A stretch of 44,594 nucleotides of DNA. Origin: Candidatus Wolfebacteria bacterium RIFOXYD12_FULL_48_21. Its GTDB lineage: Bacteria > Patescibacteriota > Minisyncoccia > UBA6257 > UBA9933. Positions 1-44,594 of the stretch are shown here, piece after piece. The notes below the pieces were generated by a model. That model searched no databases, had not been told where the DNA came from, and saw only the letters and a list, made by a program, of their open reading frames with translations. A program made the translations under genes and the position numbers. The stretch lies in NCBI GenBank assembly GCA_001793945.1, contig MGIW01000002.1:1-44594 (forward strand), written 5' to 3'. Numbering within the stretch: the first letter of the stretch is position 1; each line of letters starts with the position of its first letter.

Positions 1-372
<372 letters not shown>

Positions 373-440
373 ATTGGACAAAGTAACCCAAAAAATAAAA
401 TGGTTGTGATAGTTTTATGCATTCGATTGTTGTCAATGAT

Positions 441-559
441 TTCTTGGTGATTTAGCCTATTATGATCTACTCGATCCCATTCCGAACTCGGAGGTAAAAG
501 TAATAGGCGCCGATGATACTAACTGGTTCGCCGGTGGGGAAAGTAGGTTTCGCCTGGAA
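441..559 (+). rRNA. 5S ribosomal RNA
   Basis: About 119 nt, the usual length. It carries the conserved CCCATTCCGAACTCGG loop near 475 and GCGCCGATGATACT near 507. The ends TTCTTGGTG (441) and CGCCTGGAA (551) pair to close helix I with one mismatch and G-U pairs. It lies about 70 nt behind the 23S gene, so the two are probably co-transcribed. Confidence 0.93.
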
Positions 560-584
560 TTCATTGCCAATAATTGACGATAAT

Positions 585-607
585 AAAAACCGCAAAAGCG
601 GTTTTTA
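585..607 (+). terminator. Intrinsic terminator of the rRNA operon
   Basis: The stem AAAAACCGC / GCGGTTTTT closes on an AAAA loop and ends in a T run, 25 nt after the 5S gene. Confidence 0.85.
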
Positions 608-618
608 TGTTTCCCATT

Positions 619-646
619 ATCGTCATCCCCGCGAAAGCGGGGACCT
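619..646. repeat. Short palindromic repeat (GTCATCCCCGC type)
   Basis: A perfect hairpin CCCCGC GAAA GCGGGG preceded by GTCAT. It belongs to a dispersed family seen at least a dozen times between genes in this window. Confidence 0.75.
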
Positions 647-668
647 ATACGATGTATCGGCAATATTC

Positions 669-692
669 AAAAACCGCCTTCGGGCGGTTTTT
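669..692 (+). terminator. Second intrinsic terminator after the rRNA operon
   Basis: Stem AAAAACCGCC / GGCGGTTTTT on a TTCG tetraloop, followed by TGATTTTGT. It would stop rRNA read-through before the next gene and works in both directions by sequence. Confidence 0.85.
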
Positions 693-706
693 GATTTTGT
701 AGGGGA

Positions 707-740
707 TATACTTTATTATTGCCAATTTTCAGGATATACT
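707..740 (+). promoter_or_regulatory. Putative promoter with two TATACT boxes
   Basis: TATACT occurs at 707-712 and again at 735-740; the second is 8 nt before the ATG at 749, which would leave a 5' leader of about 2 nt. No good -35 is seen. Confidence 0.45.
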
Positions 741-748
741 GAAATGTA

Positions 749-1789
749 ATGAGTAGTAGATTAAAACAGGTCATATATGGCGTAGGATTTTTGTTGGTTT
801 TTTCAGCGGTGGCCTTTGGCGTGTATGCGCTGTTGTTTCGCCCCGCGCCGACATGTTTTGATGGCCGGCGGAACGGCAATGAAACCGGCATAGATTGCGG
901 AGGCGGTTGTGTTCCATGTGCGCAAAAATACGCACAAGCGCTCATAGTGGGCGCTGTTCGTACATTCGCATCCAATGGTAAGACGGTAGTTATTGCAGCA
1001 ATAAACAATCCAAATGACGATTACGGAATTAGGGAAGTAGCGTACACGATAAACGCGCTCGACGAGGGCGGTCAAACGGTAGCGTCGGCCACCGGTAATA
1101 CATTCATATATGATCGAAGAACAAAAGGGGACCGCTATATTGTTGGTACGCTCGATGTGCATGGCGGATCCGTTGCCAGCGTTGCGGTTGAGTTTTCCGA
1201 GCCGCAGGTTGTGCCGCGCATGGAGTTTGTGGAACCAAATGTGAATATACAGCGCTCGTCGACCGATATTGTTGGTTTAAAAAAGACCACGGAGCCGGTT
1301 TATGTATTTACGCGAACCATCGATGCAAAAACGGCAGGCGATGAAGTAAAAAAACTCGAAGAGTTTTTGCAGCAGAAACAATTTTTAAAGAAGCTGCCCG
1401 ACGGGACATTTGATGCCGACACGAAAGCGGCGCTGGTCGCGTATCAAAAGGCAAGAAATATAACGCCGGCAAGCGGCCTGTTCGGACCGTTGACGCGAGC
1501 GAAGGTAAATGCGGAAATGGAGCGCGTGACCAAGGTGACGATCAGCCCTGATGGCGAAGTTTCGATAAACGGCACCATAAAGAACAATGACATTATAGAT
1601 GCATCAAGGGTGGTGATCACTGGGTTGCTCTATGACGCGAGCGGCGGCATGGTAGGAGGGTCAAAGACCGAATTGGATAGGGTAGATGCGACCGAAGAGC
1701 GCGTGTTCAAGATATTGTTTCCAAGAACGGTACCCCTTGACCGGGTAGATACAACAAAGACGCGGGTGTTTGTGGATGCGATAAAATGA
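749..1789 (+). CDS. Membrane-anchored protein with peptidoglycan-binding domain
   Basis: The 346-residue protein has one N-terminal membrane segment (about residues 9-30) and then a Cys-rich motif with Cys36, Cys50, Cys54 and Cys57 around NETGIDCGGGC, probably a small disulfide or metal knuckle outside the membrane. Residues about 195-255 (VKKLEEFLQQ ... FGPLTRAKVNAE) fit the PG_binding_1 three-helix fold that holds proteins to peptidoglycan. The C-terminal 80 residues look like a beta-sandwich of the FxLYD type often found in bacterial envelope proteins. It stands alone after the rRNA operon, preceded by a -10 box very close to its ATG and no Shine-Dalgarno site. A role in envelope structure is inferred; no catalytic residues are visible. 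Confidence 0.75.
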   Translation: MSSRLKQVIYGVGFLLVFSAVAFGVYALLFRPAPTCFDGRRNGNETGIDCGGGCVPCAQKYAQALIVGAVRTFASNGKTVVIAAINNPNDDYGIREVAYTINALDEGGQTVASATGNTFIYDRRTKGDRYIVGTLDVHGGSVASVAVEFSEPQVVPRMEFVEPNVNIQRSSTDIVGLKKTTEPVYVFTRTIDAKTAGDEVKKLEEFLQQKQFLKKLPDGTFDADTKAALVAYQKARNITPASGLFGPLTRAKVNAEMERVTKVTISPDGEVSINGTIKNNDIIDASRVVITGLLYDASGGMVGGSKTELDRVDATEERVFKILFPRTVPLDRVDTTKTRVFVDAIK

Positions 1790-1797
1790 AAGATTTG

Positions 1798-1877
1798 TCA
1801 TTCCGAGTGGAGCGTAATCCGCGGAACCGAGGAATCTGAAGCAGATCCCTCTCCGCCGGCTGGCGGATCGGGATGAC
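1798..1877. repeat. Composite palindromic repeat
   Basis: Starts TGTCATTCCGAG and ends CGGGATGACA, with an inner GAATCTGAAGCAGATCCC. The outer ends pair with each other. It fills the gap before valS. Confidence 0.65.
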
Positions 1878-1908
1878 ACAGAAAAAGAAATGCTGTAAGT
1901 AAAAATTC

Positions 1909-4050
1909 ATGAACGAAATATTTAACAAGCCATACGAGGCAAAGGAGTTTGAGCAGGACATCTATAAACGCTGGGAGGAAAGCGGCTTCTTTAACCCCGA
2001 CAACCTCCCCGAGTCTTTAACTCGTACCTCTGACCTCGTATCTCGTACATTCTGCATCATCATGCCTCCGCCCAATGCGAACGGGCATTTGCATGCCGGG
2101 CATGCGTTGTTTATTACGGTGGAAGATATTATGACGCGCTACAAGCGCATGCAGGGATACAAAGCGTTGTGGGTGCCGGGAGCTGATCATGCGGGTTTTG
2201 AGACGCAGGTGGTGTATGAAAAAAAGCTTGAAAAGGAGGGCCGCTCTCGGTTCAAGATGGATCCGCAGGAGCTGTTCGACGAGATCATGGCATTTACGCT
2301 CGAGAACAAGAAGCACATGGAAGAAGAGGTAAAGCGCATGGGCGCATCGTGCGATTGGTCGCGCGAACGCTTTACGCTCGACCCGGACATTGTCAAAGAA
2401 GTTCAGAAGACATTTGTAAAAATGCATAACGATGGGTTGGCTTATCGAGGATTGCGCACGGTCAACTGGTGCACAAAACACCAAACCTCGCTGTCTGATG
2501 TAGAGACCGAGTCAGTGGAAAAGACGGACAAACTGTACTATATAAAGTACGGTCCGTTTGTGGTGGCTACGGTGCGCCCGGAAACGATCTTTGGCGATGT
2601 TGCAATCGCGGTCAACCCGGAAGATAGCCGATACAAACAATACATTGGGCAGGAAGTCGAAATAGAAAACCCGAACGGTAAGTTGACCGTCAAGGTCATT
2701 GGTGACGAGTCGGTAGATATAGAGTTCGGTACCGGGGCATTGAAGGTGACGCCGGCACATGACAATAACGATTTTGCGCTTGCGCAAAAGCACGGACTTG
2801 AACATGTGATCGTTATCGACCAGTTTGGAAAGTTGAACGAAAAGGCGGGCAAATATGCGGGTATGAAAATAGCCGAAGCCCGTACGAAAGTCGTCGAAGA
2901 TCTACAAGCGATGGGCTTGATCGAAAAGATCGAAGATTACACGCACGCGGTGCCGACCTGCTACAAATGCGGCACGACCATCGAGCCGCGTCTATTGCCA
3001 CAGTGGTTTGTGAAAATGGCGCCGCTCGCCGAAATGGCGGCCAAGGCGGTTGACGAAGGGAAAATAGAATTCATTCCCGATAATTACCGCAAAATATTTT
3101 TGTATTGGATGAACAACACGATTGACTGGAACATTTCACGCCAGATCGTGTGGGGCATTCCGATTCCGGCAAAGCTGTGCAATGATTGCGATGCCGCATT
3201 TCCGGATCTTTACGATGAAGTGCATGTATGTGAGGAATGTGGAGGCGCCGTGCGGAAAGATACCGACACATTTGATACATGGTTCTCGTCGGGCCAGTGG
3301 CCGTTGTTGACACTAAATTATCCCGACGGCAAGGATTTTAAGCAGTTTTATCCGACCGATGTCATGGAAACGGGTCGCGATTTGATCTTTAAGTGGGTGC
3401 CGCGCATGGTCATTTTTGGGCTGTATTTGGCAAAGGAAATACCATTCAAGACCGTGTATATGCACGGCTTGGTCAATGACGCCAAGGGGAAAAAGATGAG
3501 CAAGAGCAAGGGCAATGTCGTCAACCCGATAGAACTGATCGACAAGTTCGGGACCGATGCGTTGCGCATGGGGTTGGTCGTGGGCAATACGCCGGGCAAC
3601 GACGCCGCGCTTGCGGAAAACAAAATAAAGGGGTATCGCAATTTCGCAAACAAGATCTGGCAAGCGACGCGTTTCGTGCTGATGAATTCGGATGGCGTTG
3701 ATTTTTCACAAGTACCCGAGCTGACCGGGCGCGACAAGGAGGTGCTGGCCGAATGCGCCGCGATGAAAGGGCAGATAACAAAGGAGTTGGATGATTTCAT
3801 GATCCACTTGGCCGCGGAAAACATATACCATTATTTTTGGCACACCTTTGCCGATAAGATCATTGAGGAAAATAAGGATCGGCTCAAGAGCGACAACGAG
3901 GCCGACAAATACGCCGCACAGTATGTACTGAATGAAATAGTAAGAGCTTCGCTTAAGCTGTTGCACCCGTTTATGCCGTTCGTAACCGAAACGATCTATG
4001 GCAATCTGCCGGGCAACGATGGTAAAATGTTAATGGTAGAACCGTGGTAA
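1909..4050 (+). CDS. valS: Valyl-tRNA synthetase, short form
   Basis: Charges tRNA-Val with valine in the cytoplasm. The class I signature is present as HLHAGHA (about residues 59-65, after PPPNANG) and KMSKS in GKKMSKSKGN (about 527). The CP1 editing domain is recognisable (TVRPETIFGDVA ... GTGALKVTPAHDNNDF), as are Cys pairs of the zinc regions (CYKCG, CNDCD, CEECGG) and the DTFDTWFSSGQWP core. The protein has 713 residues against roughly 860-950 in well-studied bacteria: it stops right after the anticodon-binding domain (HPFMPFVTE ... MLMVEPW), so the C-terminal coiled coil is missing. Residues about 38-47 (LTRTSDLVSR) are encoded by a tandem 7-mer array and look like an insertion before the PPP motif. 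No Shine-Dalgarno site precedes the ATG. Confidence 0.95.
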   Translation: MNEIFNKPYEAKEFEQDIYKRWEESGFFNPDNLPESLTRTSDLVSRTFCIIMPPPNANGHLHAGHALFITVEDIMTRYKRMQGYKALWVPGADHAGFETQVVYEKKLEKEGRSRFKMDPQELFDEIMAFTLENKKHMEEEVKRMGASCDWSRERFTLDPDIVKEVQKTFVKMHNDGLAYRGLRTVNWCTKHQTSLSDVETESVEKTDKLYYIKYGPFVVATVRPETIFGDVAIAVNPEDSRYKQYIGQEVEIENPNGKLTVKVIGDESVDIEFGTGALKVTPAHDNNDFALAQKHGLEHVIVIDQFGKLNEKAGKYAGMKIAEARTKVVEDLQAMGLIEKIEDYTHAVPTCYKCGTTIEPRLLPQWFVKMAPLAEMAAKAVDEGKIEFIPDNYRKIFLYWMNNTIDWNISRQIVWGIPIPAKLCNDCDAAFPDLYDEVHVCEECGGAVRKDTDTFDTWFSSGQWPLLTLNYPDGKDFKQFYPTDVMETGRDLIFKWVPRMVIFGLYLAKEIPFKTVYMHGLVNDAKGKKMSKSKGNVVNPIELIDKFGTDALRMGLVVGNTPGNDAALAENKIKGYRNFANKIWQATRFVLMNSDGVDFSQVPELTGRDKEVLAECAAMKGQITKELDDFMIHLAAENIYHYFWHTFADKIIEENKDRLKSDNEADKYAAQYVLNEIVRASLKLLHPFMPFVTETIYGNLPGNDGKMLMVEPW
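2021..2048 (+). repeat. Tandem 7-mer array inside valS
   Basis: Four consecutive heptamers CTCGTAC, CTCTGAC, CTCGTAT, CTCGTAC. They resemble the CATACCT array before groEL but here lie in the reading frame of valS. Confidence 0.8.
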
Positions 4051-4062
4051 AATGTTTACTTT

Positions 4063-4111
4063 CTTATTCATTTGCATTATTTGCTCATGATTCGCATTAT
4101 TAGCGATTACT
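4063..4111 (+). repeat. Half of an A-type intergenic element before tpiA
   Basis: TTTGCATTATT and ATTCGCATTATT lie as direct copies, followed by AGCGATTACT and then the ATG. This equals the right arm of the A elements of the ribosomal operon, without a clear left arm. Confidence 0.7.
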
Positions 4112-4113
4112 CT

Positions 4114-4881
4114 ATGAAAAAACTCATCGCATTCAACTGGAAAATGTATCCGAAAAAAGCGGCAGATATCGAAGGCCTTTTACTTGCTTTTGATGATGCG
4201 AATATTGATACGGATAGATATGAGATTGCCATCGCGCCGCCGGCGGTTTATTTGCCGATGATTGCGGATATATTTTACGAGGTAAAAGCGGACATTTCTT
4301 TGGCCATGCAGAATTGCGCATGGCAATCGGAAGGCGCATTGACCGGCGAGATATCGGCGGAAATGGGAAAGAATGTAGGTGCTGATTATGCGATCATCGG
4401 GCATAGTGAACGACGAATGCATCTCGGCGAAACTGATGAAGTGGTCAACAAAAAGGTTAAAGCTGCGATGGGCGCAAGGCTGGGTGTGATATTGTGTGTT
4501 GGCGAGCCGATCGAAGTACGAAAACAAGGCATTGTAGTAGTAAAAAAATATATTAAGCGGCAGATTGATGGTGCACTGCACGCTATCGAGCCATCGAGCT
4601 ATCGAGGTATTGAGCTGTGTATTGCCTATGAGCCAATCTGGGCCATCGGCACCGGCAAAGCGGCAACTCCCGAGGATGCCGTAGAGGTTATTGCATTTAT
4701 ACGATCCATACTTAATACCAACTACGGCATACCAACTGCCCGCATCCTCTACGGCGGTTCGGTCAACGCAAAGAATGTAACGCTTTTTGTGGAGCATGAC
4801 GGCATAGACGGTGCGCTTGTTGGCGGTGCAAGTATCAATAAAAAAGAATTAAAGAGCATACTGAAAACCTTGCATTCTTGA
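4114..4881 (+). CDS. tpiA: Triosephosphate isomerase
   Basis: Interconverts dihydroxyacetone phosphate and glyceraldehyde 3-phosphate in glycolysis. The 255-residue product carries the substrate-binding Asn8 and Lys10 (FNWKM), catalytic His97 (IIGHSERR), catalytic Glu173 in AYEPIWAIGTGKAATPE, and the phosphate-binding LYGGSV and GALVGGAS loops. I chose the ATG at 4114 because the family begins just before the NWKM motif; an upstream in-frame ATG at 4072 would translate a repeat element. The coding sequence contains four 8-bp direct repeats (CTATCGAG type, 4583-4614) that encode IEPSSYRGIE, a variable surface region. There is no Shine-Dalgarno site. Confidence 0.96.
   Translation: MKKLIAFNWKMYPKKAADIEGLLLAFDDANIDTDRYEIAIAPPAVYLPMIADIFYEVKADISLAMQNCAWQSEGALTGEISAEMGKNVGADYAIIGHSERRMHLGETDEVVNKKVKAAMGARLGVILCVGEPIEVRKQGIVVVKKYIKRQIDGALHAIEPSSYRGIELCIAYEPIWAIGTGKAATPEDAVEVIAFIRSILNTNYGIPTARILYGGSVNAKNVTLFVEHDGIDGALVGGASINKKELKSILKTLHS
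4583..4614 (+). repeat. Tandem 8-mer array inside tpiA
   Basis: CTATCGAG, CCATCGAG, CTATCGAG, GTATTGAG in a row, within the reading frame. Confidence 0.75.
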
Positions 4882-4918
4882 GCATGTCGCTTGCTACAAG
4901 TAAAACGCAATAATTTCC

Positions 4919-5476
4919 ATGAATTCATTCGATCTATCCCTATTTAATTTCTTGCATGCATCGGCCGACCGATGGTTTTTACTCGATTGGCTCGCCACTC
5001 TGTTCGCGGTCTATGCCGGATATGTAATGGTTGCTTTCTTTTTGGTAACGATCATGAAGGAACGGGATCGCAAGAAGCGGGCCTATGCGTTTGCATGGTG
5101 GGCGCTTGCGGCGATCGTATCGCGTGGCATCATAGCGCAAGCGATTCACTTCTTTTACGCGCGTCCGCGACCGGACATGGCGCTGGGGATTGATTCGGTG
5201 TTTGACTATGTAGGGGCATCTTCGTTTCCGTCTGGGCACTTGGCATTGTATGTGACATTGGTTGCGCCCATGTGGTATCTGAACCACAAAAGAGGAATGA
5301 TCTACGCCGTAGTAGTGGGATTGATGGGTGTTGCGCGCGTATATGGCGCTGCGCATTGGCCATCAGATGTACTTGCGGGAATCGCACTTGCATTGACTGT
5401 AACCTATGGAGTAAAGCGGTTGTTACTGGGCAAAGAAAAAATAGGGCAGAATAAGGAAGAAGAAAAAGAGACATAA
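4919..5476 (+). CDS. PAP2-family membrane phosphatase
   Basis: A 185-residue membrane protein with about five hydrophobic segments and the three PAP2 (type 2 phosphatidic acid phosphatase) motifs: ARPRP at 81-85, PSGH at 104-107, and R140 ... H146 ... D150 in ARVYGAAHWPSD. His107 and His146 would be the catalytic pair, facing outside the membrane. Likely substrates are undecaprenyl pyrophosphate or another lipid phosphate, which would recycle the carrier used in cell-wall synthesis; the sequence does not decide between them. The C-terminus is a charged Lys/Glu tail. It starts 37 bp after tpiA without a Shine-Dalgarno site and ends at a terminator. Confidence 0.88.
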   Translation: MNSFDLSLFNFLHASADRWFLLDWLATLFAVYAGYVMVAFFLVTIMKERDRKKRAYAFAWWALAAIVSRGIIAQAIHFFYARPRPDMALGIDSVFDYVGASSFPSGHLALYVTLVAPMWYLNHKRGMIYAVVVGLMGVARVYGAAHWPSDVLAGIALALTVTYGVKRLLLGKEKIGQNKEEEKET

Positions 5477-5516
5477 AAAATGCCATGCGTCACAGGTGAT
5501 GCGTGGCGTTTATTTT
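5477..5516 (+). terminator. Intrinsic terminator
   Basis: GCCATGCGTCA pairs with TGATGCGTGGC over 11 bp with G-U pairs, then GTTTATTTTT. It follows the PAP2 stop at once. Confidence 0.75.
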
Positions 5517-5529
5517 TGCGCAAGAGCCG

Positions 5530-5544
5530 TGGTATACTAAAGAA
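5530..5544 (+). promoter_or_regulatory. Extended -10 promoter giving a leaderless transcript
   Basis: TGGTATACT has its -10 hexamer at 5533-5538, 6 nt before the ATG at 5545, so the transcript would start at or next to the start codon. Confidence 0.55.
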
Positions 5545-5865
5545 ATGGAACCAATGGATCAAATACGAAATGTGCAAAAAATGGCAGGGAACGACGCAGG
5601 AGCAATGCGCAAGACGGCGCGGGAAAAGGTGTGGGGATATATTGCCGCCGCGCTGGGGCTGGTGGCCGGTCTTGCATGGAATGAAGCGATCAAAGGGCTA
5701 ATAGATCATTATTTCCCGATACAGCGCGATTCCGTATGGGCAAAGGTATGGTATGCAGTGTTTATTACGGCGATCGTCGTGTTCGTTATGGTCAAATTGG
5801 AAAAATATTTTAAAACAGCAGACGAAAAACCCGTAAAGGTTAAAGAAGACGGTGGTGCCATATAA
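5545..5865 (+). CDS. DUF5654-like small membrane protein
   Basis: 106 residues with two hydrophobic segments. The pattern LGLVAGLAWNEAIKGLID followed by a second helix YAVFITAIVVFVMVKL matches what I remember of the DUF5654 family, common in this radiation and in archaea; its function is unknown. I chose the ATG at 5545 over 5503 because the upstream start would lie in the preceding terminator and before the -10 box. A second ATG at 5554 is possible. The C-terminal tail is charged and probably cytoplasmic. Confidence 0.7.
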   Translation: MEPMDQIRNVQKMAGNDAGAMRKTAREKVWGYIAAALGLVAGLAWNEAIKGLIDHYFPIQRDSVWAKVWYAVFITAIVVFVMVKLEKYFKTADEKPVKVKEDGGAI

Positions 5866-5881
5866 AATTGATCCCTCTTAT

Positions 5882-5990
5882 GTGTCATTCCCGCCCGTTC
5901 GACAAGCTCAGGGTAAACATCCGGCGGGAATCCAGCATCCCGAAGATGGATTTCTCCGCCCACTGAGGACGGGAATGACAAAAGAATAAT
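5882..5990. repeat. Composite palindromic repeat
   Basis: TGTCATTCCCGCC ... GGCGGGAATCCAG and an outer GACGGGAATGACA, with the module GTTCGACAAGCTCAGGGT inside. This looks like one repeat inserted into another. Confidence 0.65.
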
Positions 5991-6001
5991 CGAGTGAGAA
6001 A

Positions 6002-6229
6002 ATGATCAAGATATACATAACAGTCAAGCCGAATGCCAAAGAAACAAAGGTGGAGCAGATAGGCGAAAAGGAATACAAGGTCAGCGTAAAGGCTACGCCT
6101 GTGCAGGGAAGGGCAAATATCGCGGTGGTAAACGCGTTGGCGGAATATTTTAAGGTGACCAAATCAGAGGTAAGTATTACCGGCGGTTATTTCGGGAAAA
6201 AGAAAATTGTTGAAATTGGATGGAACTAA
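6002..6229 (+). CDS. DUF167 / UPF0235 (YggU-like) protein
   Basis: 75 residues with the family pattern VKPNAKETKVE ... YKVSVKATPVQGRANIAVVNALAEYFKV ... VSITGGYFGKKKIVEI. The family is widespread and small; its function is not settled. The ATG follows a run of repeats with no Shine-Dalgarno site. The TAA stop lies inside the left arm of a perfect 52-bp palindrome. Confidence 0.88.
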   Translation: MIKIYITVKPNAKETKVEQIGEKEYKVSVKATPVQGRANIAVVNALAEYFKVTKSEVSITGGYFGKKKIVEIGWN

Positions 6230-6277
6230 AAAACGCTTAATAGTATTGCTATAGCAATACTATTAAGCGTTTTTTAG
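6226..6277. terminator. Perfect 52-bp palindrome, two-way terminator
   Basis: The sequence reads identically on both strands around 6251/6252 (centre GCTATAGC; arms run from CTAAAAAACGCTTAATAG). It has T runs on both sides and separates the convergent DUF167 gene and the ABC permease gene. Confidence 0.9.
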
Positions 6278-6285
6278 TAGGTAAT

Positions 6286-7065
6286 TTACTGCTTTAATTT
6301 CCGTACGATAAGCGATACGGCGAACAAAGTAGTGCTGACGAGGATGAAGAGCGGTCCCGGCGAAACGGCAAACTGTTGGGAAAGGAGAACGCCGCCGGCG
6401 GCGGAAAGAACGCCAAAGAGAACGCTGGCAAGCATAAAGCCGTGCAAGCTGCGGCTGATGTTTTTTGCTGCGGCTGCGGGAATGATGACCAATGAGCCCA
6501 TAAGCAGTGCACCGACGAAACGGATGCCGAGCGCGATGGACAGGGCAAAAATGATTAGATATATAAAGTCGAGTGCCCGGTTTTTGACACCGATGGAGTG
6601 CGCGAGCTCTTCGGAGAGCATGCTGAGTGCCAGTTTTTTATGGATTGCAACGAGTGCCACAATAATACCGGTGGAAAGCAGGACGGTAGCAATCGACTCC
6701 ATGAGCCCAAGTGTTCCGATATCCCCAAACAAAGCTTCGAGGATCTCGTGCTCGGGAATGAACAGAATACCAAGTGCAAGGCTGGCGGTAAAAAATATTC
6801 CGACCAAGGTGTCGACGGGCAGTTCAGTCTGGTATTTCAAGAGCCAAATGCTGATCACTGCCAAAAAGAGCGTGGAAAAAGCCCCGACGAACGGATTGAT
6901 GTGAAATGCGAGGCCGAGCGCGATACCGGGCAAGGCAACATGGGAAAGTGCATCGCCAACCAGCGCCATGCGTTTAAGAATGACAAAACTGCCAAGTAGT
7001 CCCGCACTCGCGGCGACAAAGATCGAGGTAATAAATATCTGGAGGAAGGAAGTATCAATGGTCAT
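6286..7065 (-). CDS. Metal ABC transporter permease, ABC-3 family
   Basis: A 259-residue polytopic membrane protein with seven to eight hydrophobic helices. The start (SFLQIFITSIFVAASAGLLGSFVILKRMALVGDALSHVALPGIALG) is the typical N-terminus of ZnuB/MntC-like permeases, which form the channel of importers for Zn2+, Mn2+ or Fe2+. Its ATG overlaps the stop of the ATPase gene by 4 bp, so the two are one operon. No substrate-binding protein gene is adjacent; it must be elsewhere or the system is incomplete. The substrate metal cannot be told from the sequence. Confidence 0.92.
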   Translation of the reverse strand: MTIDTSFLQIFITSIFVAASAGLLGSFVILKRMALVGDALSHVALPGIALGLAFHINPFVGAFSTLFLAVISIWLLKYQTELPVDTLVGIFFTASLALGILFIPEHEILEALFGDIGTLGLMESIATVLLSTGIIVALVAIHKKLALSMLSEELAHSIGVKNRALDFIYLIIFALSIALGIRFVGALLMGSLVIIPAAAAKNISRSLHGFMLASVLFGVLSAAGGVLLSQQFAVSPGPLFILVSTTLFAVSLIVRKLKQ

Positions 7066-7781
7066 GATGCGGTGCGTTTATGTGAGTGGGGTTCCGTATG
7101 GGTGTGTGCATAAAATCCGCGCTCGCCGCCATAGAGCGATTGCAGATGTTCGGCCTGAAGTATTTCGCCGGGCGCGCCATAACACAATTTTTGATGGTTG
7201 AGGCACAATACATTGTTTGCGTACTGGTAGACAATATTAAGATCGTGCGAAATGAGCAATATAGTCAGATTGAGCGTTTTATGCAGGTGCGAGATCATTT
7301 TATAAATGGATTCCTGTCCGAAGATATCGACATCGGCGGTCGGTTCATCAAAAAGCAAAACATCGGGGTTGTCGAGAATGGACCAGCCGACCAAAATGCG
7401 CTGGCGTTGACCGACGGATATTTCGCCGAACCCTGATTTGAGGATCGAGGCATCGAGCTGGATATAGTTCAATATTTCGTGCACTTTTTCGGGTGTGGCG
7501 ACGGATCCGCGAAGTCGAAAAAACTCCTCCACGGTAAGTGGAACATCGGTTTCTATTTCCATGCGCTGGGGAACATAGCCGATCTTCATGTTCGGCGCCC
7601 ATTCTACAGAACCGGAATAGGGAGTAAGCCCAAGAAGGGCCTTGAAGAGAGTCGTTTTGCCCGCACCGTTCGGGCCGATGATCGCAAGCGTTTCGCCTTG
7701 CGCTACCGAGAAGGTAAGTTTGTCGACAATAGGCGAAGACGCTTTTCCGATCGTCAATTCGGTAACTTTTAGGATGTCCAT
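7062..7781 (-). CDS. Metal ABC transporter ATP-binding protein
   Basis: 239 residues. Walker A is GPNGAGKT (36-43), Walker B is VLLFDEP and the switch His is in LLISHDLN. The signature motif is ISVGQRQR rather than LSGGQ, still within family variation. The C-terminus carries several His residues (YAHTHTEPHSHK), which suggests metal sensing or binding, as in zinc transport ATPases. It powers the permease encoded next to it. On the minus strand an extended -10 (TGCTATACT) ends 9 nt before the ATG, so the leader is only a few nt and there is no Shine-Dalgarno site. Confidence 0.92.
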   Translation of the reverse strand: MDILKVTELTIGKASSPIVDKLTFSVAQGETLAIIGPNGAGKTTLFKALLGLTPYSGSVEWAPNMKIGYVPQRMEIETDVPLTVEEFFRLRGSVATPEKVHEILNYIQLDASILKSGFGEISVGQRQRILVGWSILDNPDVLLFDEPTADVDIFGQESIYKMISHLHKTLNLTILLISHDLNIVYQYANNVLCLNHQKLCYGAPGEILQAEHLQSLYGGERGFYAHTHTEPHSHKRTAS

Positions 7782-7790
7782 ATATGTGGT

Positions 7791-7799
7791 AGTATAGCA
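7791..7799 (-). promoter_or_regulatory. Extended -10 box of the metal ABC operon
   Basis: On the minus strand TGCTATACT; the hexamer occupies 7791-7796, 9 nt from the start codon. Confidence 0.5.
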
Positions 7800-7848
7800 A
7801 AGATAGCTCGTTAGCTCTATAGCTTACAAGCTTTAAGTTGTAGTATTG

Positions 7849-7925
7849 TCATCCCGAGCCTGTCGAGGGATCTGCCTTACTACAGATTCCTCGATTGCGC
7901 GGAGTACCGCTTCACTCGGAATGAC
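7849..7925. repeat. Composite palindromic repeat
   Basis: GTCATCCCGAGCCTGTCGAG opens and CTCGGAATGAC closes; the inner GGATCTG ... CAGATTCC also pairs. Confidence 0.65.
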
Positions 7926-7946
7926 ATTAATAATTAATTGCATAGC

Positions 7947-9029
7947 ATGAACATTGTCTTATTGATTGCATTATTTATCAGCACTATCGCGATTATCGTC
8001 GCTGCGTTTTATGTGATCGTTAAAAAGTTCATTCCAAAGCAGGAAGAGAAAAAAGACGACCAGTCGATGCTGATGCTGCAGAACCAGCTGACGGAGTTAA
8101 AGCGGTCGAACGATGAGCTCACAAAGACCATAGATGCAAAGCTCGGGCAATCGACAGAAATGTTCCAGCGGCAATTCGGCGAAACACATAAGATCGTCAG
8201 CGATGTCACGGAAAAGCTGACTCGCCTCGACGAAACCAATAAGCAGGTCATTTCGTTCGCCGATCAACTGCAGTCATTGCAGGATATTTTCAAAAATCCG
8301 AAACAGCGCGGCATCATCGGGGAATATTATCTTGAGACATTGCTCAAGAATGTGCTGCCGCCGGGAAGCTACCAAATGCAATATCCATTTGCCGATGGAA
8401 CCATCGTGGATGCAATCGTGCGGGTAAAAGATAAGATCATCCCAATCGACTCAAAGTTTTCCCTTGAAAACTATAACCGCATTGTAGAAGAAAAAAGTGA
8501 GGGCGAACGCGCGCGCCTCGAAAAGCTGTTTGTGAACGACCTGAAGACGCGCATTACCGAAACGGCAAAATACATCCAGCCGGCGCAGGGGACCATGGAC
8601 TTTGCGTTCATGTTCATTCCGCACGAAGCGATCTACTACGATTTGTTGATCAACAAGATCGGTGCACTGAAGGACGAAGACACGGAAAACTTCATCCAGC
8701 GGGCGGCGAGTAAATACAAGGTTATTATCGTTTCGCCGACCTCTTTCCTTGCTTATCTGCAAACGGTATTGCAGGGGCTCAAGGCAATGCAAATAGAAGA
8801 AACTGCACAGCAGATCATTAAAAATGTTGCGGAGCTGGGGAAGCATTTGGATGTGTACGAAGATCATATTAAAAAATTGGGTGGCCATTTGGGAACGACG
8901 GTCAATGCGTTCAATGCGTCATACAAGGAGCTGAAAAAGGTGGACAAGGATGTCATGCGTATAGCAGGAAAAGATGCGACCGCCAGTATCGACCCGATGG
9001 CGCTGGACAAGCCGAACATGGACGAGTAA
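7947..9029 (+). CDS. rmuC: RmuC-family DNA recombination protein
   Basis: 360 residues. Residues about 1-25 form a membrane anchor, 30-115 a Lys/Glu-rich coiled coil, and the rest is the RmuC domain (RGIIGEYYLETLLKNVLP ... DAIVRVKDKIIPIDSKFS ... PHEAIYYDLL), which has a restriction-endonuclease-like fold with the Asp and IDSK residues as probable metal ligands. In E. coli RmuC limits inversions at short inverted repeats, of interest here because the genome is full of them. The ATG at 7947 is preferred to a TTG three codons upstream. No Shine-Dalgarno site; terminator follows immediately. Confidence 0.88.
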   Translation: MNIVLLIALFISTIAIIVAAFYVIVKKFIPKQEEKKDDQSMLMLQNQLTELKRSNDELTKTIDAKLGQSTEMFQRQFGETHKIVSDVTEKLTRLDETNKQVISFADQLQSLQDIFKNPKQRGIIGEYYLETLLKNVLPPGSYQMQYPFADGTIVDAIVRVKDKIIPIDSKFSLENYNRIVEEKSEGERARLEKLFVNDLKTRITETAKYIQPAQGTMDFAFMFIPHEAIYYDLLINKIGALKDEDTENFIQRAASKYKVIIVSPTSFLAYLQTVLQGLKAMQIEETAQQIIKNVAELGKHLDVYEDHIKKLGGHLGTTVNAFNASYKELKKVDKDVMRIAGKDATASIDPMALDKPNMDE

Positions 9030-9055
9030 AAAGCACCATCTTTAGGTGCTTTTTG
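9028..9055 (+). terminator. Intrinsic terminator after rmuC
   Basis: AAAAAGCACC / GGTGCTTTTT with an ATCTTTA loop; the stem begins in the TAA stop codon. Confidence 0.85.
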
Positions 9056-9061
9056 CGGCTA

Positions 9062-9114
9062 TGGACAAATTATAAAAAGCGTGGCAGTATATGAGCAGAA
9101 CGTTACCTTGTCCA
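9062..9114 (+). promoter_or_regulatory. Putative promoter/operator region
   Basis: TGGACA (9062) lies 17 nt from CAGTAT, a weak promoter. The inverted pair TGGACAA (9062-9068) and TTGTCCA (9108-9114) flanks it and could be an operator or form a long hairpin. Confidence 0.35.
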
Positions 9115-9133
9115 TTTATCATGGAGGCTAAAT

Positions 9134-9427
9134 ATGGCAGAAGAAAAGAAGTGTGAATGGGTAGATCCAAGGGATAGGCGGTTTGTGTTGTCCCGCGCGG
9201 ATGAGCTTAAGAGCGAAGGGCGCGTGGTGCTGATAGGCGAGTGGCCCACGGGCAAGCCGCCTGCACGACTGGTTGCGTCGGGATCGCGAGTAGAAGACTT
9301 GCGTGATGTCGCGGAATACAAAGCGGGTCACGAAGCGTGCATCACGGCGCATGCCATGGCGGGGAGTCTTACGCCGTGCGTTTTGATAGCACGCAGGCCC
9401 CCAAAGAAAAAGGAGGTGCATCGATGA
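9134..9427 (+). CDS. Hypothetical protein, DUF5678-like, first of a pair
   Basis: 97 residues, soluble. Residues about 33-60 (VVLIGEWPTGKPPARLVASGSRVEDLRD) resemble the VAL..G..VVASG..L.D pattern that I associate with DUF5678, a family of no known function; this is a weak match made by eye. The same core recurs in the next gene, so the two look like a divergent tandem duplication. A clear Shine-Dalgarno site (TGGAGG) sits 8 nt before the ATG. Its TGA stop overlaps the ATG of the next gene, so translation is coupled. Confidence 0.6.
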   Translation: MAEEKKCEWVDPRDRRFVLSRADELKSEGRVVLIGEWPTGKPPARLVASGSRVEDLRDVAEYKAGHEACITAHAMAGSLTPCVLIARRPPKKKEVHR

Positions 9428-9639
9428 ACACCGTGCGCATTTTGTCGGAGGAAGATCGGCAACTGTATCAAGGAAAGTTCGTCGCGCTGGATGACTGGTC
9501 TCACGAAGGGAGCCCTGCGCGTGTGGTAGCCGCGGGCAAGACCATTAAGGACCTCGAAGGGAAGCTGTCAAAGATCGGTAAGTCATTTTGGGATGTAATC
9601 GTATTTTATGTATCTCCCGAGAAAAAAACAGTGTTTTAA
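9424..9639 (+). CDS. Hypothetical protein, DUF5678-like, second of a pair
   Basis: 71 residues. It shares with the upstream protein an entry DRQLYQGKFVALDDW and the core SPARVVAAGKTIKDLEGKL, and continues into a short beta-rich tail (DVIVFYVSPEKK). The start is ATG 9424, served by the Shine-Dalgarno AGGAGGT 6 nt upstream and overlapping the previous stop as ATGA; a longer reading upstream has no support. Function unknown; small stand-alone modules of this type may bind other proteins or nucleic acid, but nothing in the sequence shows it. Confidence 0.6.
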   Translation: MNTVRILSEEDRQLYQGKFVALDDWSHEGSPARVVAAGKTIKDLEGKLSKIGKSFWDVIVFYVSPEKKTVF

Positions 9640-9670
9640 CACCGGGGCATGACGGTAATCGTAGAAAGCA

Positions 9671-9695
9671 AAGGCCGGGAAACCGGCCTTTTTTG
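9671..9695 (+). terminator. Intrinsic terminator
   Basis: AAGGCCGG / CCGGCCTT with a GAAA loop followed by TTTTG. Confidence 0.88.
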
Positions 9696-9701
9696 TTTGA
9701 T

Positions 9702-9729
9702 TTGACACCCGTTAAACACTTCGTATAAT
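9702..9729 (+). promoter_or_regulatory. Strong promoter of groES-groEL
   Basis: TTGACA (9702-9707), 16 nt spacer, TATAAT (9724-9729), the best consensus match among the core genes. An ATG lies 7 nt after the -10 (9737). No CIRCE-type inverted repeat (TTAGCACTC) is seen, so HrcA control is not indicated. Confidence 0.8.
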
Positions 9730-9845
9730 AGGGCATATGGCCTCGCGAGAGGTCATCGGCAGTAAAAACTCTAAGAATACAAAGAAGTATAAGGTAGAAG
9801 GTAGCAAGTATGAGGGGATGGTGCGTGATAATGCCGCATTCCTCT

Positions 9846-9887
9846 TATACCCTATACTCTATACCGTATACCGTATACCTAATACAC
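9846..9887 (+). repeat. Tandem 7-mer array before groES
   Basis: Six heptamers in a row: TATACCC, TATACTC, TATACCG, TATACCG, TATACCT, AATACAC. The same motif occurs in reverse complement after secY at 31312. Confidence 0.85.
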
Positions 9888-9889
9888 GC

Positions 9890-10177
9890 ATGCACATAAA
9901 ACCATTATCAAATCATCTCTTCATCGAACCCATCGAAGCGGAAACGATGACAAAGAGCGGGATCTATATTCCGGAAAGTGCGGAAAACAAGCCGACGACC
10001 GGCAAAGTGATCGCGGTCGGCGAAGGAAAAATAAATGAAAAAGGCGAGCGCACTCCGATGTCGGTAAAGATCGGGGATACGGTGCTGTACAAAAAGTACG
10101 GCTTGTCCGAAGTCGAGATCGACGGAAAGAAATATATAGTAGGCGACGAAGACAGTATTCTCGCTATACTCGAATAA
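9890..10177 (+). CDS. groES: Co-chaperonin GroES
   Basis: Lid of the GroEL folding chamber. From the ATG at 9890 the protein is 95 residues, the standard length, and starts MHIKPLSNHLFIEPIE, with the mobile loop (ETMTKSGIYIPESAENKP) and the GKVIAVGEGK and VLYKKYG strands in place. The same frame is open up to an ATG at 9737, 7 nt after a consensus -10 box; use of that start would add 51 residues (beginning MASREVIGSKNS) encoded in part by a 7-mer array (LLYPILYTVYRIPN). I favour 9890 because no GroES has such an extension, but the extended reading cannot be excluded. Confidence 0.93.
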   Translation: MHIKPLSNHLFIEPIEAETMTKSGIYIPESAENKPTTGKVIAVGEGKINEKGERTPMSVKIGDTVLYKKYGLSEVEIDGKKYIVGDEDSILAILE

Positions 10178-10187
10178 ATAATAACGA

Positions 10188-10263
10188 AGTATGAGTAACG
10201 AAGCATGAAGTGAGAAAGAAATTGAATTCTTTCATACCTCATACCTCATACCTCATACCTCAT
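10188..10263 (+). repeat. B-like hairpin with 7-mer right arm between groES and groEL
   Basis: The left part (GTATGAG, GAAGTGAGAAAGAA) pairs with AATTCTTTC and the array CATACCT x4 (10233-10260). It ends just before the groEL ATG, in the same way as the B elements of the ribosomal operon. Confidence 0.7.
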
Positions 10264-10268
10264 ATGTA

Positions 10269-11909
10269 ATGAGCAAGCAATTGGTATTTAATGAAGAGGC
10301 TCGCATCGGATTGAAGCGAGGTGTGGATATATTGGCCAACGCCGTAAAGATCACATTAGGGCCGAAGGGTCGCGCGGTGGTTTTGGAACGCGGCTATGGC
10401 GCGCCTATCGTAACGCACGATGGCGTGACAATCGCAAAGGAAATAGAACTCGAAAATAGAATCGAAAACATTGGTGCTCAGCTCATCAAGGAAGTTGCAT
10501 CGAAAACGAACGATATCGCCGGGGATGGCACGACCACCGCAACATTGCTCGCGCAGGTATTGATCACCGAAGGATTGAAGAACGCAACAAGTGGCGTCGA
10601 TGTGACCGGCATGCATAAAGGTATGCAGTTGGCGCATGAAGCGGTTGTGGAGCATTTGAAGCAATCGGCGAAGAAGATATCGACCAAGGAAGAGATCGCG
10701 CAGGTGGCGACCATTTCGGCTCGTGATAGCGAAATCGGCGCGTTGATCGCCGATGTCATCGACACTGTTGGGCGCGACGGCGTGGTGACGGTCGAGGAAG
10801 CGCAGACAGTTGGACTTTCCAAGGAAGTAGTTGAGGGTATGCAGTTTGACCGCGGCTATGTGTCGCAGTATATGGTGACCAACGCCGAACGCATGGAGGC
10901 GGTCATTGAAGATCCGTACATTTTGGTAACGGATAAAAAGATAGGTTCCATTGCGGAACTCGTACCGGTGCTTGAAAAAATAGTCCAGTCGGGCAAAAAG
11001 GAACTGGTGATCATTGCGGATGACATCGAGGGCGAGGCACTTGCTACGCTTATATTGAACAAGATGCGCGGCATCGTGAATGTGCTGGCCATCAAGGCGC
11101 CGGGTTTTGGCGACCGCAAAAAAGAACTATTGGAAGATATCGCCGTAGTCACGGGCGCTGATTTTATCACCGAGGAATTGGGCCGCAAGTTTGACGGCAT
11201 CGAATTGTCTTCGCTTGGCCAGGCTCACCGCGTGGTATCGACAAAGGACAATACGACTATTGTGGGTGGAAAAGGAGACAAAACAAATATTGAAAACCGC
11301 GTAGCGCAGCTAAAAGGCCAGCTCGAAACGACCGAATCGGAATTCGATCGCGAGAAGCTGCAAGAACGGCTTGGAAAACTTTCTGGAGGTGTTGCTATTA
11401 TCAAGGTGGGTGCCGCGACCGAAACGGAGCAAAAGGAAAAGAAATATCGTATTGAAGACGCGATCAACGCGACCAGAGCGGCGATTGAGGAAGGTATCGT
11501 ACCCGGAGGAGGCGTTGCATTGGTGCGTGCCATTCCGGCGGTGCAAAAACTGATTGACGGATTTTCCAAGGCACAGCTGGCGGAAGTGGTCGGCGCAACA
11601 AGCATTCTTGAAGCGCTCAAGGCGCCGGTGCGACAGATAGCAAACAATGCCGGCTACGACGGAGCGGTCGTTGTAGACAAGATATTGGGCGGTTCGGACG
11701 ATTTTGGGTTCAACGCCGCAACCGGCGTGTATGAAAGTATGCTCAAGGCGGGTGTCGTAGACCCGGCAAAGGTGACTAGGTCTGCCATGCAGAACGCGGT
11801 TTCGATCGCTTCGATGATCTTGATCACCGAAGTGGTCATTGCCGACATCCCGGAGAAAAAACACGACCATTCGGCCGAAATGCAAGGAATGATGAATGGT
11901 GGATACTAA
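10269..11909 (+). CDS. groEL: Chaperonin GroEL
   Basis: ATP-driven folding chamber, 546 residues, normal length. Nucleotide-binding motifs TLGPKGR (about 30) and [13 protein letters not shown] (about 85) are intact, as is the [12 protein letters not shown] segment near 410. The C-terminus ends [15 protein letters not shown], close to the GGM-type tail of the family. It follows groES by 91 bp, filled by a heptamer hairpin. No Shine-Dalgarno site (CATATGTAATG). The last codons form one arm of a perfect stem with the downstream sequence, so the coding end doubles as a transcript hairpin. Confidence 0.97.
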
Positions 11910-11937
11910 TAGTTAGCTATTAGTATCCACCATTCAT
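11892..11937 (+). terminator. Perfect 21-bp hairpin made from the groEL stop region
   Basis: ATGAATGGTGGATACTAATA followed by G pairs over 21 bp with its exact complement, loop TTAG. The left arm holds the codons for MNGGY and the stop. There is no T run, so it may protect the 3' end rather than terminate. A third partial copy, GGGTGGAGGATACTAAG, is at 11983-11999. Confidence 0.7.
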
Positions 11938-12020
11938 CCCTGAGCCCATTCGACGGGCTCAGGGTAAAACTCGTCGAAGGGATGGGTGGAGGATACTAAG
12001 TCCTGAGCGAAGTCGAAGGA
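11938..12020. repeat. Palindromic repeat (CCCTGAGC ... GTCGAAGGG type)
   Basis: CCCTGAGCCCATTCGACGGG, GCTCAGGGT and CTCGTCGAAGGG, then CCTGAGCGAAGTCGAAGG. The same module occurs inside rplW. Confidence 0.65.
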
Positions 12021-12050
12021 TTAAGATAGAAAAAAGAAACGAAGTGCAAT

Positions 12051-12083
12051 AAAAAGGCCGGCGATGCGTATCGCCGGCTTTTT
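12051..12083. terminator. Two-way intrinsic terminator
   Basis: GCCGGCGAT / ATCGCCGGC with flanking A and T runs. It ends both the groEL side (plus) and the small minus-strand gene. Confidence 0.85.
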
Positions 12084-12099
12084 GGTCGGTCACAGGGTG

Positions 12100-12402
12100 T
12101 TACCCTGGCGGAAGTCCGGAAACATCTTCCCGCTGCACTTTGTATTTGCCATTGGGCTGTTTTCGGAAATAGTAGCCCTCCCAGTAGCTGGTCTGATGGC
12201 ACTGTTTCGTAAAAATGAACACCTGCAGCCTCTGGAGAAGCGGGAGCCACGCGTTGACACGCGCCATGGTAAGCAACCTGGCGGTAATGTCGTGGAGCGT
12301 AAACTCCTGAGGGTAGAGGCCTCCGTCGCCTGACGGCGGGTCTCCATCGACAAAGAGTTGCATGAGCGCCCGCTCGTCTGCGTATTTCTGTAACACCTGC
12401 AT
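12100..12402 (-). CDS. Hypothetical protein
   Basis: 100 residues, soluble, not recognised. It is helical in its first half (MQVLQKYADERALMQLFVDG ... DITARLLTMARVNAWLPLLQRLQVF) and ends in an aromatic, basic stretch (YWEGYYFRKQPNGKYKVQRE). A Shine-Dalgarno site (GAGGTGG) precedes the ATG and a TTGACA/TTTACT promoter lies about 43 bp upstream, so it is a single-gene unit between groEL and the binding-protein operon. Translation signals of this kind are shared by the other accessory genes of this part. Function unknown. Confidence 0.65.
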   Translation of the reverse strand: MQVLQKYADERALMQLFVDGDPPSGDGGLYPQEFTLHDITARLLTMARVNAWLPLLQRLQVFIFTKQCHQTSYWEGYYFRKQPNGKYKVQREDVSGLPPG

Positions 12403-12444
12403 ATGACCACCTCATGATAGAATGGATAAAAAGTTACTGGAAGT

Positions 12445-12473
12445 AGTAAAGCATAAAATATAGAACATGTCAA
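12445..12473 (-). promoter_or_regulatory. Promoter of the small minus-strand gene
   Basis: On the minus strand TTGACA (12473-12468), 17 nt spacer, TTTACT (12450-12445). Confidence 0.55.
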
Positions 12474-12504
12474 TTATTTTTATGTTTAACTGCGACAGTT
12501 TAAT

Positions 12505-12552
12505 AAAAAAACCGGTAAGAAAATAATGAGTGAGGTCATTTTTTCTTACCGG
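12505..12552 (-). terminator. Terminator of the binding-protein operon
   Basis: CCGGTAAGAAAA pairs with TTTTCTTACCGG, with an inner AATGA/TCATT; on the minus strand it runs into TTTTTT. Confidence 0.85.
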
Positions 12553-12592
12553 CATTTGCTCGGATTATTCTCAGTGTAACATTTGCAAGGAG

Positions 12593-13540
12593 CTACTTGG
12601 TTTGGCTTTTTGAGCCGGGGATTTCATACCAGGGCAATACGCCCTGATCGCTCTTATCAACCTGCTGCCACTGCCTGGAACCCGTGTCTTGCAGTTCTCC
12701 CAATTTTGATTGGAAGCACTCGCGAAATTTGCGTTGGGCGGCAATCTTTTTCTCGGTTGAAAACTTGCGCGTCAGCAGAGTAGCCATGGGTGCCAGCGTT
12801 TTGACCGGCCCATTGGTTAACCCGGGATAGTTGATGGTAGCGGGGCGGTAAACGCCCGTTACCTTGCTGCCGATTTTTTCGCTTATCGGCAAAAGTTTAT
12901 AGGTGTTCTTGTCCAACTTCTCGATATTCGGAAGAGGGGCGGCACCGACATAGATGGCCGCGGCGATACTTCCGGAGGTAAGAGCGTCCAGCAATTTCTT
13001 GCCGTCGTCAAAAGGCACTACGGTAAAGCCGCCTTCGCCCTGTCCTTGGAGGATTCGCGCCGTGTAGACGCCGCCGCCGGCGGCCCCAACCTTTTGGCCA
13101 CGTAAGTCAGCCAAGTCGGTAAAGGTGTACATGCCATCGTTCATCATATACTTTTTCGGCTTCGGCGTTTTTGATTGCTTGAGGGCCAGGATGTGGATGG
13201 GTTCTTTCCAGAGAGCCACGAGCGTCTTAAGGGTGTTGTAGGCCGGGTCGGCTTGTGCATTGGCGAAATAAACATCGGAATGCAGGAAGGCCGCATCTGC
13301 CTGGTTGTTGAACAAGGCATCGAGGTTCCCGACCGCACCGCCGGTAACACCGGCAGCCGCTTTGATTTGGAGATTTTCATCGCCGCAAACGCCGACGATT
13401 TCCCCCAGGGCCTTGCTGTAGGTACCTGAAGAGCTGTCGGCGGCAACGGTCAGCTGTTCAGCAGCGAACGTTGTGGTTGAAAAAGCAAAAAGCAGTAACA
13501 GGGACAGGGCAAGAGTGGCATTCAGAGTTCTTTTCATCAT
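12593..13540 (-). CDS. TAXI/TRAP-type extracytoplasmic solute-binding protein
   Basis: About 315 residues. It starts with a signal peptide (basic MKRT, hydrophobic LSLLLLFAFS, cleavage near TFA-AEQ) with no lipobox. The mature part shows the TAXI/NMT1-like pattern: SGTYSKALGEIVG, a middle GGAVGNLDALFNNQADAAFLHSD, and DLRGQKVGAAGGGVYTARILQG. Such proteins deliver a small acid or amino acid to a TRAP permease, but no permease gene is nearby, so a sensing or scavenging role is possible. I placed the start at ATG 13540 because AAGGA lies 7 nt upstream; a GTG two codons earlier is too close to it. It is the last gene of a four-gene minus-strand operon. Confidence 0.75.
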   Translation of the reverse strand: MMKRTLNATLALSLLLLFAFSTTTFAAEQLTVAADSSSGTYSKALGEIVGVCGDENLQIKAAAGVTGGAVGNLDALFNNQADAAFLHSDVYFANAQADPAYNTLKTLVALWKEPIHILALKQSKTPKPKKYMMNDGMYTFTDLADLRGQKVGAAGGGVYTARILQGQGEGGFTVVPFDDGKKLLDALTSGSIAAAIYVGAAPLPNIEKLDKNTYKLLPISEKIGSKVTGVYRPATINYPGLTNGPVKTLAPMATLLTRKFSTEKKIAAQRKFRECFQSKLGELQDTGSRQWQQVDKSDQGVLPWYEIPGSKSQTK

Positions 13541-13563
13541 CTTCACTTCCTTTTCGTTGGGGT

Positions 13564-13704
13564 TTAAGGATTGATTACCAGACCTTCATGTTGAGTTGGT
13601 GCCGGCGATGCCTGATCTTCATGTTCATTGCTCGCGCCGAATAGAAGATAGCATGCCGCCAGAACGAGCAAGAGAGAAACAGTTGCGATAATTCTGAACT
13701 GCAT
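13564..13704 (-). CDS. Small putative lipoprotein (46 residues)
   Basis: The protein begins MQFRIIATVSLLLVLAAC, a short signal sequence with a lipobox-like LAAC at residues 15-18, and continues as a brief acidic and Pro-rich tail (SNEHEDQASPAPTQHEG). If the Cys is not lipidated, it is a single-pass micro-membrane protein. A purine-rich Shine-Dalgarno site (AGGGGGGT) is 6 nt before the ATG. It sits between the coiled-coil membrane protein and the binding protein in the same orientation, so it is probably part of that operon. Function unknown. Confidence 0.6.
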   Translation of the reverse strand: MQFRIIATVSLLLVLAACYLLFGASNEHEDQASPAPTQHEGLVINP

Positions 13705-13715
13705 GGCTTACCCCC

Positions 13716-14441
13716 CTATACGGTTGATGTCTGAGAAATGGCGGGCGACTCGTGGAAAGGCAATTCAGCACGAGTTGCCTTTCGTCGTTCAACTGCCTGG
13801 CTAAGCGAGGCAAAAGATCGGTTAAGTTGCGTGCGGACGGTATCGAAGGCAACCTGCTGTTTGATATCAGCGTAAACTTGCGCTTCGGCTGTTTTGGACA
13901 ACTGGGTTACTTTTTGTGCCGCCATGGACATGCTGTAGATGGCTTGAGCCTTCTTGATCTGCTGGCCGAAGTCCTTCAGCTGATGCTCGGCGACATTCCT
14001 TTCGGTTACCATGTCTTCGAGCGCAGTGTGCATTTTTTCGGACAACTGTACATAGTTTGCGGCTTCGGCAGGATATTGACTCTGGAACGTGGTTATCTGG
14101 TCGTCAAAATTTCGCACCTCGGTGTCGAAGTCAACGATTTTTTGAGAAGCCCTTTCCAACTCCGATTGTTTTTCGATCAGAAGATTCTGCATCGTTTCAA
14201 TCGGATTGGCCTCGACTTCGGATACCAGAAGTTTCATGCGCCAATTGGCTACCTTAAACGAGAAAGTAGGAGCAAGCTGGATAAGCGCAAATCCGATCGC
14301 GCCGGCGAGCGCAAGCCCTATCATTCCCTTTATAGCCATGAAAACAATCGGCGAAATGATTACGGCGAGCCCAAAGCCCAGCCCCCACTTGATTCGTGTC
14401 GCCAGTTTTTTCCGGCGGACATCATCATTTGCATCTGACAT
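13716..14441 (-). CDS. Membrane protein with PspA-like coiled coil
   Basis: 241 residues. Two hydrophobic segments at the N-terminus (about 18-36 and 40-55) are followed by a long helical coiled coil (residues about 75-220, rich in Q, E, K and A). The stretch NPIETMQNLLIEKQSELERA resembles the start of the PspA/IM30 helical domain, which suggests a membrane-stress or membrane-shaping role, but PspA itself lacks the two membrane segments. The Shine-Dalgarno AAGGAGG is 7 nt before the ATG. The start overlaps the end of the upstream gene by 17 bp. A second PspA-like gene is at 43344. Confidence 0.6.
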   Translation of the reverse strand: MSDANDDVRRKKLATRIKWGLGFGLAVIISPIVFMAIKGMIGLALAGAIGFALIQLAPTFSFKVANWRMKLLVSEVEANPIETMQNLLIEKQSELERASQKIVDFDTEVRNFDDQITTFQSQYPAEAANYVQLSEKMHTALEDMVTERNVAEHQLKDFGQQIKKAQAIYSMSMAAQKVTQLSKTAEAQVYADIKQQVAFDTVRTQLNRSFASLSQAVERRKATRAELPFHESPAISQTSTV

Positions 14442-14739
14442 CTTTTTCCTCCTTGATCAGAGTTCTCATAGACTCTCCTTGTTTATTGAAGAGTTGTTCA
14501 TCGCTCGGTCTATAGAACCGAGCACCGTAAGCTCTCCACCCCTTTCGCTTGTGACGGATATCCCAAAGTATGACCGTAACACCTCCTTCTGGCTGAGATT
14601 TTTCTTGCCACACATTTCCATTTAAGGAAACAGTAACTCTTCCAATTTTACTCTCAGCTTCAAAGAAAGAACCATTATGGCCATTTCTGTGGGGCACTAT
14701 CACAACCGCTTTTATGGGTGGATCTGTTGTGTCTTGCAC
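14425..14739 (-). CDS. Hypothetical protein, first gene of the minus-strand operon
   Basis: 104 residues, soluble and basic, not recognised. It is beta-rich (KAVVIVPHRNGHNGS, GRVTVSLNGNVW, GVTVILWDIRHKRKGWRAYG). The start is a GTG at 14739, chosen because a strong Shine-Dalgarno AGGAGGT lies 6 nt upstream; there is no ATG in a suitable place. It overlaps the next gene by 17 bp. The 15-bp Shine-Dalgarno region AAAGGAGGTGAGCAA occurs twice in a row upstream, the second copy with no open frame behind it. Confidence 0.55.
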   Translation of the reverse strand: MQDTTDPPIKAVVIVPHRNGHNGSFFEAESKIGRVTVSLNGNVWQEKSQPEGGVTVILWDIRHKRKGWRAYGARFYRPSDEQLFNKQGESMRTLIKEEKDVRCK

Positions 14740-15026
14740 TTGCTCACCTCCTTTAGGAAATAGTCCATTCCTATCCTATTTTTTGCTCACCTCCTTTATG
14801 CGGACATTGATGATTAGTTGTGTATCTACAATTTACATTGTTAATGTTCATCCTAAATCACTCGGTGTGTTGCACTTTAAGTGATGGTTTATAATAAGCA
14901 TATTTTTAAAATGCTGTCAAGAGTAAAGGATGGACATCCTGTGGTTTTTATGCTTTAAATAAGGCAGAAACATAAACAATTACATAAAGATGGAAATCCC
15001 GATAACTGCAGAAGGAGGATTGGCGT
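14740..15026. promoter_or_regulatory. Divergent regulatory region
   Basis: Holds the duplicated Shine-Dalgarno block (near 14744 and 14786), an inverted pair ATCACT / AGTGAT (about 14857-14885) that could be an operator, TATAAT at 14890-14895 on the plus strand with no well-spaced -35, and a small palindrome AGGATGGACATCCT near 14928. Transcription runs left into the coiled-coil operon and right into the nucleotidyltransferase gene. Confidence 0.4.
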
Positions 15027-15572
15027 ATGCGGCTGCTCGATCACAGAAAGAAGATAGTCAATGACCCCGATGCCCTTGCGAAGATAATCGCGGGGCTGAA
15101 GGCGCAGGGGTGCAAGATCGTCGTGACGATCGGATCGTGGGACATGCTGCATGTAGGGCATGTGCGGTATTTGATGAAAGCAAAGGAACAAGGCGATGTG
15201 CTGATCGTCGGCGTGGATAGCGACCGGGCGGTCAAGGTGTATAAGGACCCGTCGCGTCCCATGGTCTGCGAAGCAGAGCGGCTGGAAATGCTGTCGTATC
15301 TTGAGTGCGTTGATTTCGTGCTACTCGTAGACGATGTCGACGAACAGGGTGCGTGGCAGTATGGCCTGCTCGAATTGGTCCACGCGGATGTATTCGTTGC
15401 CGTGGAAGGGTCATATCCGGACGAGCAGATCGCGGACATCGAAACGCACTGCGTGAAAGTGACAATACTGCCGCGGCAGGCGGAAACGAGCACTTCGAAC
15501 ATCATCCACAAGGTGATGAAGGAGTTTTTGAATCCGTTGATAACATTCCTGAAAGAAAGGGGGTTGGTCTAA
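15027..15572 (+). CDS. Cytidylyltransferase-family protein (RfaE2-like)
   Basis: 181 residues. The nucleotidyltransferase signature is clear: GSWDMLHVGHVRYLMKAK with HVGH at 42-45, followed by DVLIVGVDSDRAVKVYKDPSRPM and a C-terminal TSNIIHKV, the counterpart of the STTAII motif. These enzymes transfer a nucleotidyl group from CTP or ATP to a sugar phosphate or alcohol phosphate; RfaE2 makes ADP-heptose. No other heptose gene is visible, so the substrate is unknown. AGGAGG lies 8 nt before the ATG. The stop overlaps the next ATG (TAATG), so the two genes are coupled. Confidence 0.8.
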   Translation: MRLLDHRKKIVNDPDALAKIIAGLKAQGCKIVVTIGSWDMLHVGHVRYLMKAKEQGDVLIVGVDSDRAVKVYKDPSRPMVCEAERLEMLSYLECVDFVLLVDDVDEQGAWQYGLLELVHADVFVAVEGSYPDEQIADIETHCVKVTILPRQAETSTSNIIHKVMKEFLNPLITFLKERGLV

Positions 15573-16414
15573 TGGCGCAGATAATGATCGCGTATATGCC
15601 CGTGTTGCATGAGGGGTATTTGAAGTTGTTCCGCAGGTACAAAGGCGCAGTTAGCTGCCTATATGTATTCGGAAAAATATTTATCAATGAAAACACATAT
15701 ATCGCCCGTGAGATTCGTGCATGCGATCCAGGCGATATATGCAGAATGATGCGTGGGCTGGGATTGTTTCCGGAAATCAAAATGCTTTGCAGGGAGGAAC
15801 TGAAGAGCATTAAAGAAAATCCGTCGTTGTCGATCATCATGACCGATGACGAGTTTTCCCGGGAGTTCGCGGCGAAGTATCTGCCGGGCAGGCCCGTGCA
15901 CATGGAGAGCCAATTTCTGCGCTGGGATGAAAAGTCAGTAAATTCGGCCGTGGAGGTTAAGTGTGACGGGGTGGTATCCCTGCCACATGATCGGGAAATG
16001 ATGCGGATCGCGCACGAAGAATCAAAGCGCGGTTCCTGTTGGTGGCGCCGCGTTGGCGCGGTGGTGGTCGATCCAAGGATGAACAAACCGGTTCTTGCGG
16101 CGCATAACAGGCATATGCCCAGCGAGCATACGCCGTATGCCGTAGGGGACCCGCGCGACTTCGTGAAGGCGGGTACGAATCCCGAGATCGCGGCGACCAT
16201 ACATGCCGAGCCGACGATCGTTGCCATGGCGGCGAAGAAAGGCATTGCGCTTGAGGGAATGCACATGTACATCACCGTGTTCCCGTGCGGTCCGTGCGCA
16301 AGTATCATCGCCGAATCCGGGATTTCCAAACTGTTCTTTGCTTCGGGGTGCGCGTATCTTGACGGAGATACCATCTTGCGAAGCCGGGGAGTTGAGATCA
16401 TCCAAACATGGTGA
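15572..16414 (+). CDS. dCMP deaminase-like protein with extra N-terminal domain
   Basis: 280 residues. The C-terminal half is a zinc-dependent cytidine/deoxycytidylate deaminase: His211 and Glu213 in HAEPT, Cys239 and Cys242 in PCGPC, close to the family spacing. It probably turns dCMP into dUMP, the substrate of ThyA encoded 1.1 kb away on the other strand. The first 130 residues are a separate domain; PVLHEGYLKLFRR (His13) looks like a degenerate HxGH nucleotidyltransferase start, although this is a guess. The ATG overlaps the previous stop and the gene ends at a terminator. Confidence 0.75.
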   Translation: MAQIMIAYMPVLHEGYLKLFRRYKGAVSCLYVFGKIFINENTYIAREIRACDPGDICRMMRGLGLFPEIKMLCREELKSIKENPSLSIIMTDDEFSREFAAKYLPGRPVHMESQFLRWDEKSVNSAVEVKCDGVVSLPHDREMMRIAHEESKRGSCWWRRVGAVVVDPRMNKPVLAAHNRHMPSEHTPYAVGDPRDFVKAGTNPEIAATIHAEPTIVAMAAKKGIALEGMHMYITVFPCGPCASIIAESGISKLFFASGCAYLDGDTILRSRGVEIIQTW

Positions 16415-16435
16415 TCGAGCTCTTTCAGATGAGGT

Positions 16436-16466
16436 AAAAAATGCCCCGCATATGCGGGGCTTTTTG
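16436..16466. terminator. Two-way intrinsic terminator
   Basis: GCCCCGCATATGCGGGGC is a perfect palindrome with an A run before and TTTTTG after, between convergent gene groups. Confidence 0.88.
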
Positions 16467-16522
16467 TTTTACCTCGCCGAAGCTCGCAAGAGCGAAGGCG
16501 GGTTATTCATACCGAACCTTGA

Positions 16523-17512
16523 TCAACCGATCGGGAACCAAACGGGCATGGCCTTTCCGTTCTGATCGAGTTTCGGCTTGATCAGGTGGAAGTGCAGATG
16601 TTGCACGGTTGCGCCAGTGCAGTTGGTGTCGCCGGAACGGGAACAGATGCCGTATCCGTCGAGCTTGAAGCGATTGATAGCCCAACGGGTTAATGCGCCG
16701 ATGTTGCTGTGGTCGCTGGGGGTTATTTGTACCGTAGAGATGATGTGCCGATTGCCGATGATCATAAAATGATGTTCGGCGTTTTCGTACGGCCAGCCAT
16801 TTCGGGTAATGAACCAATCACCATGGCGGTGCAGGATGGGCCACGGGTGCCACAGAAACATGTCCGGGCAAAACGGGCATTTGCCCGTTTTAAGGATATC
16901 GGCAATCGTGACATCGTAACCGCCACTTCGTGCGAAGGTCGGGTTGACAAGGTCATCGCCGGTAGTCGAGTACCGTTTCGTTTCCGCGAGCGGTCTGCGA
17001 TGCAGAATGGAAAACGCATACGGATGGTTGTCCGTAGCTACGAGTTCATCGTGGACCGTTTTCCAATCGTTCATATTGGATCGGGGGAACTTCACATCGC
17101 CTTCGAAGTTTCCGCCGACTTGGGTGAAATACATTCGATCGGCGAGCGGAAGCGCTTGTTCATAGATCTCGGCTCCGCCGATGATGCACACCTCGGGTGC
17201 GTCTGCCGAAAGCATGAACGCTTCGGGAAGCGAATAAACGGCCATGCAGTTTCGAAACAGTCTCGGATCCGCGGTAAACCTGTCGTACCATTCGTTCGCG
17301 TGTCGCGTGATGACCACGCTCTTCCGGCCCGGCAAGGGTTTGCCGTTACGGGCGAGAATGGATTCGAACGTCTTGCGTCCCATGATGACCGGTTTGCCGA
17401 TGGTAAGGCTTTTGAATCGCCGCAGGTCGCTTGGAAGCGACCATGGCAGATCGTCCTTGTTGCCGATGATGCGGTTGGCATCCATGGCAACGATAATGGA
17501 TATGGTACTCAT
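16523..17512 (-). CDS. Dihydrofolate reductase fused to a HIT-family domain
   Basis: 329 residues in one frame. Residues 1-165 are DHFR: IIVAMDANRIIGN, PWSLPSDLRRFK with the catalytic acid at Asp29, GRKTFESI, and CIIGGAEIYEQAL. After a linker, residues about 205-329 form a histidine-triad domain: a possible zinc pair CPFC (212-215) and the triad HLHFHL (305-310). HIT proteins hydrolyse or transfer nucleotide phosphates. Fusion of the two is unusual and is discussed under findings. The Shine-Dalgarno AAGGAGG is 5 nt before the ATG. The gene follows thyA by 21 bp, so DHFR would regenerate the tetrahydrofolate oxidised by ThyA. Confidence 0.85.
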   Translation of the reverse strand: MSTISIIVAMDANRIIGNKDDLPWSLPSDLRRFKSLTIGKPVIMGRKTFESILARNGKPLPGRKSVVITRHANEWYDRFTADPRLFRNCMAVYSLPEAFMLSADAPEVCIIGGAEIYEQALPLADRMYFTQVGGNFEGDVKFPRSNMNDWKTVHDELVATDNHPYAFSILHRRPLAETKRYSTTGDDLVNPTFARSGGYDVTIADILKTGKCPFCPDMFLWHPWPILHRHGDWFITRNGWPYENAEHHFMIIGNRHIISTVQITPSDHSNIGALTRWAINRFKLDGYGICSRSGDTNCTGATVQHLHFHLIKPKLDQNGKAMPVWFPIG

Positions 17513-17533
17513 GGTGGCCTCCTTGGGTTCTAA

Positions 17534-18361
17534 TCAGGTCGCAACCGGGATCTTCATCGCCGGATGCGGGTCGTAGTCGAGCAGGGCGAAATCTTCGGGA
17601 CGGAAGGCAAAAATATCCTTCACATCCGGGTTGATCTCGATGCGCGGCAACGGACGGGGTTCGCGGGTAAGTAGCTCGCGCGTCTGTTCGATCTGGTTGA
17701 GATAGATATGGGTGTCGCTCGTATCGTATACGAATTCGCCCACTTCCATGCCGACAACCTGCGCGACCATACGAAGGAACATTGCGTATTCGGCAATGTC
17801 GAACGGTACGCCCACGGGCGCATCCGCACTTCGCTGAAACAGATGCAGACTTAGCTTGCCCTGCGCATGGAAAAACTTGAAGAAACAATGGCAGGGAGCG
17901 ACGAACACACCGTCGACATCTTGGGGGTTCCACGCGGTCACGACGTGGCGTCGTGAATCGGGGAACCGTTTCAGGTCGGCGATGACATTTTTGATCTGAT
18001 TGATCTCGCCGCCGGAGCTGGTGCGCCAACGGATCCATTGCGGCCCATAAATGCGACCGAGGTCGCCGGGTTCAAGTCCGTACTGCGCGCAGATTTCCGG
18101 GGTTGCCCACTGGTCCCACAGGTGTACGCCGTGCTTGTGGAGAAAATCCACGCGGCTTTCACCCGAAAGATACCAGAGCAGCTCCACCACTGCAGCCTTG
18201 AATGATTTTGCCAGACTCCGCGTCGTAATGAGCGGAAAGCGATCAGACACATCAAAGCGCATGTGGTGCCCGCAGACGGCAATATTGCCTACGCCATGCG
18301 GATCACCTTTTCGTTGTCCCGTTTCCAGTATTCGTCGCAACATCTCTTGGTATTGCAGCAT
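17534..18361 (-). CDS. thyA: Thymidylate synthase
   Basis: Methylates dUMP to dTMP with methylene-tetrahydrofolate. 275 residues, close to the usual 264. Key motifs: catalytic Cys157 in APCHCFFKFF, QRSADAPVGVPFDIAEYA for nucleotide and folate binding, and DTHIYLNQIEQTRELL. The ATG at 18361 has GGAGG 6 nt upstream and the family N-terminus (MLQYQEMLRRILETG); a longer frame further upstream has no support. First gene of the thyA-DHFR operon, with a promoter candidate about 65-95 bp upstream. Confidence 0.96.
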   Translation of the reverse strand: MLQYQEMLRRILETGQRKGDPHGVGNIAVCGHHMRFDVSDRFPLITTRSLAKSFKAAVVELLWYLSGESRVDFLHKHGVHLWDQWATPEICAQYGLEPGDLGRIYGPQWIRWRTSSGGEINQIKNVIADLKRFPDSRRHVVTAWNPQDVDGVFVAPCHCFFKFFHAQGKLSLHLFQRSADAPVGVPFDIAEYAMFLRMVAQVVGMEVGEFVYDTSDTHIYLNQIEQTRELLTREPRPLPRIEINPDVKDIFAFRPEDFALLDYDPHPAMKIPVAT

Positions 18362-18424
18362 CGTAAACCTCCTTCGTTGGTTGAAAGAATTTGATATGGT
18401 TTGATATGACAAGGATACTATAGG

Positions 18425-18454
18425 AACATAATCATATTTAAGAGGGGTTGTCAA
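18425..18454 (-). promoter_or_regulatory. Putative promoter of thyA-DHFR
   Basis: On the minus strand TTGACA (18454-18449), 18 nt spacer, TATGTT (18430-18425). The -10 is a weak match. Confidence 0.45.
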
Positions 18455-18488
18455 AGGAAATGGTCCGGCTGCCCTCGTTCCACCTCCC

Positions 18489-18654
18489 CGTCATTCCCGC
18501 GAAAGCGGGAATCCAGAGTTCGGCAGTTCGGTAAAGCAATAATAGTTCGGCAGAACTGCCGAACTATTATTGTATTGTCATCCCCGCGAAGGCGGGGATC
18601 TATAAAATACTGGATTCCCGCCTGCGCGGGAATGACAGAGAGATGTGGGAATGA
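18489..18654. repeat. Cluster of nested palindromic repeats
   Basis: An outer pair GTCATTCCCGCGAAAGCGGG and CCCGCCTGCGCGGGAATGAC encloses a 17-bp stem (CAATAATAGTTCGGCAG, 18537-18572, loop AA) and a separate CCCCGCGAAGGCGGGG unit. This fills most of the 391 bp between thyA and the next gene. Confidence 0.75.
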
Positions 18655-18752
18655 CAAGGGATGAAATAGTTTGACTATCGGCCATTGGATTGGTACTGTA
18701 TAAAACAGTTGTTTAACCAATACATATCAACAGACAGGAGGTAGAGAACGGT

Positions 18753-19115
18753 ATGGCGACACTTCTAAGGTTTAATGAGGGATTGAAGGACTTCCTTTTA
18801 TTCGCGGAGGAAGACGGAATCAAGCAAGTGCAGAGGCTGGCGGTAGACATCCAGCTTGATGGGAAACATGTGGGCTATATTGCCCGTGATGGTAAAGTGA
18901 CCATTGTCACGAACGCTATCGGCAAACCGAGTCACATTATCGAAGTCTCCTTCACTGAAACCCAATGGACGGCCATCGCCTTGCGGGCAAAAGAGTTCAG
19001 GGAGCGATGCGCCCGAATAGCGCAGGAGCAGGCCCAAGCTCAGGCAGAGCAGGATCGCATACTGGATCAAGCGTATGAGCAGATGGAAGCGCTCGGCGCC
19101 TCTTCGCCCGCCTAA
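18753..19115 (+). CDS. Hypothetical protein
   Basis: 120 residues. The first 80 form a mixed alpha/beta domain (KQVQRLAVDIQLDGKHVGYIARDGKVTIVTN ... HIIEVSFTETQW) and the rest a Gln/Ala/Glu-rich helix (ARIAQEQAQAQAEQDRILDQAYEQMEAL), probably a short coiled coil. No family recognised. AGGAGG lies about 11 nt before the ATG, like other accessory genes here. It is a single-gene unit closed by a terminator just before the ribosomal operon. Confidence 0.65.
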   Translation: MATLLRFNEGLKDFLLFAEEDGIKQVQRLAVDIQLDGKHVGYIARDGKVTIVTNAIGKPSHIIEVSFTETQWTAIALRAKEFRERCARIAQEQAQAQAEQDRILDQAYEQMEALGASSPA

Positions 19116-19144
19116 CCGGGTTGTTATGTAGCCGGACCACCGAT

Positions 19145-19172
19145 AAGCCCCGTAGATGCGGGGCTTTTGTTT
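19145..19172 (+). terminator. Intrinsic terminator
   Basis: AAGCCCCG with CGGGGCTT around TAGATG, then TTGTTTTT. Confidence 0.85.
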
Positions 19173-19293
19173 TTATAATGTGTGATATTTGCGTCTTGTG
19201 ATGACGCAAATTATCGACATTCAACATCGATAACAAGGGAAGGTGAATTTTGGCCGTATTTTGAGCCTGCGAGCCTGTGAAAATGGGCGAGGT

Positions 19294-19455
19294 TGTCATC
19301 CCGATCCGCCAGCTGGCGGACGAGGGATCTGAAGTTATAGGGTACAGATTCCTCGATTTCGCTTCGCGGAATTTATCCTGATCCGCCAGTCGGCGGACGA
19401 ATGGACTCGGAATGACAATACACTGGACCCTGGCATTCGGCGGGATGACACGAAG
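19294..19455. repeat. Composite palindromic repeats
   Basis: GTCATCCCGATCCGCCAGCT opens and CTCGGAATGAC closes, with an inner GGATCTG ... CAGATTCC and a second inner GATCCGCCAGTCGGCGGAC; a further CTGGACCCTGG ... CGGGATGAC follows. Part of the 690-bp non-coding stretch before rplC. Confidence 0.65.
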
Positions 19456-19538
19456 AGCCGTACGGGTGATGACGCAGAGAGCGATGCACCTCCGGCATTC
19501 CGTTATTAGTTATGAGTCAATTGTTATCAGTTAGCCTG

Positions 19539-19567
19539 TTGACATTGCTCAACGCCTCTGTTATTAT
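19539..19567 (+). promoter_or_regulatory. Promoter P1 of the ribosomal protein operon
   Basis: TTGACA (19539-19544), 17 nt, TATTAT (19562-19567), about 235 nt before rplC. Confidence 0.75.
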
Positions 19568-19603
19568 CACAAGGTCAAATAGCAACAGCGATGTTGGTAT
19601 CGA

Positions 19604-19633
19604 TTGAAAAAAGGAAAATAGAGCGCATATAAT
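19604..19633 (+). promoter_or_regulatory. Promoter P2 of the ribosomal protein operon
   Basis: TTGAAA (19604-19609), 18 nt, TATAAT (19628-19633). Confidence 0.6.
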
Positions 19634-19666
19634 CTTTACGAAGATTTAGTTTAAAACACCAAAGGG

Positions 19667-19697
19667 ACGGGTGGATTGCTAAATCCGCTCGTTTTTT
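19667..19697 (+). terminator. Terminator-like hairpin in the operon leader
   Basis: ACGGGTGGATT pairs with AATCCGCTCGT (11 bp, two G-U pairs) around GCTA, then TTTTT. It lies downstream of both promoters and upstream of rplC, so it may be an attenuator of ribosomal protein synthesis. Confidence 0.6.
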
Positions 19698-19704
19698 AAC
19701 AGGG

Positions 19705-19805
19705 GTCGCTAATGATGCAAATTAACGGCAAATAATGCCAATAAGAAATGCATCCATGGATTCATTCGCATTATTAAATTTAAATTCGCATTATTCGCGA
19801 ATACT
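19705..19805 (+). repeat. A element 1 (before rplC)
   Basis: Two left copies of AATAATGCNAAT-like sequence and two right copies of ATTCGCATTATT; ends GCGAATACT 3 nt before the rplC ATG. Confidence 0.85.
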
Positions 19806-19808
19806 ATT

Positions 19809-20408
19809 ATGAAATTCATACTCGGTAAAAAAGTAAAAATGACTCAGATTTGGAGCGGCGACAAGCAGATTCCGGTAACGATTCTGCAGGCTGGTCCGAT
19901 AACGGTAACGCAGGTACGCGGAACCGAAAAAGATGGCTACGAAGCGGTTCAGGTAGGATTTGATAAATCCGAAAAGAAGGCGAATAAGCCGCTCGCAGGA
20001 CATCTTAAAGATCTGGGAAATTTCAAAACATTGAAAGAGTTCCGGGTTGAAGGAAGCGATCTTAAGGTAGGTGATGTCATCGACGTCACACAGTTTGCGG
20101 AAGGTGATGTGATAAAGATCAGCGGTTTGTCTAAAGGCCGCGGTTTCCAGGGCGTGGTAAAGCGACACGGCTTCCATGGCGGACCAAAAACACACGGACA
20201 GAAGAACCGACATCGTGCGCCGGGTTCCATCGGCTCTACGGCAACGCAGCGCGTTGTACCGGGCAGAAAGATGGCCGGACACATGGGTCAGGAGCGTTTC
20301 TCGATCAAGAACCTCAAGGTTGCCGCGATAGACAAGGAAAATAATCTTTTGATGGTCCACGGACCGGTTCCGGGAATGCGGGGAACTATTATCGAAGTAC
20401 GAAGCTAA
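19809..20408 (+). CDS. rplC: Ribosomal protein uL3
   Basis: 199 residues; binds 23S rRNA near the peptidyl transferase centre and is one of the first proteins in 50S assembly. The family core is clear: SGLSKGRGFQGVVKRHGFHGGPKTHGQKNRHRAPGSIG and the following GRKMAGHMG. It is the first gene of the operon here; rpsJ (S10), normally just upstream, is absent from the window. The ATG follows an A-type hairpin element directly, with no Shine-Dalgarno site. Confidence 0.97.
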   Translation: MKFILGKKVKMTQIWSGDKQIPVTILQAGPITVTQVRGTEKDGYEAVQVGFDKSEKKANKPLAGHLKDLGNFKTLKEFRVEGSDLKVGDVIDVTQFAEGDVIKISGLSKGRGFQGVVKRHGFHGGPKTHGQKNRHRAPGSIGSTATQRVVPGRKMAGHMGQERFSIKNLKVAAIDKENNLLMVHGPVPGMRGTIIEVRS

Positions 20409-20410
20409 TA

Positions 20411-20516
20411 GAGTGATCGCCAATAATGCAAATCTTACGCAAATAATGCCAATAAGAAATGCATTCATGGATCAATTCGCATTATTAAATTTTAATTTGC
20501 ATTATTCGCGAATACT
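20411..20516 (+). repeat. A element 2 (rplC-rplD)
   Basis: GAGTGATCGCCAATAATGC to GCGAATACT. Arms of about 42 nt pair imperfectly around a loop near GCATTCATGGATC. Confidence 0.88.
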
Positions 20517-20520
20517 AAAT

Positions 20521-21150
20521 ATGAAAGTTGATATCTTAAACTATAAAAACGAAAAGGCAGGGACGATGGAAATGCCGGAGCTGATGGTTGCCACAAGGTG
20601 GAACCCGGATCTGGTACACCAGGCGCTCGTAACGCATCTTGCAAACAAGCGTGACCCGTGGGCACATGCCAAAGGGCGCAGCGAAGTACGCGGAGGCGGC
20701 AAGAAGCCGTGGAAGCAGAAGGGAACAGGCCGCGCGCGACATGGTTCTATCCGATCCCCGTTGTGGAAGGGTGGAGGCGTAACGCATGGTCCGAGCAAGG
20801 ATCGCGATTTCTCGAAGAAGATCAATAAGAAAATGAAGCGCATTGCTATTTTCTCGGTATTCTCGAAGAAGTTCGCAGACAACAACATTACCGTCGTGGA
20901 TTCATTCGCAAAGGTGGGAACCAAAACGAAGGAATGGGCAGACGCATTGCGAAAGTTCGTCGACCTGCGTTCCAAGACCGTTGTCATATTCTCGACCGAG
21001 AATAGGCAGCTCTCATTGGCGCTGGGCAACATCAAAAATGTTGATACCCTAAACCCCGCTTCGATCAATGTCTACGATCTGATGAAATATAAAAATGTCA
21101 TCATCGAGCAGAGCGCGATCGCGGAAATCGAACAGCATTACAAGATCTAA
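20521..21150 (+). CDS. rplD: Ribosomal protein uL4
   Basis: 209 residues. The tentacle loop GGGKKPWKQKGTGRARHGSIRSP, which lines the exit tunnel, is well conserved and followed by GGVTHGP. In E. coli L4 also represses its own operon; whether it does so here is unknown. I chose the ATG at 20521; an in-frame GTG-led frame from 20413 would translate the A element and is not credible. No Shine-Dalgarno site. Confidence 0.97.
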   Translation: MKVDILNYKNEKAGTMEMPELMVATRWNPDLVHQALVTHLANKRDPWAHAKGRSEVRGGGKKPWKQKGTGRARHGSIRSPLWKGGGVTHGPSKDRDFSKKINKKMKRIAIFSVFSKKFADNNITVVDSFAKVGTKTKEWADALRKFVDLRSKTVVIFSTENRQLSLALGNIKNVDTLNPASINVYDLMKYKNVIIEQSAIAEIEQHYKI

Positions 21151-21235
21151 CTAATAACTAATAACTAATAACAAATAACAAAATTCAGCGTATTGCGGAG
21201 AGTATCCCGTTATAAGTTATGAGTTATAAGTTACC
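21148..21235 (+). repeat. B element 1 (rplD-rplW)
   Basis: Left arm of heptamers (AACTAAT x3, AACAAAT, AACAAAA), centre ATTCAGCG ... ATCCC, right arm GTTATAA, GTTATGA, GTTATAA, GTTACCA. The arms are complementary at about 21 of 25 positions. Confidence 0.88.
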
Positions 21236-21242
21236 AGTCAAT

Positions 21243-21632
21243 ATGGCTATTGCAAAGAAATCAAAAACTGAAGACAAGGCGGTCGTCGAAAAGAAGACCG
21301 TTGCGAAGAAGGGTACTGCCCTGAGCTCGTCGAAGGGCGCTTTGCGAAATCCGGCCAACGAGTTTATAATAAAACACCCGTTGATCACCGAGAAGGCGTA
21401 TCACATGAGCGCCGCCGGACAATATGTGTTCGTCGTCGACAAGCACACGAACAAGTCCGAGATTGCGAAGGCGATCAAGAAGATCTACAATGTCGACCCG
21501 ATTTCCGTGAACACGGTAACCATCCGGGGAGAACGACAGAAGTATAGGGGCGTTGCCGGTAAAAAGACGACCACCAAAAAGGCGATCGTCACGCTCAAAA
21601 AAGGACAGAAGCTCGACATTATGCCTTCCTAA
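21243..21632 (+). CDS. rplW: Ribosomal protein uL23 with N-terminal extension
   Basis: 129 residues against about 100 in most bacteria. The L23 domain starts near FIIKHPLITEKAYHMSA and sits at the tunnel exit, docking SRP and trigger factor. The first 40 residues are a Lys/Ala-rich extension; within it ALSSSKGAL is encoded by a palindromic repeat module (21318-21338). The start at 21243 is preferred because the upstream in-frame ATG (21219) lies in the B element. No Shine-Dalgarno site. Confidence 0.94.
   Translation: MAIAKKSKTEDKAVVEKKTVAKKGTALSSSKGALRNPANEFIIKHPLITEKAYHMSAAGQYVFVVDKHTNKSEIAKAIKKIYNVDPISVNTVTIRGERQKYRGVAGKKTTTKKAIVTLKKGQKLDIMPS
21318..21338. repeat. Palindromic repeat module inside rplW
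   Basis: GCCCTGAGCTCGTCGAAGGG and one more C: the arms GCCCT(T/G) and AAGGGC pair. The same module is intergenic at 11940-11983. Confidence 0.7.
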
Positions 21633-21634
21633 AA

Positions 21635-21741
21635 GAGTGATCGCCAATAATGCAAATCTTACGCAAATAATGCGAATAAGAAATGCATGTAGAGATTGAT
21701 TCGCATTATTAAATTTTAAATTCGCATTATTCGCGAATACT
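21635..21741 (+). repeat. A element 3 (rplW-rplB)
   Basis: Full-length copy, GAGTGATCGCC to GCGAATACT, ending 3 nt before the rplB ATG. Confidence 0.88.
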
Positions 21742-21744
21742 ATC

Positions 21745-22581
21745 ATGAAGAAATATTCACCAACAACTCCATCGCGACGCCACATGACAGTGGTCGACTA
21801 TAGCGTACTGACCAAGATCGAGCCCATGAAGAGCGCGCTTATTCGGATTGCTCATCGTGCGGGTCGTAACAATCAGGGCCGCATCACGACCCGTCATCAG
21901 GGGGGAGGCGTTAAGCAGCTCTACCGCATGGTGGATTTCAAGCAGAACAAGATCGACATCCCGGCACGCATCGAGGCCATCGAATATGATCCGTACCGCT
22001 CCGCTTTTATCGCGCGTGCGCTTTACAAGGACGGCGAAAGACGGTATATTTTGGCTGGCAAGGACATGAAGGAAGGAGATGAGATCATCACGGCGGAAAG
22101 CGCGATCGTAAAGAACGGCAACCGCTCGAAGCTCAAGAACATCCCGACCAGCTATATGGTCTACAATATAGAGTTACAGCCAGGCAAGGGAGGTCAAATG
22201 GCAAAATCTGCCGGCTCCTATGCGCAGGTGTTGGCTCACGAAGGAAAGTACACCAGCCTCAAGCTGCCGTCCGGTGAGGTCCGCAAGGTCTTGACCGAAG
22301 GATATGCAACCATGGGTCAGGTTTCGAACCACGAGCACAACCTGGTAAATATAGGAAAGGCGGGTCGTTCCCGACACTTGGGTATTCGCCCTACCGTTCG
22401 CGGTAAGGCAATGAACCCGTGCGACCACCCACACGGAGGAGGTGAAGGAAGCCAGCCGCGTGGAACGAAGCGATTGAAGACCGCATGGGGCAAGATCGCA
22501 GGAGGTCACAAGACACGCAATAAGAAGAAGCGTTCGACAAGCTTGATCATCAAGCGACGGGTATCGGTTCGCAACAAATAA
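21745..22581 (+). CDS. rplB: Ribosomal protein uL2
   Basis: 278 residues, normal length; needed for subunit joining and peptidyl transfer. RNA-binding motifs GRITTRHQGGGVKQLYR and the C-terminal PCDHPHGGGEGSQPRG are present, with the functionally important His in DHPHGGGEG. The usual NPVDHPH is NPCDHPH here, a conservative change. No Shine-Dalgarno site; an A element abuts the start codon. Confidence 0.98.
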   Translation: MKKYSPTTPSRRHMTVVDYSVLTKIEPMKSALIRIAHRAGRNNQGRITTRHQGGGVKQLYRMVDFKQNKIDIPARIEAIEYDPYRSAFIARALYKDGERRYILAGKDMKEGDEIITAESAIVKNGNRSKLKNIPTSYMVYNIELQPGKGGQMAKSAGSYAQVLAHEGKYTSLKLPSGEVRKVLTEGYATMGQVSNHEHNLVNIGKAGRSRHLGIRPTVRGKAMNPCDHPHGGGEGSQPRGTKRLKTAWGKIAGGHKTRNKKKRSTSLIIKRRVSVRNK

Positions 22582-22583
22582 GC

Positions 22584-22611
22584 AATCTTAAATCTTAAAT
22601 CATAAATCTAA
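22584..22611 (+). repeat. Short heptamer array (rplB-rpsS)
   Basis: AATCTTA, AATCTTA, AATCATA, AATCTAA, then TCATGG with the rpsS start. It takes the place that a B element would have in the alternating pattern. Confidence 0.8.
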
Positions 22612-22613
22612 TC

Positions 22614-22910
22614 ATGGCACGATCAGCAAAAAAAGGTCCATACGTAGACGAAAAACTCATGAAAAAGGTGACTGCTTTGGCGCACGACGACAAGACCGTC
22701 ATCAAAACATGGGCGCGTAGTTCCGAGATCGCGCCGGACATGATAGGTCGCATATTCGGAGTACACAATGGAAAGGACTTCATTCAGGTGCGCGTGACCG
22801 AAGAAATGGTAGGTCATCGCTTGGGAGAGTTTTCCCCGACCAAGAAGTTCATCAGACACGGTGGTAAGTTGGCCAAGGAAGCGGACCGCAAGGCAGCACA
22901 GAAAAAATAA
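22614..22910 (+). CDS. rpsS: Ribosomal protein uS19
   Basis: 98 residues. MARSAKKGPYVDEKLMKKV, then WARSSEIAPDMIGRIFGVHNGKDFIQVRVTEEMVGHRLGEFSPTKKF are typical S19, which contacts S13 and the head of the 30S subunit. Preceded by a short heptamer array, no Shine-Dalgarno site. Confidence 0.97.
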   Translation: MARSAKKGPYVDEKLMKKVTALAHDDKTVIKTWARSSEIAPDMIGRIFGVHNGKDFIQVRVTEEMVGHRLGEFSPTKKFIRHGGKLAKEADRKAAQKK

Positions 22911-22912
22911 AA

Positions 22913-23019
22913 GAGTGATCGCCAATAATGCAAATCTTACGCAAATAATGCAAATAGAAATGCATAGAAGGATCAAATTCGCATTATTAAATTTTAAATT
23001 CGCATTATTCGCGAATACT
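22913..23019 (+). repeat. A element 4 (rpsS-rplV)
   Basis: Full-length copy, GAGTGATCGCC to GCGAATACT, 3 nt before the rplV ATG. Confidence 0.88.
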
Positions 23020-23022
23020 ATC

Positions 23023-23568
23023 ATGAAACAGCAAACAGCAAAATTGAATCATCTCCGAATGGCTCCGCGAAAGGCGCGTTTGATGGCAACCGTCATCAAG
23101 GGATTGTCGGTCAATGACGCGCAAGCGCAGTTGGCGGTCAACCCGAAGCGTGCAAGCGAGCCGGTGTTGAAGTTGTTGCAGTCGGCGATCGCAAATGCGG
23201 TCAACAATGCAAAAATGGATATCACCAAGCTCGTCGTCAAGGAGATCAGGGTAGATGGCGGACCGATGCTGAAGCGCTGGTTGCCGCGGGCCCAAGGACG
23301 CGCAACGCCAATCCAAAAGAAAAGCAGCCACATCACGATCGTGCTCGAAGAGTCCGAAACGGTAAAGGCTCCGCGATTCACGATGGCAAAGAAGGCGGAA
23401 AGAATCACAAAGGTAAAGGCGGAAAAGGTAAAGAAAGCAGCCGCAAAGAAGGTTACATCGACCGAAAAGACCGAAGAGAAAAAGGTGAAGGCCGAAAAGA
23501 CCGAGAAAACAACCAAGGTCGCAAAGGAAGGAACGAAGCGTAAGCTGTTTCAGAGGAAATCTATTTAA
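23023..23568 (+). CDS. rplV: Ribosomal protein uL22 with Lys-rich tail
   Basis: 181 residues against about 110 in E. coli. Residues 1-115 are the L22 fold (MAPRKARLMATVIKGLSV ... LKRWLPRAQGRATPIQKKSSHITIVL), including the tunnel hairpin. The remaining 65 residues are a Lys/Glu/Thr-rich low-complexity tail (KAEKVKKAAAKKVTS and similar), common in this radiation. The start is ATG 23023; an upstream in-frame start would translate the A element. rpsC follows after 5 bp. Confidence 0.95.
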   Translation: MKQQTAKLNHLRMAPRKARLMATVIKGLSVNDAQAQLAVNPKRASEPVLKLLQSAIANAVNNAKMDITKLVVKEIRVDGGPMLKRWLPRAQGRATPIQKKSSHITIVLEESETVKAPRFTMAKKAERITKVKAEKVKKAAAKKVTSTEKTEEKKVKAEKTEKTTKVAKEGTKRKLFQRKSI

Positions 23569-23573
23569 TTACT

Positions 23574-24335
23574 ATGGGTCATAAGATAAAACCAACTGCA
23601 TTTAGGGTAGGCGTGATCAAAGACTGGACTGCTCGCTGGTTCCCGAAAAAGACCAATTTCAAGGAATACTTGGAAGAGGATGTGCTGATCCGCAAGATCA
23701 TCGCAGACAAGATCGGAGCCGCAGGCATTGACTATGTCGCAATCGAGCGCTTTGGCGATTCGATTCGTATTCATATCAGGGCTGCAAAGCCGGGATTGAT
23801 CATTGGCCGCGGAGGAAAGGGAATCGAAGACCTCTCGAAATTGCTTGATAAGAAGGTAGCTGCTATCCGCACAAAGAACGGAAGCAAGAAGCTTACCGGT
23901 ATCAGCATGAACATCGAGGAGTTGAAGCGATTCGATGTATCCGCAGCGGTTACGGGCTATAACATCGCCCGCGATCTGGAACGACGCATGCCGTTCCGCC
24001 GCATCCTGAAAAAGACACTCGAGAGTCTGATGCAGACCCGGGAGGTCAAGGGAGCAAAGATTCGCGTTTCGGGCCGGTTGAACGGCGCCGAAATCGCGCG
24101 CACTGAACAGCTTGCAAAGGGAACCATCCCGTTGCAGACCATTCGCGCCGATATCGATTATGCGGAAGCGACCGCTTACACGACCTACGGAACCATTGGT
24201 GTAAAGGTTTGGATCAACAAGGGTGAAGTATTTAAGGAAAAGGAAAAGGAGCCGGTAAAACGACCGCAGGGAATCCTGAGTTCGTCAAGCGGGCGCCCGA
24301 GCCAATCCGAGAACCGCCCACAGCGAAGAAACTAA
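23574..24335 (+). CDS. rpsC: Ribosomal protein uS3
   Basis: 253 residues; lines the mRNA entry channel. The N-terminal GHKIKPTAFRVGVIKDW, the KH domain GLIIGRGGKGIEDLSKLL, and the C-terminal ADIDYAEATAYTTYGTIGVKVWI are clear. It ends in a low-complexity tail (SSSSGRPSQSENRPQRRN). Only 5 bp separate it from rplV, one of the few gaps without a hairpin element. Confidence 0.98.
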   Translation: MGHKIKPTAFRVGVIKDWTARWFPKKTNFKEYLEEDVLIRKIIADKIGAAGIDYVAIERFGDSIRIHIRAAKPGLIIGRGGKGIEDLSKLLDKKVAAIRTKNGSKKLTGISMNIEELKRFDVSAAVTGYNIARDLERRMPFRRILKKTLESLMQTREVKGAKIRVSGRLNGAEIARTEQLAKGTIPLQTIRADIDYAEATAYTTYGTIGVKVWINKGEVFKEKEKEPVKRPQGILSSSSGRPSQSENRPQRRN

Positions 24336-24438
24336 CAAATAACCAACGACAGATAACTAATAACTAATGACAAAATACGGTCAAAACCTATGAGCACAAG
24401 CATTCTGTTATAGGTTATAAGTTATAGGTTATAAGTTA
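24332..24438 (+). repeat. B element 2 (rpsC-rplP)
   Basis: Left heptamers AACAAAT, AACCAAC, GACAGAT, AACTAAT, AACTAAT, GACAAAA; right heptamers GTTATAG, GTTATAA, GTTATAG, GTTATAA, GTTAAAA. Confidence 0.85.
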
Positions 24439-24443
24439 AAATT

Positions 24444-24854
24444 ATGCTTATCCCGAAAAAAGTAAAACACAGGAAGTGGCACAAAGGCAGGAGCCGAACC
24501 CGTACCGTGGAAACACGCGGGTTGGGCCTCGCATTTGGCTCGTTCGGCATCCAGGCACTCGAAAGCGTTTGGTTGAACTCGCGCCAGATCGAAGCCGCCC
24601 GAAAATCCATTACACACTTCACCAAGCGTGGAGGAAAGATCTGGATCAGGGTATTCCCGGACAAGCCGGTCACCAAGATGCCGCCTGAGGTTACCCTCGG
24701 TGGAGGTAAGGGTAATGTGGATCACTATGTGTTCCCCGTAAAACCAGGCAGAATGTTGTTCGAGATTGATGGAGTAAAGGAGGACGTCGCACGCGAGGCA
24801 TTTCGCCGAGCAGGACATAAATTACCAGTTAAAACAAGAGTTGTTATTAAGTAA
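24444..24854 (+). CDS. rplP: Ribosomal protein uL16
   Basis: 136 residues. MLIPKKVKHRKWHKGR, FGSFGIQALE, and RVFPDKPVTKMPPEVTLGGGKGNVDHYVFPVKPGRMLFE are diagnostic for L16, which orders the A-site region of 23S rRNA. Its TAA stop falls inside the first bases of A element 5. No Shine-Dalgarno site. Confidence 0.97.
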   Translation: MLIPKKVKHRKWHKGRSRTRTVETRGLGLAFGSFGIQALESVWLNSRQIEAARKSITHFTKRGGKIWIRVFPDKPVTKMPPEVTLGGGKGNVDHYVFPVKPGRMLFEIDGVKEDVAREAFRRAGHKLPVKTRVVIK

Positions 24855-24953
24855 TCACTAATAATGCAAATCTAAAGCAAATAATGCTAATAGAAATGCA
24901 TTTATGGATTTATTCGCATTATTAAACCAAAATTCGCATTATTCGCGAGTACT
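24851..24953 (+). repeat. A element 5 (rplP-rpmC)
   Basis: Variant copy ending GCGAGTACT, 2 nt before the rpmC ATG; overlaps the rplP stop. Confidence 0.85.
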
Positions 24954-24955
24954 CT

Positions 24956-25165
24956 ATGAAAAAGCAGGATATCCAACAATTAAAGAGCAAATCGAAAGCC
25001 GAAATGCAGAAGGAACTGAGCGAAAGCCAGACCAAATTGCGGGACTTGAAGTTTGACCTTGCAGCTGGTAAAGTAAAGAACGTTTCTGAGATAAAAAAGC
25101 TCAAAAAGGTCGTTGCACGGTTGTCCACGCTGATCACCGGGAAAAAAGAGGCAGAAGTTAACTAA
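24956..25165 (+). CDS. rpmC: Ribosomal protein uL29
   Basis: 69 residues, two helices: IQQLKSKSKAEMQKELSESQTKLRDLKFDLAAGKVKNVSEIKKLKKVVARL. The L.DLKFDLAAGKVKN segment is typical of L29, which sits beside L23 at the tunnel exit. Flanked by an A element and a B element. Confidence 0.93.
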   Translation: MKKQDIQQLKSKSKAEMQKELSESQTKLRDLKFDLAAGKVKNVSEIKKLKKVVARLSTLITGKKEAEVN

Positions 25166-25255
25166 TAACTGATAACTGATGACTAATGACAAAATACGGC
25201 TCATCGTAAGAGAAGGCGTATCCTGTTAAAAGTTAAAAGTCAGAAGTTATAAGTC
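25160..25255 (+). repeat. B element 3 (rpmC-rpsQ)
   Basis: Left AACTAAT, AACTGAT, AACTGAT, GACTAAT, GACAAAA; right GTTAAAA, GTTAAAA, GTCAGAA, GTTATAA, GTCATTT. GAC units on the left have GTC units on the right. Confidence 0.85.
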
Positions 25256-25262
25256 ATTTATT

Positions 25263-25496
25263 ATGGCAGCACGAAAATTACAGGGAACGGTTGTTTCCGA
25301 TAAAATGGATAAGACACGAGTGGTAGCGGTTTCACGCCTTGCAAAGCACCCGATCTATCAGAAAATGTACAAGGTCACTGCGCGCTTCAAGGCGCACGAT
25401 GAGCAGAACGAGTACAAGATGGGCGATGTCGTGATCATCGAAGAGACCAGGCCGGTAAGCCGCGATAAGCGCTTCCGTATCGTCGGAAAGATCTAA
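25263..25496 (+). CDS. rpsQ: Ribosomal protein uS17
   Basis: 77 residues. [40 protein letters not shown] and [19 protein letters not shown] are the S17 OB-fold strands; it binds 16S rRNA early in 30S assembly. No Shine-Dalgarno site. Confidence 0.96.
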
Positions 25497-25497
25497 A

Positions 25498-25601
25498 GAG
25501 TTATCGCCAATAATGCAAATCTTACGCAAATAATGCTAATAAGAAATGCAGGGGAAGTGATTCGCATTATTAAATATTAATTCGCATTATTCGCGAATAC
25601 T
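25498..25601 (+). repeat. A element 6 (rpsQ-rplN)
   Basis: GAGTTATCGCCAATAATGC to GCGAATACT, 4 nt before the rplN ATG. Confidence 0.88.
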
Positions 25602-25605
25602 ACGT

Positions 25606-25974
25606 ATGATACAAGAACGATCAATTTTAAAAGTGGCTGACAACTCTGGAGCGAAGACTATTCGTTGTTTTCGCATCTTGGGAGGAACCCGACGACGGTA
25701 TGCGCGCATTGGCGACATTTTTGTCGCATCGGTGCAGACTGCTGAGCCGCGCAAAGCGGTAAAGAAGAAAGATGTCGTAAAGGCGGTCGTTGTGCGACAG
25801 CGCAAGGCGATGAAACGGGCCGATGGTTCGTACATCCGATTTGACGAAAACGCGGCGGTCATCCTGAATGCAAAAATGGAACCGAACGCGACTCGTATCT
25901 TCGGACCGATCCCACGCGAATTAAAGGAAAAGGGATTTGAGAAAATCGTTACGATGGCGGAAGATATCGTTTGA
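25606..25974 (+). CDS. rplN: Ribosomal protein uL14
   Basis: 122 residues, exactly the usual length. [27 protein letters not shown] and the C-terminal [27 protein letters not shown] are diagnostic. L14 forms bridges to the 30S subunit and is the docking site of RsfS. Confidence 0.98.
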
Positions 25975-26073
25975 ACTAACCAATAACTATTAACTATTAA
26001 CCAATAACAAAATACAACTCGAACGCACCTGAGCGTGCATCCCGTTAAAAGTTATAAGTTATAAGTTATAGGT
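25975..26073 (+). repeat. B element 4 (rplN-rplX)
   Basis: Left AACTATT, AACTATT, AACCAAT, AACAAAA; right GTTAAAA, GTTATAA, GTTATAA, GTTATAG. The loop holds its own small hairpin GCACCTGAGCGTGC. Confidence 0.85.
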
Positions 26074-26081
26074 CAAAAAAT

Positions 26082-26390
26082 ATGCGTATTAAAAAAGGTG
26101 ATACAGTAAAAATAATACAGGGCAAAGAGAAGGGAAAGACCGGAAAAGTGTTGAGCACCATGCCGCAGAAAGAACGGATTCTTGTCGAAGGGCTTAATTT
26201 GTATAAGAAGAATGTCAAGCCGAAGAAGCAGGGTGAAAAAGGGCAGATAGTCACAATTCCCCGCTCGATGAATGCTTCGAATGTCATGTTGGTTTGTCCG
26301 GCATGCGGAAAGGCAACGCGCATTGGCGCAATGGTCGAGAACGATAAAAAGGTTCGCTCCTGCAAGAAGTGCGGAGCACGCATCAGCTAA
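26082..26390 (+). CDS. rplX: Ribosomal protein uL24, zinc-ribbon form
   Basis: 102 residues. The KOW motif is at the N-terminus (IKKGDTVKIIQGKEKGKTGKVL). The C-terminal part has two Cys pairs (Cys72/Cys75 in CPAC and Cys94/Cys97 in CKKC), the zinc-binding form of L24. It is an assembly initiator of the 50S subunit. The gap to rplE is 30 bp and holds only an inverted CGTAC / GTACG pair. Confidence 0.96.
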   Translation: MRIKKGDTVKIIQGKEKGKTGKVLSTMPQKERILVEGLNLYKKNVKPKKQGEKGQIVTIPRSMNASNVMLVCPACGKATRIGAMVENDKKVRSCKKCGARIS

Positions 26391-26413
26391 CGTACGGCGT
26401 CACATAATGTACG
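26391..26413 (+). repeat. Small inverted repeat (rplX-rplE)
   Basis: CGTAC (26391) pairs with GTACG (26409) around GGCGTCACATAAT. Confidence 0.5.
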
Positions 26414-26420
26414 ATTGATT

Positions 26421-26981
26421 ATGAAAGATCTCAGCTTAAAAGAAAAATACATAAAGGAGGTTGTTCCTGCATTAAAGGCCAAGTTCGGGCACAAGAACGA
26501 AATGGCGACACCGAAGATCCAAAAGATCGTCGTAAATGTAGGCACCGGACGCATGAGCCAACAGGCGAATTTTACCGATAAGCTGTTGCCTGCGGTAGTG
26601 AACGAATTGATGGCAATCACCGGTCAAAAGCCGAGGACTAACCCGTCAAAGAAATCCATCGCAGGATTCAAGATGCGACAGGGAACCGTGGTGGGCGTTT
26701 CAGTAACGCTTCGCGGCGAGCGCATGTACGCGTTTTTGGACAAGATGAACAAAATCGTTTTCCCGCGTGTTCGCGATTTCAAGGGATTGGAGACCAAGGG
26801 CATCGACGGAGTGGGCAACCTCTCCATCGGATTCCGGGAACATACCGTATTCCCTGAGATCTCTCCGGAAAACGCAAAGGCCGACTTCGGGGTACAGGTC
26901 ACGGTCGTTGCTCGTACAAATTCACGGGACGAGGCGGTCGAATTGTATCGATTGCTGGGCGTACCGCTGAAGAAGGACTAA
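26421..26981 (+). CDS. rplE: Ribosomal protein uL5
   Basis: 186 residues; binds 5S rRNA and contacts P-site tRNA. ATPKIQKIVVNVGTGRMSQ, ITGQKPRTNPSKKSIAGFKMRQG, VTLRGERMYAFLDK and FPEI are typical L5. The start is ATG 26421; a TTG two codons upstream is less likely. Spacing to rpsN is 22 bp without a repeat element. Confidence 0.97.
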   Translation: MKDLSLKEKYIKEVVPALKAKFGHKNEMATPKIQKIVVNVGTGRMSQQANFTDKLLPAVVNELMAITGQKPRTNPSKKSIAGFKMRQGTVVGVSVTLRGERMYAFLDKMNKIVFPRVRDFKGLETKGIDGVGNLSIGFREHTVFPEISPENAKADFGVQVTVVARTNSRDEAVELYRLLGVPLKKD

Positions 26982-27003
26982 GGCGTATTATTACTAAACT
27001 ATC

Positions 27004-27189
27004 ATGGCTAAAAAATCAGTTGTCGTAAGATCACAAAAAGAACCGAAGTATCCGTCCCGTGCAACAAACCGGTGTTTTAAGTGCGGACGCGGTCGTGCAT
27101 ATATGCGCGATTTCGGTCTTTGCAGGATCTGTTTCAGGGAAATGGCATCAAAGGGCGAGATCCCGGGAATAAAGAAGGCATCGTGGTAA
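27004..27189 (+). CDS. rpsN: Ribosomal protein uS14, zinc-binding type Z
   Basis: 61 residues, the short form with four zinc ligands Cys24, Cys27, Cys40 and Cys43 ([22 protein letters not shown]). The C-terminus ..[11 protein letters not shown] is standard. The family acts in the head of the 30S subunit. Use of the zinc form, like zinc-form L24, implies a zinc demand that the ABC transporter might serve. Confidence 0.97.
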
Positions 27190-27288
27190 AATAACTGATG
27201 ACTGATGACAAATAACTAATAACAAAAAGAAAGGGCGAGTAAATAAAAATACAGTCCGTTAGAAGTTAAAGGTTATGAGTTAATTGTT
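27188..27288 (+). repeat. B element 5 (rpsN-rpsH)
   Basis: Left AACTGAT, GACTGAT, GACAAAT, AACTAAT, AACAAAA; right GTTAGAA, GTTAAAG, GTTATGA, GTTAATT, GTTAAAT. Confidence 0.83.
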
Positions 27289-27294
27289 AAATAT

Positions 27295-27675
27295 ATGTAT
27301 ATCGATCTATTAACACAAATTAAAAACGCCCAGGCCGTAAAGAAGGAATCGATCAAGGTGCCGTACACAAAGAACGACGAGCGCATTTTAGAGATTCTTA
27401 CGAGCAGAAAGTATATTGCTGCGTACGACAAGAAGGGTAGGACCCCAAAGCGCGTATTGAGCATAGACCTCAAGTATAACGACGGACAGGGAGCCATTGA
27501 AGGAGTTCGCTTTGTGAGCCGTCCGAGTATCCATATCTACAAGGGATGCGACGAGATCAGGCCGGTAAAGAGCGGCCGCGGTATGGCTATCGTGTCGACC
27601 CCGAAGGGGATCATGACCGGCGAGCAGGCGCGCAAGGAAAAGGTGGGAGGTGAGATCTTTTTCGAAATCTGGTAA
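27295..27675 (+). CDS. rpsH: Ribosomal protein uS8
   Basis: 126 residues. The C-terminal core RPSIHIYKGCDEIRPVKSGRGMAIVSTPKGIMTGEQARKEKVGGEI is diagnostic. S8 binds central-domain 16S rRNA and, in E. coli, represses the spc operon. A GC-rich 80-bp gap without A or B element follows (27676-27755). Confidence 0.97.
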   Translation: MYIDLLTQIKNAQAVKKESIKVPYTKNDERILEILTSRKYIAAYDKKGRTPKRVLSIDLKYNDGQGAIEGVRFVSRPSIHIYKGCDEIRPVKSGRGMAIVSTPKGIMTGEQARKEKVGGEIFFEIW

Positions 27676-27755
27676 ACGATACTAACGGGTGGACGGGGCG
27701 GCCGATGGCGGATCAAACATCCGAAATGGGTACCCGGTAACCAATATAAATAATT

Positions 27756-28319
27756 ATGTCAAAAGTTGGAAAAAAACCGATAATCATTCCTGAAGGCGTA
27801 ACCGTTATATTTGACGGAGCTGCTTTGGAATTGAAGAAGGGGGAGAACATCGTAAAAATGGTCGTACTTCAGTTCGTAAAGACCGAAATAGGAGATGTGG
27901 CCGATGCCGATGGTGTCATGAAAAACGCGATTACATTTACGATCGACAGCAACACCAAACAGGCGAAATCGAACTGGGGAACCATGCGTGCGCTTACCGC
28001 GAACGCGATCCAGGGCGTTTTGGGAGGTTTTACAAAAGTATTGGAGATCGAGGGGGTCGGCTATCGCGCTGCGATGGACGGCGAGAATCTGGTCCTCAAC
28101 ATCGGTTTTTCCCATCCGGTAAAATATGAACCGCGCAAGGGCATCAAGTTGTCCGTCGAAAAGAACGCCGTCACCGTGACGGGCATCGACAAGGCAATGG
28201 TCGGACAGACTGCCGCAGAGATCAGAAAGGTTAGAAAGCCGGAGCCGTACAAGGGCAAAGGTATCCGATACCGTGGAGAAGTTGTACGACGCAAGCAAGG
28301 AAAGAAGGTTGGTAAATAA
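27756..28319 (+). CDS. rplF: Ribosomal protein uL6
   Basis: 187 residues. MSKVGKKPIIIPEGV at the start and the C-terminal VGQTAAEIRKVRKPEPYKGKGIRYRGEVVRRKQGKKVGK are typical; L6 supports the elongation-factor site. A short insertion near residues 25-50 is slightly longer than in E. coli. No Shine-Dalgarno site. Confidence 0.97.
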   Translation: MSKVGKKPIIIPEGVTVIFDGAALELKKGENIVKMVVLQFVKTEIGDVADADGVMKNAITFTIDSNTKQAKSNWGTMRALTANAIQGVLGGFTKVLEIEGVGYRAAMDGENLVLNIGFSHPVKYEPRKGIKLSVEKNAVTVTGIDKAMVGQTAAEIRKVRKPEPYKGKGIRYRGEVVRRKQGKKVGK

Positions 28320-28320
28320 A

Positions 28321-28425
28321 GAGCTGTCGCTAATAATGCAAATCTAAAGCAAATAATGCTAATGGGAATGCACCTATGGATTAATTCGCATTATTAAATA
28401 TTAATTCGCATTATTCGCGAATACT
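28321..28425 (+). repeat. A element 7 (rplF-rplR)
   Basis: GAGCTGTCGCTAATAATGC to GCGAATACT, 4 nt before the rplR ATG. Confidence 0.87.
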
Positions 28426-28429
28426 GCAT

Positions 28430-28786
28430 ATGAACAAAACAAAACAACTCAATCAAATAAAGGAACGCCGAAGGATCCGAACCCGCGCAAAGCTGTCTGG
28501 AACCATGGAGCGACCTCGACTTTCCGTATTGCGGACCAACCAGTTCACATCGGTGCAGTTGATCGATGACATGACCGGCAAGACATTGGCAAGCGCATCG
28601 ACTCGGGACATGAAGACCAAAGAGAAGGGAAAGATCATAAAGGCCGAAGCATTGGGAGAGATGATCGCCAAGAAGGCAAAGGAGATCAAGATCGATGCAG
28701 CAGTATTTGACCGCGGAGGATATAACTACCATGGTCGGGTAAAGGCAGTAGCGGAAGGCGCGCGCAAAGGCGGTCTTCAAATCTAA
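28430..28786 (+). CDS. rplR: Ribosomal protein uL18
   Basis: 118 residues; binds 5S rRNA with L5. RPRLSVLRTNQFTSVQLIDDMTGKTLASAST and FDRGGYNYHGRVKAVAEGARKGGLQI are diagnostic (written here as separate motifs around a Lys-rich middle). The N-terminus is rich in Arg. rpsE follows after 5 bp. Confidence 0.97.
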   Translation: MNKTKQLNQIKERRRIRTRAKLSGTMERPRLSVLRTNQFTSVQLIDDMTGKTLASASTRDMKTKEKGKIIKAEALGEMIAKKAKEIKIDAAVFDRGGYNYHGRVKAVAEGARKGGLQI

Positions 28787-28791
28787 GAAGT

Positions 28792-29412
28792 ATGAATACT
28801 ACGCAACAGAAAACAACTCAATCGACAGGAGCGCCCACACAGGCGGGACGCAGGGGCGGCTTTGGCGGTCATGGCGCACCGCGTCGCGATGGCGGACGCC
28901 CGGTGGTAAAATCCGAATATAAGGACAAGATCCTCGACTTGCGCCGTGTTACGCGTGTTGTAGCGGGAGGTAAGCGTATGAGCTTCCGCGCGACCGTGGT
29001 CATCGGAAACGAAAAGGGTCAGGTAGGTATCGGTGTCGGAAAGGGACTCGATGTCGCACAGGCTGTCGACAAAGGCAAGCTGAAGGCAAAAAAGAACCTG
29101 ATCACTATTCCGCTCAAGGGCCGCACCATTCCGCATGAAGTGTTGGCAAAGTACAGCGCAGCGCAGGTCATTATCAAGCCGGCAAAGCTTGGTCATGGTT
29201 TAAAGGCGGGCGGATCGGTCCGCGATGTGTTGTTGATGGCTGGCGTAAAAGATGCCACTTCAAAGACATTAGGAACCACCAAGAACAAATTGACCAACGG
29301 AATGGCCGCGATCGAAGCATTAAAAAAGCTCAAGATGGTCGTAAAATTTGGAAAGGAAGAAGCACCGAAGGTCGTTGCAGTGCAGGAGGTAGAAGCAACA
29401 GAGGAGGTATAA
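28792..29412 (+). CDS. rpsE: Ribosomal protein uS5
   Basis: 206 residues. After a Gly/Arg-rich head come the S5 motifs VTRVVAGGKRMSFRATVVIGN, GIGVGKGLDVAQAV, TIPHEV, and SVRDVLLMAGVKDATSKTLG. S5 helps decoding accuracy and mRNA unwinding. In most bacteria rpmD (L30) comes next; here the next gene is rplO after a 76-bp gap with no coding frame for L30. Confidence 0.97.
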   Translation: MNTTQQKTTQSTGAPTQAGRRGGFGGHGAPRRDGGRPVVKSEYKDKILDLRRVTRVVAGGKRMSFRATVVIGNEKGQVGIGVGKGLDVAQAVDKGKLKAKKNLITIPLKGRTIPHEVLAKYSAAQVIIKPAKLGHGLKAGGSVRDVLLMAGVKDATSKTLGTTKNKLTNGMAAIEALKKLKMVVKFGKEEAPKVVAVQEVEATEEV

Positions 29413-29488
29413 ACGTGTCATTATGACTAAAGTGAGAGGGTGAACTCGAGTGTTCCTTGTCTCATGTCACATTGACCATTTTACTATT

Positions 29489-29944
29489 ATGCAGTTACAC
29501 GAAATAGCCCCGTTACACCCGGGAAAAACCAAAAAGCGAGTGGGCCGTGGCGGCAAGCGGGGAGACAATTCCGGCACCGGACACAAGGGTCAAAAGTCTC
29601 GCGCAGGCCACAAAATGAATCCGGCCTTGCATGAAATGCTTATTCGCATCCCGAAGTTGCGCGGTTTTAAGAACAAACCGCTTTTCGGAAAGTCGATGGG
29701 TATTAACATCGGCATCATCGATGCAAAGATGACCGATTCCGTAGTGACCTTGGAAACATTGGTCGCGGCAGGATTGGTGCGCAAATCCCAGACGGACATT
29801 AAAGTGCTTGGAACCGGAGAGGTTACCAAGAAATTGACCGTAAAGGGTTTGCCGGTATCAAAAGCGGCGAAAGAAAAAATAGAAGCCAAGGGCGGAACGG
29901 TGGAAGCACCGACCGTAAAACCGGCAGTAAAAAAGGGAGTGTAA
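29489..29944 (+). CDS. rplO: Ribosomal protein uL15
   Basis: 151 residues. LHEIAPLHPGKTKKRVGRGGKRGDNSGTGHKGQKSRAGHK (as several short motifs) is the extended RNA-binding N-terminus; the C-terminal part has TVKGLPVSKAAKEKIEAKGG. Late 50S assembly protein. The ATG at 29489 fits the family; an upstream in-frame start has no support. The stop lies in the loop of a terminator-like hairpin. Confidence 0.96.
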   Translation: MQLHEIAPLHPGKTKKRVGRGGKRGDNSGTGHKGQKSRAGHKMNPALHEMLIRIPKLRGFKNKPLFGKSMGINIGIIDAKMTDSVVTLETLVAAGLVRKSQTDIKVLGTGEVTKKLTVKGLPVSKAAKEKIEAKGGTVEAPTVKPAVKKGV

Positions 29945-29956
29945 GCTCCTTTTTTG
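29932..29956 (+). terminator. Terminator-like hairpin at the rplO stop
   Basis: GGGAG with CTCCT around TGTAAG, then TTTTT. Confidence 0.65.
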
Positions 29957-29959
29957 CTT

Positions 29960-29987
29960 AAAAATCCCTTGCGTATCAAGGGTTTTT
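29960..29987 (+). terminator. Intrinsic terminator before secY
   Basis: AAAAATCCCTT pairs with AAGGGTTTTT with one bulge; TTTTT follows. With the previous hairpin it should reduce read-through into secY. Confidence 0.75.
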
Positions 29988-29991
29988 CCCC

Positions 29992-29997
29992 TATACT
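29992..29997 (+). promoter_or_regulatory. Putative -10 box of secY
   Basis: TATACT, about 40 nt before the secY ATG and right after two terminators, so secY may be transcribed on its own. No clear -35. Confidence 0.4.
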
Positions 29998-30037
29998 GAT
30001 AACCACTAATAGCGCCCATCAAGGGCAGTACTAATTC

Positions 30038-31300
30038 ATGGAAAAATATCTGAAAATTTTTAAGATCAAGGACCTGCGCATCAAGGTGCTGACCGTTGCG
30101 TTCCTGCTTGTATGTTTCAGGGTCCTGTCGGCAATACCGATCCCGGGTGTCGACAAGATGCGACTCGAAGAGTTTTTTGGTTCGAACCAGCTGTTTAGTT
30201 TCGTCGGCATCATGGCCGGAGGAACGATGAGCAACTTGTCCATCATCATGTTGGGCGTCGGTCCGTACATTACGGCGACAATCATCATGCAGTTGTTGAC
30301 CATGCTCTTTCCGAGATTGAAGGAAATGTATTACGAAGAAGGCGCTGCCGGTCGTGCAAAGTTCAACCGGTACTCCCGTTATTTGACGGTTCCGTTGGCG
30401 GGTTTGCAGGCATATGGGTTTTTGAACCTGCTTGCATCACAGGGAGTCGTGGGAAGCCTTGGATTGTTCGATGTACTCAAGAATGTTGTGGTGATCATGG
30501 CGGGTTCCATGCTCGTGATGTGGCTCGGTGAATTGATATCGGAGCAAAAGATGGGCAACGGCATTTCGCTGATCATCTTCGCGGGTATCGTCAGCAGTTT
30601 GCCGCAGACGGTCGTGAACATCATACAGGCATACACGCCGAGCGAGTTGCCGACCTATATCGGGTTTGTGGCGGTTGCCATTGCGGTCATCGCGGGCGTT
30701 GTGTTCATCAACGAAGGCGAACGAAAGATCCCGGTTTCCTATGCAAAGCAGGTGCGTGGCACCAAAATGTACGGTGGCGTTTCGAGCTATTTGCCAATCA
30801 AGGTAAACCAGGCCGGCGTTATACCGATCATCTTCGCCATATCGTTGCTGTTGTTCCCGCAGTTCGTTGCGCAGATCAGCGCGATCTTTTCCAAGAGTCT
30901 TTCGCTGAAGCTTACCGACATCGTGAGCCAGTTCATGAACAACCAATATTTCTACAGCGCTGCATATTTCTTGCTCGTTGTGATCTTTACCTATTTTTAT
31001 ACGGCGGTAACATTCGATCCGAAGGAAATATCAAAGAATCTCCAACGAGCAGGCGGTTTCATCGCCGGCATTCGCCCGGGTGAATCGACCACCATGTTCC
31101 TGACCAAGGTCATCAGCCGCATCACCTTGTGGGGTGCCATCTTTCTCGGCTTGATAGCCATTCTGCCGAACTTGGTGCGCATGTTCACGGGCATCGCCAT
31201 TTTGACCATCGGAGGTACCGCGATCTTGATCGTCGTCTCCGTTGCGCTTGAAACCTTGCGCCAGATCAACTCCCAGTTGATGATTCGCGAATACGAGTAA
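30038..31300 (+). CDS. secY: Protein translocase subunit SecY
   Basis: 420 residues, ten membrane helices; the channel of the Sec translocon. Typical landmarks are IPIPGVD (plug region), GVGPYITATIIMQLL, EQKMGNGISLIIF, the cytoplasmic GERKIPVSYAKQV loop, and IRPGESTTMFL. It ends the ribosomal operon. adk, which normally follows, is displaced by 6.8 kb of inserted cassettes. No Shine-Dalgarno site. Confidence 0.97.
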   Translation: MEKYLKIFKIKDLRIKVLTVAFLLVCFRVLSAIPIPGVDKMRLEEFFGSNQLFSFVGIMAGGTMSNLSIIMLGVGPYITATIIMQLLTMLFPRLKEMYYEEGAAGRAKFNRYSRYLTVPLAGLQAYGFLNLLASQGVVGSLGLFDVLKNVVVIMAGSMLVMWLGELISEQKMGNGISLIIFAGIVSSLPQTVVNIIQAYTPSELPTYIGFVAVAIAVIAGVVFINEGERKIPVSYAKQVRGTKMYGGVSSYLPIKVNQAGVIPIIFAISLLLFPQFVAQISAIFSKSLSLKLTDIVSQFMNNQYFYSAAYFLLVVIFTYFYTAVTFDPKEISKNLQRAGGFIAGIRPGESTTMFLTKVISRITLWGAIFLGLIAILPNLVRMFTGIAILTIGGTAILIVVSVALETLRQINSQLMIREYE

Positions 31301-31311
31301 GGGTGGTAGTG

Positions 31312-31374
31312 GGTATACGGTATAGAGTATAGGGTATAGGGTATAAAGTATACGGTATAGAGTATAAGGTAGAG
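31312..31374 (+). repeat. Tandem 7-mer array after secY
   Basis: Nine heptamers in a row of the type GGTATAG (GGTATAC, GGTATAG, AGTATAG, GGTATAG, GGTATAA, AGTATAC, GGTATAG, AGTATAA, GGTAGAG). It is the reverse complement of the TATACCG array before groES. Confidence 0.88.
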
Positions 31375-31378
31375 GAGT

Positions 31379-31406
31379 AAAAAGCATCGCTTGCGCGATG
31401 CTTTTT
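31379..31406 (+). terminator. Terminator of the secY transcript
   Basis: AAAAAGCATCGC / GCGATGCTTTTT around TTGC. Confidence 0.9.
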
Positions 31407-31424
31407 GTATTGATTTTTTGTATT

Positions 31425-31503
31425 GTCATACCGGCGGAGGCCGGTATCCAGAGCCCGTGTCATTCCCGTCCGTCCGCCAACCGGCGGACGGAGGAATCCA
31501 TGA
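31425..31503. repeat. Two palindromic repeats
   Basis: GTCATACCGGCGGAGGCCGG with TATCCAGAG, then GTCATTCCCGTCCGTCCGCC with GGCGGACGGAGGAATCC. Both lie in the 356-bp gap after secY. Confidence 0.7.
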
Positions 31504-31561
31504 TTTCCCTATGTAAATTACCATCCAAATATACCCCCAATGCGCGTCAACTCGGCAGGTC

Positions 31562-31589
31562 TTGACAAATCCTACAAATCATGTATAAT
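31562..31589 (+). promoter_or_regulatory. Promoter of cassette gene 1
   Basis: TTGACA, 16 nt, TATAAT (31584-31589) with an extended TG. Followed by the leader ACAAGGCCTTTCAC shared by the cassettes. Confidence 0.88.
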
Positions 31590-31656
31590 ATAAACATACA
31601 GTAAAAACAAGGCCTTTCACAAATAAATAACGCCGCAACACGGCAAGGAGAACACC

Positions 31657-32106
31657 ATGGTAAAGATCATCGGCCCGTTTCAGATCAACACCGCTGGCAA
31701 CCGCACGACTGAAGATGTTGTCGCAGCTGGCAATTATAGCTGGGCATCTGAAATAGTGAACGGGGTGAACTTCCCGATGCGCCCCATGCCCGAAGGGCTC
31801 CGCGAGATTGTTATCCTCGAGTTCGACCACCTCCCCACGCAGGATCAGATGTTGAGGGTAGTATCGGGGCAGGACTTGGATTTTCCCCGACATGAAGACG
31901 CGCTGTTCTTTGGCGAGCAGTATCCCGATGAACAGTGTAATGGCTCGATTGTATTCTTGCATGAGCCGTGGAAATGTTTGGGTGACGGTTCGTTTGTGCT
32001 GGTGCTCCAATGCGACAGCGCAGATAAGAAGCGCGGACTGGGATTGACCACAGTTGGTCTTATCGGAACGCGCAATCGACGCTTCGCCTTCGTCTGTAAA
32101 TCGTAA
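31657..32106 (+). CDS. Cassette protein 1 (unknown family)
   Basis: 149 residues, no signal peptide or membrane segment. It is one of four paralogues in this island. The family has a constant first part (NRTTEDVVAAGNYSW ... VNGVNFPMRPMPEG ... REIVILEFD ... EDALFFGEQYPDEQ ... IVFLHEPW), a variable stretch of 25-35 residues, and a constant end (RRFAFVCKS). Similar multi-copy proteins occur, as I recall, in other genomes of this radiation; no function is known to me. The gene has its own promoter, an AAGGAG site 6 nt before the ATG with a GCCG/CGGC hairpin just upstream, a hairpin overlapping the stop, and a terminator. Confidence 0.8.
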   Translation: MVKIIGPFQINTAGNRTTEDVVAAGNYSWASEIVNGVNFPMRPMPEGLREIVILEFDHLPTQDQMLRVVSGQDLDFPRHEDALFFGEQYPDEQCNGSIVFLHEPWKCLGDGSFVLVLQCDSADKKRGLGLTTVGLIGTRNRRFAFVCKS

Positions 32107-32122
32107 CCTACCTTGGTAGGTT
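32105..32122 (+). promoter_or_regulatory. Stop-codon hairpin of cassette 1
   Basis: AACCTACCTTGGTAGGTT, 8-bp stem, starts inside the TAA stop. Identical in cassette 4 and one base different in cassette 2. Confidence 0.7.
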
Positions 32123-32126
32123 GCAC

Positions 32127-32150
32127 GCCCCGCACATGCGGGGCTTTTTT
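32127..32150 (+). terminator. Terminator of cassette 1
   Basis: GCCCCGCACATGCGGGGC then TTTTTT. Confidence 0.9.
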
Positions 32151-32156
32151 ACGGCA

Positions 32157-32188
32157 TTGTCATTCCGGCGGAAGCCGGAATCCAGACC
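32157..32188. repeat. Palindromic repeat
   Basis: GTCATTCCGGCGGAAGCCGG followed by AATCCAGA. Confidence 0.7.
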
Positions 32189-32247
32189 CTCCCCCATGTG
32201 AAGCGCCATCCAAATACGCCATAAATGAGCGTTAGATTGCCAGGGTC

Positions 32248-32275
32248 TTGACAAATCCTGCAAATCATGTATAAT
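32248..32275 (+). promoter_or_regulatory. Promoter of cassette gene 2
   Basis: TTGACA, 16 nt, TATAAT (32270-32275); spacer nearly identical to cassette 1. Confidence 0.88.
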
Positions 32276-32342
32276 ATATACATACAGTAAAAACAAGGCC
32301 TTTCACAAATAAATAACACCGAGAAACGGCAAGGAGAACATC

Positions 32343-32774
32343 ATGGAAGCAAAAATTGTAGGATCGTTCCGGATTAACACCGCTGGCAACCGCACGACTG
32401 AAGAGGTCGTCGCCGCCGGCAACTACGACTGGACAAATGACAGGGTCAACGGGGAGAATTTCCCGATGCGGCCGATGCCCGAAGGGCCTCGTAAGATTGT
32501 GTATCTTGAATTTGAGGTTAATCCATATTTAGAGGAAAAAGTGCTTGTGGAAGCACAGCGTCAAGGGCTTGAGCGTCCTCTATACGAAGATGTACTGTTT
32601 TTTGGGGAGCAGTATCCCGAGGAGCAGCGTAAAGGGCCAATCGCATTTTTGCACGAACCATGGCATGGTTGGCGCGTGGGGCTTGGTCGCGATAAAGCGG
32701 GTCGCGGTCTGGGCCTGAACTACTTTGGCGGAATTTACCGCCGCCGATGCCGTTTCGCCTTCATTCTCCCGTAA
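32343..32774 (+). CDS. Cassette protein 2 (unknown family)
   Basis: 143 residues. The same architecture as cassette protein 1: INTAGNRTTEEVVAAGNYDW, NFPMRPMPEGPRKIV, RPLYEDVLFFGEQYPEEQ, FLHEPW, then a short basic variable segment (HGWRVGLGRDKAGRGLGLN) and the constant end CRFAFILP. It shares its leader, promoter and AAGGAG site with cassette 1, and its DNA flank upstream is also alike, which points to tandem duplication of a whole unit rather than of the coding part only. Function unknown. Confidence 0.8.
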   Translation: MEAKIVGSFRINTAGNRTTEEVVAAGNYDWTNDRVNGENFPMRPMPEGPRKIVYLEFEVNPYLEEKVLVEAQRQGLERPLYEDVLFFGEQYPEEQRKGPIAFLHEPWHGWRVGLGRDKAGRGLGLNYFGGIYRRRCRFAFILP

Positions 32775-32790
32775 CCTACCTCGGTAGGTT
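32773..32790 (+). promoter_or_regulatory. Stop-codon hairpin of cassette 2
   Basis: AACCTACCTCGGTAGGTT, overlapping the TAA stop. Confidence 0.7.
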
Positions 32791-32795
32791 GCACA

Positions 32796-32824
32796 CCCCC
32801 TCGCTATGCGAGGGGGCTTTTTTT
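32796..32824 (+). terminator. Terminator of cassette 2
   Basis: CCCCCTCGC / GCGAGGGGG around TAT, then CTTTTTTT. Nearly the same sequence terminates cassette 4. Confidence 0.9.
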
Positions 32825-32852
32825 GTCACGAACATAAAAAACTTGCTATACT
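32823..32852 (+). promoter_or_regulatory. Duplicated adk promoter driving the NlpC/P60 gene
   Basis: TTGTCA, 18 nt, TATACT with extended TGC; same sequence as the adk promoter at 38083-38112 apart from single bases. Confidence 0.75.
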
Positions 32853-32857
32853 AAAAC

Positions 32858-32899
32858 ATGTCTAAAACGAACATAGATCGCATGGCATATGGAAAATAA
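32858..32899 (+). pseudogene. Fragment of adk: promoter-proximal codons 1-10
   Basis: ATG TCT AAA ACG AAC ATA GAT CGC ATG GC matches the start of adk at 38118 base for base, then diverges and stops after 13 codons (MSKTNIDRMAYGK). It overlaps the start of the NlpC/P60 gene and may now act as a short leader reading frame. Confidence 0.75.
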
Positions 32900-35759
32900 A
32901 GTTGGCATTAAAAAGATGTTTTATATATTGGCAGTAAATGTATTTGCCCTGTCGGCGATGTTTATTGCTACGGATATCGCCCACGCGTTCGATTTTCAGG
33001 CGGACGACACAAGCAGGCAGGAAGATGCCTGTCTGAGTACTCCAGTGCAAATTGTTGGCGCTATTACGCCGGGGGACTTTGAACGATTTAGGGTCAAGGC
33101 AAGTACAGGGAATTCACAATTGATCATTCAGGAATATTCCGCGCCACCGGTTAGTTGGTGGGAATATGCTACAAATCAATGGGTTTCGGATAAACAGGCC
33201 ACAATTACCGAGGGCATATGGGAGTGGAGTGTTGAAGACTTTTCGTCGCCAGTTACATTTCAAGCAGACAGGTACTACATGTTTGCATTTTACCAAGGGA
33301 ATATTTGTGGGTTCAAAGGAACGAATACTACAATTGAAGGGATGCAATTTTATCGCCAGGGAGGAACTAGTGACTGGGTGCGGGATAATAGTATAGATAA
33401 TATTTGGTTTGAGATAAATGATGGGGGGCGATATTGGTCGACAATCAGCACTGTGCCGGAGGGTGTTTTGAATATACGGGAGAGTGCAGGCTTGAACGCA
33501 TTGATCATAAAAACATTGCCAATCGGGTGGGTGGTAAGGGTGTTGCAGACAGCTGATATAAGTAGGATGCCAATCGATGTTGACGGTCATCGCTGGTATC
33601 AAATACAGGATGTGTCCGATGGTTCTACGGGGTGGGCAGTCGCTGGCCCGGTCCAAGATGGACATCTTATGGCAGAATATCTGCCGTATGACTTCACAAA
33701 GCAGGCCGATCTTGAACAGGAGACAATCCGGCAGGTAAGTGTGGAAGATCGGCATATTTGTCCGATTGCTGACGGGCAATATATCGACGGACTCAATTTG
33801 AGGGTCTTTCTTGCCACAATTCCGGCGGGAGTATATGACACCATATATGTTAAGGCAGATTATGTGGCATATATATATCCATATGTCACCAAGATATACA
33901 CGAAAGACGGGTGGCAGTCGGTTGCGATGCAGATATCTACCGATAGAGGGAATACATGGAGTAATGTGAGTATGCCGTCAGGGTATCTTAGTGATGTGGA
34001 TGTACGGTTTTTACTTCCTCGTGCGTATATTTTTGACGGATCCGATATATATTTTCAAAACGACTGGGGCGACAATTCTCGCGGGATTTTTATAAGAACA
34101 TCGGAGGTATGTTCTTCATTATCCGAGCGCGTAACAGCCATTACATCGATGCAACAATTTGCGGCCGACGGTACAACGCTTATTGGCGAACATGCCACGA
34201 CCACAGACTCTACTGTTGTATTTAAAGCGGTCGTAGACGCGTCTGGTGCCGAGCCGGCTACCGTGCAGGTGGAGCTACGCCGTACGGAAGAGCCGTTTAC
34301 GGGGATTAGCGATGGGGGAATTCTTCAATCCGACTTGGTTGCGCCAGGTACGCAAGTTGCGCTTACCCGTACAAACCTCATTGATGGCGCGTATCATTGG
34401 CGCGCCCGAACCCTTAATGATCAAGGCAACTCTTCGGATTGGCAGGAGTTCGGCATTCCCGGCGGTACTGATTTTATTGTAGATTTGCCATTATCATACA
34501 AAGCTGCCAATTTGGCGAAGCAGTTGGTGAATCAGAATTATTTATGGGGTGGAAAAGGTTGGGACGCAAATGATCGCTTGTTTGTGGATACGGACACAGT
34601 AAAAACAGGATACAATTATTGGACTGACGCAGGAAAGATTGCGTTTGACGATGGCCTTGATTGTTCTGGTCTTGTGGCGTGGTCATATAACCATTCTTAT
34701 GCTCCCAGCAAATTTTTTAATCAAAATTATATTGGAGAGCCGAATGCGAATAAGCAGTATTGGCATAATATGCAAGCGACAACGACATCAGATGTTGGAT
34801 TACAACCGGGAGATTTATTGTATTTTGATCCAAGGACATATCATGTAGACACTAAAACGTGGACACTTGGCTCTGATGGAATAATGGATCATGTTGCAAT
34901 GTATATTGGGGGCGATACTAGTAAAAATGTCATACATGCAAGATCTAAAACATTCGGGATTCAATATGCAAGCATCAACGCCCTTTTAGGTGACAGTGCA
35001 AACGGCTTCGTTGCATTTGGTCGCCCTAAAAATGCCACCATCGCCATGTCAATTACAAAACATTCCCCAATACATTTTTCCGTTATCGATCCAGATGGCA
35101 ATACGATTTCTGATAGTACTGGTATTGCAACAGATGAAGAATACATACAGGAATCTGGCGACCTCACCTATGCTACCATGGGTATGGATGCCAACGGATA
35201 TCCGGAAGATGTGATATATTCCCCCATACTTAAACAAGGCATATACAAAATCAGTGTATCCCCGATGGCAAGCAGCACTTCAAATCAAACATATTCACTC
35301 GACTTTACTGCGGGGAGTACTACAATAGTTCTTGCCCAGAATATGCCATTAAGCCAGATCCCCTCTGAAGGTTACGGCATCACAGTATCAGCAGTTGGGG
35401 CTATAAGTACTTTTATTCCAGTATCGGTTGATATTAAGCCGGGTAGTTATCCAAACAGTATTAATCTCGGTTCAAACGGTGTAATACCGGTCGCAATATT
35501 CGGCTCAGCAACTTTTGATGTGCATCAAATTGATCCTACGACAATCAAACTCGCCGATGCATCGATAAAAATAAAAGGCAACGGGCAGCCGATGGTAAGT
35601 TATTCCGATGTAAACGGAGATGGGATTACTGACGCAATCGTCCAAATAACAACCCAAGCCTTACAGCTAACAATAGGAGATACGATGACGAATCTGGAAG
35701 GGAGCTTGATAAGCGGAGACATATTTAAGGGCTCAGATTCAATCAATATCGTACCATAA
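32889..35759 (+). CDS. Secreted multidomain NlpC/P60 protein
   Basis: 956 residues. A signal peptide (1-33, cleavage near AHA-FDF) sends it out of the cell. In order: an N-terminal beta domain, an SH3b-like domain (about 180-260, VLNIRESAGLNALIIKTLPIGW), a middle beta region, an NlpC/P60 cysteine peptidase (about 535-710) with Cys592 (LDCSGLVAWS), His668 (DHVAMYIG) and His683, and from about 847 a DIKPGSYPNSINLGSNGVIPVAI domain with an EF-hand-like DVNGDGITD. It should cut peptidoglycan peptides or related bonds. Its promoter and leader are a copy of those of adk. AT-richer than neighbours, which suggests transfer. Start ATG 32889 overlaps an adk fragment. Confidence 0.85.
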   Translation: MENKVGIKKMFYILAVNVFALSAMFIATDIAHAFDFQADDTSRQEDACLSTPVQIVGAITPGDFERFRVKASTGNSQLIIQEYSAPPVSWWEYATNQWVSDKQATITEGIWEWSVEDFSSPVTFQADRYYMFAFYQGNICGFKGTNTTIEGMQFYRQGGTSDWVRDNSIDNIWFEINDGGRYWSTISTVPEGVLNIRESAGLNALIIKTLPIGWVVRVLQTADISRMPIDVDGHRWYQIQDVSDGSTGWAVAGPVQDGHLMAEYLPYDFTKQADLEQETIRQVSVEDRHICPIADGQYIDGLNLRVFLATIPAGVYDTIYVKADYVAYIYPYVTKIYTKDGWQSVAMQISTDRGNTWSNVSMPSGYLSDVDVRFLLPRAYIFDGSDIYFQNDWGDNSRGIFIRTSEVCSSLSERVTAITSMQQFAADGTTLIGEHATTTDSTVVFKAVVDASGAEPATVQVELRRTEEPFTGISDGGILQSDLVAPGTQVALTRTNLIDGAYHWRARTLNDQGNSSDWQEFGIPGGTDFIVDLPLSYKAANLAKQLVNQNYLWGGKGWDANDRLFVDTDTVKTGYNYWTDAGKIAFDDGLDCSGLVAWSYNHSYAPSKFFNQNYIGEPNANKQYWHNMQATTTSDVGLQPGDLLYFDPRTYHVDTKTWTLGSDGIMDHVAMYIGGDTSKNVIHARSKTFGIQYASINALLGDSANGFVAFGRPKNATIAMSITKHSPIHFSVIDPDGNTISDSTGIATDEEYIQESGDLTYATMGMDANGYPEDVIYSPILKQGIYKISVSPMASSTSNQTYSLDFTAGSTTIVLAQNMPLSQIPSEGYGITVSAVGAISTFIPVSVDIKPGSYPNSINLGSNGVIPVAIFGSATFDVHQIDPTTIKLADASIKIKGNGQPMVSYSDVNGDGITDAIVQITTQALQLTIGDTMTNLEGSLISGDIFKGSDSINIVP

Positions 35760-35772
35760 ACGGCATCATATT

Positions 35773-36345
35773 ATGACAAAAAAAATAATCATTGTATTGA
35801 TAGTAATAACGGCATTCGCATTGGCAGGTGCTATATATGGATATCGACATATACAGCGAAGTTTAATTAGAATTCAGCCTATCGGCGCAACCTCGACTCC
35901 GGTACAAACAACTAACGCAACGACTACGATTGCAACCACTACTCAAACGAATGACTATTCCGGCATGAAGCGTTACCGAAACGAGGAATGGGGTTTTGAG
36001 TTCTGGTATCCGGAAGGATGGGAGATGAAAGATAAAACAGGCAGTGCTCCTCAAAGTAGTTTGTATTTGAGTGTTAATTTTCTTAGCGATGATACGCTGA
36101 CGATGGATTCTTTCTCAATAAGCATCGTAACCCCGCAGTTTGCTGATTATGCGGCGCAAGGTGAACATAGCTCCCAAATAATAGTATCAGATATTATTGG
36201 TAGGACTTATCAATATACTCTTGAGGGGGTATCATCTATTACCGTAGATTTGCCCCTTCATGGAAAAAAAATGATAGTTTCTGCTCAAAAGCAACATGAA
36301 AAAGAGTTGTATAAGGTTCTTTCCTCATTCAAATTCCTCGAATGA
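35773..36345 (+). CDS. Membrane-anchored protein with PsbP-like domain
   Basis: 190 residues. One N-terminal membrane segment (about 4-24), a Thr-rich linker (ATSTPVQTTNATTTIATTTQT), then a beta domain beginning MKRYRNEEWGFEFWYPEGWEM, a pattern typical of PsbP/DUF1795-like domains often seen in envelope proteins of this radiation. No catalytic residues are evident. It starts 13 bp after the NlpC/P60 gene and is probably co-transcribed. Base composition is as AT-rich as that gene, so both may have arrived together. Confidence 0.6.
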   Translation: MTKKIIIVLIVITAFALAGAIYGYRHIQRSLIRIQPIGATSTPVQTTNATTTIATTTQTNDYSGMKRYRNEEWGFEFWYPEGWEMKDKTGSAPQSSLYLSVNFLSDDTLTMDSFSISIVTPQFADYAAQGEHSSQIIVSDIIGRTYQYTLEGVSSITVDLPLHGKKMIVSAQKQHEKELYKVLSSFKFLE

Positions 36346-36572
36346 ACACTCCGTTAAGCATCCACCTCAACAGCATCAACCTCGGATCAAATGGCGTCGT
36401 GCCAGTTGCGATCTTCGGCTCTGCAACTTTTGATGTGCATCAGATAGACTCAGCCACAATCAAACTTGCCAACGCCTCAGCAAAGCTCAAAGGCAATAGC
36501 CAACCTATAGCAAGTTATTTAGATGTGAATGGAGACGGGCATATCGACATCATTGTGCAAGTATCAACATAG
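36342..36572 (+). pseudogene. Partial copy of the C-terminal domain of the NlpC/P60 protein
   Basis: 76 codons from ATG 36342 read HLNSINLGSNGVVPVAIFGSATFDVHQIDSATIKL ... DVNGDGHIDIIVQVST (given here as parts), closely matching residues about 855-935 of the upstream protein, and stop short of its last 25. There is no signal peptide and the start overlaps the previous stop. It is a decayed duplicate of the domain, or the remains of a second large gene. Confidence 0.7.
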
Positions 36573-36643
36573 GCATTGCGACTAATCCAAGCTGATGGTC
36601 CGCGAATACGAATAATGCAAGAAACGTAGAAAAACGAAAAAAG

Positions 36644-36670
36644 AAAAGCCCTGCATTTGCAGGGCTTTTT
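36644..36670 (+). terminator. Intrinsic terminator
   Basis: AAAAGCCCTGC / GCAGGGCTTTT around ATTT. A short piece of A-type repeat (GCGAATACGAATAATGC) lies just upstream at 36602. Confidence 0.88.
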
Positions 36671-36678
36671 AGTTGAAT

Positions 36679-36708
36679 GTCATACCGGCGAAGGCCGGTA
36701 TCCAGAGT
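36679..36708. repeat. Palindromic repeat
   Basis: GTCATACCGGCGAAGGCCGG followed by TATCCAGAG. Confidence 0.7.
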
Positions 36709-36731
36709 CAAGTAACCCGAGCCTGTAGGTC

Positions 36732-36759
36732 TTGACAAATAGAATAAACAGTATATAAT
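36732..36759 (+). promoter_or_regulatory. Promoter of cassette gene 3
   Basis: TTGACA, 16 nt, TATAAT (36754-36759); the same spacing as the other cassettes, with a diverged spacer. Confidence 0.87.
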
Positions 36760-36811
36760 ATAAATATACAGTTTTAAACAAGACCTTTCACAACACTATA
36801 AGGAGAAAGTC

Positions 36812-37270
36812 ATGGAAAAGAAATCGTTTGTGATTGATGTTAACGGTAGGCGTCCCGGAAACCGCACGATTAAGGAAAAGATTGTCGCCATCGTCACCGG
36901 CCAGTACGGCCTGGGAGACACCCGCATCAACCGGAAAAATTTCCCAATGCGGCCCATGCCCGCGGGGCCGCGCAAGATCGTTCTCGTGGACTATGACCGA
37001 GCCATCAGCGCGGATGAAGTCCTCGCGGAAGCCGAGCGGCGGGGGCTGGAACGCCCTCGGCACGAGGATGCGTTGTTCTTCGGCGAACAGCATCCCGAAG
37101 AGCCGTGCAGAGCCCCAATCGTCTTCCTTCATGAGCCGTGGAGGGGAAGCGTATTGTTCCTCGGATACGGAGGGGGAAGCATGCGTAACTACAATGTGAA
37201 CATCTCTCTCAGCATTGATGAAGGTGCTAAATGGGGTGCTGGTTGTCGTTTCGCCTTCGTTCAAAAGTAA
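36812..37270 (+). CDS. Cassette protein 3 (unknown family)
   Basis: 152 residues, the most divergent of the four. It keeps NRTIKEKIVAIVTGQYG, NFPMRPMPAGPRKIVLVDYD, AEAERRGLERPRHEDALFFG, and IVFLHEPW, then has the longest variable part (RGSVLFLGYGGGSMRNYNVNIS) before the constant end CRFAFVQK. The leader is shortened (no GCCG/CGGC hairpin) but AAGGAG still lies 6 nt before the ATG. After the stop, AGTAAC / GTTACT replaces the usual hairpin. Function unknown. Confidence 0.78.
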   Translation: MEKKSFVIDVNGRRPGNRTIKEKIVAIVTGQYGLGDTRINRKNFPMRPMPAGPRKIVLVDYDRAISADEVLAEAERRGLERPRHEDALFFGEQHPEEPCRAPIVFLHEPWRGSVLFLGYGGGSMRNYNVNISLSIDEGAKWGAGCRFAFVQK

Positions 37271-37311
37271 CCCGATTCGCCATCCGGCGGACTAAGTTAC
37301 TGCGCTTTATC

Positions 37312-37339
37312 GGGGCACGCTTGCGTGCCCCATTTTTTT
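37312..37339 (+). terminator. Terminator of cassette 3
   Basis: GGGGCACGC / GCGTGCCCC around TT, then ATTTTTTT. Confidence 0.9.
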
Positions 37340-37377
37340 ATCACAAATCTTTGCACGCGGTGGGTATCAAATGTATT

Positions 37378-37443
37378 GTCACCCAGAACTTGGTTCAGGA
37401 TCTGAGTATAAAAATGCGGATCCTGAAACAAGTTCAGGATGAC
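37378..37443. repeat. Palindromic repeat (GTTCAGGAT type)
   Basis: GTCACCCAGAACTTGGTTCA ... AACAAGTTCAGGATGAC, with an inner GGATCTGAG ... CGGATCC. Confidence 0.65.
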
Positions 37444-37495
37444 ATAATGCGGAATCTGTAGTATTAGCGGCAAATAGAGAGCCTTTCTAAAGGGC

Positions 37496-37523
37496 TTGAC
37501 AAATACAACAAACAGTATATAAT
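37496..37523 (+). promoter_or_regulatory. Promoter of cassette gene 4
   Basis: TTGACA, 16 nt, TATAAT (37518-37523). Confidence 0.88.
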
Positions 37524-37591
37524 ATAAATATACAGTTAGAAACAAGGCCTTTTAAAATTATATAACGCCGCAAAACGACAAGGAGAACATC

Positions 37592-38035
37592 ATGGTAAAG
37601 ATCATCGGCCCGTTTCAGATCAACACCACCGGCACCCGCACGACTGAGGAGGTTTTCGCAGCTGGCAAGTATGATGGGAAGAATAACATGGTCAACGGGA
37701 AGAATTTCCCGATACGGACCATGTTTAAAGGGACTCGCGAGATTGTTCTCGTAGAGTTCGATCGCGACACAAGTTCCGAAGAAGTATTAGCGGAAGCGAA
37801 GCGCTGGGGGCTGAAACGCCCTCGGTGCGAGGATGCGCTGTTTTTCGGAGAGCAACATCCCGAGGAGCAATGCACTGCCCCAATCTTGTTTCTTCGTAAG
37901 CCCGCTTGGTGGCGCGCATGCGTCCGCCTGTTCGTGCTGGTGCTTCGCTGTGATGGCGGGAGGCGTACTCTGTGCTTAAACCCCTTTGACGGTGGTTGGC
38001 ATCAGCGGTGCCGGTTCGCGTTCGTCCGCCCGTAA
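37592..38035 (+). CDS. Cassette protein 4 (unknown family)
   Basis: 147 residues. Its first 14 residues are almost those of cassette protein 1 (MVKIIGPFQINTTG). Conserved: RTTEEVFAAGKYD, NFPIRTM, REIVLVEFD, EEVLAEAKRWGLKRP, EDALFFGEQHPEEQ; the FLHEPW motif is FLRKPAWW. The variable part is RACVRLFVLVLRCDGGRR and neighbours, ending CRFAFVRP. It sits directly before adk; its terminator overlaps the -35 of the adk promoter. Function unknown. Confidence 0.8.
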   Translation: MVKIIGPFQINTTGTRTTEEVFAAGKYDGKNNMVNGKNFPIRTMFKGTREIVLVEFDRDTSSEEVLAEAKRWGLKRPRCEDALFFGEQHPEEQCTAPILFLRKPAWWRACVRLFVLVLRCDGGRRTLCLNPFDGGWHQRCRFAFVRP

Positions 38036-38051
38036 CCTACCTTGGTAGGTT
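38034..38051 (+). promoter_or_regulatory. Stop-codon hairpin of cassette 4
   Basis: AACCTACCTTGGTAGGTT, overlapping the TAA stop. Confidence 0.7.
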
Positions 38052-38056
38052 GCACA

Positions 38057-38085
38057 CCCCCTCGCTATGCGAGGGGCTTTTTTTG
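38057..38085 (+). terminator. Terminator of cassette 4
   Basis: CCCCTCGC / GCGAGGGG then CTTTTTTT; the T run overlaps the -35 of adk. Confidence 0.9.
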
Positions 38086-38112
38086 TCATGAACATAAAAA
38101 ACTTGCTATACT
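38083..38112 (+). promoter_or_regulatory. Promoter of adk
   Basis: TTGTCA, 18 nt, TATACT with extended TGC; the ATG is 5 nt after the -10, so the mRNA is probably leaderless. Confidence 0.75.
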
Positions 38113-38117
38113 AAAAT

Positions 38118-38813
38118 ATGTCTAAAACGAACATAGATCGCATGGCCGTCGTATTCTATGGACCTCCCGGGTCCGGAAAGGGTACGCAGGCGCAACTGTT
38201 GGCAGATACGCTTCACTTGTTTCATTTCGATACCGGGAGTCTTTTGCGAAACATATTGAACGATCCGAAATACAAGGACGACGAAAACATCCATCGGGAG
38301 CGGGAATTGAACGAATCGGGAAAGCTGAACACGCCATCATGGGTGCTGGATGTGGTCACCAAGCAGGTCGATGACCTCGCAAAGCTCGGCCAGTCCATCG
38401 TATTCAGCGGTTCGCCGCGGAATGTATTTGAAGCCTTTGGCGAAGAAGGCCGCGTGGGCTTGCTCGATTTTTTGGTGGAAAAATACGGAAAGGAACATGT
38501 GCATATTTTTTACTTGCAAATACCCGACGAAACGACCGTCCAGCGCAACACGCACCGGACCATTTGTTCGGTATGCAAAAAGCCGTTGCTCGATATGGAA
38601 CACAAGCCGACTACCTGTCCGTTTTGCGGAGGAGCGGTGGAACACCGTGTTGACGACACCACGGAAGTCATCAAACAACGGTTAAAGGAATACCACGAAC
38701 GCACCGAGCCAGTCATTGCGGAATCGGTCAAACGGGGGTATAAAGTGATAAAGCTCGATGGCACGCCCGCTCCATACAAAATACACGAAGCAATCATGAC
38801 GCATTTTAAGTGA
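38118..38813 (+). CDS. adk: Adenylate kinase, zinc-lid form
   Basis: Converts ATP + AMP to 2 ADP. 231 residues. The P-loop GPPGSGKG is at 15-22 and the LID carries four Cys (150, 153, 167, 170 in CSVC ... CPFC), the zinc-binding form. The first 8 residues (MSKTNIDR) precede the Met9 where most adenylate kinases would start; translation from the first ATG fits the leaderless promoter, but Met9 remains possible. In most bacteria adk follows secY directly; here the cassette island lies between. Confidence 0.95.
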   Translation: MSKTNIDRMAVVFYGPPGSGKGTQAQLLADTLHLFHFDTGSLLRNILNDPKYKDDENIHRERELNESGKLNTPSWVLDVVTKQVDDLAKLGQSIVFSGSPRNVFEAFGEEGRVGLLDFLVEKYGKEHVHIFYLQIPDETTVQRNTHRTICSVCKKPLLDMEHKPTTCPFCGGAVEHRVDDTTEVIKQRLKEYHERTEPVIAESVKRGYKVIKLDGTPAPYKIHEAIMTHFK

Positions 38814-38817
38814 ATTA

Positions 38818-39058
38818 TGTCATTCCGAGCGGAGCGGTAATCCGCGAAGTCGAGGAATCTGCTCCCTTCCCTGTATTGTCATCCCGGCGAAAGCCGGGAT
38901 CCAGAGTCTGAATATCCATATGTTACTACCGCAGAAAACACTGGACCCCGGCCTCGACTTGGCGTTGCTAACGAGTGGAACGAGTGTGCAACGCGCCGAA
39001 ATGCCTGCGGAGCATTTTTTCTTACGCGAAGCAGGCCGCCGGGGTGACACATCCCGCG
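38818..39058. repeat. Nested palindromic repeats
   Basis: GTCATTCCGAGCGGAGC unit, GTCATCCCGGCGAAAGCCGG unit, then CACTGGACCCCGGCC ... GGCCGCCGGGGTGACA split by about 80 bp of other repeat sequence. Together with the next entry they fill the 349-bp gap between adk and map. Confidence 0.65.
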
Positions 39059-39074
39059 CATTGTGATTCCCGCT

Positions 39075-39151
39075 CTTACTACTTACTACTTCCCCTCCAC
39101 TTGCCCCGCATTCCTCATTAGAAATTATAAATTATAAATTAGAAATTACCC
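39075..39151 (+). repeat. Two heptamer arrays before map
   Basis: CTTACTA x2 with CTTCCCC (39075-39095), and ATTAGAA, ATTATAA, ATTATAA, ATTAGAA, ATTACCC (39117-39151). A C-rich run and the map ATG follow. Confidence 0.75.
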
Positions 39152-39162
39152 CCCCCACCCCC

Positions 39163-39924
39163 ATGGTCCGCATCTATACAACTTCAGAAATAGAAAAAAT
39201 AGCCCGCAGTGGGGCTATTTTGGCGCGTACGCTGGCGGTGTTAAAGAAAGAAATCGCCATAGGGGTTACGCTAAAGCATCTCGATACCGTGGCGCGTGAA
39301 TACATTCGCAAAGAGGGGGCTGAACCGGCATTTTTGAACTACCAACCGCATGGCGCGGAGCACCCATACAAGGCGTCCATTTGTGCCTCGGTCAACGAGG
39401 TCATCGTGCATGGGTTCCCGACCGAATACAAGATAAAATCGGGCGATATATTGAAGATCGACGCAGGGGTGCTGTTCGACGGCATGTACTCCGATTCGGC
39501 GTTTACGGTCATAGCGGGAAAGGGCACGGTAAAGGCCCAGAACCTCGTTACAGCCACTCGTAAGGCCCTGGAAGAGGCGATAAAGGCGGCAACGCCGGGT
39601 AACCATATCGGCGATATAGGCTATGCTGTAGAGAAGACAGCAAAGCGCTATAAGGTCAATATCGTACAAGGTTTAACGGGCCACGGCGTGGGCTATGGAT
39701 TGCACGAAGACCCCTATGTATATAACTACGGCAACAAGGGCGAAGGCCTGCTGTTAAAGCCGGGCATGGTATTTGCCATAGAACCGATGCTCTGCACCGG
39801 CAAAGGGCAGGTGCGCCAGCTGAAAGACGAAAGCTGGGCCATGGTAGACAAGGGGTTATCGGCCCAATTTGAACACACCATAGCCATAACCGAAAAAGGA
39901 CCCAGGATATTGACGAAAGAATAA
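39163..39924 (+). CDS. map: Methionine aminopeptidase, type I
   Basis: Removes the N-terminal Met from new proteins. 253 residues. The metal ligands are in KIDAGVLFDGMYSDSAFT (two Asp), GHGVGYGLHEDP (His), FAIEPM (Glu) and the C-terminal QFEHTIAI (Glu), all intact. No N-terminal zinc-finger extension. The ATG follows heptamer arrays and a C run with no Shine-Dalgarno site. The usual infA-rpmJ-rpsM run does not follow; the next gene is a cation transporter. Confidence 0.96.
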   Translation: MVRIYTTSEIEKIARSGAILARTLAVLKKEIAIGVTLKHLDTVAREYIRKEGAEPAFLNYQPHGAEHPYKASICASVNEVIVHGFPTEYKIKSGDILKIDAGVLFDGMYSDSAFTVIAGKGTVKAQNLVTATRKALEEAIKAATPGNHIGDIGYAVEKTAKRYKVNIVQGLTGHGVGYGLHEDPYVYNYGNKGEGLLLKPGMVFAIEPMLCTGKGQVRQLKDESWAMVDKGLSAQFEHTIAITEKGPRILTKE

Positions 39925-39929
39925 AGACC

Positions 39930-40943
39930 ATGAGTAGTAAAGCACATCACGATCACGGAACCTTGCCGGTCATAGCAGCACTTGCCGGTAACGGGTTTAT
40001 TACAATACTTAAGTTTATCGGGTTTATGGCATCCGGTTCAGGGGCTATGTTTTCTGAAGCGATTCACAGTTTTGCCGACACCGCAAATCAGGCACTTTTG
40101 ATGGTCGGAATCAAGCGATCCAAAAAGAAGGCGACCAAGGAATATTCATACGGGTATGGCAAGGAACGATTTTTATGGGCGCTGATATCGGCGTGTGGGA
40201 TATTTTTTGTGGGCGCAGGCGCAACGGTCTATCAAGGGATTACGGCGCTCGTCGAACGGGAACATGTTGCAGTAGGTGGTATCGTGTTTTTTATACTGGG
40301 GGTATCGTTTATTGTGGAATTGTTTACGCTATGGTTGGCCTATCGCGCATTGCGCAAGGCGACCAAGGGAATGAAGTTTGCCCGCGCATTGCAATATGGA
40401 GACCCCGCGACCATTGCGGTGTTGTATGAAGACGGCATTGCCGTGCTTGGTGTTACGGTTGCATTTGTGAGTATCTTGCTGACGAAGGTGACCGGTGCGT
40501 ATTATTGGGACGCGATCGGTTCGATCACTATTGGCATCATGCTTGGCGTTATGGCGATCATTTTGATCGACAAGAATAGGGGATTGCTTATAGAAAAATC
40601 AATTCCGGAAGAGATTCGGGAGCGGATCATTGAAATACTGGAAGCAGATCCGGTCATAGAAAAAGTGCTTGATTTCAGATCGGCCATTATGGACGTAGGG
40701 AAGTATCGCATCAAATGCGAAGCCGAGTTCAATGGTAATGTATTGGTAAAGGAAATGTTCGCGCAAGGGGCACTGCGGGAAGAATACGATGACGTTCGGG
40801 ATGATTACCGAAAGTTTATCAAGTTTTGCGTGGAATCTATCGATCGCGTGCCGCGGCTCGTGGGGAGCCACATAGACCGCATAGAAAAGAGCATTCAAAA
40901 GGAATATCCGGAGGTGGTGCATATAGATATCGAATTGAACTGA
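39930..40943 (+). CDS. Cation diffusion facilitator (CDF) transporter
   Basis: 337 residues. A His-containing start (SSKAHHDHG), about six membrane helices in the first 210 residues with the CDF core MFSEAIHSFADTANQALL (metal-site acidic and His residues), the YSYGYGKERFLWAL loop and a second membrane His/Asp site near YYWDAIGSI, then a cytoplasmic regulatory domain. The sequence resembles the ZnT9-like branch. Such proteins export Zn2+ or similar metals against protons. It starts 5 bp after map, so the two are probably co-transcribed. Confidence 0.88.
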   Translation: MSSKAHHDHGTLPVIAALAGNGFITILKFIGFMASGSGAMFSEAIHSFADTANQALLMVGIKRSKKKATKEYSYGYGKERFLWALISACGIFFVGAGATVYQGITALVEREHVAVGGIVFFILGVSFIVELFTLWLAYRALRKATKGMKFARALQYGDPATIAVLYEDGIAVLGVTVAFVSILLTKVTGAYYWDAIGSITIGIMLGVMAIILIDKNRGLLIEKSIPEEIRERIIEILEADPVIEKVLDFRSAIMDVGKYRIKCEAEFNGNVLVKEMFAQGALREEYDDVRDDYRKFIKFCVESIDRVPRLVGSHIDRIEKSIQKEYPEVVHIDIELN

Positions 40944-40944
40944 T

Positions 40945-40968
40945 AAAAAAGCGTGCAAGCGCTTTTTG
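40945..40968 (+). terminator. Intrinsic terminator
   Basis: AAAAAGCG / CGCTTTTT around TGCAAG, right after the stop codon. Confidence 0.8.
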
Positions 40969-40998
40969 CCTTGAATTCAACCCTGAATCGCAACAGTG

Positions 40999-41138
40999 TG
41001 TCATTCCCGTCCGCCAGCTGGCGGAGGAATCCATTTCAATCATGTGCGGCACGCACGATAAAATAATCTTAAATGCGCGTTCCGCGCGGAAGTGAAAGTG
41101 GAAGTGGAAGTGGATTCCGGCTCGGAGGCCGGAATGAC
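40999..41138. repeat. Palindromic repeats and a short GTGGAA tandem repeat
   Basis: GTCATTCCCGTCCGCCAGCT with GGCGGAGGAATCC at 40999, GTGGAA units at 41090-41112, and an inverted copy GGATTCCGGCTCGGAGGCCG with GAATGAC at 41112. No gene is seen in the 345 bp between the CDF gene and 41289. Confidence 0.65.
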
Positions 41139-41191
41139 AATTCAGCTGCGCGTGTTGCGATTCAGATTAGAATTCAGCTGCGTACATAATC

Positions 41192-41219
41192 TTGACAATC
41201 GTTATGCAATATGTTAGTT
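41192..41219 (+). promoter_or_regulatory. Putative promoter of the second accessory operon
   Basis: TTGACA (41192-41197), 16 nt, TTAGTT (41214-41219); weak -10. Confidence 0.45.
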
Positions 41220-41288
41220 TGAAATAACCTACGAAAAGGTTTTACGTTTCCTGAACTTTTAAAATTCAATCTATATCATGGAGGAGAA

Positions 41289-41540
41289 ATGACAAATTCA
41301 TTGCTGTGGATATTTTTGGGTGTTATTATGTATCATTTGCTTTCGGCTTTTCCGTTAGCTACCAAAACAAAGGTGGTCGCCTCTATCGTGGTGTCACTCA
41401 TTTTGATGGTGGTTATCAAGATTGCTGGGTTTTTGATAAGCGGCATTTGGACAGTGGTCACAGTATTTGGTCCCTTCGTGTTGCTTGCCGTGGCTCTTAA
41501 GTATTTCGTTGGCTGGGCTGGAATAAAAAGAAAGGCTTAA
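41289..41540 (+). CDS. Small membrane protein
   Basis: 83 residues, nearly all hydrophobic, with three membrane segments (about 4-22, 29-47 and 52-74) and a basic C-terminus (GIKRKA). No family recognised. GGAGGA lies 5 nt before the ATG. It heads a plus-strand operon with the Ser-rich secreted protein, the DUF2491 protein and the PspA-like protein, so it may be the membrane partner of an envelope-stress complex. Confidence 0.65.
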   Translation: MTNSLLWIFLGVIMYHLLSAFPLATKTKVVASIVVSLILMVVIKIAGFLISGIWTVVTVFGPFVLLAVALKYFVGWAGIKRKA

Positions 41541-41600
41541 TTTTTTTGCAAAAAATAGCCTGTAACCATCAAAATCAATATTTAACCAGAGAGGTGAGTA

Positions 41601-42623
41601 ATGAAGAAACTTTTGGCAGTGGTTATGATTTTTACACTCGGTTTTTCGGGTGTGTTTGCCGGAGTGGTAAACGCGAAGAGTGGCGGCGGAGGAGGTTTTT
41701 CTTCAAGCCGCTCATCAAGTTTTTCTTCTTCGTCGAGATCATCGTCTTCCAGCTTTGGCAATTCAAGTTCGTCAAGACCGTCGTCGTCAGGATTCAGCAA
41801 CTCAAGCTCAGCAAAACCGTCACCGACGGTTTCGAAACCAGCCGGATTTTCCAATTCGGCTAGCAAACCGACTGTGGCTGCAGCTCCGCCTTCAAGCGGA
41901 TTTAGTAACTCCGGTCAGGTAAAAGCGACACAAGTGGCATCGGTGGCGCCACAAGCGCCGAGTGTCAAGATGACGCCGATGCAGCAGAAGATGAATCAGG
42001 CTTATTCGAAGCAGGAGTCTACCAAGGCCTTTGCATCGTATAAGACTGAGCAGACAAAGTTCAAGGCAACGGAAGTTGCTGCACAAACGCCAAAGGCAGA
42101 ACAGACGCGGGTGGTAAATAACATCAGGGTGAAAAACTATTCCTTTGGCAATTACTACGCGCGTCGGAATGTCTTCTACGACACCTATCATTACCGAACC
42201 CCGGCTTATGCTTATTACAGCAGCCCCAGTTTCGGAATGTGGGACGGCATGTTCCTTTGGTTCATGCTTGATCACATCAATGATCGGCAGTATGCTAACA
42301 TGTACTACAATCAGCAGAATAACGAGGATATGAAAGCGTGGCGCCGCGAGGCTGATCGTTTGGCTCGGGACAATGCTGAATTGCGGGCAAAGCTCAACAA
42401 TCTTGATGCCGAAACCGGTAAGTTGAAAGCGCAGGGTGCGGTAATCGACCCGTCCTATGTTCCGCCTGATGCTCAGGATATGGCTCTTTCAGCCAAGGTG
42501 GTCGAAGAGAATGCCAGCAAGATCGCGGCAGTGAATACTAAGAAAGAACCTCTGGTTTGGCCTTGGGTTCTTGGTCTTTGCGCTGCTCTTGGCGGCTTCT
42601 TTGTTTGGAGGAAATTTGCATGA
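41601..42623 (+). CDS. Ser-rich secreted or anchored protein
   Basis: 340 residues. A signal peptide (1-25, cleavage near VNA-KSG), then a low-complexity Ser/Gly/Phe repeat region (residues 27-115, with FSNS and FGNS repeats), a Lys/Gln-rich part, a Tyr-rich region (YYARRNVFYDTYHYRTPAYAYYS-like) with the compact WDGMFLWFMLDH motif near 215, a short coiled coil, and a C-terminal membrane segment (WPWVLGLCAALGGFF) before WRKFA. The FGxWDxxFLWFML pattern recurs in uncharacterised envelope proteins. AGAGGTG is the Shine-Dalgarno site. Its TGA overlaps the next ATG. Confidence 0.65.
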   Translation: MKKLLAVVMIFTLGFSGVFAGVVNAKSGGGGGFSSSRSSSFSSSSRSSSSSFGNSSSSRPSSSGFSNSSSAKPSPTVSKPAGFSNSASKPTVAAAPPSSGFSNSGQVKATQVASVAPQAPSVKMTPMQQKMNQAYSKQESTKAFASYKTEQTKFKATEVAAQTPKAEQTRVVNNIRVKNYSFGNYYARRNVFYDTYHYRTPAYAYYSSPSFGMWDGMFLWFMLDHINDRQYANMYYNQQNNEDMKAWRREADRLARDNAELRAKLNNLDAETGKLKAQGAVIDPSYVPPDAQDMALSAKVVEENASKIAAVNTKKEPLVWPWVLGLCAALGGFFVWRKFA

Positions 42624-43324
42624 TTGCAAAACTCCTGGCAGCGATCACCAAAAAGAAAGCTGCAAATTCCACACTATTTGGTGAAAAGCCGAAAGTGCGG
42701 ATTGATGAGTCGTGGCCTTTGGGTATCAAGCTCGGCCGCACGGTCGTTCTTGAACAAACGCCTTTTTTGTTGGCTGACAACTCGGAAGTAAAATTCCCGG
42801 GTGAGGACAACGTGATCAAGGCGGTTGGAATTGCCGAGCCAGCGATTGCGGAAGGCGTGAAAGTTTTTCGCATCTATTTGCAAAAAGTCGCCGGCGAAGA
42901 GGAGTCAGTCCTGCAAATCTCGGTCGATAAAAAGACTGATGAAGTACTGGAAAGCATTCTTTATCGACTGGCTTGGGAAATTTTCCCCGCCAGTTCCGAA
43001 GAAGTTGCCTTATGGATGAATGAAGAAAACGGCATGCTTGGTTGGAAGGATATGAAAACGCCGACGGAAAATAAATACGAACGGGTTACACCATTTGCCA
43101 ATAAGGACATGGTCAAGCCGTTTCCGTGGCGCGAACACTTCACCGACGATCCTCATATCGCCAACATCCTCCATATTGATTACGGGTCAGTTGTCTATGG
43201 TCGTGAGCTCAATGAGCAAACGACTGAATATCTGCTCGTAAGCAAGGTTGAGGAGGAGGGTAGCACCTCCATCAAAATCTATGCCGGCATCACGATTGAT
43301 TCCGGTTTCATTAAAATCCTGTAA
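42620..43324 (+). CDS. DUF2491 family protein (YjfK-like)
   Basis: 234 residues, soluble. The segment RIDESWPLGIKLGRTVVLEQ, then PFLLADNSEVKFPGEDNVIKAVG and WEIFPASSEEVALWMNEENGMLGWKDM match DUF2491, the family of E. coli YjfK, whose gene neighbours a PspA homologue (yjfJ), as here. The function is not established. ATG 42620 overlaps the previous stop (ATGA) and has GGAGG 8 nt upstream. A longer frame further upstream lies inside the previous gene. Confidence 0.8.
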   Translation: MIAKLLAAITKKKAANSTLFGEKPKVRIDESWPLGIKLGRTVVLEQTPFLLADNSEVKFPGEDNVIKAVGIAEPAIAEGVKVFRIYLQKVAGEEESVLQISVDKKTDEVLESILYRLAWEIFPASSEEVALWMNEENGMLGWKDMKTPTENKYERVTPFANKDMVKPFPWREHFTDDPHIANILHIDYGSVVYGRELNEQTTEYLLVSKVEEEGSTSIKIYAGITIDSGFIKIL

Positions 43325-43343
43325 AGGTAAAAGGAGAAACATT

Positions 43344-44123
43344 ATGGCGGGTAAAGGAAGATTCTTTGGTTCATTGATCAGCGGCTATTTTGCAAAGGGC
43401 ATGGACGAGCTACTCAAAGGCTTGGTCAAGCTTGATCCGGAAACAGCCACCGAGGCCCAGATCGACGCTCTGCTCAAGGACTTTGATGACATGTCTCTCG
43501 AAGTCGCCAAGGCACAGAATGAATATGCCAAGGAGCAGAAAGAGGCCGATGCGATTCAGGCGCTCTTTGACCAGCGGTTGAAGGCGGCAGAAAATCTGCA
43601 GGCCAAAATGGTTGCAGCAACCGACGAGGCCACGAAGGCGAGTTTTGAAAAAAGCCTGATGGCGCTTCTCGAGCAAATCGAGGAGATGAAGCTGGATGTT
43701 GAGCGCGAGAAGGCCGAAGCCCTTGATGCGAAAAACCTTTATGAAGACATGAAGGCTACCATCGAGGCTTTCGCCAAACAGCTGCAGAATACCCGGAAAC
43801 AGATCGAGGCTGCGAAGCGGGCGATGAAGTCCGCCGAGGCACAGAGGGCCAGGGCGGAAATGCGTGAAGCAACTGCCTTGAGTGCATCGGGTTTGAAGAC
43901 CAGCGCCAATGAGCTCAATACGGTTCTCGGTGCCATGAACAGCCTTGCCGACAAGGAAAAGACAGCCGCCATGGCCGCCGATCAGCGGGCTCGGCTGTTG
44001 ACACCGACCAACATCGAAAAGGATGATGACAACATTGCCGCCGCCATGGCCGAAGTAAGCGGTGCGCCGGCAAAAAGCCAAAGCATTGAAGAACGTCTCG
44101 CTGCGCTCAAGAACGCTGTGTAA
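43344..44123 (+). CDS. PspA/YjfJ-like coiled-coil protein
   Basis: 259 residues, almost entirely helical. After a short N-terminal amphipathic part (GRFFGSLISGYFAKGMDELLKGL) come long coiled coils rich in A, E, K and Q (residues about 55-215), as in PspA/IM30 proteins that bind and remodel the inner membrane under stress. The C-terminal EERLAALKNAV is the short terminal helix often seen in the family. The neighbouring DUF2491 gene supports the assignment to the YjfJ branch. AAGGAGA is 7 nt before the ATG; a terminator follows. Confidence 0.7.
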   Translation: MAGKGRFFGSLISGYFAKGMDELLKGLVKLDPETATEAQIDALLKDFDDMSLEVAKAQNEYAKEQKEADAIQALFDQRLKAAENLQAKMVAATDEATKASFEKSLMALLEQIEEMKLDVEREKAEALDAKNLYEDMKATIEAFAKQLQNTRKQIEAAKRAMKSAEAQRARAEMREATALSASGLKTSANELNTVLGAMNSLADKEKTAAMAADQRARLLTPTNIEKDDDNIAAAMAEVSGAPAKSQSIEERLAALKNAV

Positions 44124-44161
44124 GGCAAAAATCACAAACAAGCAAGGTCGTTTTTAACGAC

Positions 44162-44196
44162 AATCCCTTGGAAAGAAATTTCCAAGGGATTTTTTA
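44162..44196 (+). terminator. Intrinsic terminator
   Basis: AATCCCTTGGAAA / TTTCCAAGGGATT around GAAA, then TTTTATTTC. Confidence 0.92.
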
Positions 44197-44594
44197 TTTC
44201 TATATTTCAGTTTTAATATATTAAATTACTTACTAAATATCCTAATATTAATCATTTATAAAATATAGTACATCTTTGGGTTACTAATCTCCATGTACCA
44301 AGTGTTATAACAGATTCAGTGTTACTAATATGAACTGGTTAAAGGGAATGAAAATATTAGGTAGGCATCTCTAGATATTGATCTGGTGCTGGCAACAAAA
44401 GATAAATATCAAACAAGCCAACAGATCTTGCCGACGGTGCACACGGGAACGGATGTTCCTGTGCGCTCGAGCAGCCAGTGTCCTTGCGAATTACCCACTT
44501 GTTTTAGGCAAGGACATTTGGCGGTTTTGCATGTCGGAATTCGTTAATGAATTCGTTCGGGCTTTTGCCCTGCAATCCGCAGTGGAGTAGATCG
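44197..44594. other. Unassigned right end
   Basis: An AT-rich stretch (44197-44370) with no coding signal, then a GC-richer part with a hairpin (CACGGGAAC / GTTCCTGTG, near 44438-44460) and short frames of at most 70 codons without a start signal. No tRNA or known RNA is recognised. The next gene may lie beyond the window. Confidence 0.4.

Follow-up and report, generated by a model that had tools for sequence, protein, structure and literature searches.

The secY-adk interval of the Patescibacteria genome studied here (G000; 878,700 bases in 6 contigs, completeness about 97%) holds four paralogous genes, all on the forward strand, which start at positions 31657, 32343, 36812 and 37592 of the window, the whole stretch of 44,594 nucleotides that was analysed. 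By synteny, the nearest relatives of this genome are Candidatus Wolfebacteria records. The encoded proteins measure 143-152 amino acids and have 44-57% identity to the cassette 1 protein. We annotate each gene as a variable-protein gene of a diversity-generating retroelement (DGR): cassette 1 (31657-32106, 149 amino acids), cassette 2 (32343-32774, 143 amino acids, with a shortened variable region, VR), cassette 3 (36812-37270, 152 amino acids, the most divergent of the four) and cassette 4 (37592-38035, 147 amino acids). The assignments of cassettes 1, 2 and 4 come from the family profile, and alignment to DGR templates gives cassette 4 a full-length VR at 37907-38032 on the forward strand. 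A previous sequence-only reading had described an array between secY and adk. Four genes do lie there, with the qualification that two unrelated genes, encoding an NlpC/P60 protein and a PsbP-like protein, separate cassettes 2 and 3, and that a fifth, longer copy of the family was recovered by profile search on another contig.

The expression signals attributed to the cassettes by that reading were all recovered. A scan of the region returned exactly four promoters with a 12/12 match to TTGACA-16-TATAAT, one for each cassette, at 31562-31589, 32248-32275, 36732-36759 and 37496-37523. The leader motif AACAAGGCCTTTCACA follows on the same strand at 31606-31621 and 32292-32307 (both exact), 36777-36792 (one mismatch) and 37541-37556 (two mismatches), against a chance expectation of 0.31 matches across the whole window. 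Rfam matched only rRNA in the window, indicating that the leader does not belong to any known RNA family. An AAGGAG site precedes each start codon, and GC-rich terminators with a T-run close the four cassettes at 32127-32150, 32796-32826, 37312-37341 and 38058-38084, again on the forward strand. A hairpin at the stop codon had been claimed for every cassette; this holds for cassettes 1, 2 and 4 and fails for cassette 3, where none was found. The hairpin overlaps the stop codon as an 8-bp inverted repeat, AACCTACC-NN-GGTAGGTT, annotated without strand at 32105-32122 in cassette 1 (AACCTACCTTGGTAGGTT, a candidate DGR target-site hairpin), at 32773-32790 in cassette 2 (AACCTACC-TC-GGTAGGTT) and at 38034-38051 in cassette 4 (AACCTACC-TT-GGTAGGTT). 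Its stem is not GC-rich, and its 2-nt loop departs from the phage consensus.

Comparison with the sister genome, whose genes flanking the site share about 96% identity with those here, provides some history of the site. The sister carries a single cassette in the same secY-adk slot, adjoining a transposase-like gene. A duplicated 5' end of adk (32859-32887, forward strand) lies in the flank 3' of cassette 2; its 29 nucleotides are identical to 38118-38146, and we read it as a segmental duplication scar. These first 29 bases match the genome's own adk and not that of the sister, indicating that segmental duplications were still taking place once the two species had separated.

The protein family and its retroelements in relatives

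Searches of Pfam, NCBIfam, PHROGs and PDB sequences with the cassette family gave no meaningful match, and no enzyme family was among the results. A weak match to OspC3 (E 0.19) was taken as chance. A phage origin was likewise considered and set aside, with no relatives detected among viral contigs or phage records. The family is nevertheless widespread: a broad profile matched 47 of the 380 sampled genomes of the phylum, with up to five matches per genome when template repeats are counted in, which bears out the earlier reading's mention of similar multi-copy families elsewhere in the radiation. No member of the family occurs in the congener G384. All four cassette reading frames are open, and the constant part of the proteins has a dN/dS of 0.08-0.28, which denotes purifying selection. 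No signal peptide was evident by eye. Conservation along the proteins is strongly non-uniform; the earlier description of a variable segment and a terminal RFAF motif holds, and this segment corresponds to the VR.

The nature of the family became apparent from its relatives. At ten distinct related loci a template repeat (TR) lies downstream of the family gene, and 175 of the 190 mismatches between TR and VR sit at TR adenines. An Avd gene and a DGR-type reverse transcriptase (RT) usually lie 3' of the TR. At one such locus, L006 from Wolfebacteria GWB1_47_1, the 3' end of the gene recurs about 370 bases downstream; this second copy reads WQNPNGNLNVLVLNCDDRNRNLNLNYFDDSWNQRCRFAFVRK, with asparagine at positions that are variable in the gene, and 22 of 24 mismatches fall at its adenines. 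The same locus encodes a bAvd protein (PF22296) at 5923-6228 and a reverse transcriptase at 6318-7307, which has the DGR motif GLPLGNLTSQ and carries GVGLPLGNLTSQ; bAvd PF22296 and RVT_1 were confirmed for the congeneric DGR. At L009 and L010, 19 of 20 mismatches in each are at TR adenines. A repeat whose mismatches lie at template adenines is the defining signature of a DGR, and on this sequence evidence the cassette family is a target (variable-protein) family of DGRs. In genome G423 we assessed diversification in trans, and one remote copy was adenine-biased (p 0.001), with the bias unclear in two other remote copies (p 0.07 and 0.12).

The window genome itself contains two DGRs with their own reverse transcriptases, an intact one on contig 6 (13 of 13 TR-VR mismatches at adenines) and a second on contig 5 (20 of 23). 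Both serve other proteins and not the cassette family. No family TR was found in G000 by profile search or by DNA search, even at E 10, and none was found in the sister genome G386, both genomes being at least 97% complete. G385 does have a family TR, and in the third congener the TR adjoins its RT. The link of the cassettes to DGRs thus rests on relatives: a VR matches a TR in cis in the ten related loci, and matches the congener's TR in cassette 4, in the fifth copy and in the sister-species cassette L011. Because no family TR is present, the array is orphaned in the assembly, and since neither TR nor RT for these targets was located in G000 we have filed it as DGR target genes rather than as a complete DGR.

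Adenine bias and predicted structure of the variable regions

The cassette VRs were tested against the TR of another species, the congener locus L006. Many pairwise tests were made and their p values are uncorrected; for cassette 4, L011 and the fifth copy the adenine bias would remain after correction. Cassette 4 differs from this TR at 25 of 33 adenines and at 18 of 92 other bases (p 1.3e-8). Corresponding values were 26 of 33 and 14 of 92 for L011, and 15 of 33 and 3 of 92 for the fifth copy. At the nucleotide level the bias was also present in cassette 2 (p 0.002), was weak in cassette 1 (p 0.03) and was not seen in cassette 3, and the constant part, used as a control, had none (p 0.7). 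At the codon level, all four cassettes have changed mostly where the template codon contains an A. The amino acid was changed at 18 of 21 TR codons with A versus 7 of 20 without in cassette 1, at 16 of 19 versus 5 of 17 in cassette 2 (p 0.001), at 14 of 19 versus 6 of 17 in cassette 3, and at 15 of 21 versus 2 of 20 in cassette 4.

Results for cassette 4 and its sister-species counterpart L011 elaborated on how these regions diverged. At third positions the pair shows 46% divergence in the constant part and 21% in the VR (p 0.007), and divergence at first and second positions rises from 18% in the constant part to 35% in the VR. Because silent divergence is lower in the VR than in the constant part, yet protein divergence is higher, the two VRs look as if they had been overwritten from one common template with adenine mutagenesis. 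No such silent-site reset was seen in pairs among cassettes 1-3, whose VRs also carry indels; these cassettes would therefore be older or derive from another template. The cassette 1 VR has insertions relative to the L006 TR and appears to be either degenerate or made from another TR, and the cassette 3 VR can no longer be aligned to the congeneric TR without gaps.

AlphaFold2 predicted the cassette 4 protein with a pLDDT of 82.5 and a pTM of 0.80, and the L006 protein with a core pLDDT of about 92. Codons with TR adenines occur in alternation along a predicted strand, which would place the variable residues on one face. Foldseek against the PDB returned no significant match. The best PDB match of the L006 model was the C-terminal domain of Bdellovibrio Bd2740 (TMt 0.54), followed mostly by C-type lectins, all of these with E > 0.1. 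The C-type-lectin fold is the usual fold of DGR targets (PMC8144416), and the models suggest that the cassette family likely has a C-type-lectin-like fold. The sequence-only reading had proposed a set of binding proteins with differing partners. Its constant frame and variable part are upheld, and the set is best read as proteins in which a constant frame bears a variable face that probably binds; binding and differing partners would follow by inference, and the DGR mechanism behind the variation had been missed.

Origin and present state of the array

We are confident that the cassette array is of DGR origin and that its four genes are remote DGR target genes (variable proteins, VPs). In the proposed mechanism, a DGR reverse transcriptase with Avd would reverse-transcribe TR RNA with random errors at adenines, and the resulting cDNA would replace the matching VR at the 3' end of the target gene, beside a cis site. 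In other DGRs a hairpin immediately after the stop codon serves as this cis site. The product would be a small protein whose core stays constant and whose C-terminal face is randomised, this face probably being a C-type-lectin-like ligand-binding surface. VP genes would then have been duplicated at the secY-adk site as cassettes running from promoter to terminator, cassette 4 retaining a full-length VR of DGR origin and cassettes 1-3 being older and degenerate. Most likely the array is orphaned and still expressed, with rewriting either stopped or dependent on unassembled sequence. We think it probable that rewriting has stopped.

The alternatives differ chiefly in what they make of the missing template. 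If the cassettes were still rewritten in trans, the TR and RT would be missing from the assembly or lie on another replicon. The roughly 97% completeness of G000 and its 6 contigs leave some room for this, and the full-length cassette 4 VR with a hairpin beyond its stop, the nearly intact VR of the fifth copy with its 3 of 92 non-A mismatches, and the two other DGRs of the genome would all accord with it. Set against these points are two genomes at least 97% complete that both lack the family TR, a third congener that keeps its TR beside the RT, and the loss of VR register in cassettes 1-3, and we regard continued rewriting as unlikely. That the array is a kept archive, in which rewritten targets were duplicated as self-contained expression cassettes after the retroelement was lost, or independently of its loss, and are maintained by selection, is a possibility we advance tentatively. 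Were it true, the cell would have a fixed set of binding faces, each different, at a single conserved site on the chromosome.

Two further explanations dispense with a retroelement or with function. The VR indels of cassettes 1-3 and the complete absence of the family from G384 would suit decaying, functionless relics of a lost DGR; four open frames, perfect 12/12 promoters and purifying selection on the constant part argue against decay, making this account quite improbable. Ordinary paralogous binding proteins under diversifying selection, without any DGR, would explain why amino acid change is concentrated in one segment and why no TR or RT adjoins the cassettes. They would not explain why change follows adenine positions in the TR of a different genome, why silent divergence is reset in the VR, or the full DGRs of relatives, and we give this explanation very little credence. 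An orphaned array of DGR origin, presumably expressed, with products that probably bind ligands and rewriting that has probably ceased, therefore stays our preferred reading.

The DGR mechanism itself is known; what is new is the family member and its setting, an array whose targets would each be expressed separately, at a distance from any retroelement able to rewrite them. With this assignment, a protein family that is widespread in Patescibacteria, yet absent from Pfam, can be placed in a functional class. It also shows a possible fate of DGR targets without a template, duplication into an expressed array as opposed to the single cassette of the sister species, and it makes testable whether reduced, probably host-dependent bacteria keep fixed binding-protein repertoires.

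Relation to known DGR targets

Several described systems share features with the array. As in Bordetella phage BPP-1 (PMC3240598), the VR occupies the 3' end of the gene and an inverted repeat comes directly after it. Stems of the BPP-1 type are GC-rich with a 4-nt GRNA loop (PMC3240598), phage-type stems having 7-10 bp, whereas the window stem, AACCTACC/GGTAGGTT, has 8 bp, is not GC-rich, encloses a 2-nt loop and is absent from cassette 3. In Treponema denticola, targets lie remote from the core DGR, and those in isolates without RT and TR were read as remnants (PMC4891356). The window targets are similarly remote and orphan, but belong to a different protein family and have no evident signal peptide, whereas the Treponema targets have predicted lipoprotein signals. 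Cyanobacterial remote variable proteins are dispersed paralogues diversified from one DGR (PMC7517822), and the window family also has dispersed paralogues; the cyanobacterial proteins are C-type-lectin proteins, many with other domains (PMC7517822), unlike the window VPs, which are single small domains with no TR match in the genome. DGR clade 2 is restricted to Patescibacteria/CPR, and its targets as a rule contain no transmembrane or other conserved domain that can be recognised (Roux et al. 2021, PMC8144416); the lack of an evident signal peptide in the cassette proteins accords with this. Judged from these target descriptions, the cassette proteins resemble clade 2 targets in having no recognisable domains and a C-terminal VR. 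They differ in having no TR in the assembly and in being arranged as four promoter-bearing cassettes in one chromosomal slot.

Traces of rearrangement around the array

The window holds the initial 29 bases of adk twice, once at 38118-38146 and once behind cassette 2 at 32859-32887; the latter copy is the scar of a recent segmental duplication. Unrelated genes lie within the array (32889-36572). One encodes a 956 aa NlpC/P60 protein that contains an SH3-like region; the others are a PsbP-like gene and a short ORF in which a portion of the C-terminus of the NlpC protein recurs (SINLGSNGV.PVAIFGSATFDVHQID). The secY-adk slot of the sister genome lacks all three. The right end of the window (44424-44594) shares 95-99% identity with a transposase-like gene of the sister genome (L011:3893-4912), where this gene sits upstream of the single cassette.

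Age of the leader

A leader related to that of the cassettes, AGGCCTT together with a TTGACAAAT promoter, stands before the longer fifth copy of the family (L039) and before the counterpart of this copy in the sister species (L008). The leader therefore predates the array.

Other diversity-generating retroelements

An intact diversity-generating retroelement (DGR) comprising variable protein, template repeat (TR), bAvd and reverse transcriptase (RT) is located on contig 6 of the same genome (L043:7719-10250). Its target family differs from that of the array cassettes, and all of its TR-variable region (VR) mismatches fall at adenines (13/13).

The RT gene of another DGR, on contig 5, is interrupted directly ahead of the GIPIGNLTSQ motif by a (GA)n dinucleotide tract of 71 nt (L044:8773-8843); the sister genome has a 35 nt tract (L099:1471-1505), and both are out of frame. 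The tract may serve to switch hypermutation by phase variation, for which one literature search found no precedent, or it may reflect decay or an assembly error. Despite the split RT, the adenine bias of TR-VR mismatches persists in the contig 5 DGR (20/23) and in the sister species (22/23).

Follow-up and report, generated by a model that had tools for sequence, protein, structure and literature searches.

Organization of the secY-adk region

The window is a stretch of 44,594 nucleotides corresponding to the entire contig C2 of the source genome, Candidatus Wolfebacteria RIFOXYD12_FULL_48_21 (G000), a draft of 878.7 kb in six contigs. On its forward strand the genes follow in the order secY, two small cassettes (c1 and c2), a truncated copy of the adk start (adk'), an NlpC/P60 gene, a PsbP_2-like gene, a domain fragment, a copy of the secY end (secY'), two further cassettes (c3 and c4) and adk. 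Both secY (30038-31300, PF00344) and adk (38118-38813, 231 aa) are intact. Cassette c1 (31657-32106, 149 aa) belongs to a family without a name and carries its own promoter and terminator, c2 (32343-32774, 143 aa) is of the same family, and the coding regions of this pair differ by 37-50% from those of c3 (36812-37270, 152 aa) and c4 (37592-38035, 147 aa). The cassette family gave no Pfam match and, for the two cassettes searched, no NCBIfam match, and Rfam returned known RNAs only below gathering scores.

An earlier note on this DNA had described a nearly identical repeat of about 90 bp (32796-32886 and 38057-38147), which proved to be real and slightly longer. First detected as 74 nt at 97%, it extends over 32768-32886 and 38029-38146, with 96.6% identity at 119 aligned positions, and comprises the cassette terminator, the adk promoter, adk codons 1-9 and two bases of codon 10, the right copy running into the intact adk. 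The terminator-like stem (32796-32816 in the left copy) and the promoter-like TTGTCA-18-TATACT (32823-32852, 5 nt from the -10 to the ATG) were found in both copies, as had been claimed. A 48-mer around the adk start matched 47 of 48 positions at 32858, against 27/48 for the next best site in the window and 29/48 for the best of 100 dinucleotide shuffles. Identity between adk and adk' stops two bases into codon 10, with abrupt divergence after GCATGGC. Translation of the adk frame at the left copy gives MSKTNIDRMAYGK before a stop is met, 13 codons in all (32858-32899, stop included), and the peptidase ORF starts within it, at 32889, in a different frame, in agreement with the earlier reading. 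A dispersed repeat, named in the earlier note as the outcome that would speak against its claim, was rejected for the adk unit: near-full copies of 118 bp occurred twice in G000 and once in its relative G003, the other matches being pieces of 25-62 bp.

On the right side, secY' (36586-36615) reproduces the last 30 nt of secY at 25 of 30 positions, the best of 200 shuffles reaching 21/30. The adk repeat and the secY' copy thus delimit an insert of about 3.7 kb (32887-36585), which is preceded by an adk start and followed by a secY end. The earlier note had mentioned neither the secY' scar nor the four cassettes, two on each side of the insert.

The insert encodes an NlpC/P60 protein of 956 aa predicted to be secreted (32889-35759), a PsbP_2-like protein of 190 aa (35773-36345) and a fragment of a second VDIKPGS-type domain (36343-36573), the stretch 36369-36585 being 72% identical to 35454-35670. 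No integrase or transposase was detected among its ORFs, and no inverted repeat pair was found at its boundaries at a minimum length of 20, which shorter ones could escape. The flanking repeats are gene ends, as opposed to the short target duplication of transposons; neither mark of a transposon or insertion sequence, a transposase or terminal inverted repeats with such a duplication, was found. A viral origin was also considered and rejected, neither the peptidase nor an alignment of the cassettes having found a relative in viral_contigs.

The peptidase and its possible expression

The NlpC/P60 match of the peptidase reached 26.8 bits against a cut-off of 23, an SH3_3 match stayed below cut-off, and the N-terminus, read by eye, is signal-like. 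We take the C-terminal domain to be of the VDIKPGS type, and C592, H668 and H683, whose motif positions were computed, are presumably the catalytic residues. No solved structure similar to the protein was found at E<=0.01.

The peptidase ORF (from 32889) overlaps the adk' frame (to 32899) by 11 bases, and termination-reinitiation from adk' into the peptidase is therefore possible. With five bases between the end of the -10 and the ATG of the stub, and a similar distance to the adk ATG in the other three genomes of the genus, a leaderless adk' transcript is plausible. Judging from the sequence, transcription of the peptidase from the copied adk promoter, proposed earlier as the sharing of a growth-linked promoter, is plausible too; a second promoter-like site lies inside the peptidase gene (32902-32929).

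The site and the module in related genomes

The adk search set comprised 61 genomes, that of the window included; 55 gave a match, and three are of the same genus as G000, namely the nearest relative and sister species Ca. Wolfebacteria RIFOXYB1_FULL_54_12 (G003) and two further genomes (G001 and G002). The insert is absent between secY and adk in all three. G003 is about 95% identical to the window both around secY and beyond adk. Its secY is followed by a stretch that has inverted ends and contains a long ORF, probably an insertion sequence, then by one cassette and adk; insert and adk' are both absent. The order secY, cassette, adk without a peptidase, postulated in the earlier note as ancestral, does therefore exist in the nearest relative and is supported for it. 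Other small ORFs occupy the interval in G001 and G002, and the secY-adk interval is evidently variable.

Peptidase matches were found in 4 of the 22 family genomes, G000 included. G003 carries a truncated relative of the module, made up of the C-terminal part of the peptidase, a PsbP_2-like protein below the Pfam cut-off and the domain fragment, just upstream of a gene named by eye as ychF, a position at which G000 and G001 carry no module. The promoter region and first nine codons of ychF are duplicated around it (49/51 over 51 bp, 3.5 kb apart). Related modules thus adjoin unrelated repeats, the adk start in G000 and the ychF start in G003, the latter module being a truncated relative and not an identical element. 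The homologue in G005 has one internal stop and is followed by a PsbP_2-like ORF below cut-off. Its neighbours, read from their translations, resemble polysaccharide genes.

Copied gene ends elsewhere

Gene-end copies were sought with a start-centred scan and then with a stricter one at a 90% identity cut. Because loci were assigned by hand, the samples were partial and the numbers are small, the counts are a lead and not a rate: four loci with a gene end copied around accessory genes in 340,151 bases (39%) of G000, two (ychF and C3:70305) in 340,000 bases of G003, one row (300 bp apart, 90.4%) in 360,000 bases of G002, and none in G015 and G042 (320,000 bases together). The four loci of G000 (adk, a 501-aa gene on C3, a histidine-kinase end on C5 and C5:98395) were condensed from 26 rows. 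Rows were dropped for the window repeats at 20405 and 28379 (a dispersed intergenic repeat), C5:10232/11094 (neighbouring paralogue ends), C5:7786 (an opposite-strand ORF over the kinase end), the C3 ORFs 17179, 6417 and 6743 (over the same array) and C3:16670 (a paralogous cassette pair). Likewise, six rows in G003 gave its two loci, three C2 repeat rows being dropped.

At the 501-aa gene of G000 the promoter and about 28 codons occur six times; over whole genomes the copy number of this start was six in G000, two in G003, one in G002 and zero in G001, local BLAST adding a second, weaker start in G002. The scan misses the G003 pair, which lies outside the sample, and the G002 pair, which falls below the 90% cut. 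The 3' end of the histidine kinase on C5 is present in five copies ending at or just past the stop codon, and a 58-bp gene end flanks a DUF6922/AbiEii pair on C5 of G000 and likewise in G003.

Polarity of the copies

Between the cassette stop and codon 10 the two adk copies differ at four places, one G-run being counted, and at 4/4 of them G003 has the sequence of the truncated copy; the intact adk start therefore looks like the newcomer, the polarised sites being few (1/16 under equal chance). At ychF in G003, the truncated copy is preceded by sequence matching G000 and the intact copy by sequence resembling G001; at the 501-aa gene in G003, the truncated copy has the upstream sequence that the intact gene has in G002. 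From these comparisons, at adk, ychF and the 501-aa gene the stub on the left seems to be resident and the intact start on the right to be new, a rule that plain duplication does not predict.

No clean crossover was visible in identity along adk and ychF: adk is 87-92% identical to that of G003 over the first 360 nt, 93-96% over the next 270 nt and 88% over the last 66 nt, and ychF of G003 is about 91% identical to that of G000 over its whole length. secY' is more diverged than adk' (5/30 versus 4/119 differences, Fisher p=0.017), and comparison with secY revealed codon-wise mild changes, as if secY' had diverged while it was a working gene end.

Origin of the insert

We favour, with a probability of just under 60%, a one-sided integration of foreign DNA in which one flank was homologous and the other junction illegitimate. 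The donor fragment, which we infer to have come from a related lineage, would have brought in the peptidase module and, behind it, the tail of a secY, two cassettes and an adk start of the donor. On the right the fragment would have recombined with the resident adk by homology, and on the left its end would have been joined, without homology, inside the resident adk just past codon 9. The outcome would be a single intact adk with a newcomer start, the resident promoter and start being left as a stub directly before the peptidase ATG; the stub promoter could then drive transcription of the peptidase gene, which begins within the 13-codon frame. This reading is favoured by the empty site in 3/3 same-genus genomes, the G003 module within its 51-bp repeat at ychF, the left-resident, right-new pattern at three genes, the greater divergence of secY', the lower identity to G003 of the 5' part of adk than of the next 270 nt, and an insert free of integrase and transposase. 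Natural transformation may have been the entry, ComEC being present in 4/4 genus genomes. Against it, adk and adk' agree at codons 6-9, where G003 differs, which a resident stub alone does not predict; identity along adk and ychF shows no clean crossover, and the polarised sites are few. Moreover, the junction between module and secY' calls for one more illegitimate event, which may have taken place in the donor, and no donor genome was found.

A local tandem duplication of about 1.6 kb, spanning the secY tail through adk codon 10, in which the module entered at the junction or while this was forming, for instance by template switching, is unlikely. It would account well for the order adk', module, secY', which is exactly that of a duplication junction with filler, and for the cassettes standing as two pairs. 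However, copies of the same age should diverge alike, yet adk', secY' and the cassette pairs do so to very different extents; neither the mild changes of secY' nor the agreement of G003 with the truncated copy speaks for this scheme. Of the 'scar of duplication or insertion' proposed in the earlier note, the insertion is thus upheld by the empty site in G003, whereas a simple local duplication is less well supported in view of the polarity at 4/4 sites and the unequal divergence of secY' and adk'.

We regard as quite improbable the single crossover of a circle, formed by illegitimate closure of a linear fragment (adk codon 10 to peptidase start) or by excision between direct repeats. This route would give the same repeats as those observed, and in an E. 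coli experiment its most frequent product, in 56 of 60 clones, was a duplication of part of the homologous gene (passages of PMC3240628), but the polarity at three genes would have to come from the crossover position and neither circle nor donor was seen.

It is very improbable that a recombinase integrated the insert site-specifically, using the gene end as its attachment site. Islands integrate at gene ends via tyrosine recombinases, and gene-end repeats such as those flanking this insert are typical attachment sites; the six copies of the 501-aa gene start would also suit such a process. By contrast, no recombinase is encoded among the insert ORFs, and the single PF00589 match of G000 lies on another contig (C3:154585; G001 and G003 have one match each, G002 two). 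The related modules at adk and ychF have unrelated repeats and no fixed attachment sequence, so that neither a recombinase in or beside the element nor a constant attachment sequence was observed. An assembly artefact from mixed strains, conceivable for a draft of six contigs with several repeats in the region, is scarcely credible given that neither junction has a long shared word, the ORF starting at the left junction is intact and a like structure occurs in the separate genome G003.

Comparison with known systems and implications

The integration favoured here resembles homology-facilitated illegitimate recombination, which passages of PMC3240628 describe in natural transformation of S. pneumoniae, A. 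baylyi and P. stutzeri: one end is homologous, the other illegitimate, and foreign DNA is added. As expected for such an event, the insert is absent from the site in relatives. The published cases are experimental and their product carries a deletion, whereas here the scar stands at gene ends in an uncultured genus. In Vibrio cholerae T6SS arrays, as described in part of PMC5361080, effector modules are also inserted sequentially at a conserved anchor and displaced remnants pile up, but these are immunity genes and effector ends and not the promoter-bearing start of an essential gene. The merodiploids induced by transformation in S. pneumoniae likewise arise as partial duplications through DNA uptake, yet passages of PMC3784515 give tandem duplications of about 100-900 kb, while the repeats here measure about 50-160 bp and surround a foreign insert.

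Passages of a 2025 study of 125 Patescibacteria genomes (PMC12455944) report genomic islands and suggest competence as one route, and the term 'direct repeat' does not occur in its main text. Literature listings and passages contained no report of gene-end stubs in Patescibacteria.

More tentatively, gene gain across the genus might proceed without integrases, fragments anchoring by homology at conserved gene ends. Each event would leave the resident start as a promoter-bearing stub expressing the newcomer, with the essential gene rebuilt from the donor, and the stubs would offer new homology for later events, so that arrays could grow, as at the six copies of the 501-aa gene; we consider this extension doubtful.

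Gene uptake in the streamlined, mostly uncultured Patescibacteria is poorly known. A readable scar with polarity, the old start on the left and the new one on the right, would make it possible to count acquisitions, and to tell their orientation, in any such genome. The adk scar also illustrates how an insert can arrive at an essential gene, leave it functional and gain a promoter in one step.

Cassette family and neighboring repeats

The cassettes in the regions 31557-32342 and 36727-38035 are less conserved among one another in their coding parts than in their promoters. Alignment of c1 and c2, the two cassettes following secY, returned an identity of 92% for the promoter and leader and of 60% for the coding sequence. 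A Pfam search with the cassette family gave no match, and members were found in 51 of the 244 genomes of the order.

Palindromic repeats of the GTCATACCGGCGGAGGCCGGTATCCAG type occur near the cassettes and 3' of adk (31419, 32153, 36673 and 38872), and a short tandem repeat of the GTATACGGTATA type lies 3' of secY (31313-31375), its version in G003, the nearest relative, being longer. Upstream of secY, an AT-rich repeat of about 110 nt, with seven copies listed, is dispersed over 19706-28425 and shows matches in both orientations. The G003 element located between secY and the cassette (L036:8741-9757) is probably an insertion sequence: its ends are inverted, and it may be flanked by a target duplication of 5 bp.

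Gene-end copies on other contigs

On contig C3 of the window's own genome (G000), a 501-aa gene is represented six times within 10 kb (L079:6819-17210) by its promoter and initial 28 codons; five of these copies are truncated, with a TTGACA-like motif close behind. Contig C5 carries five copies of a histidine-kinase 3' end interspersed with accessory genes (L073:4342-13671), which stop at the stop codon or just past it. The same contig bears a LAGLIDADG_3 gene (L002:2071-2910) whose end overlaps the apparent start of lepA, a name assigned by eye.
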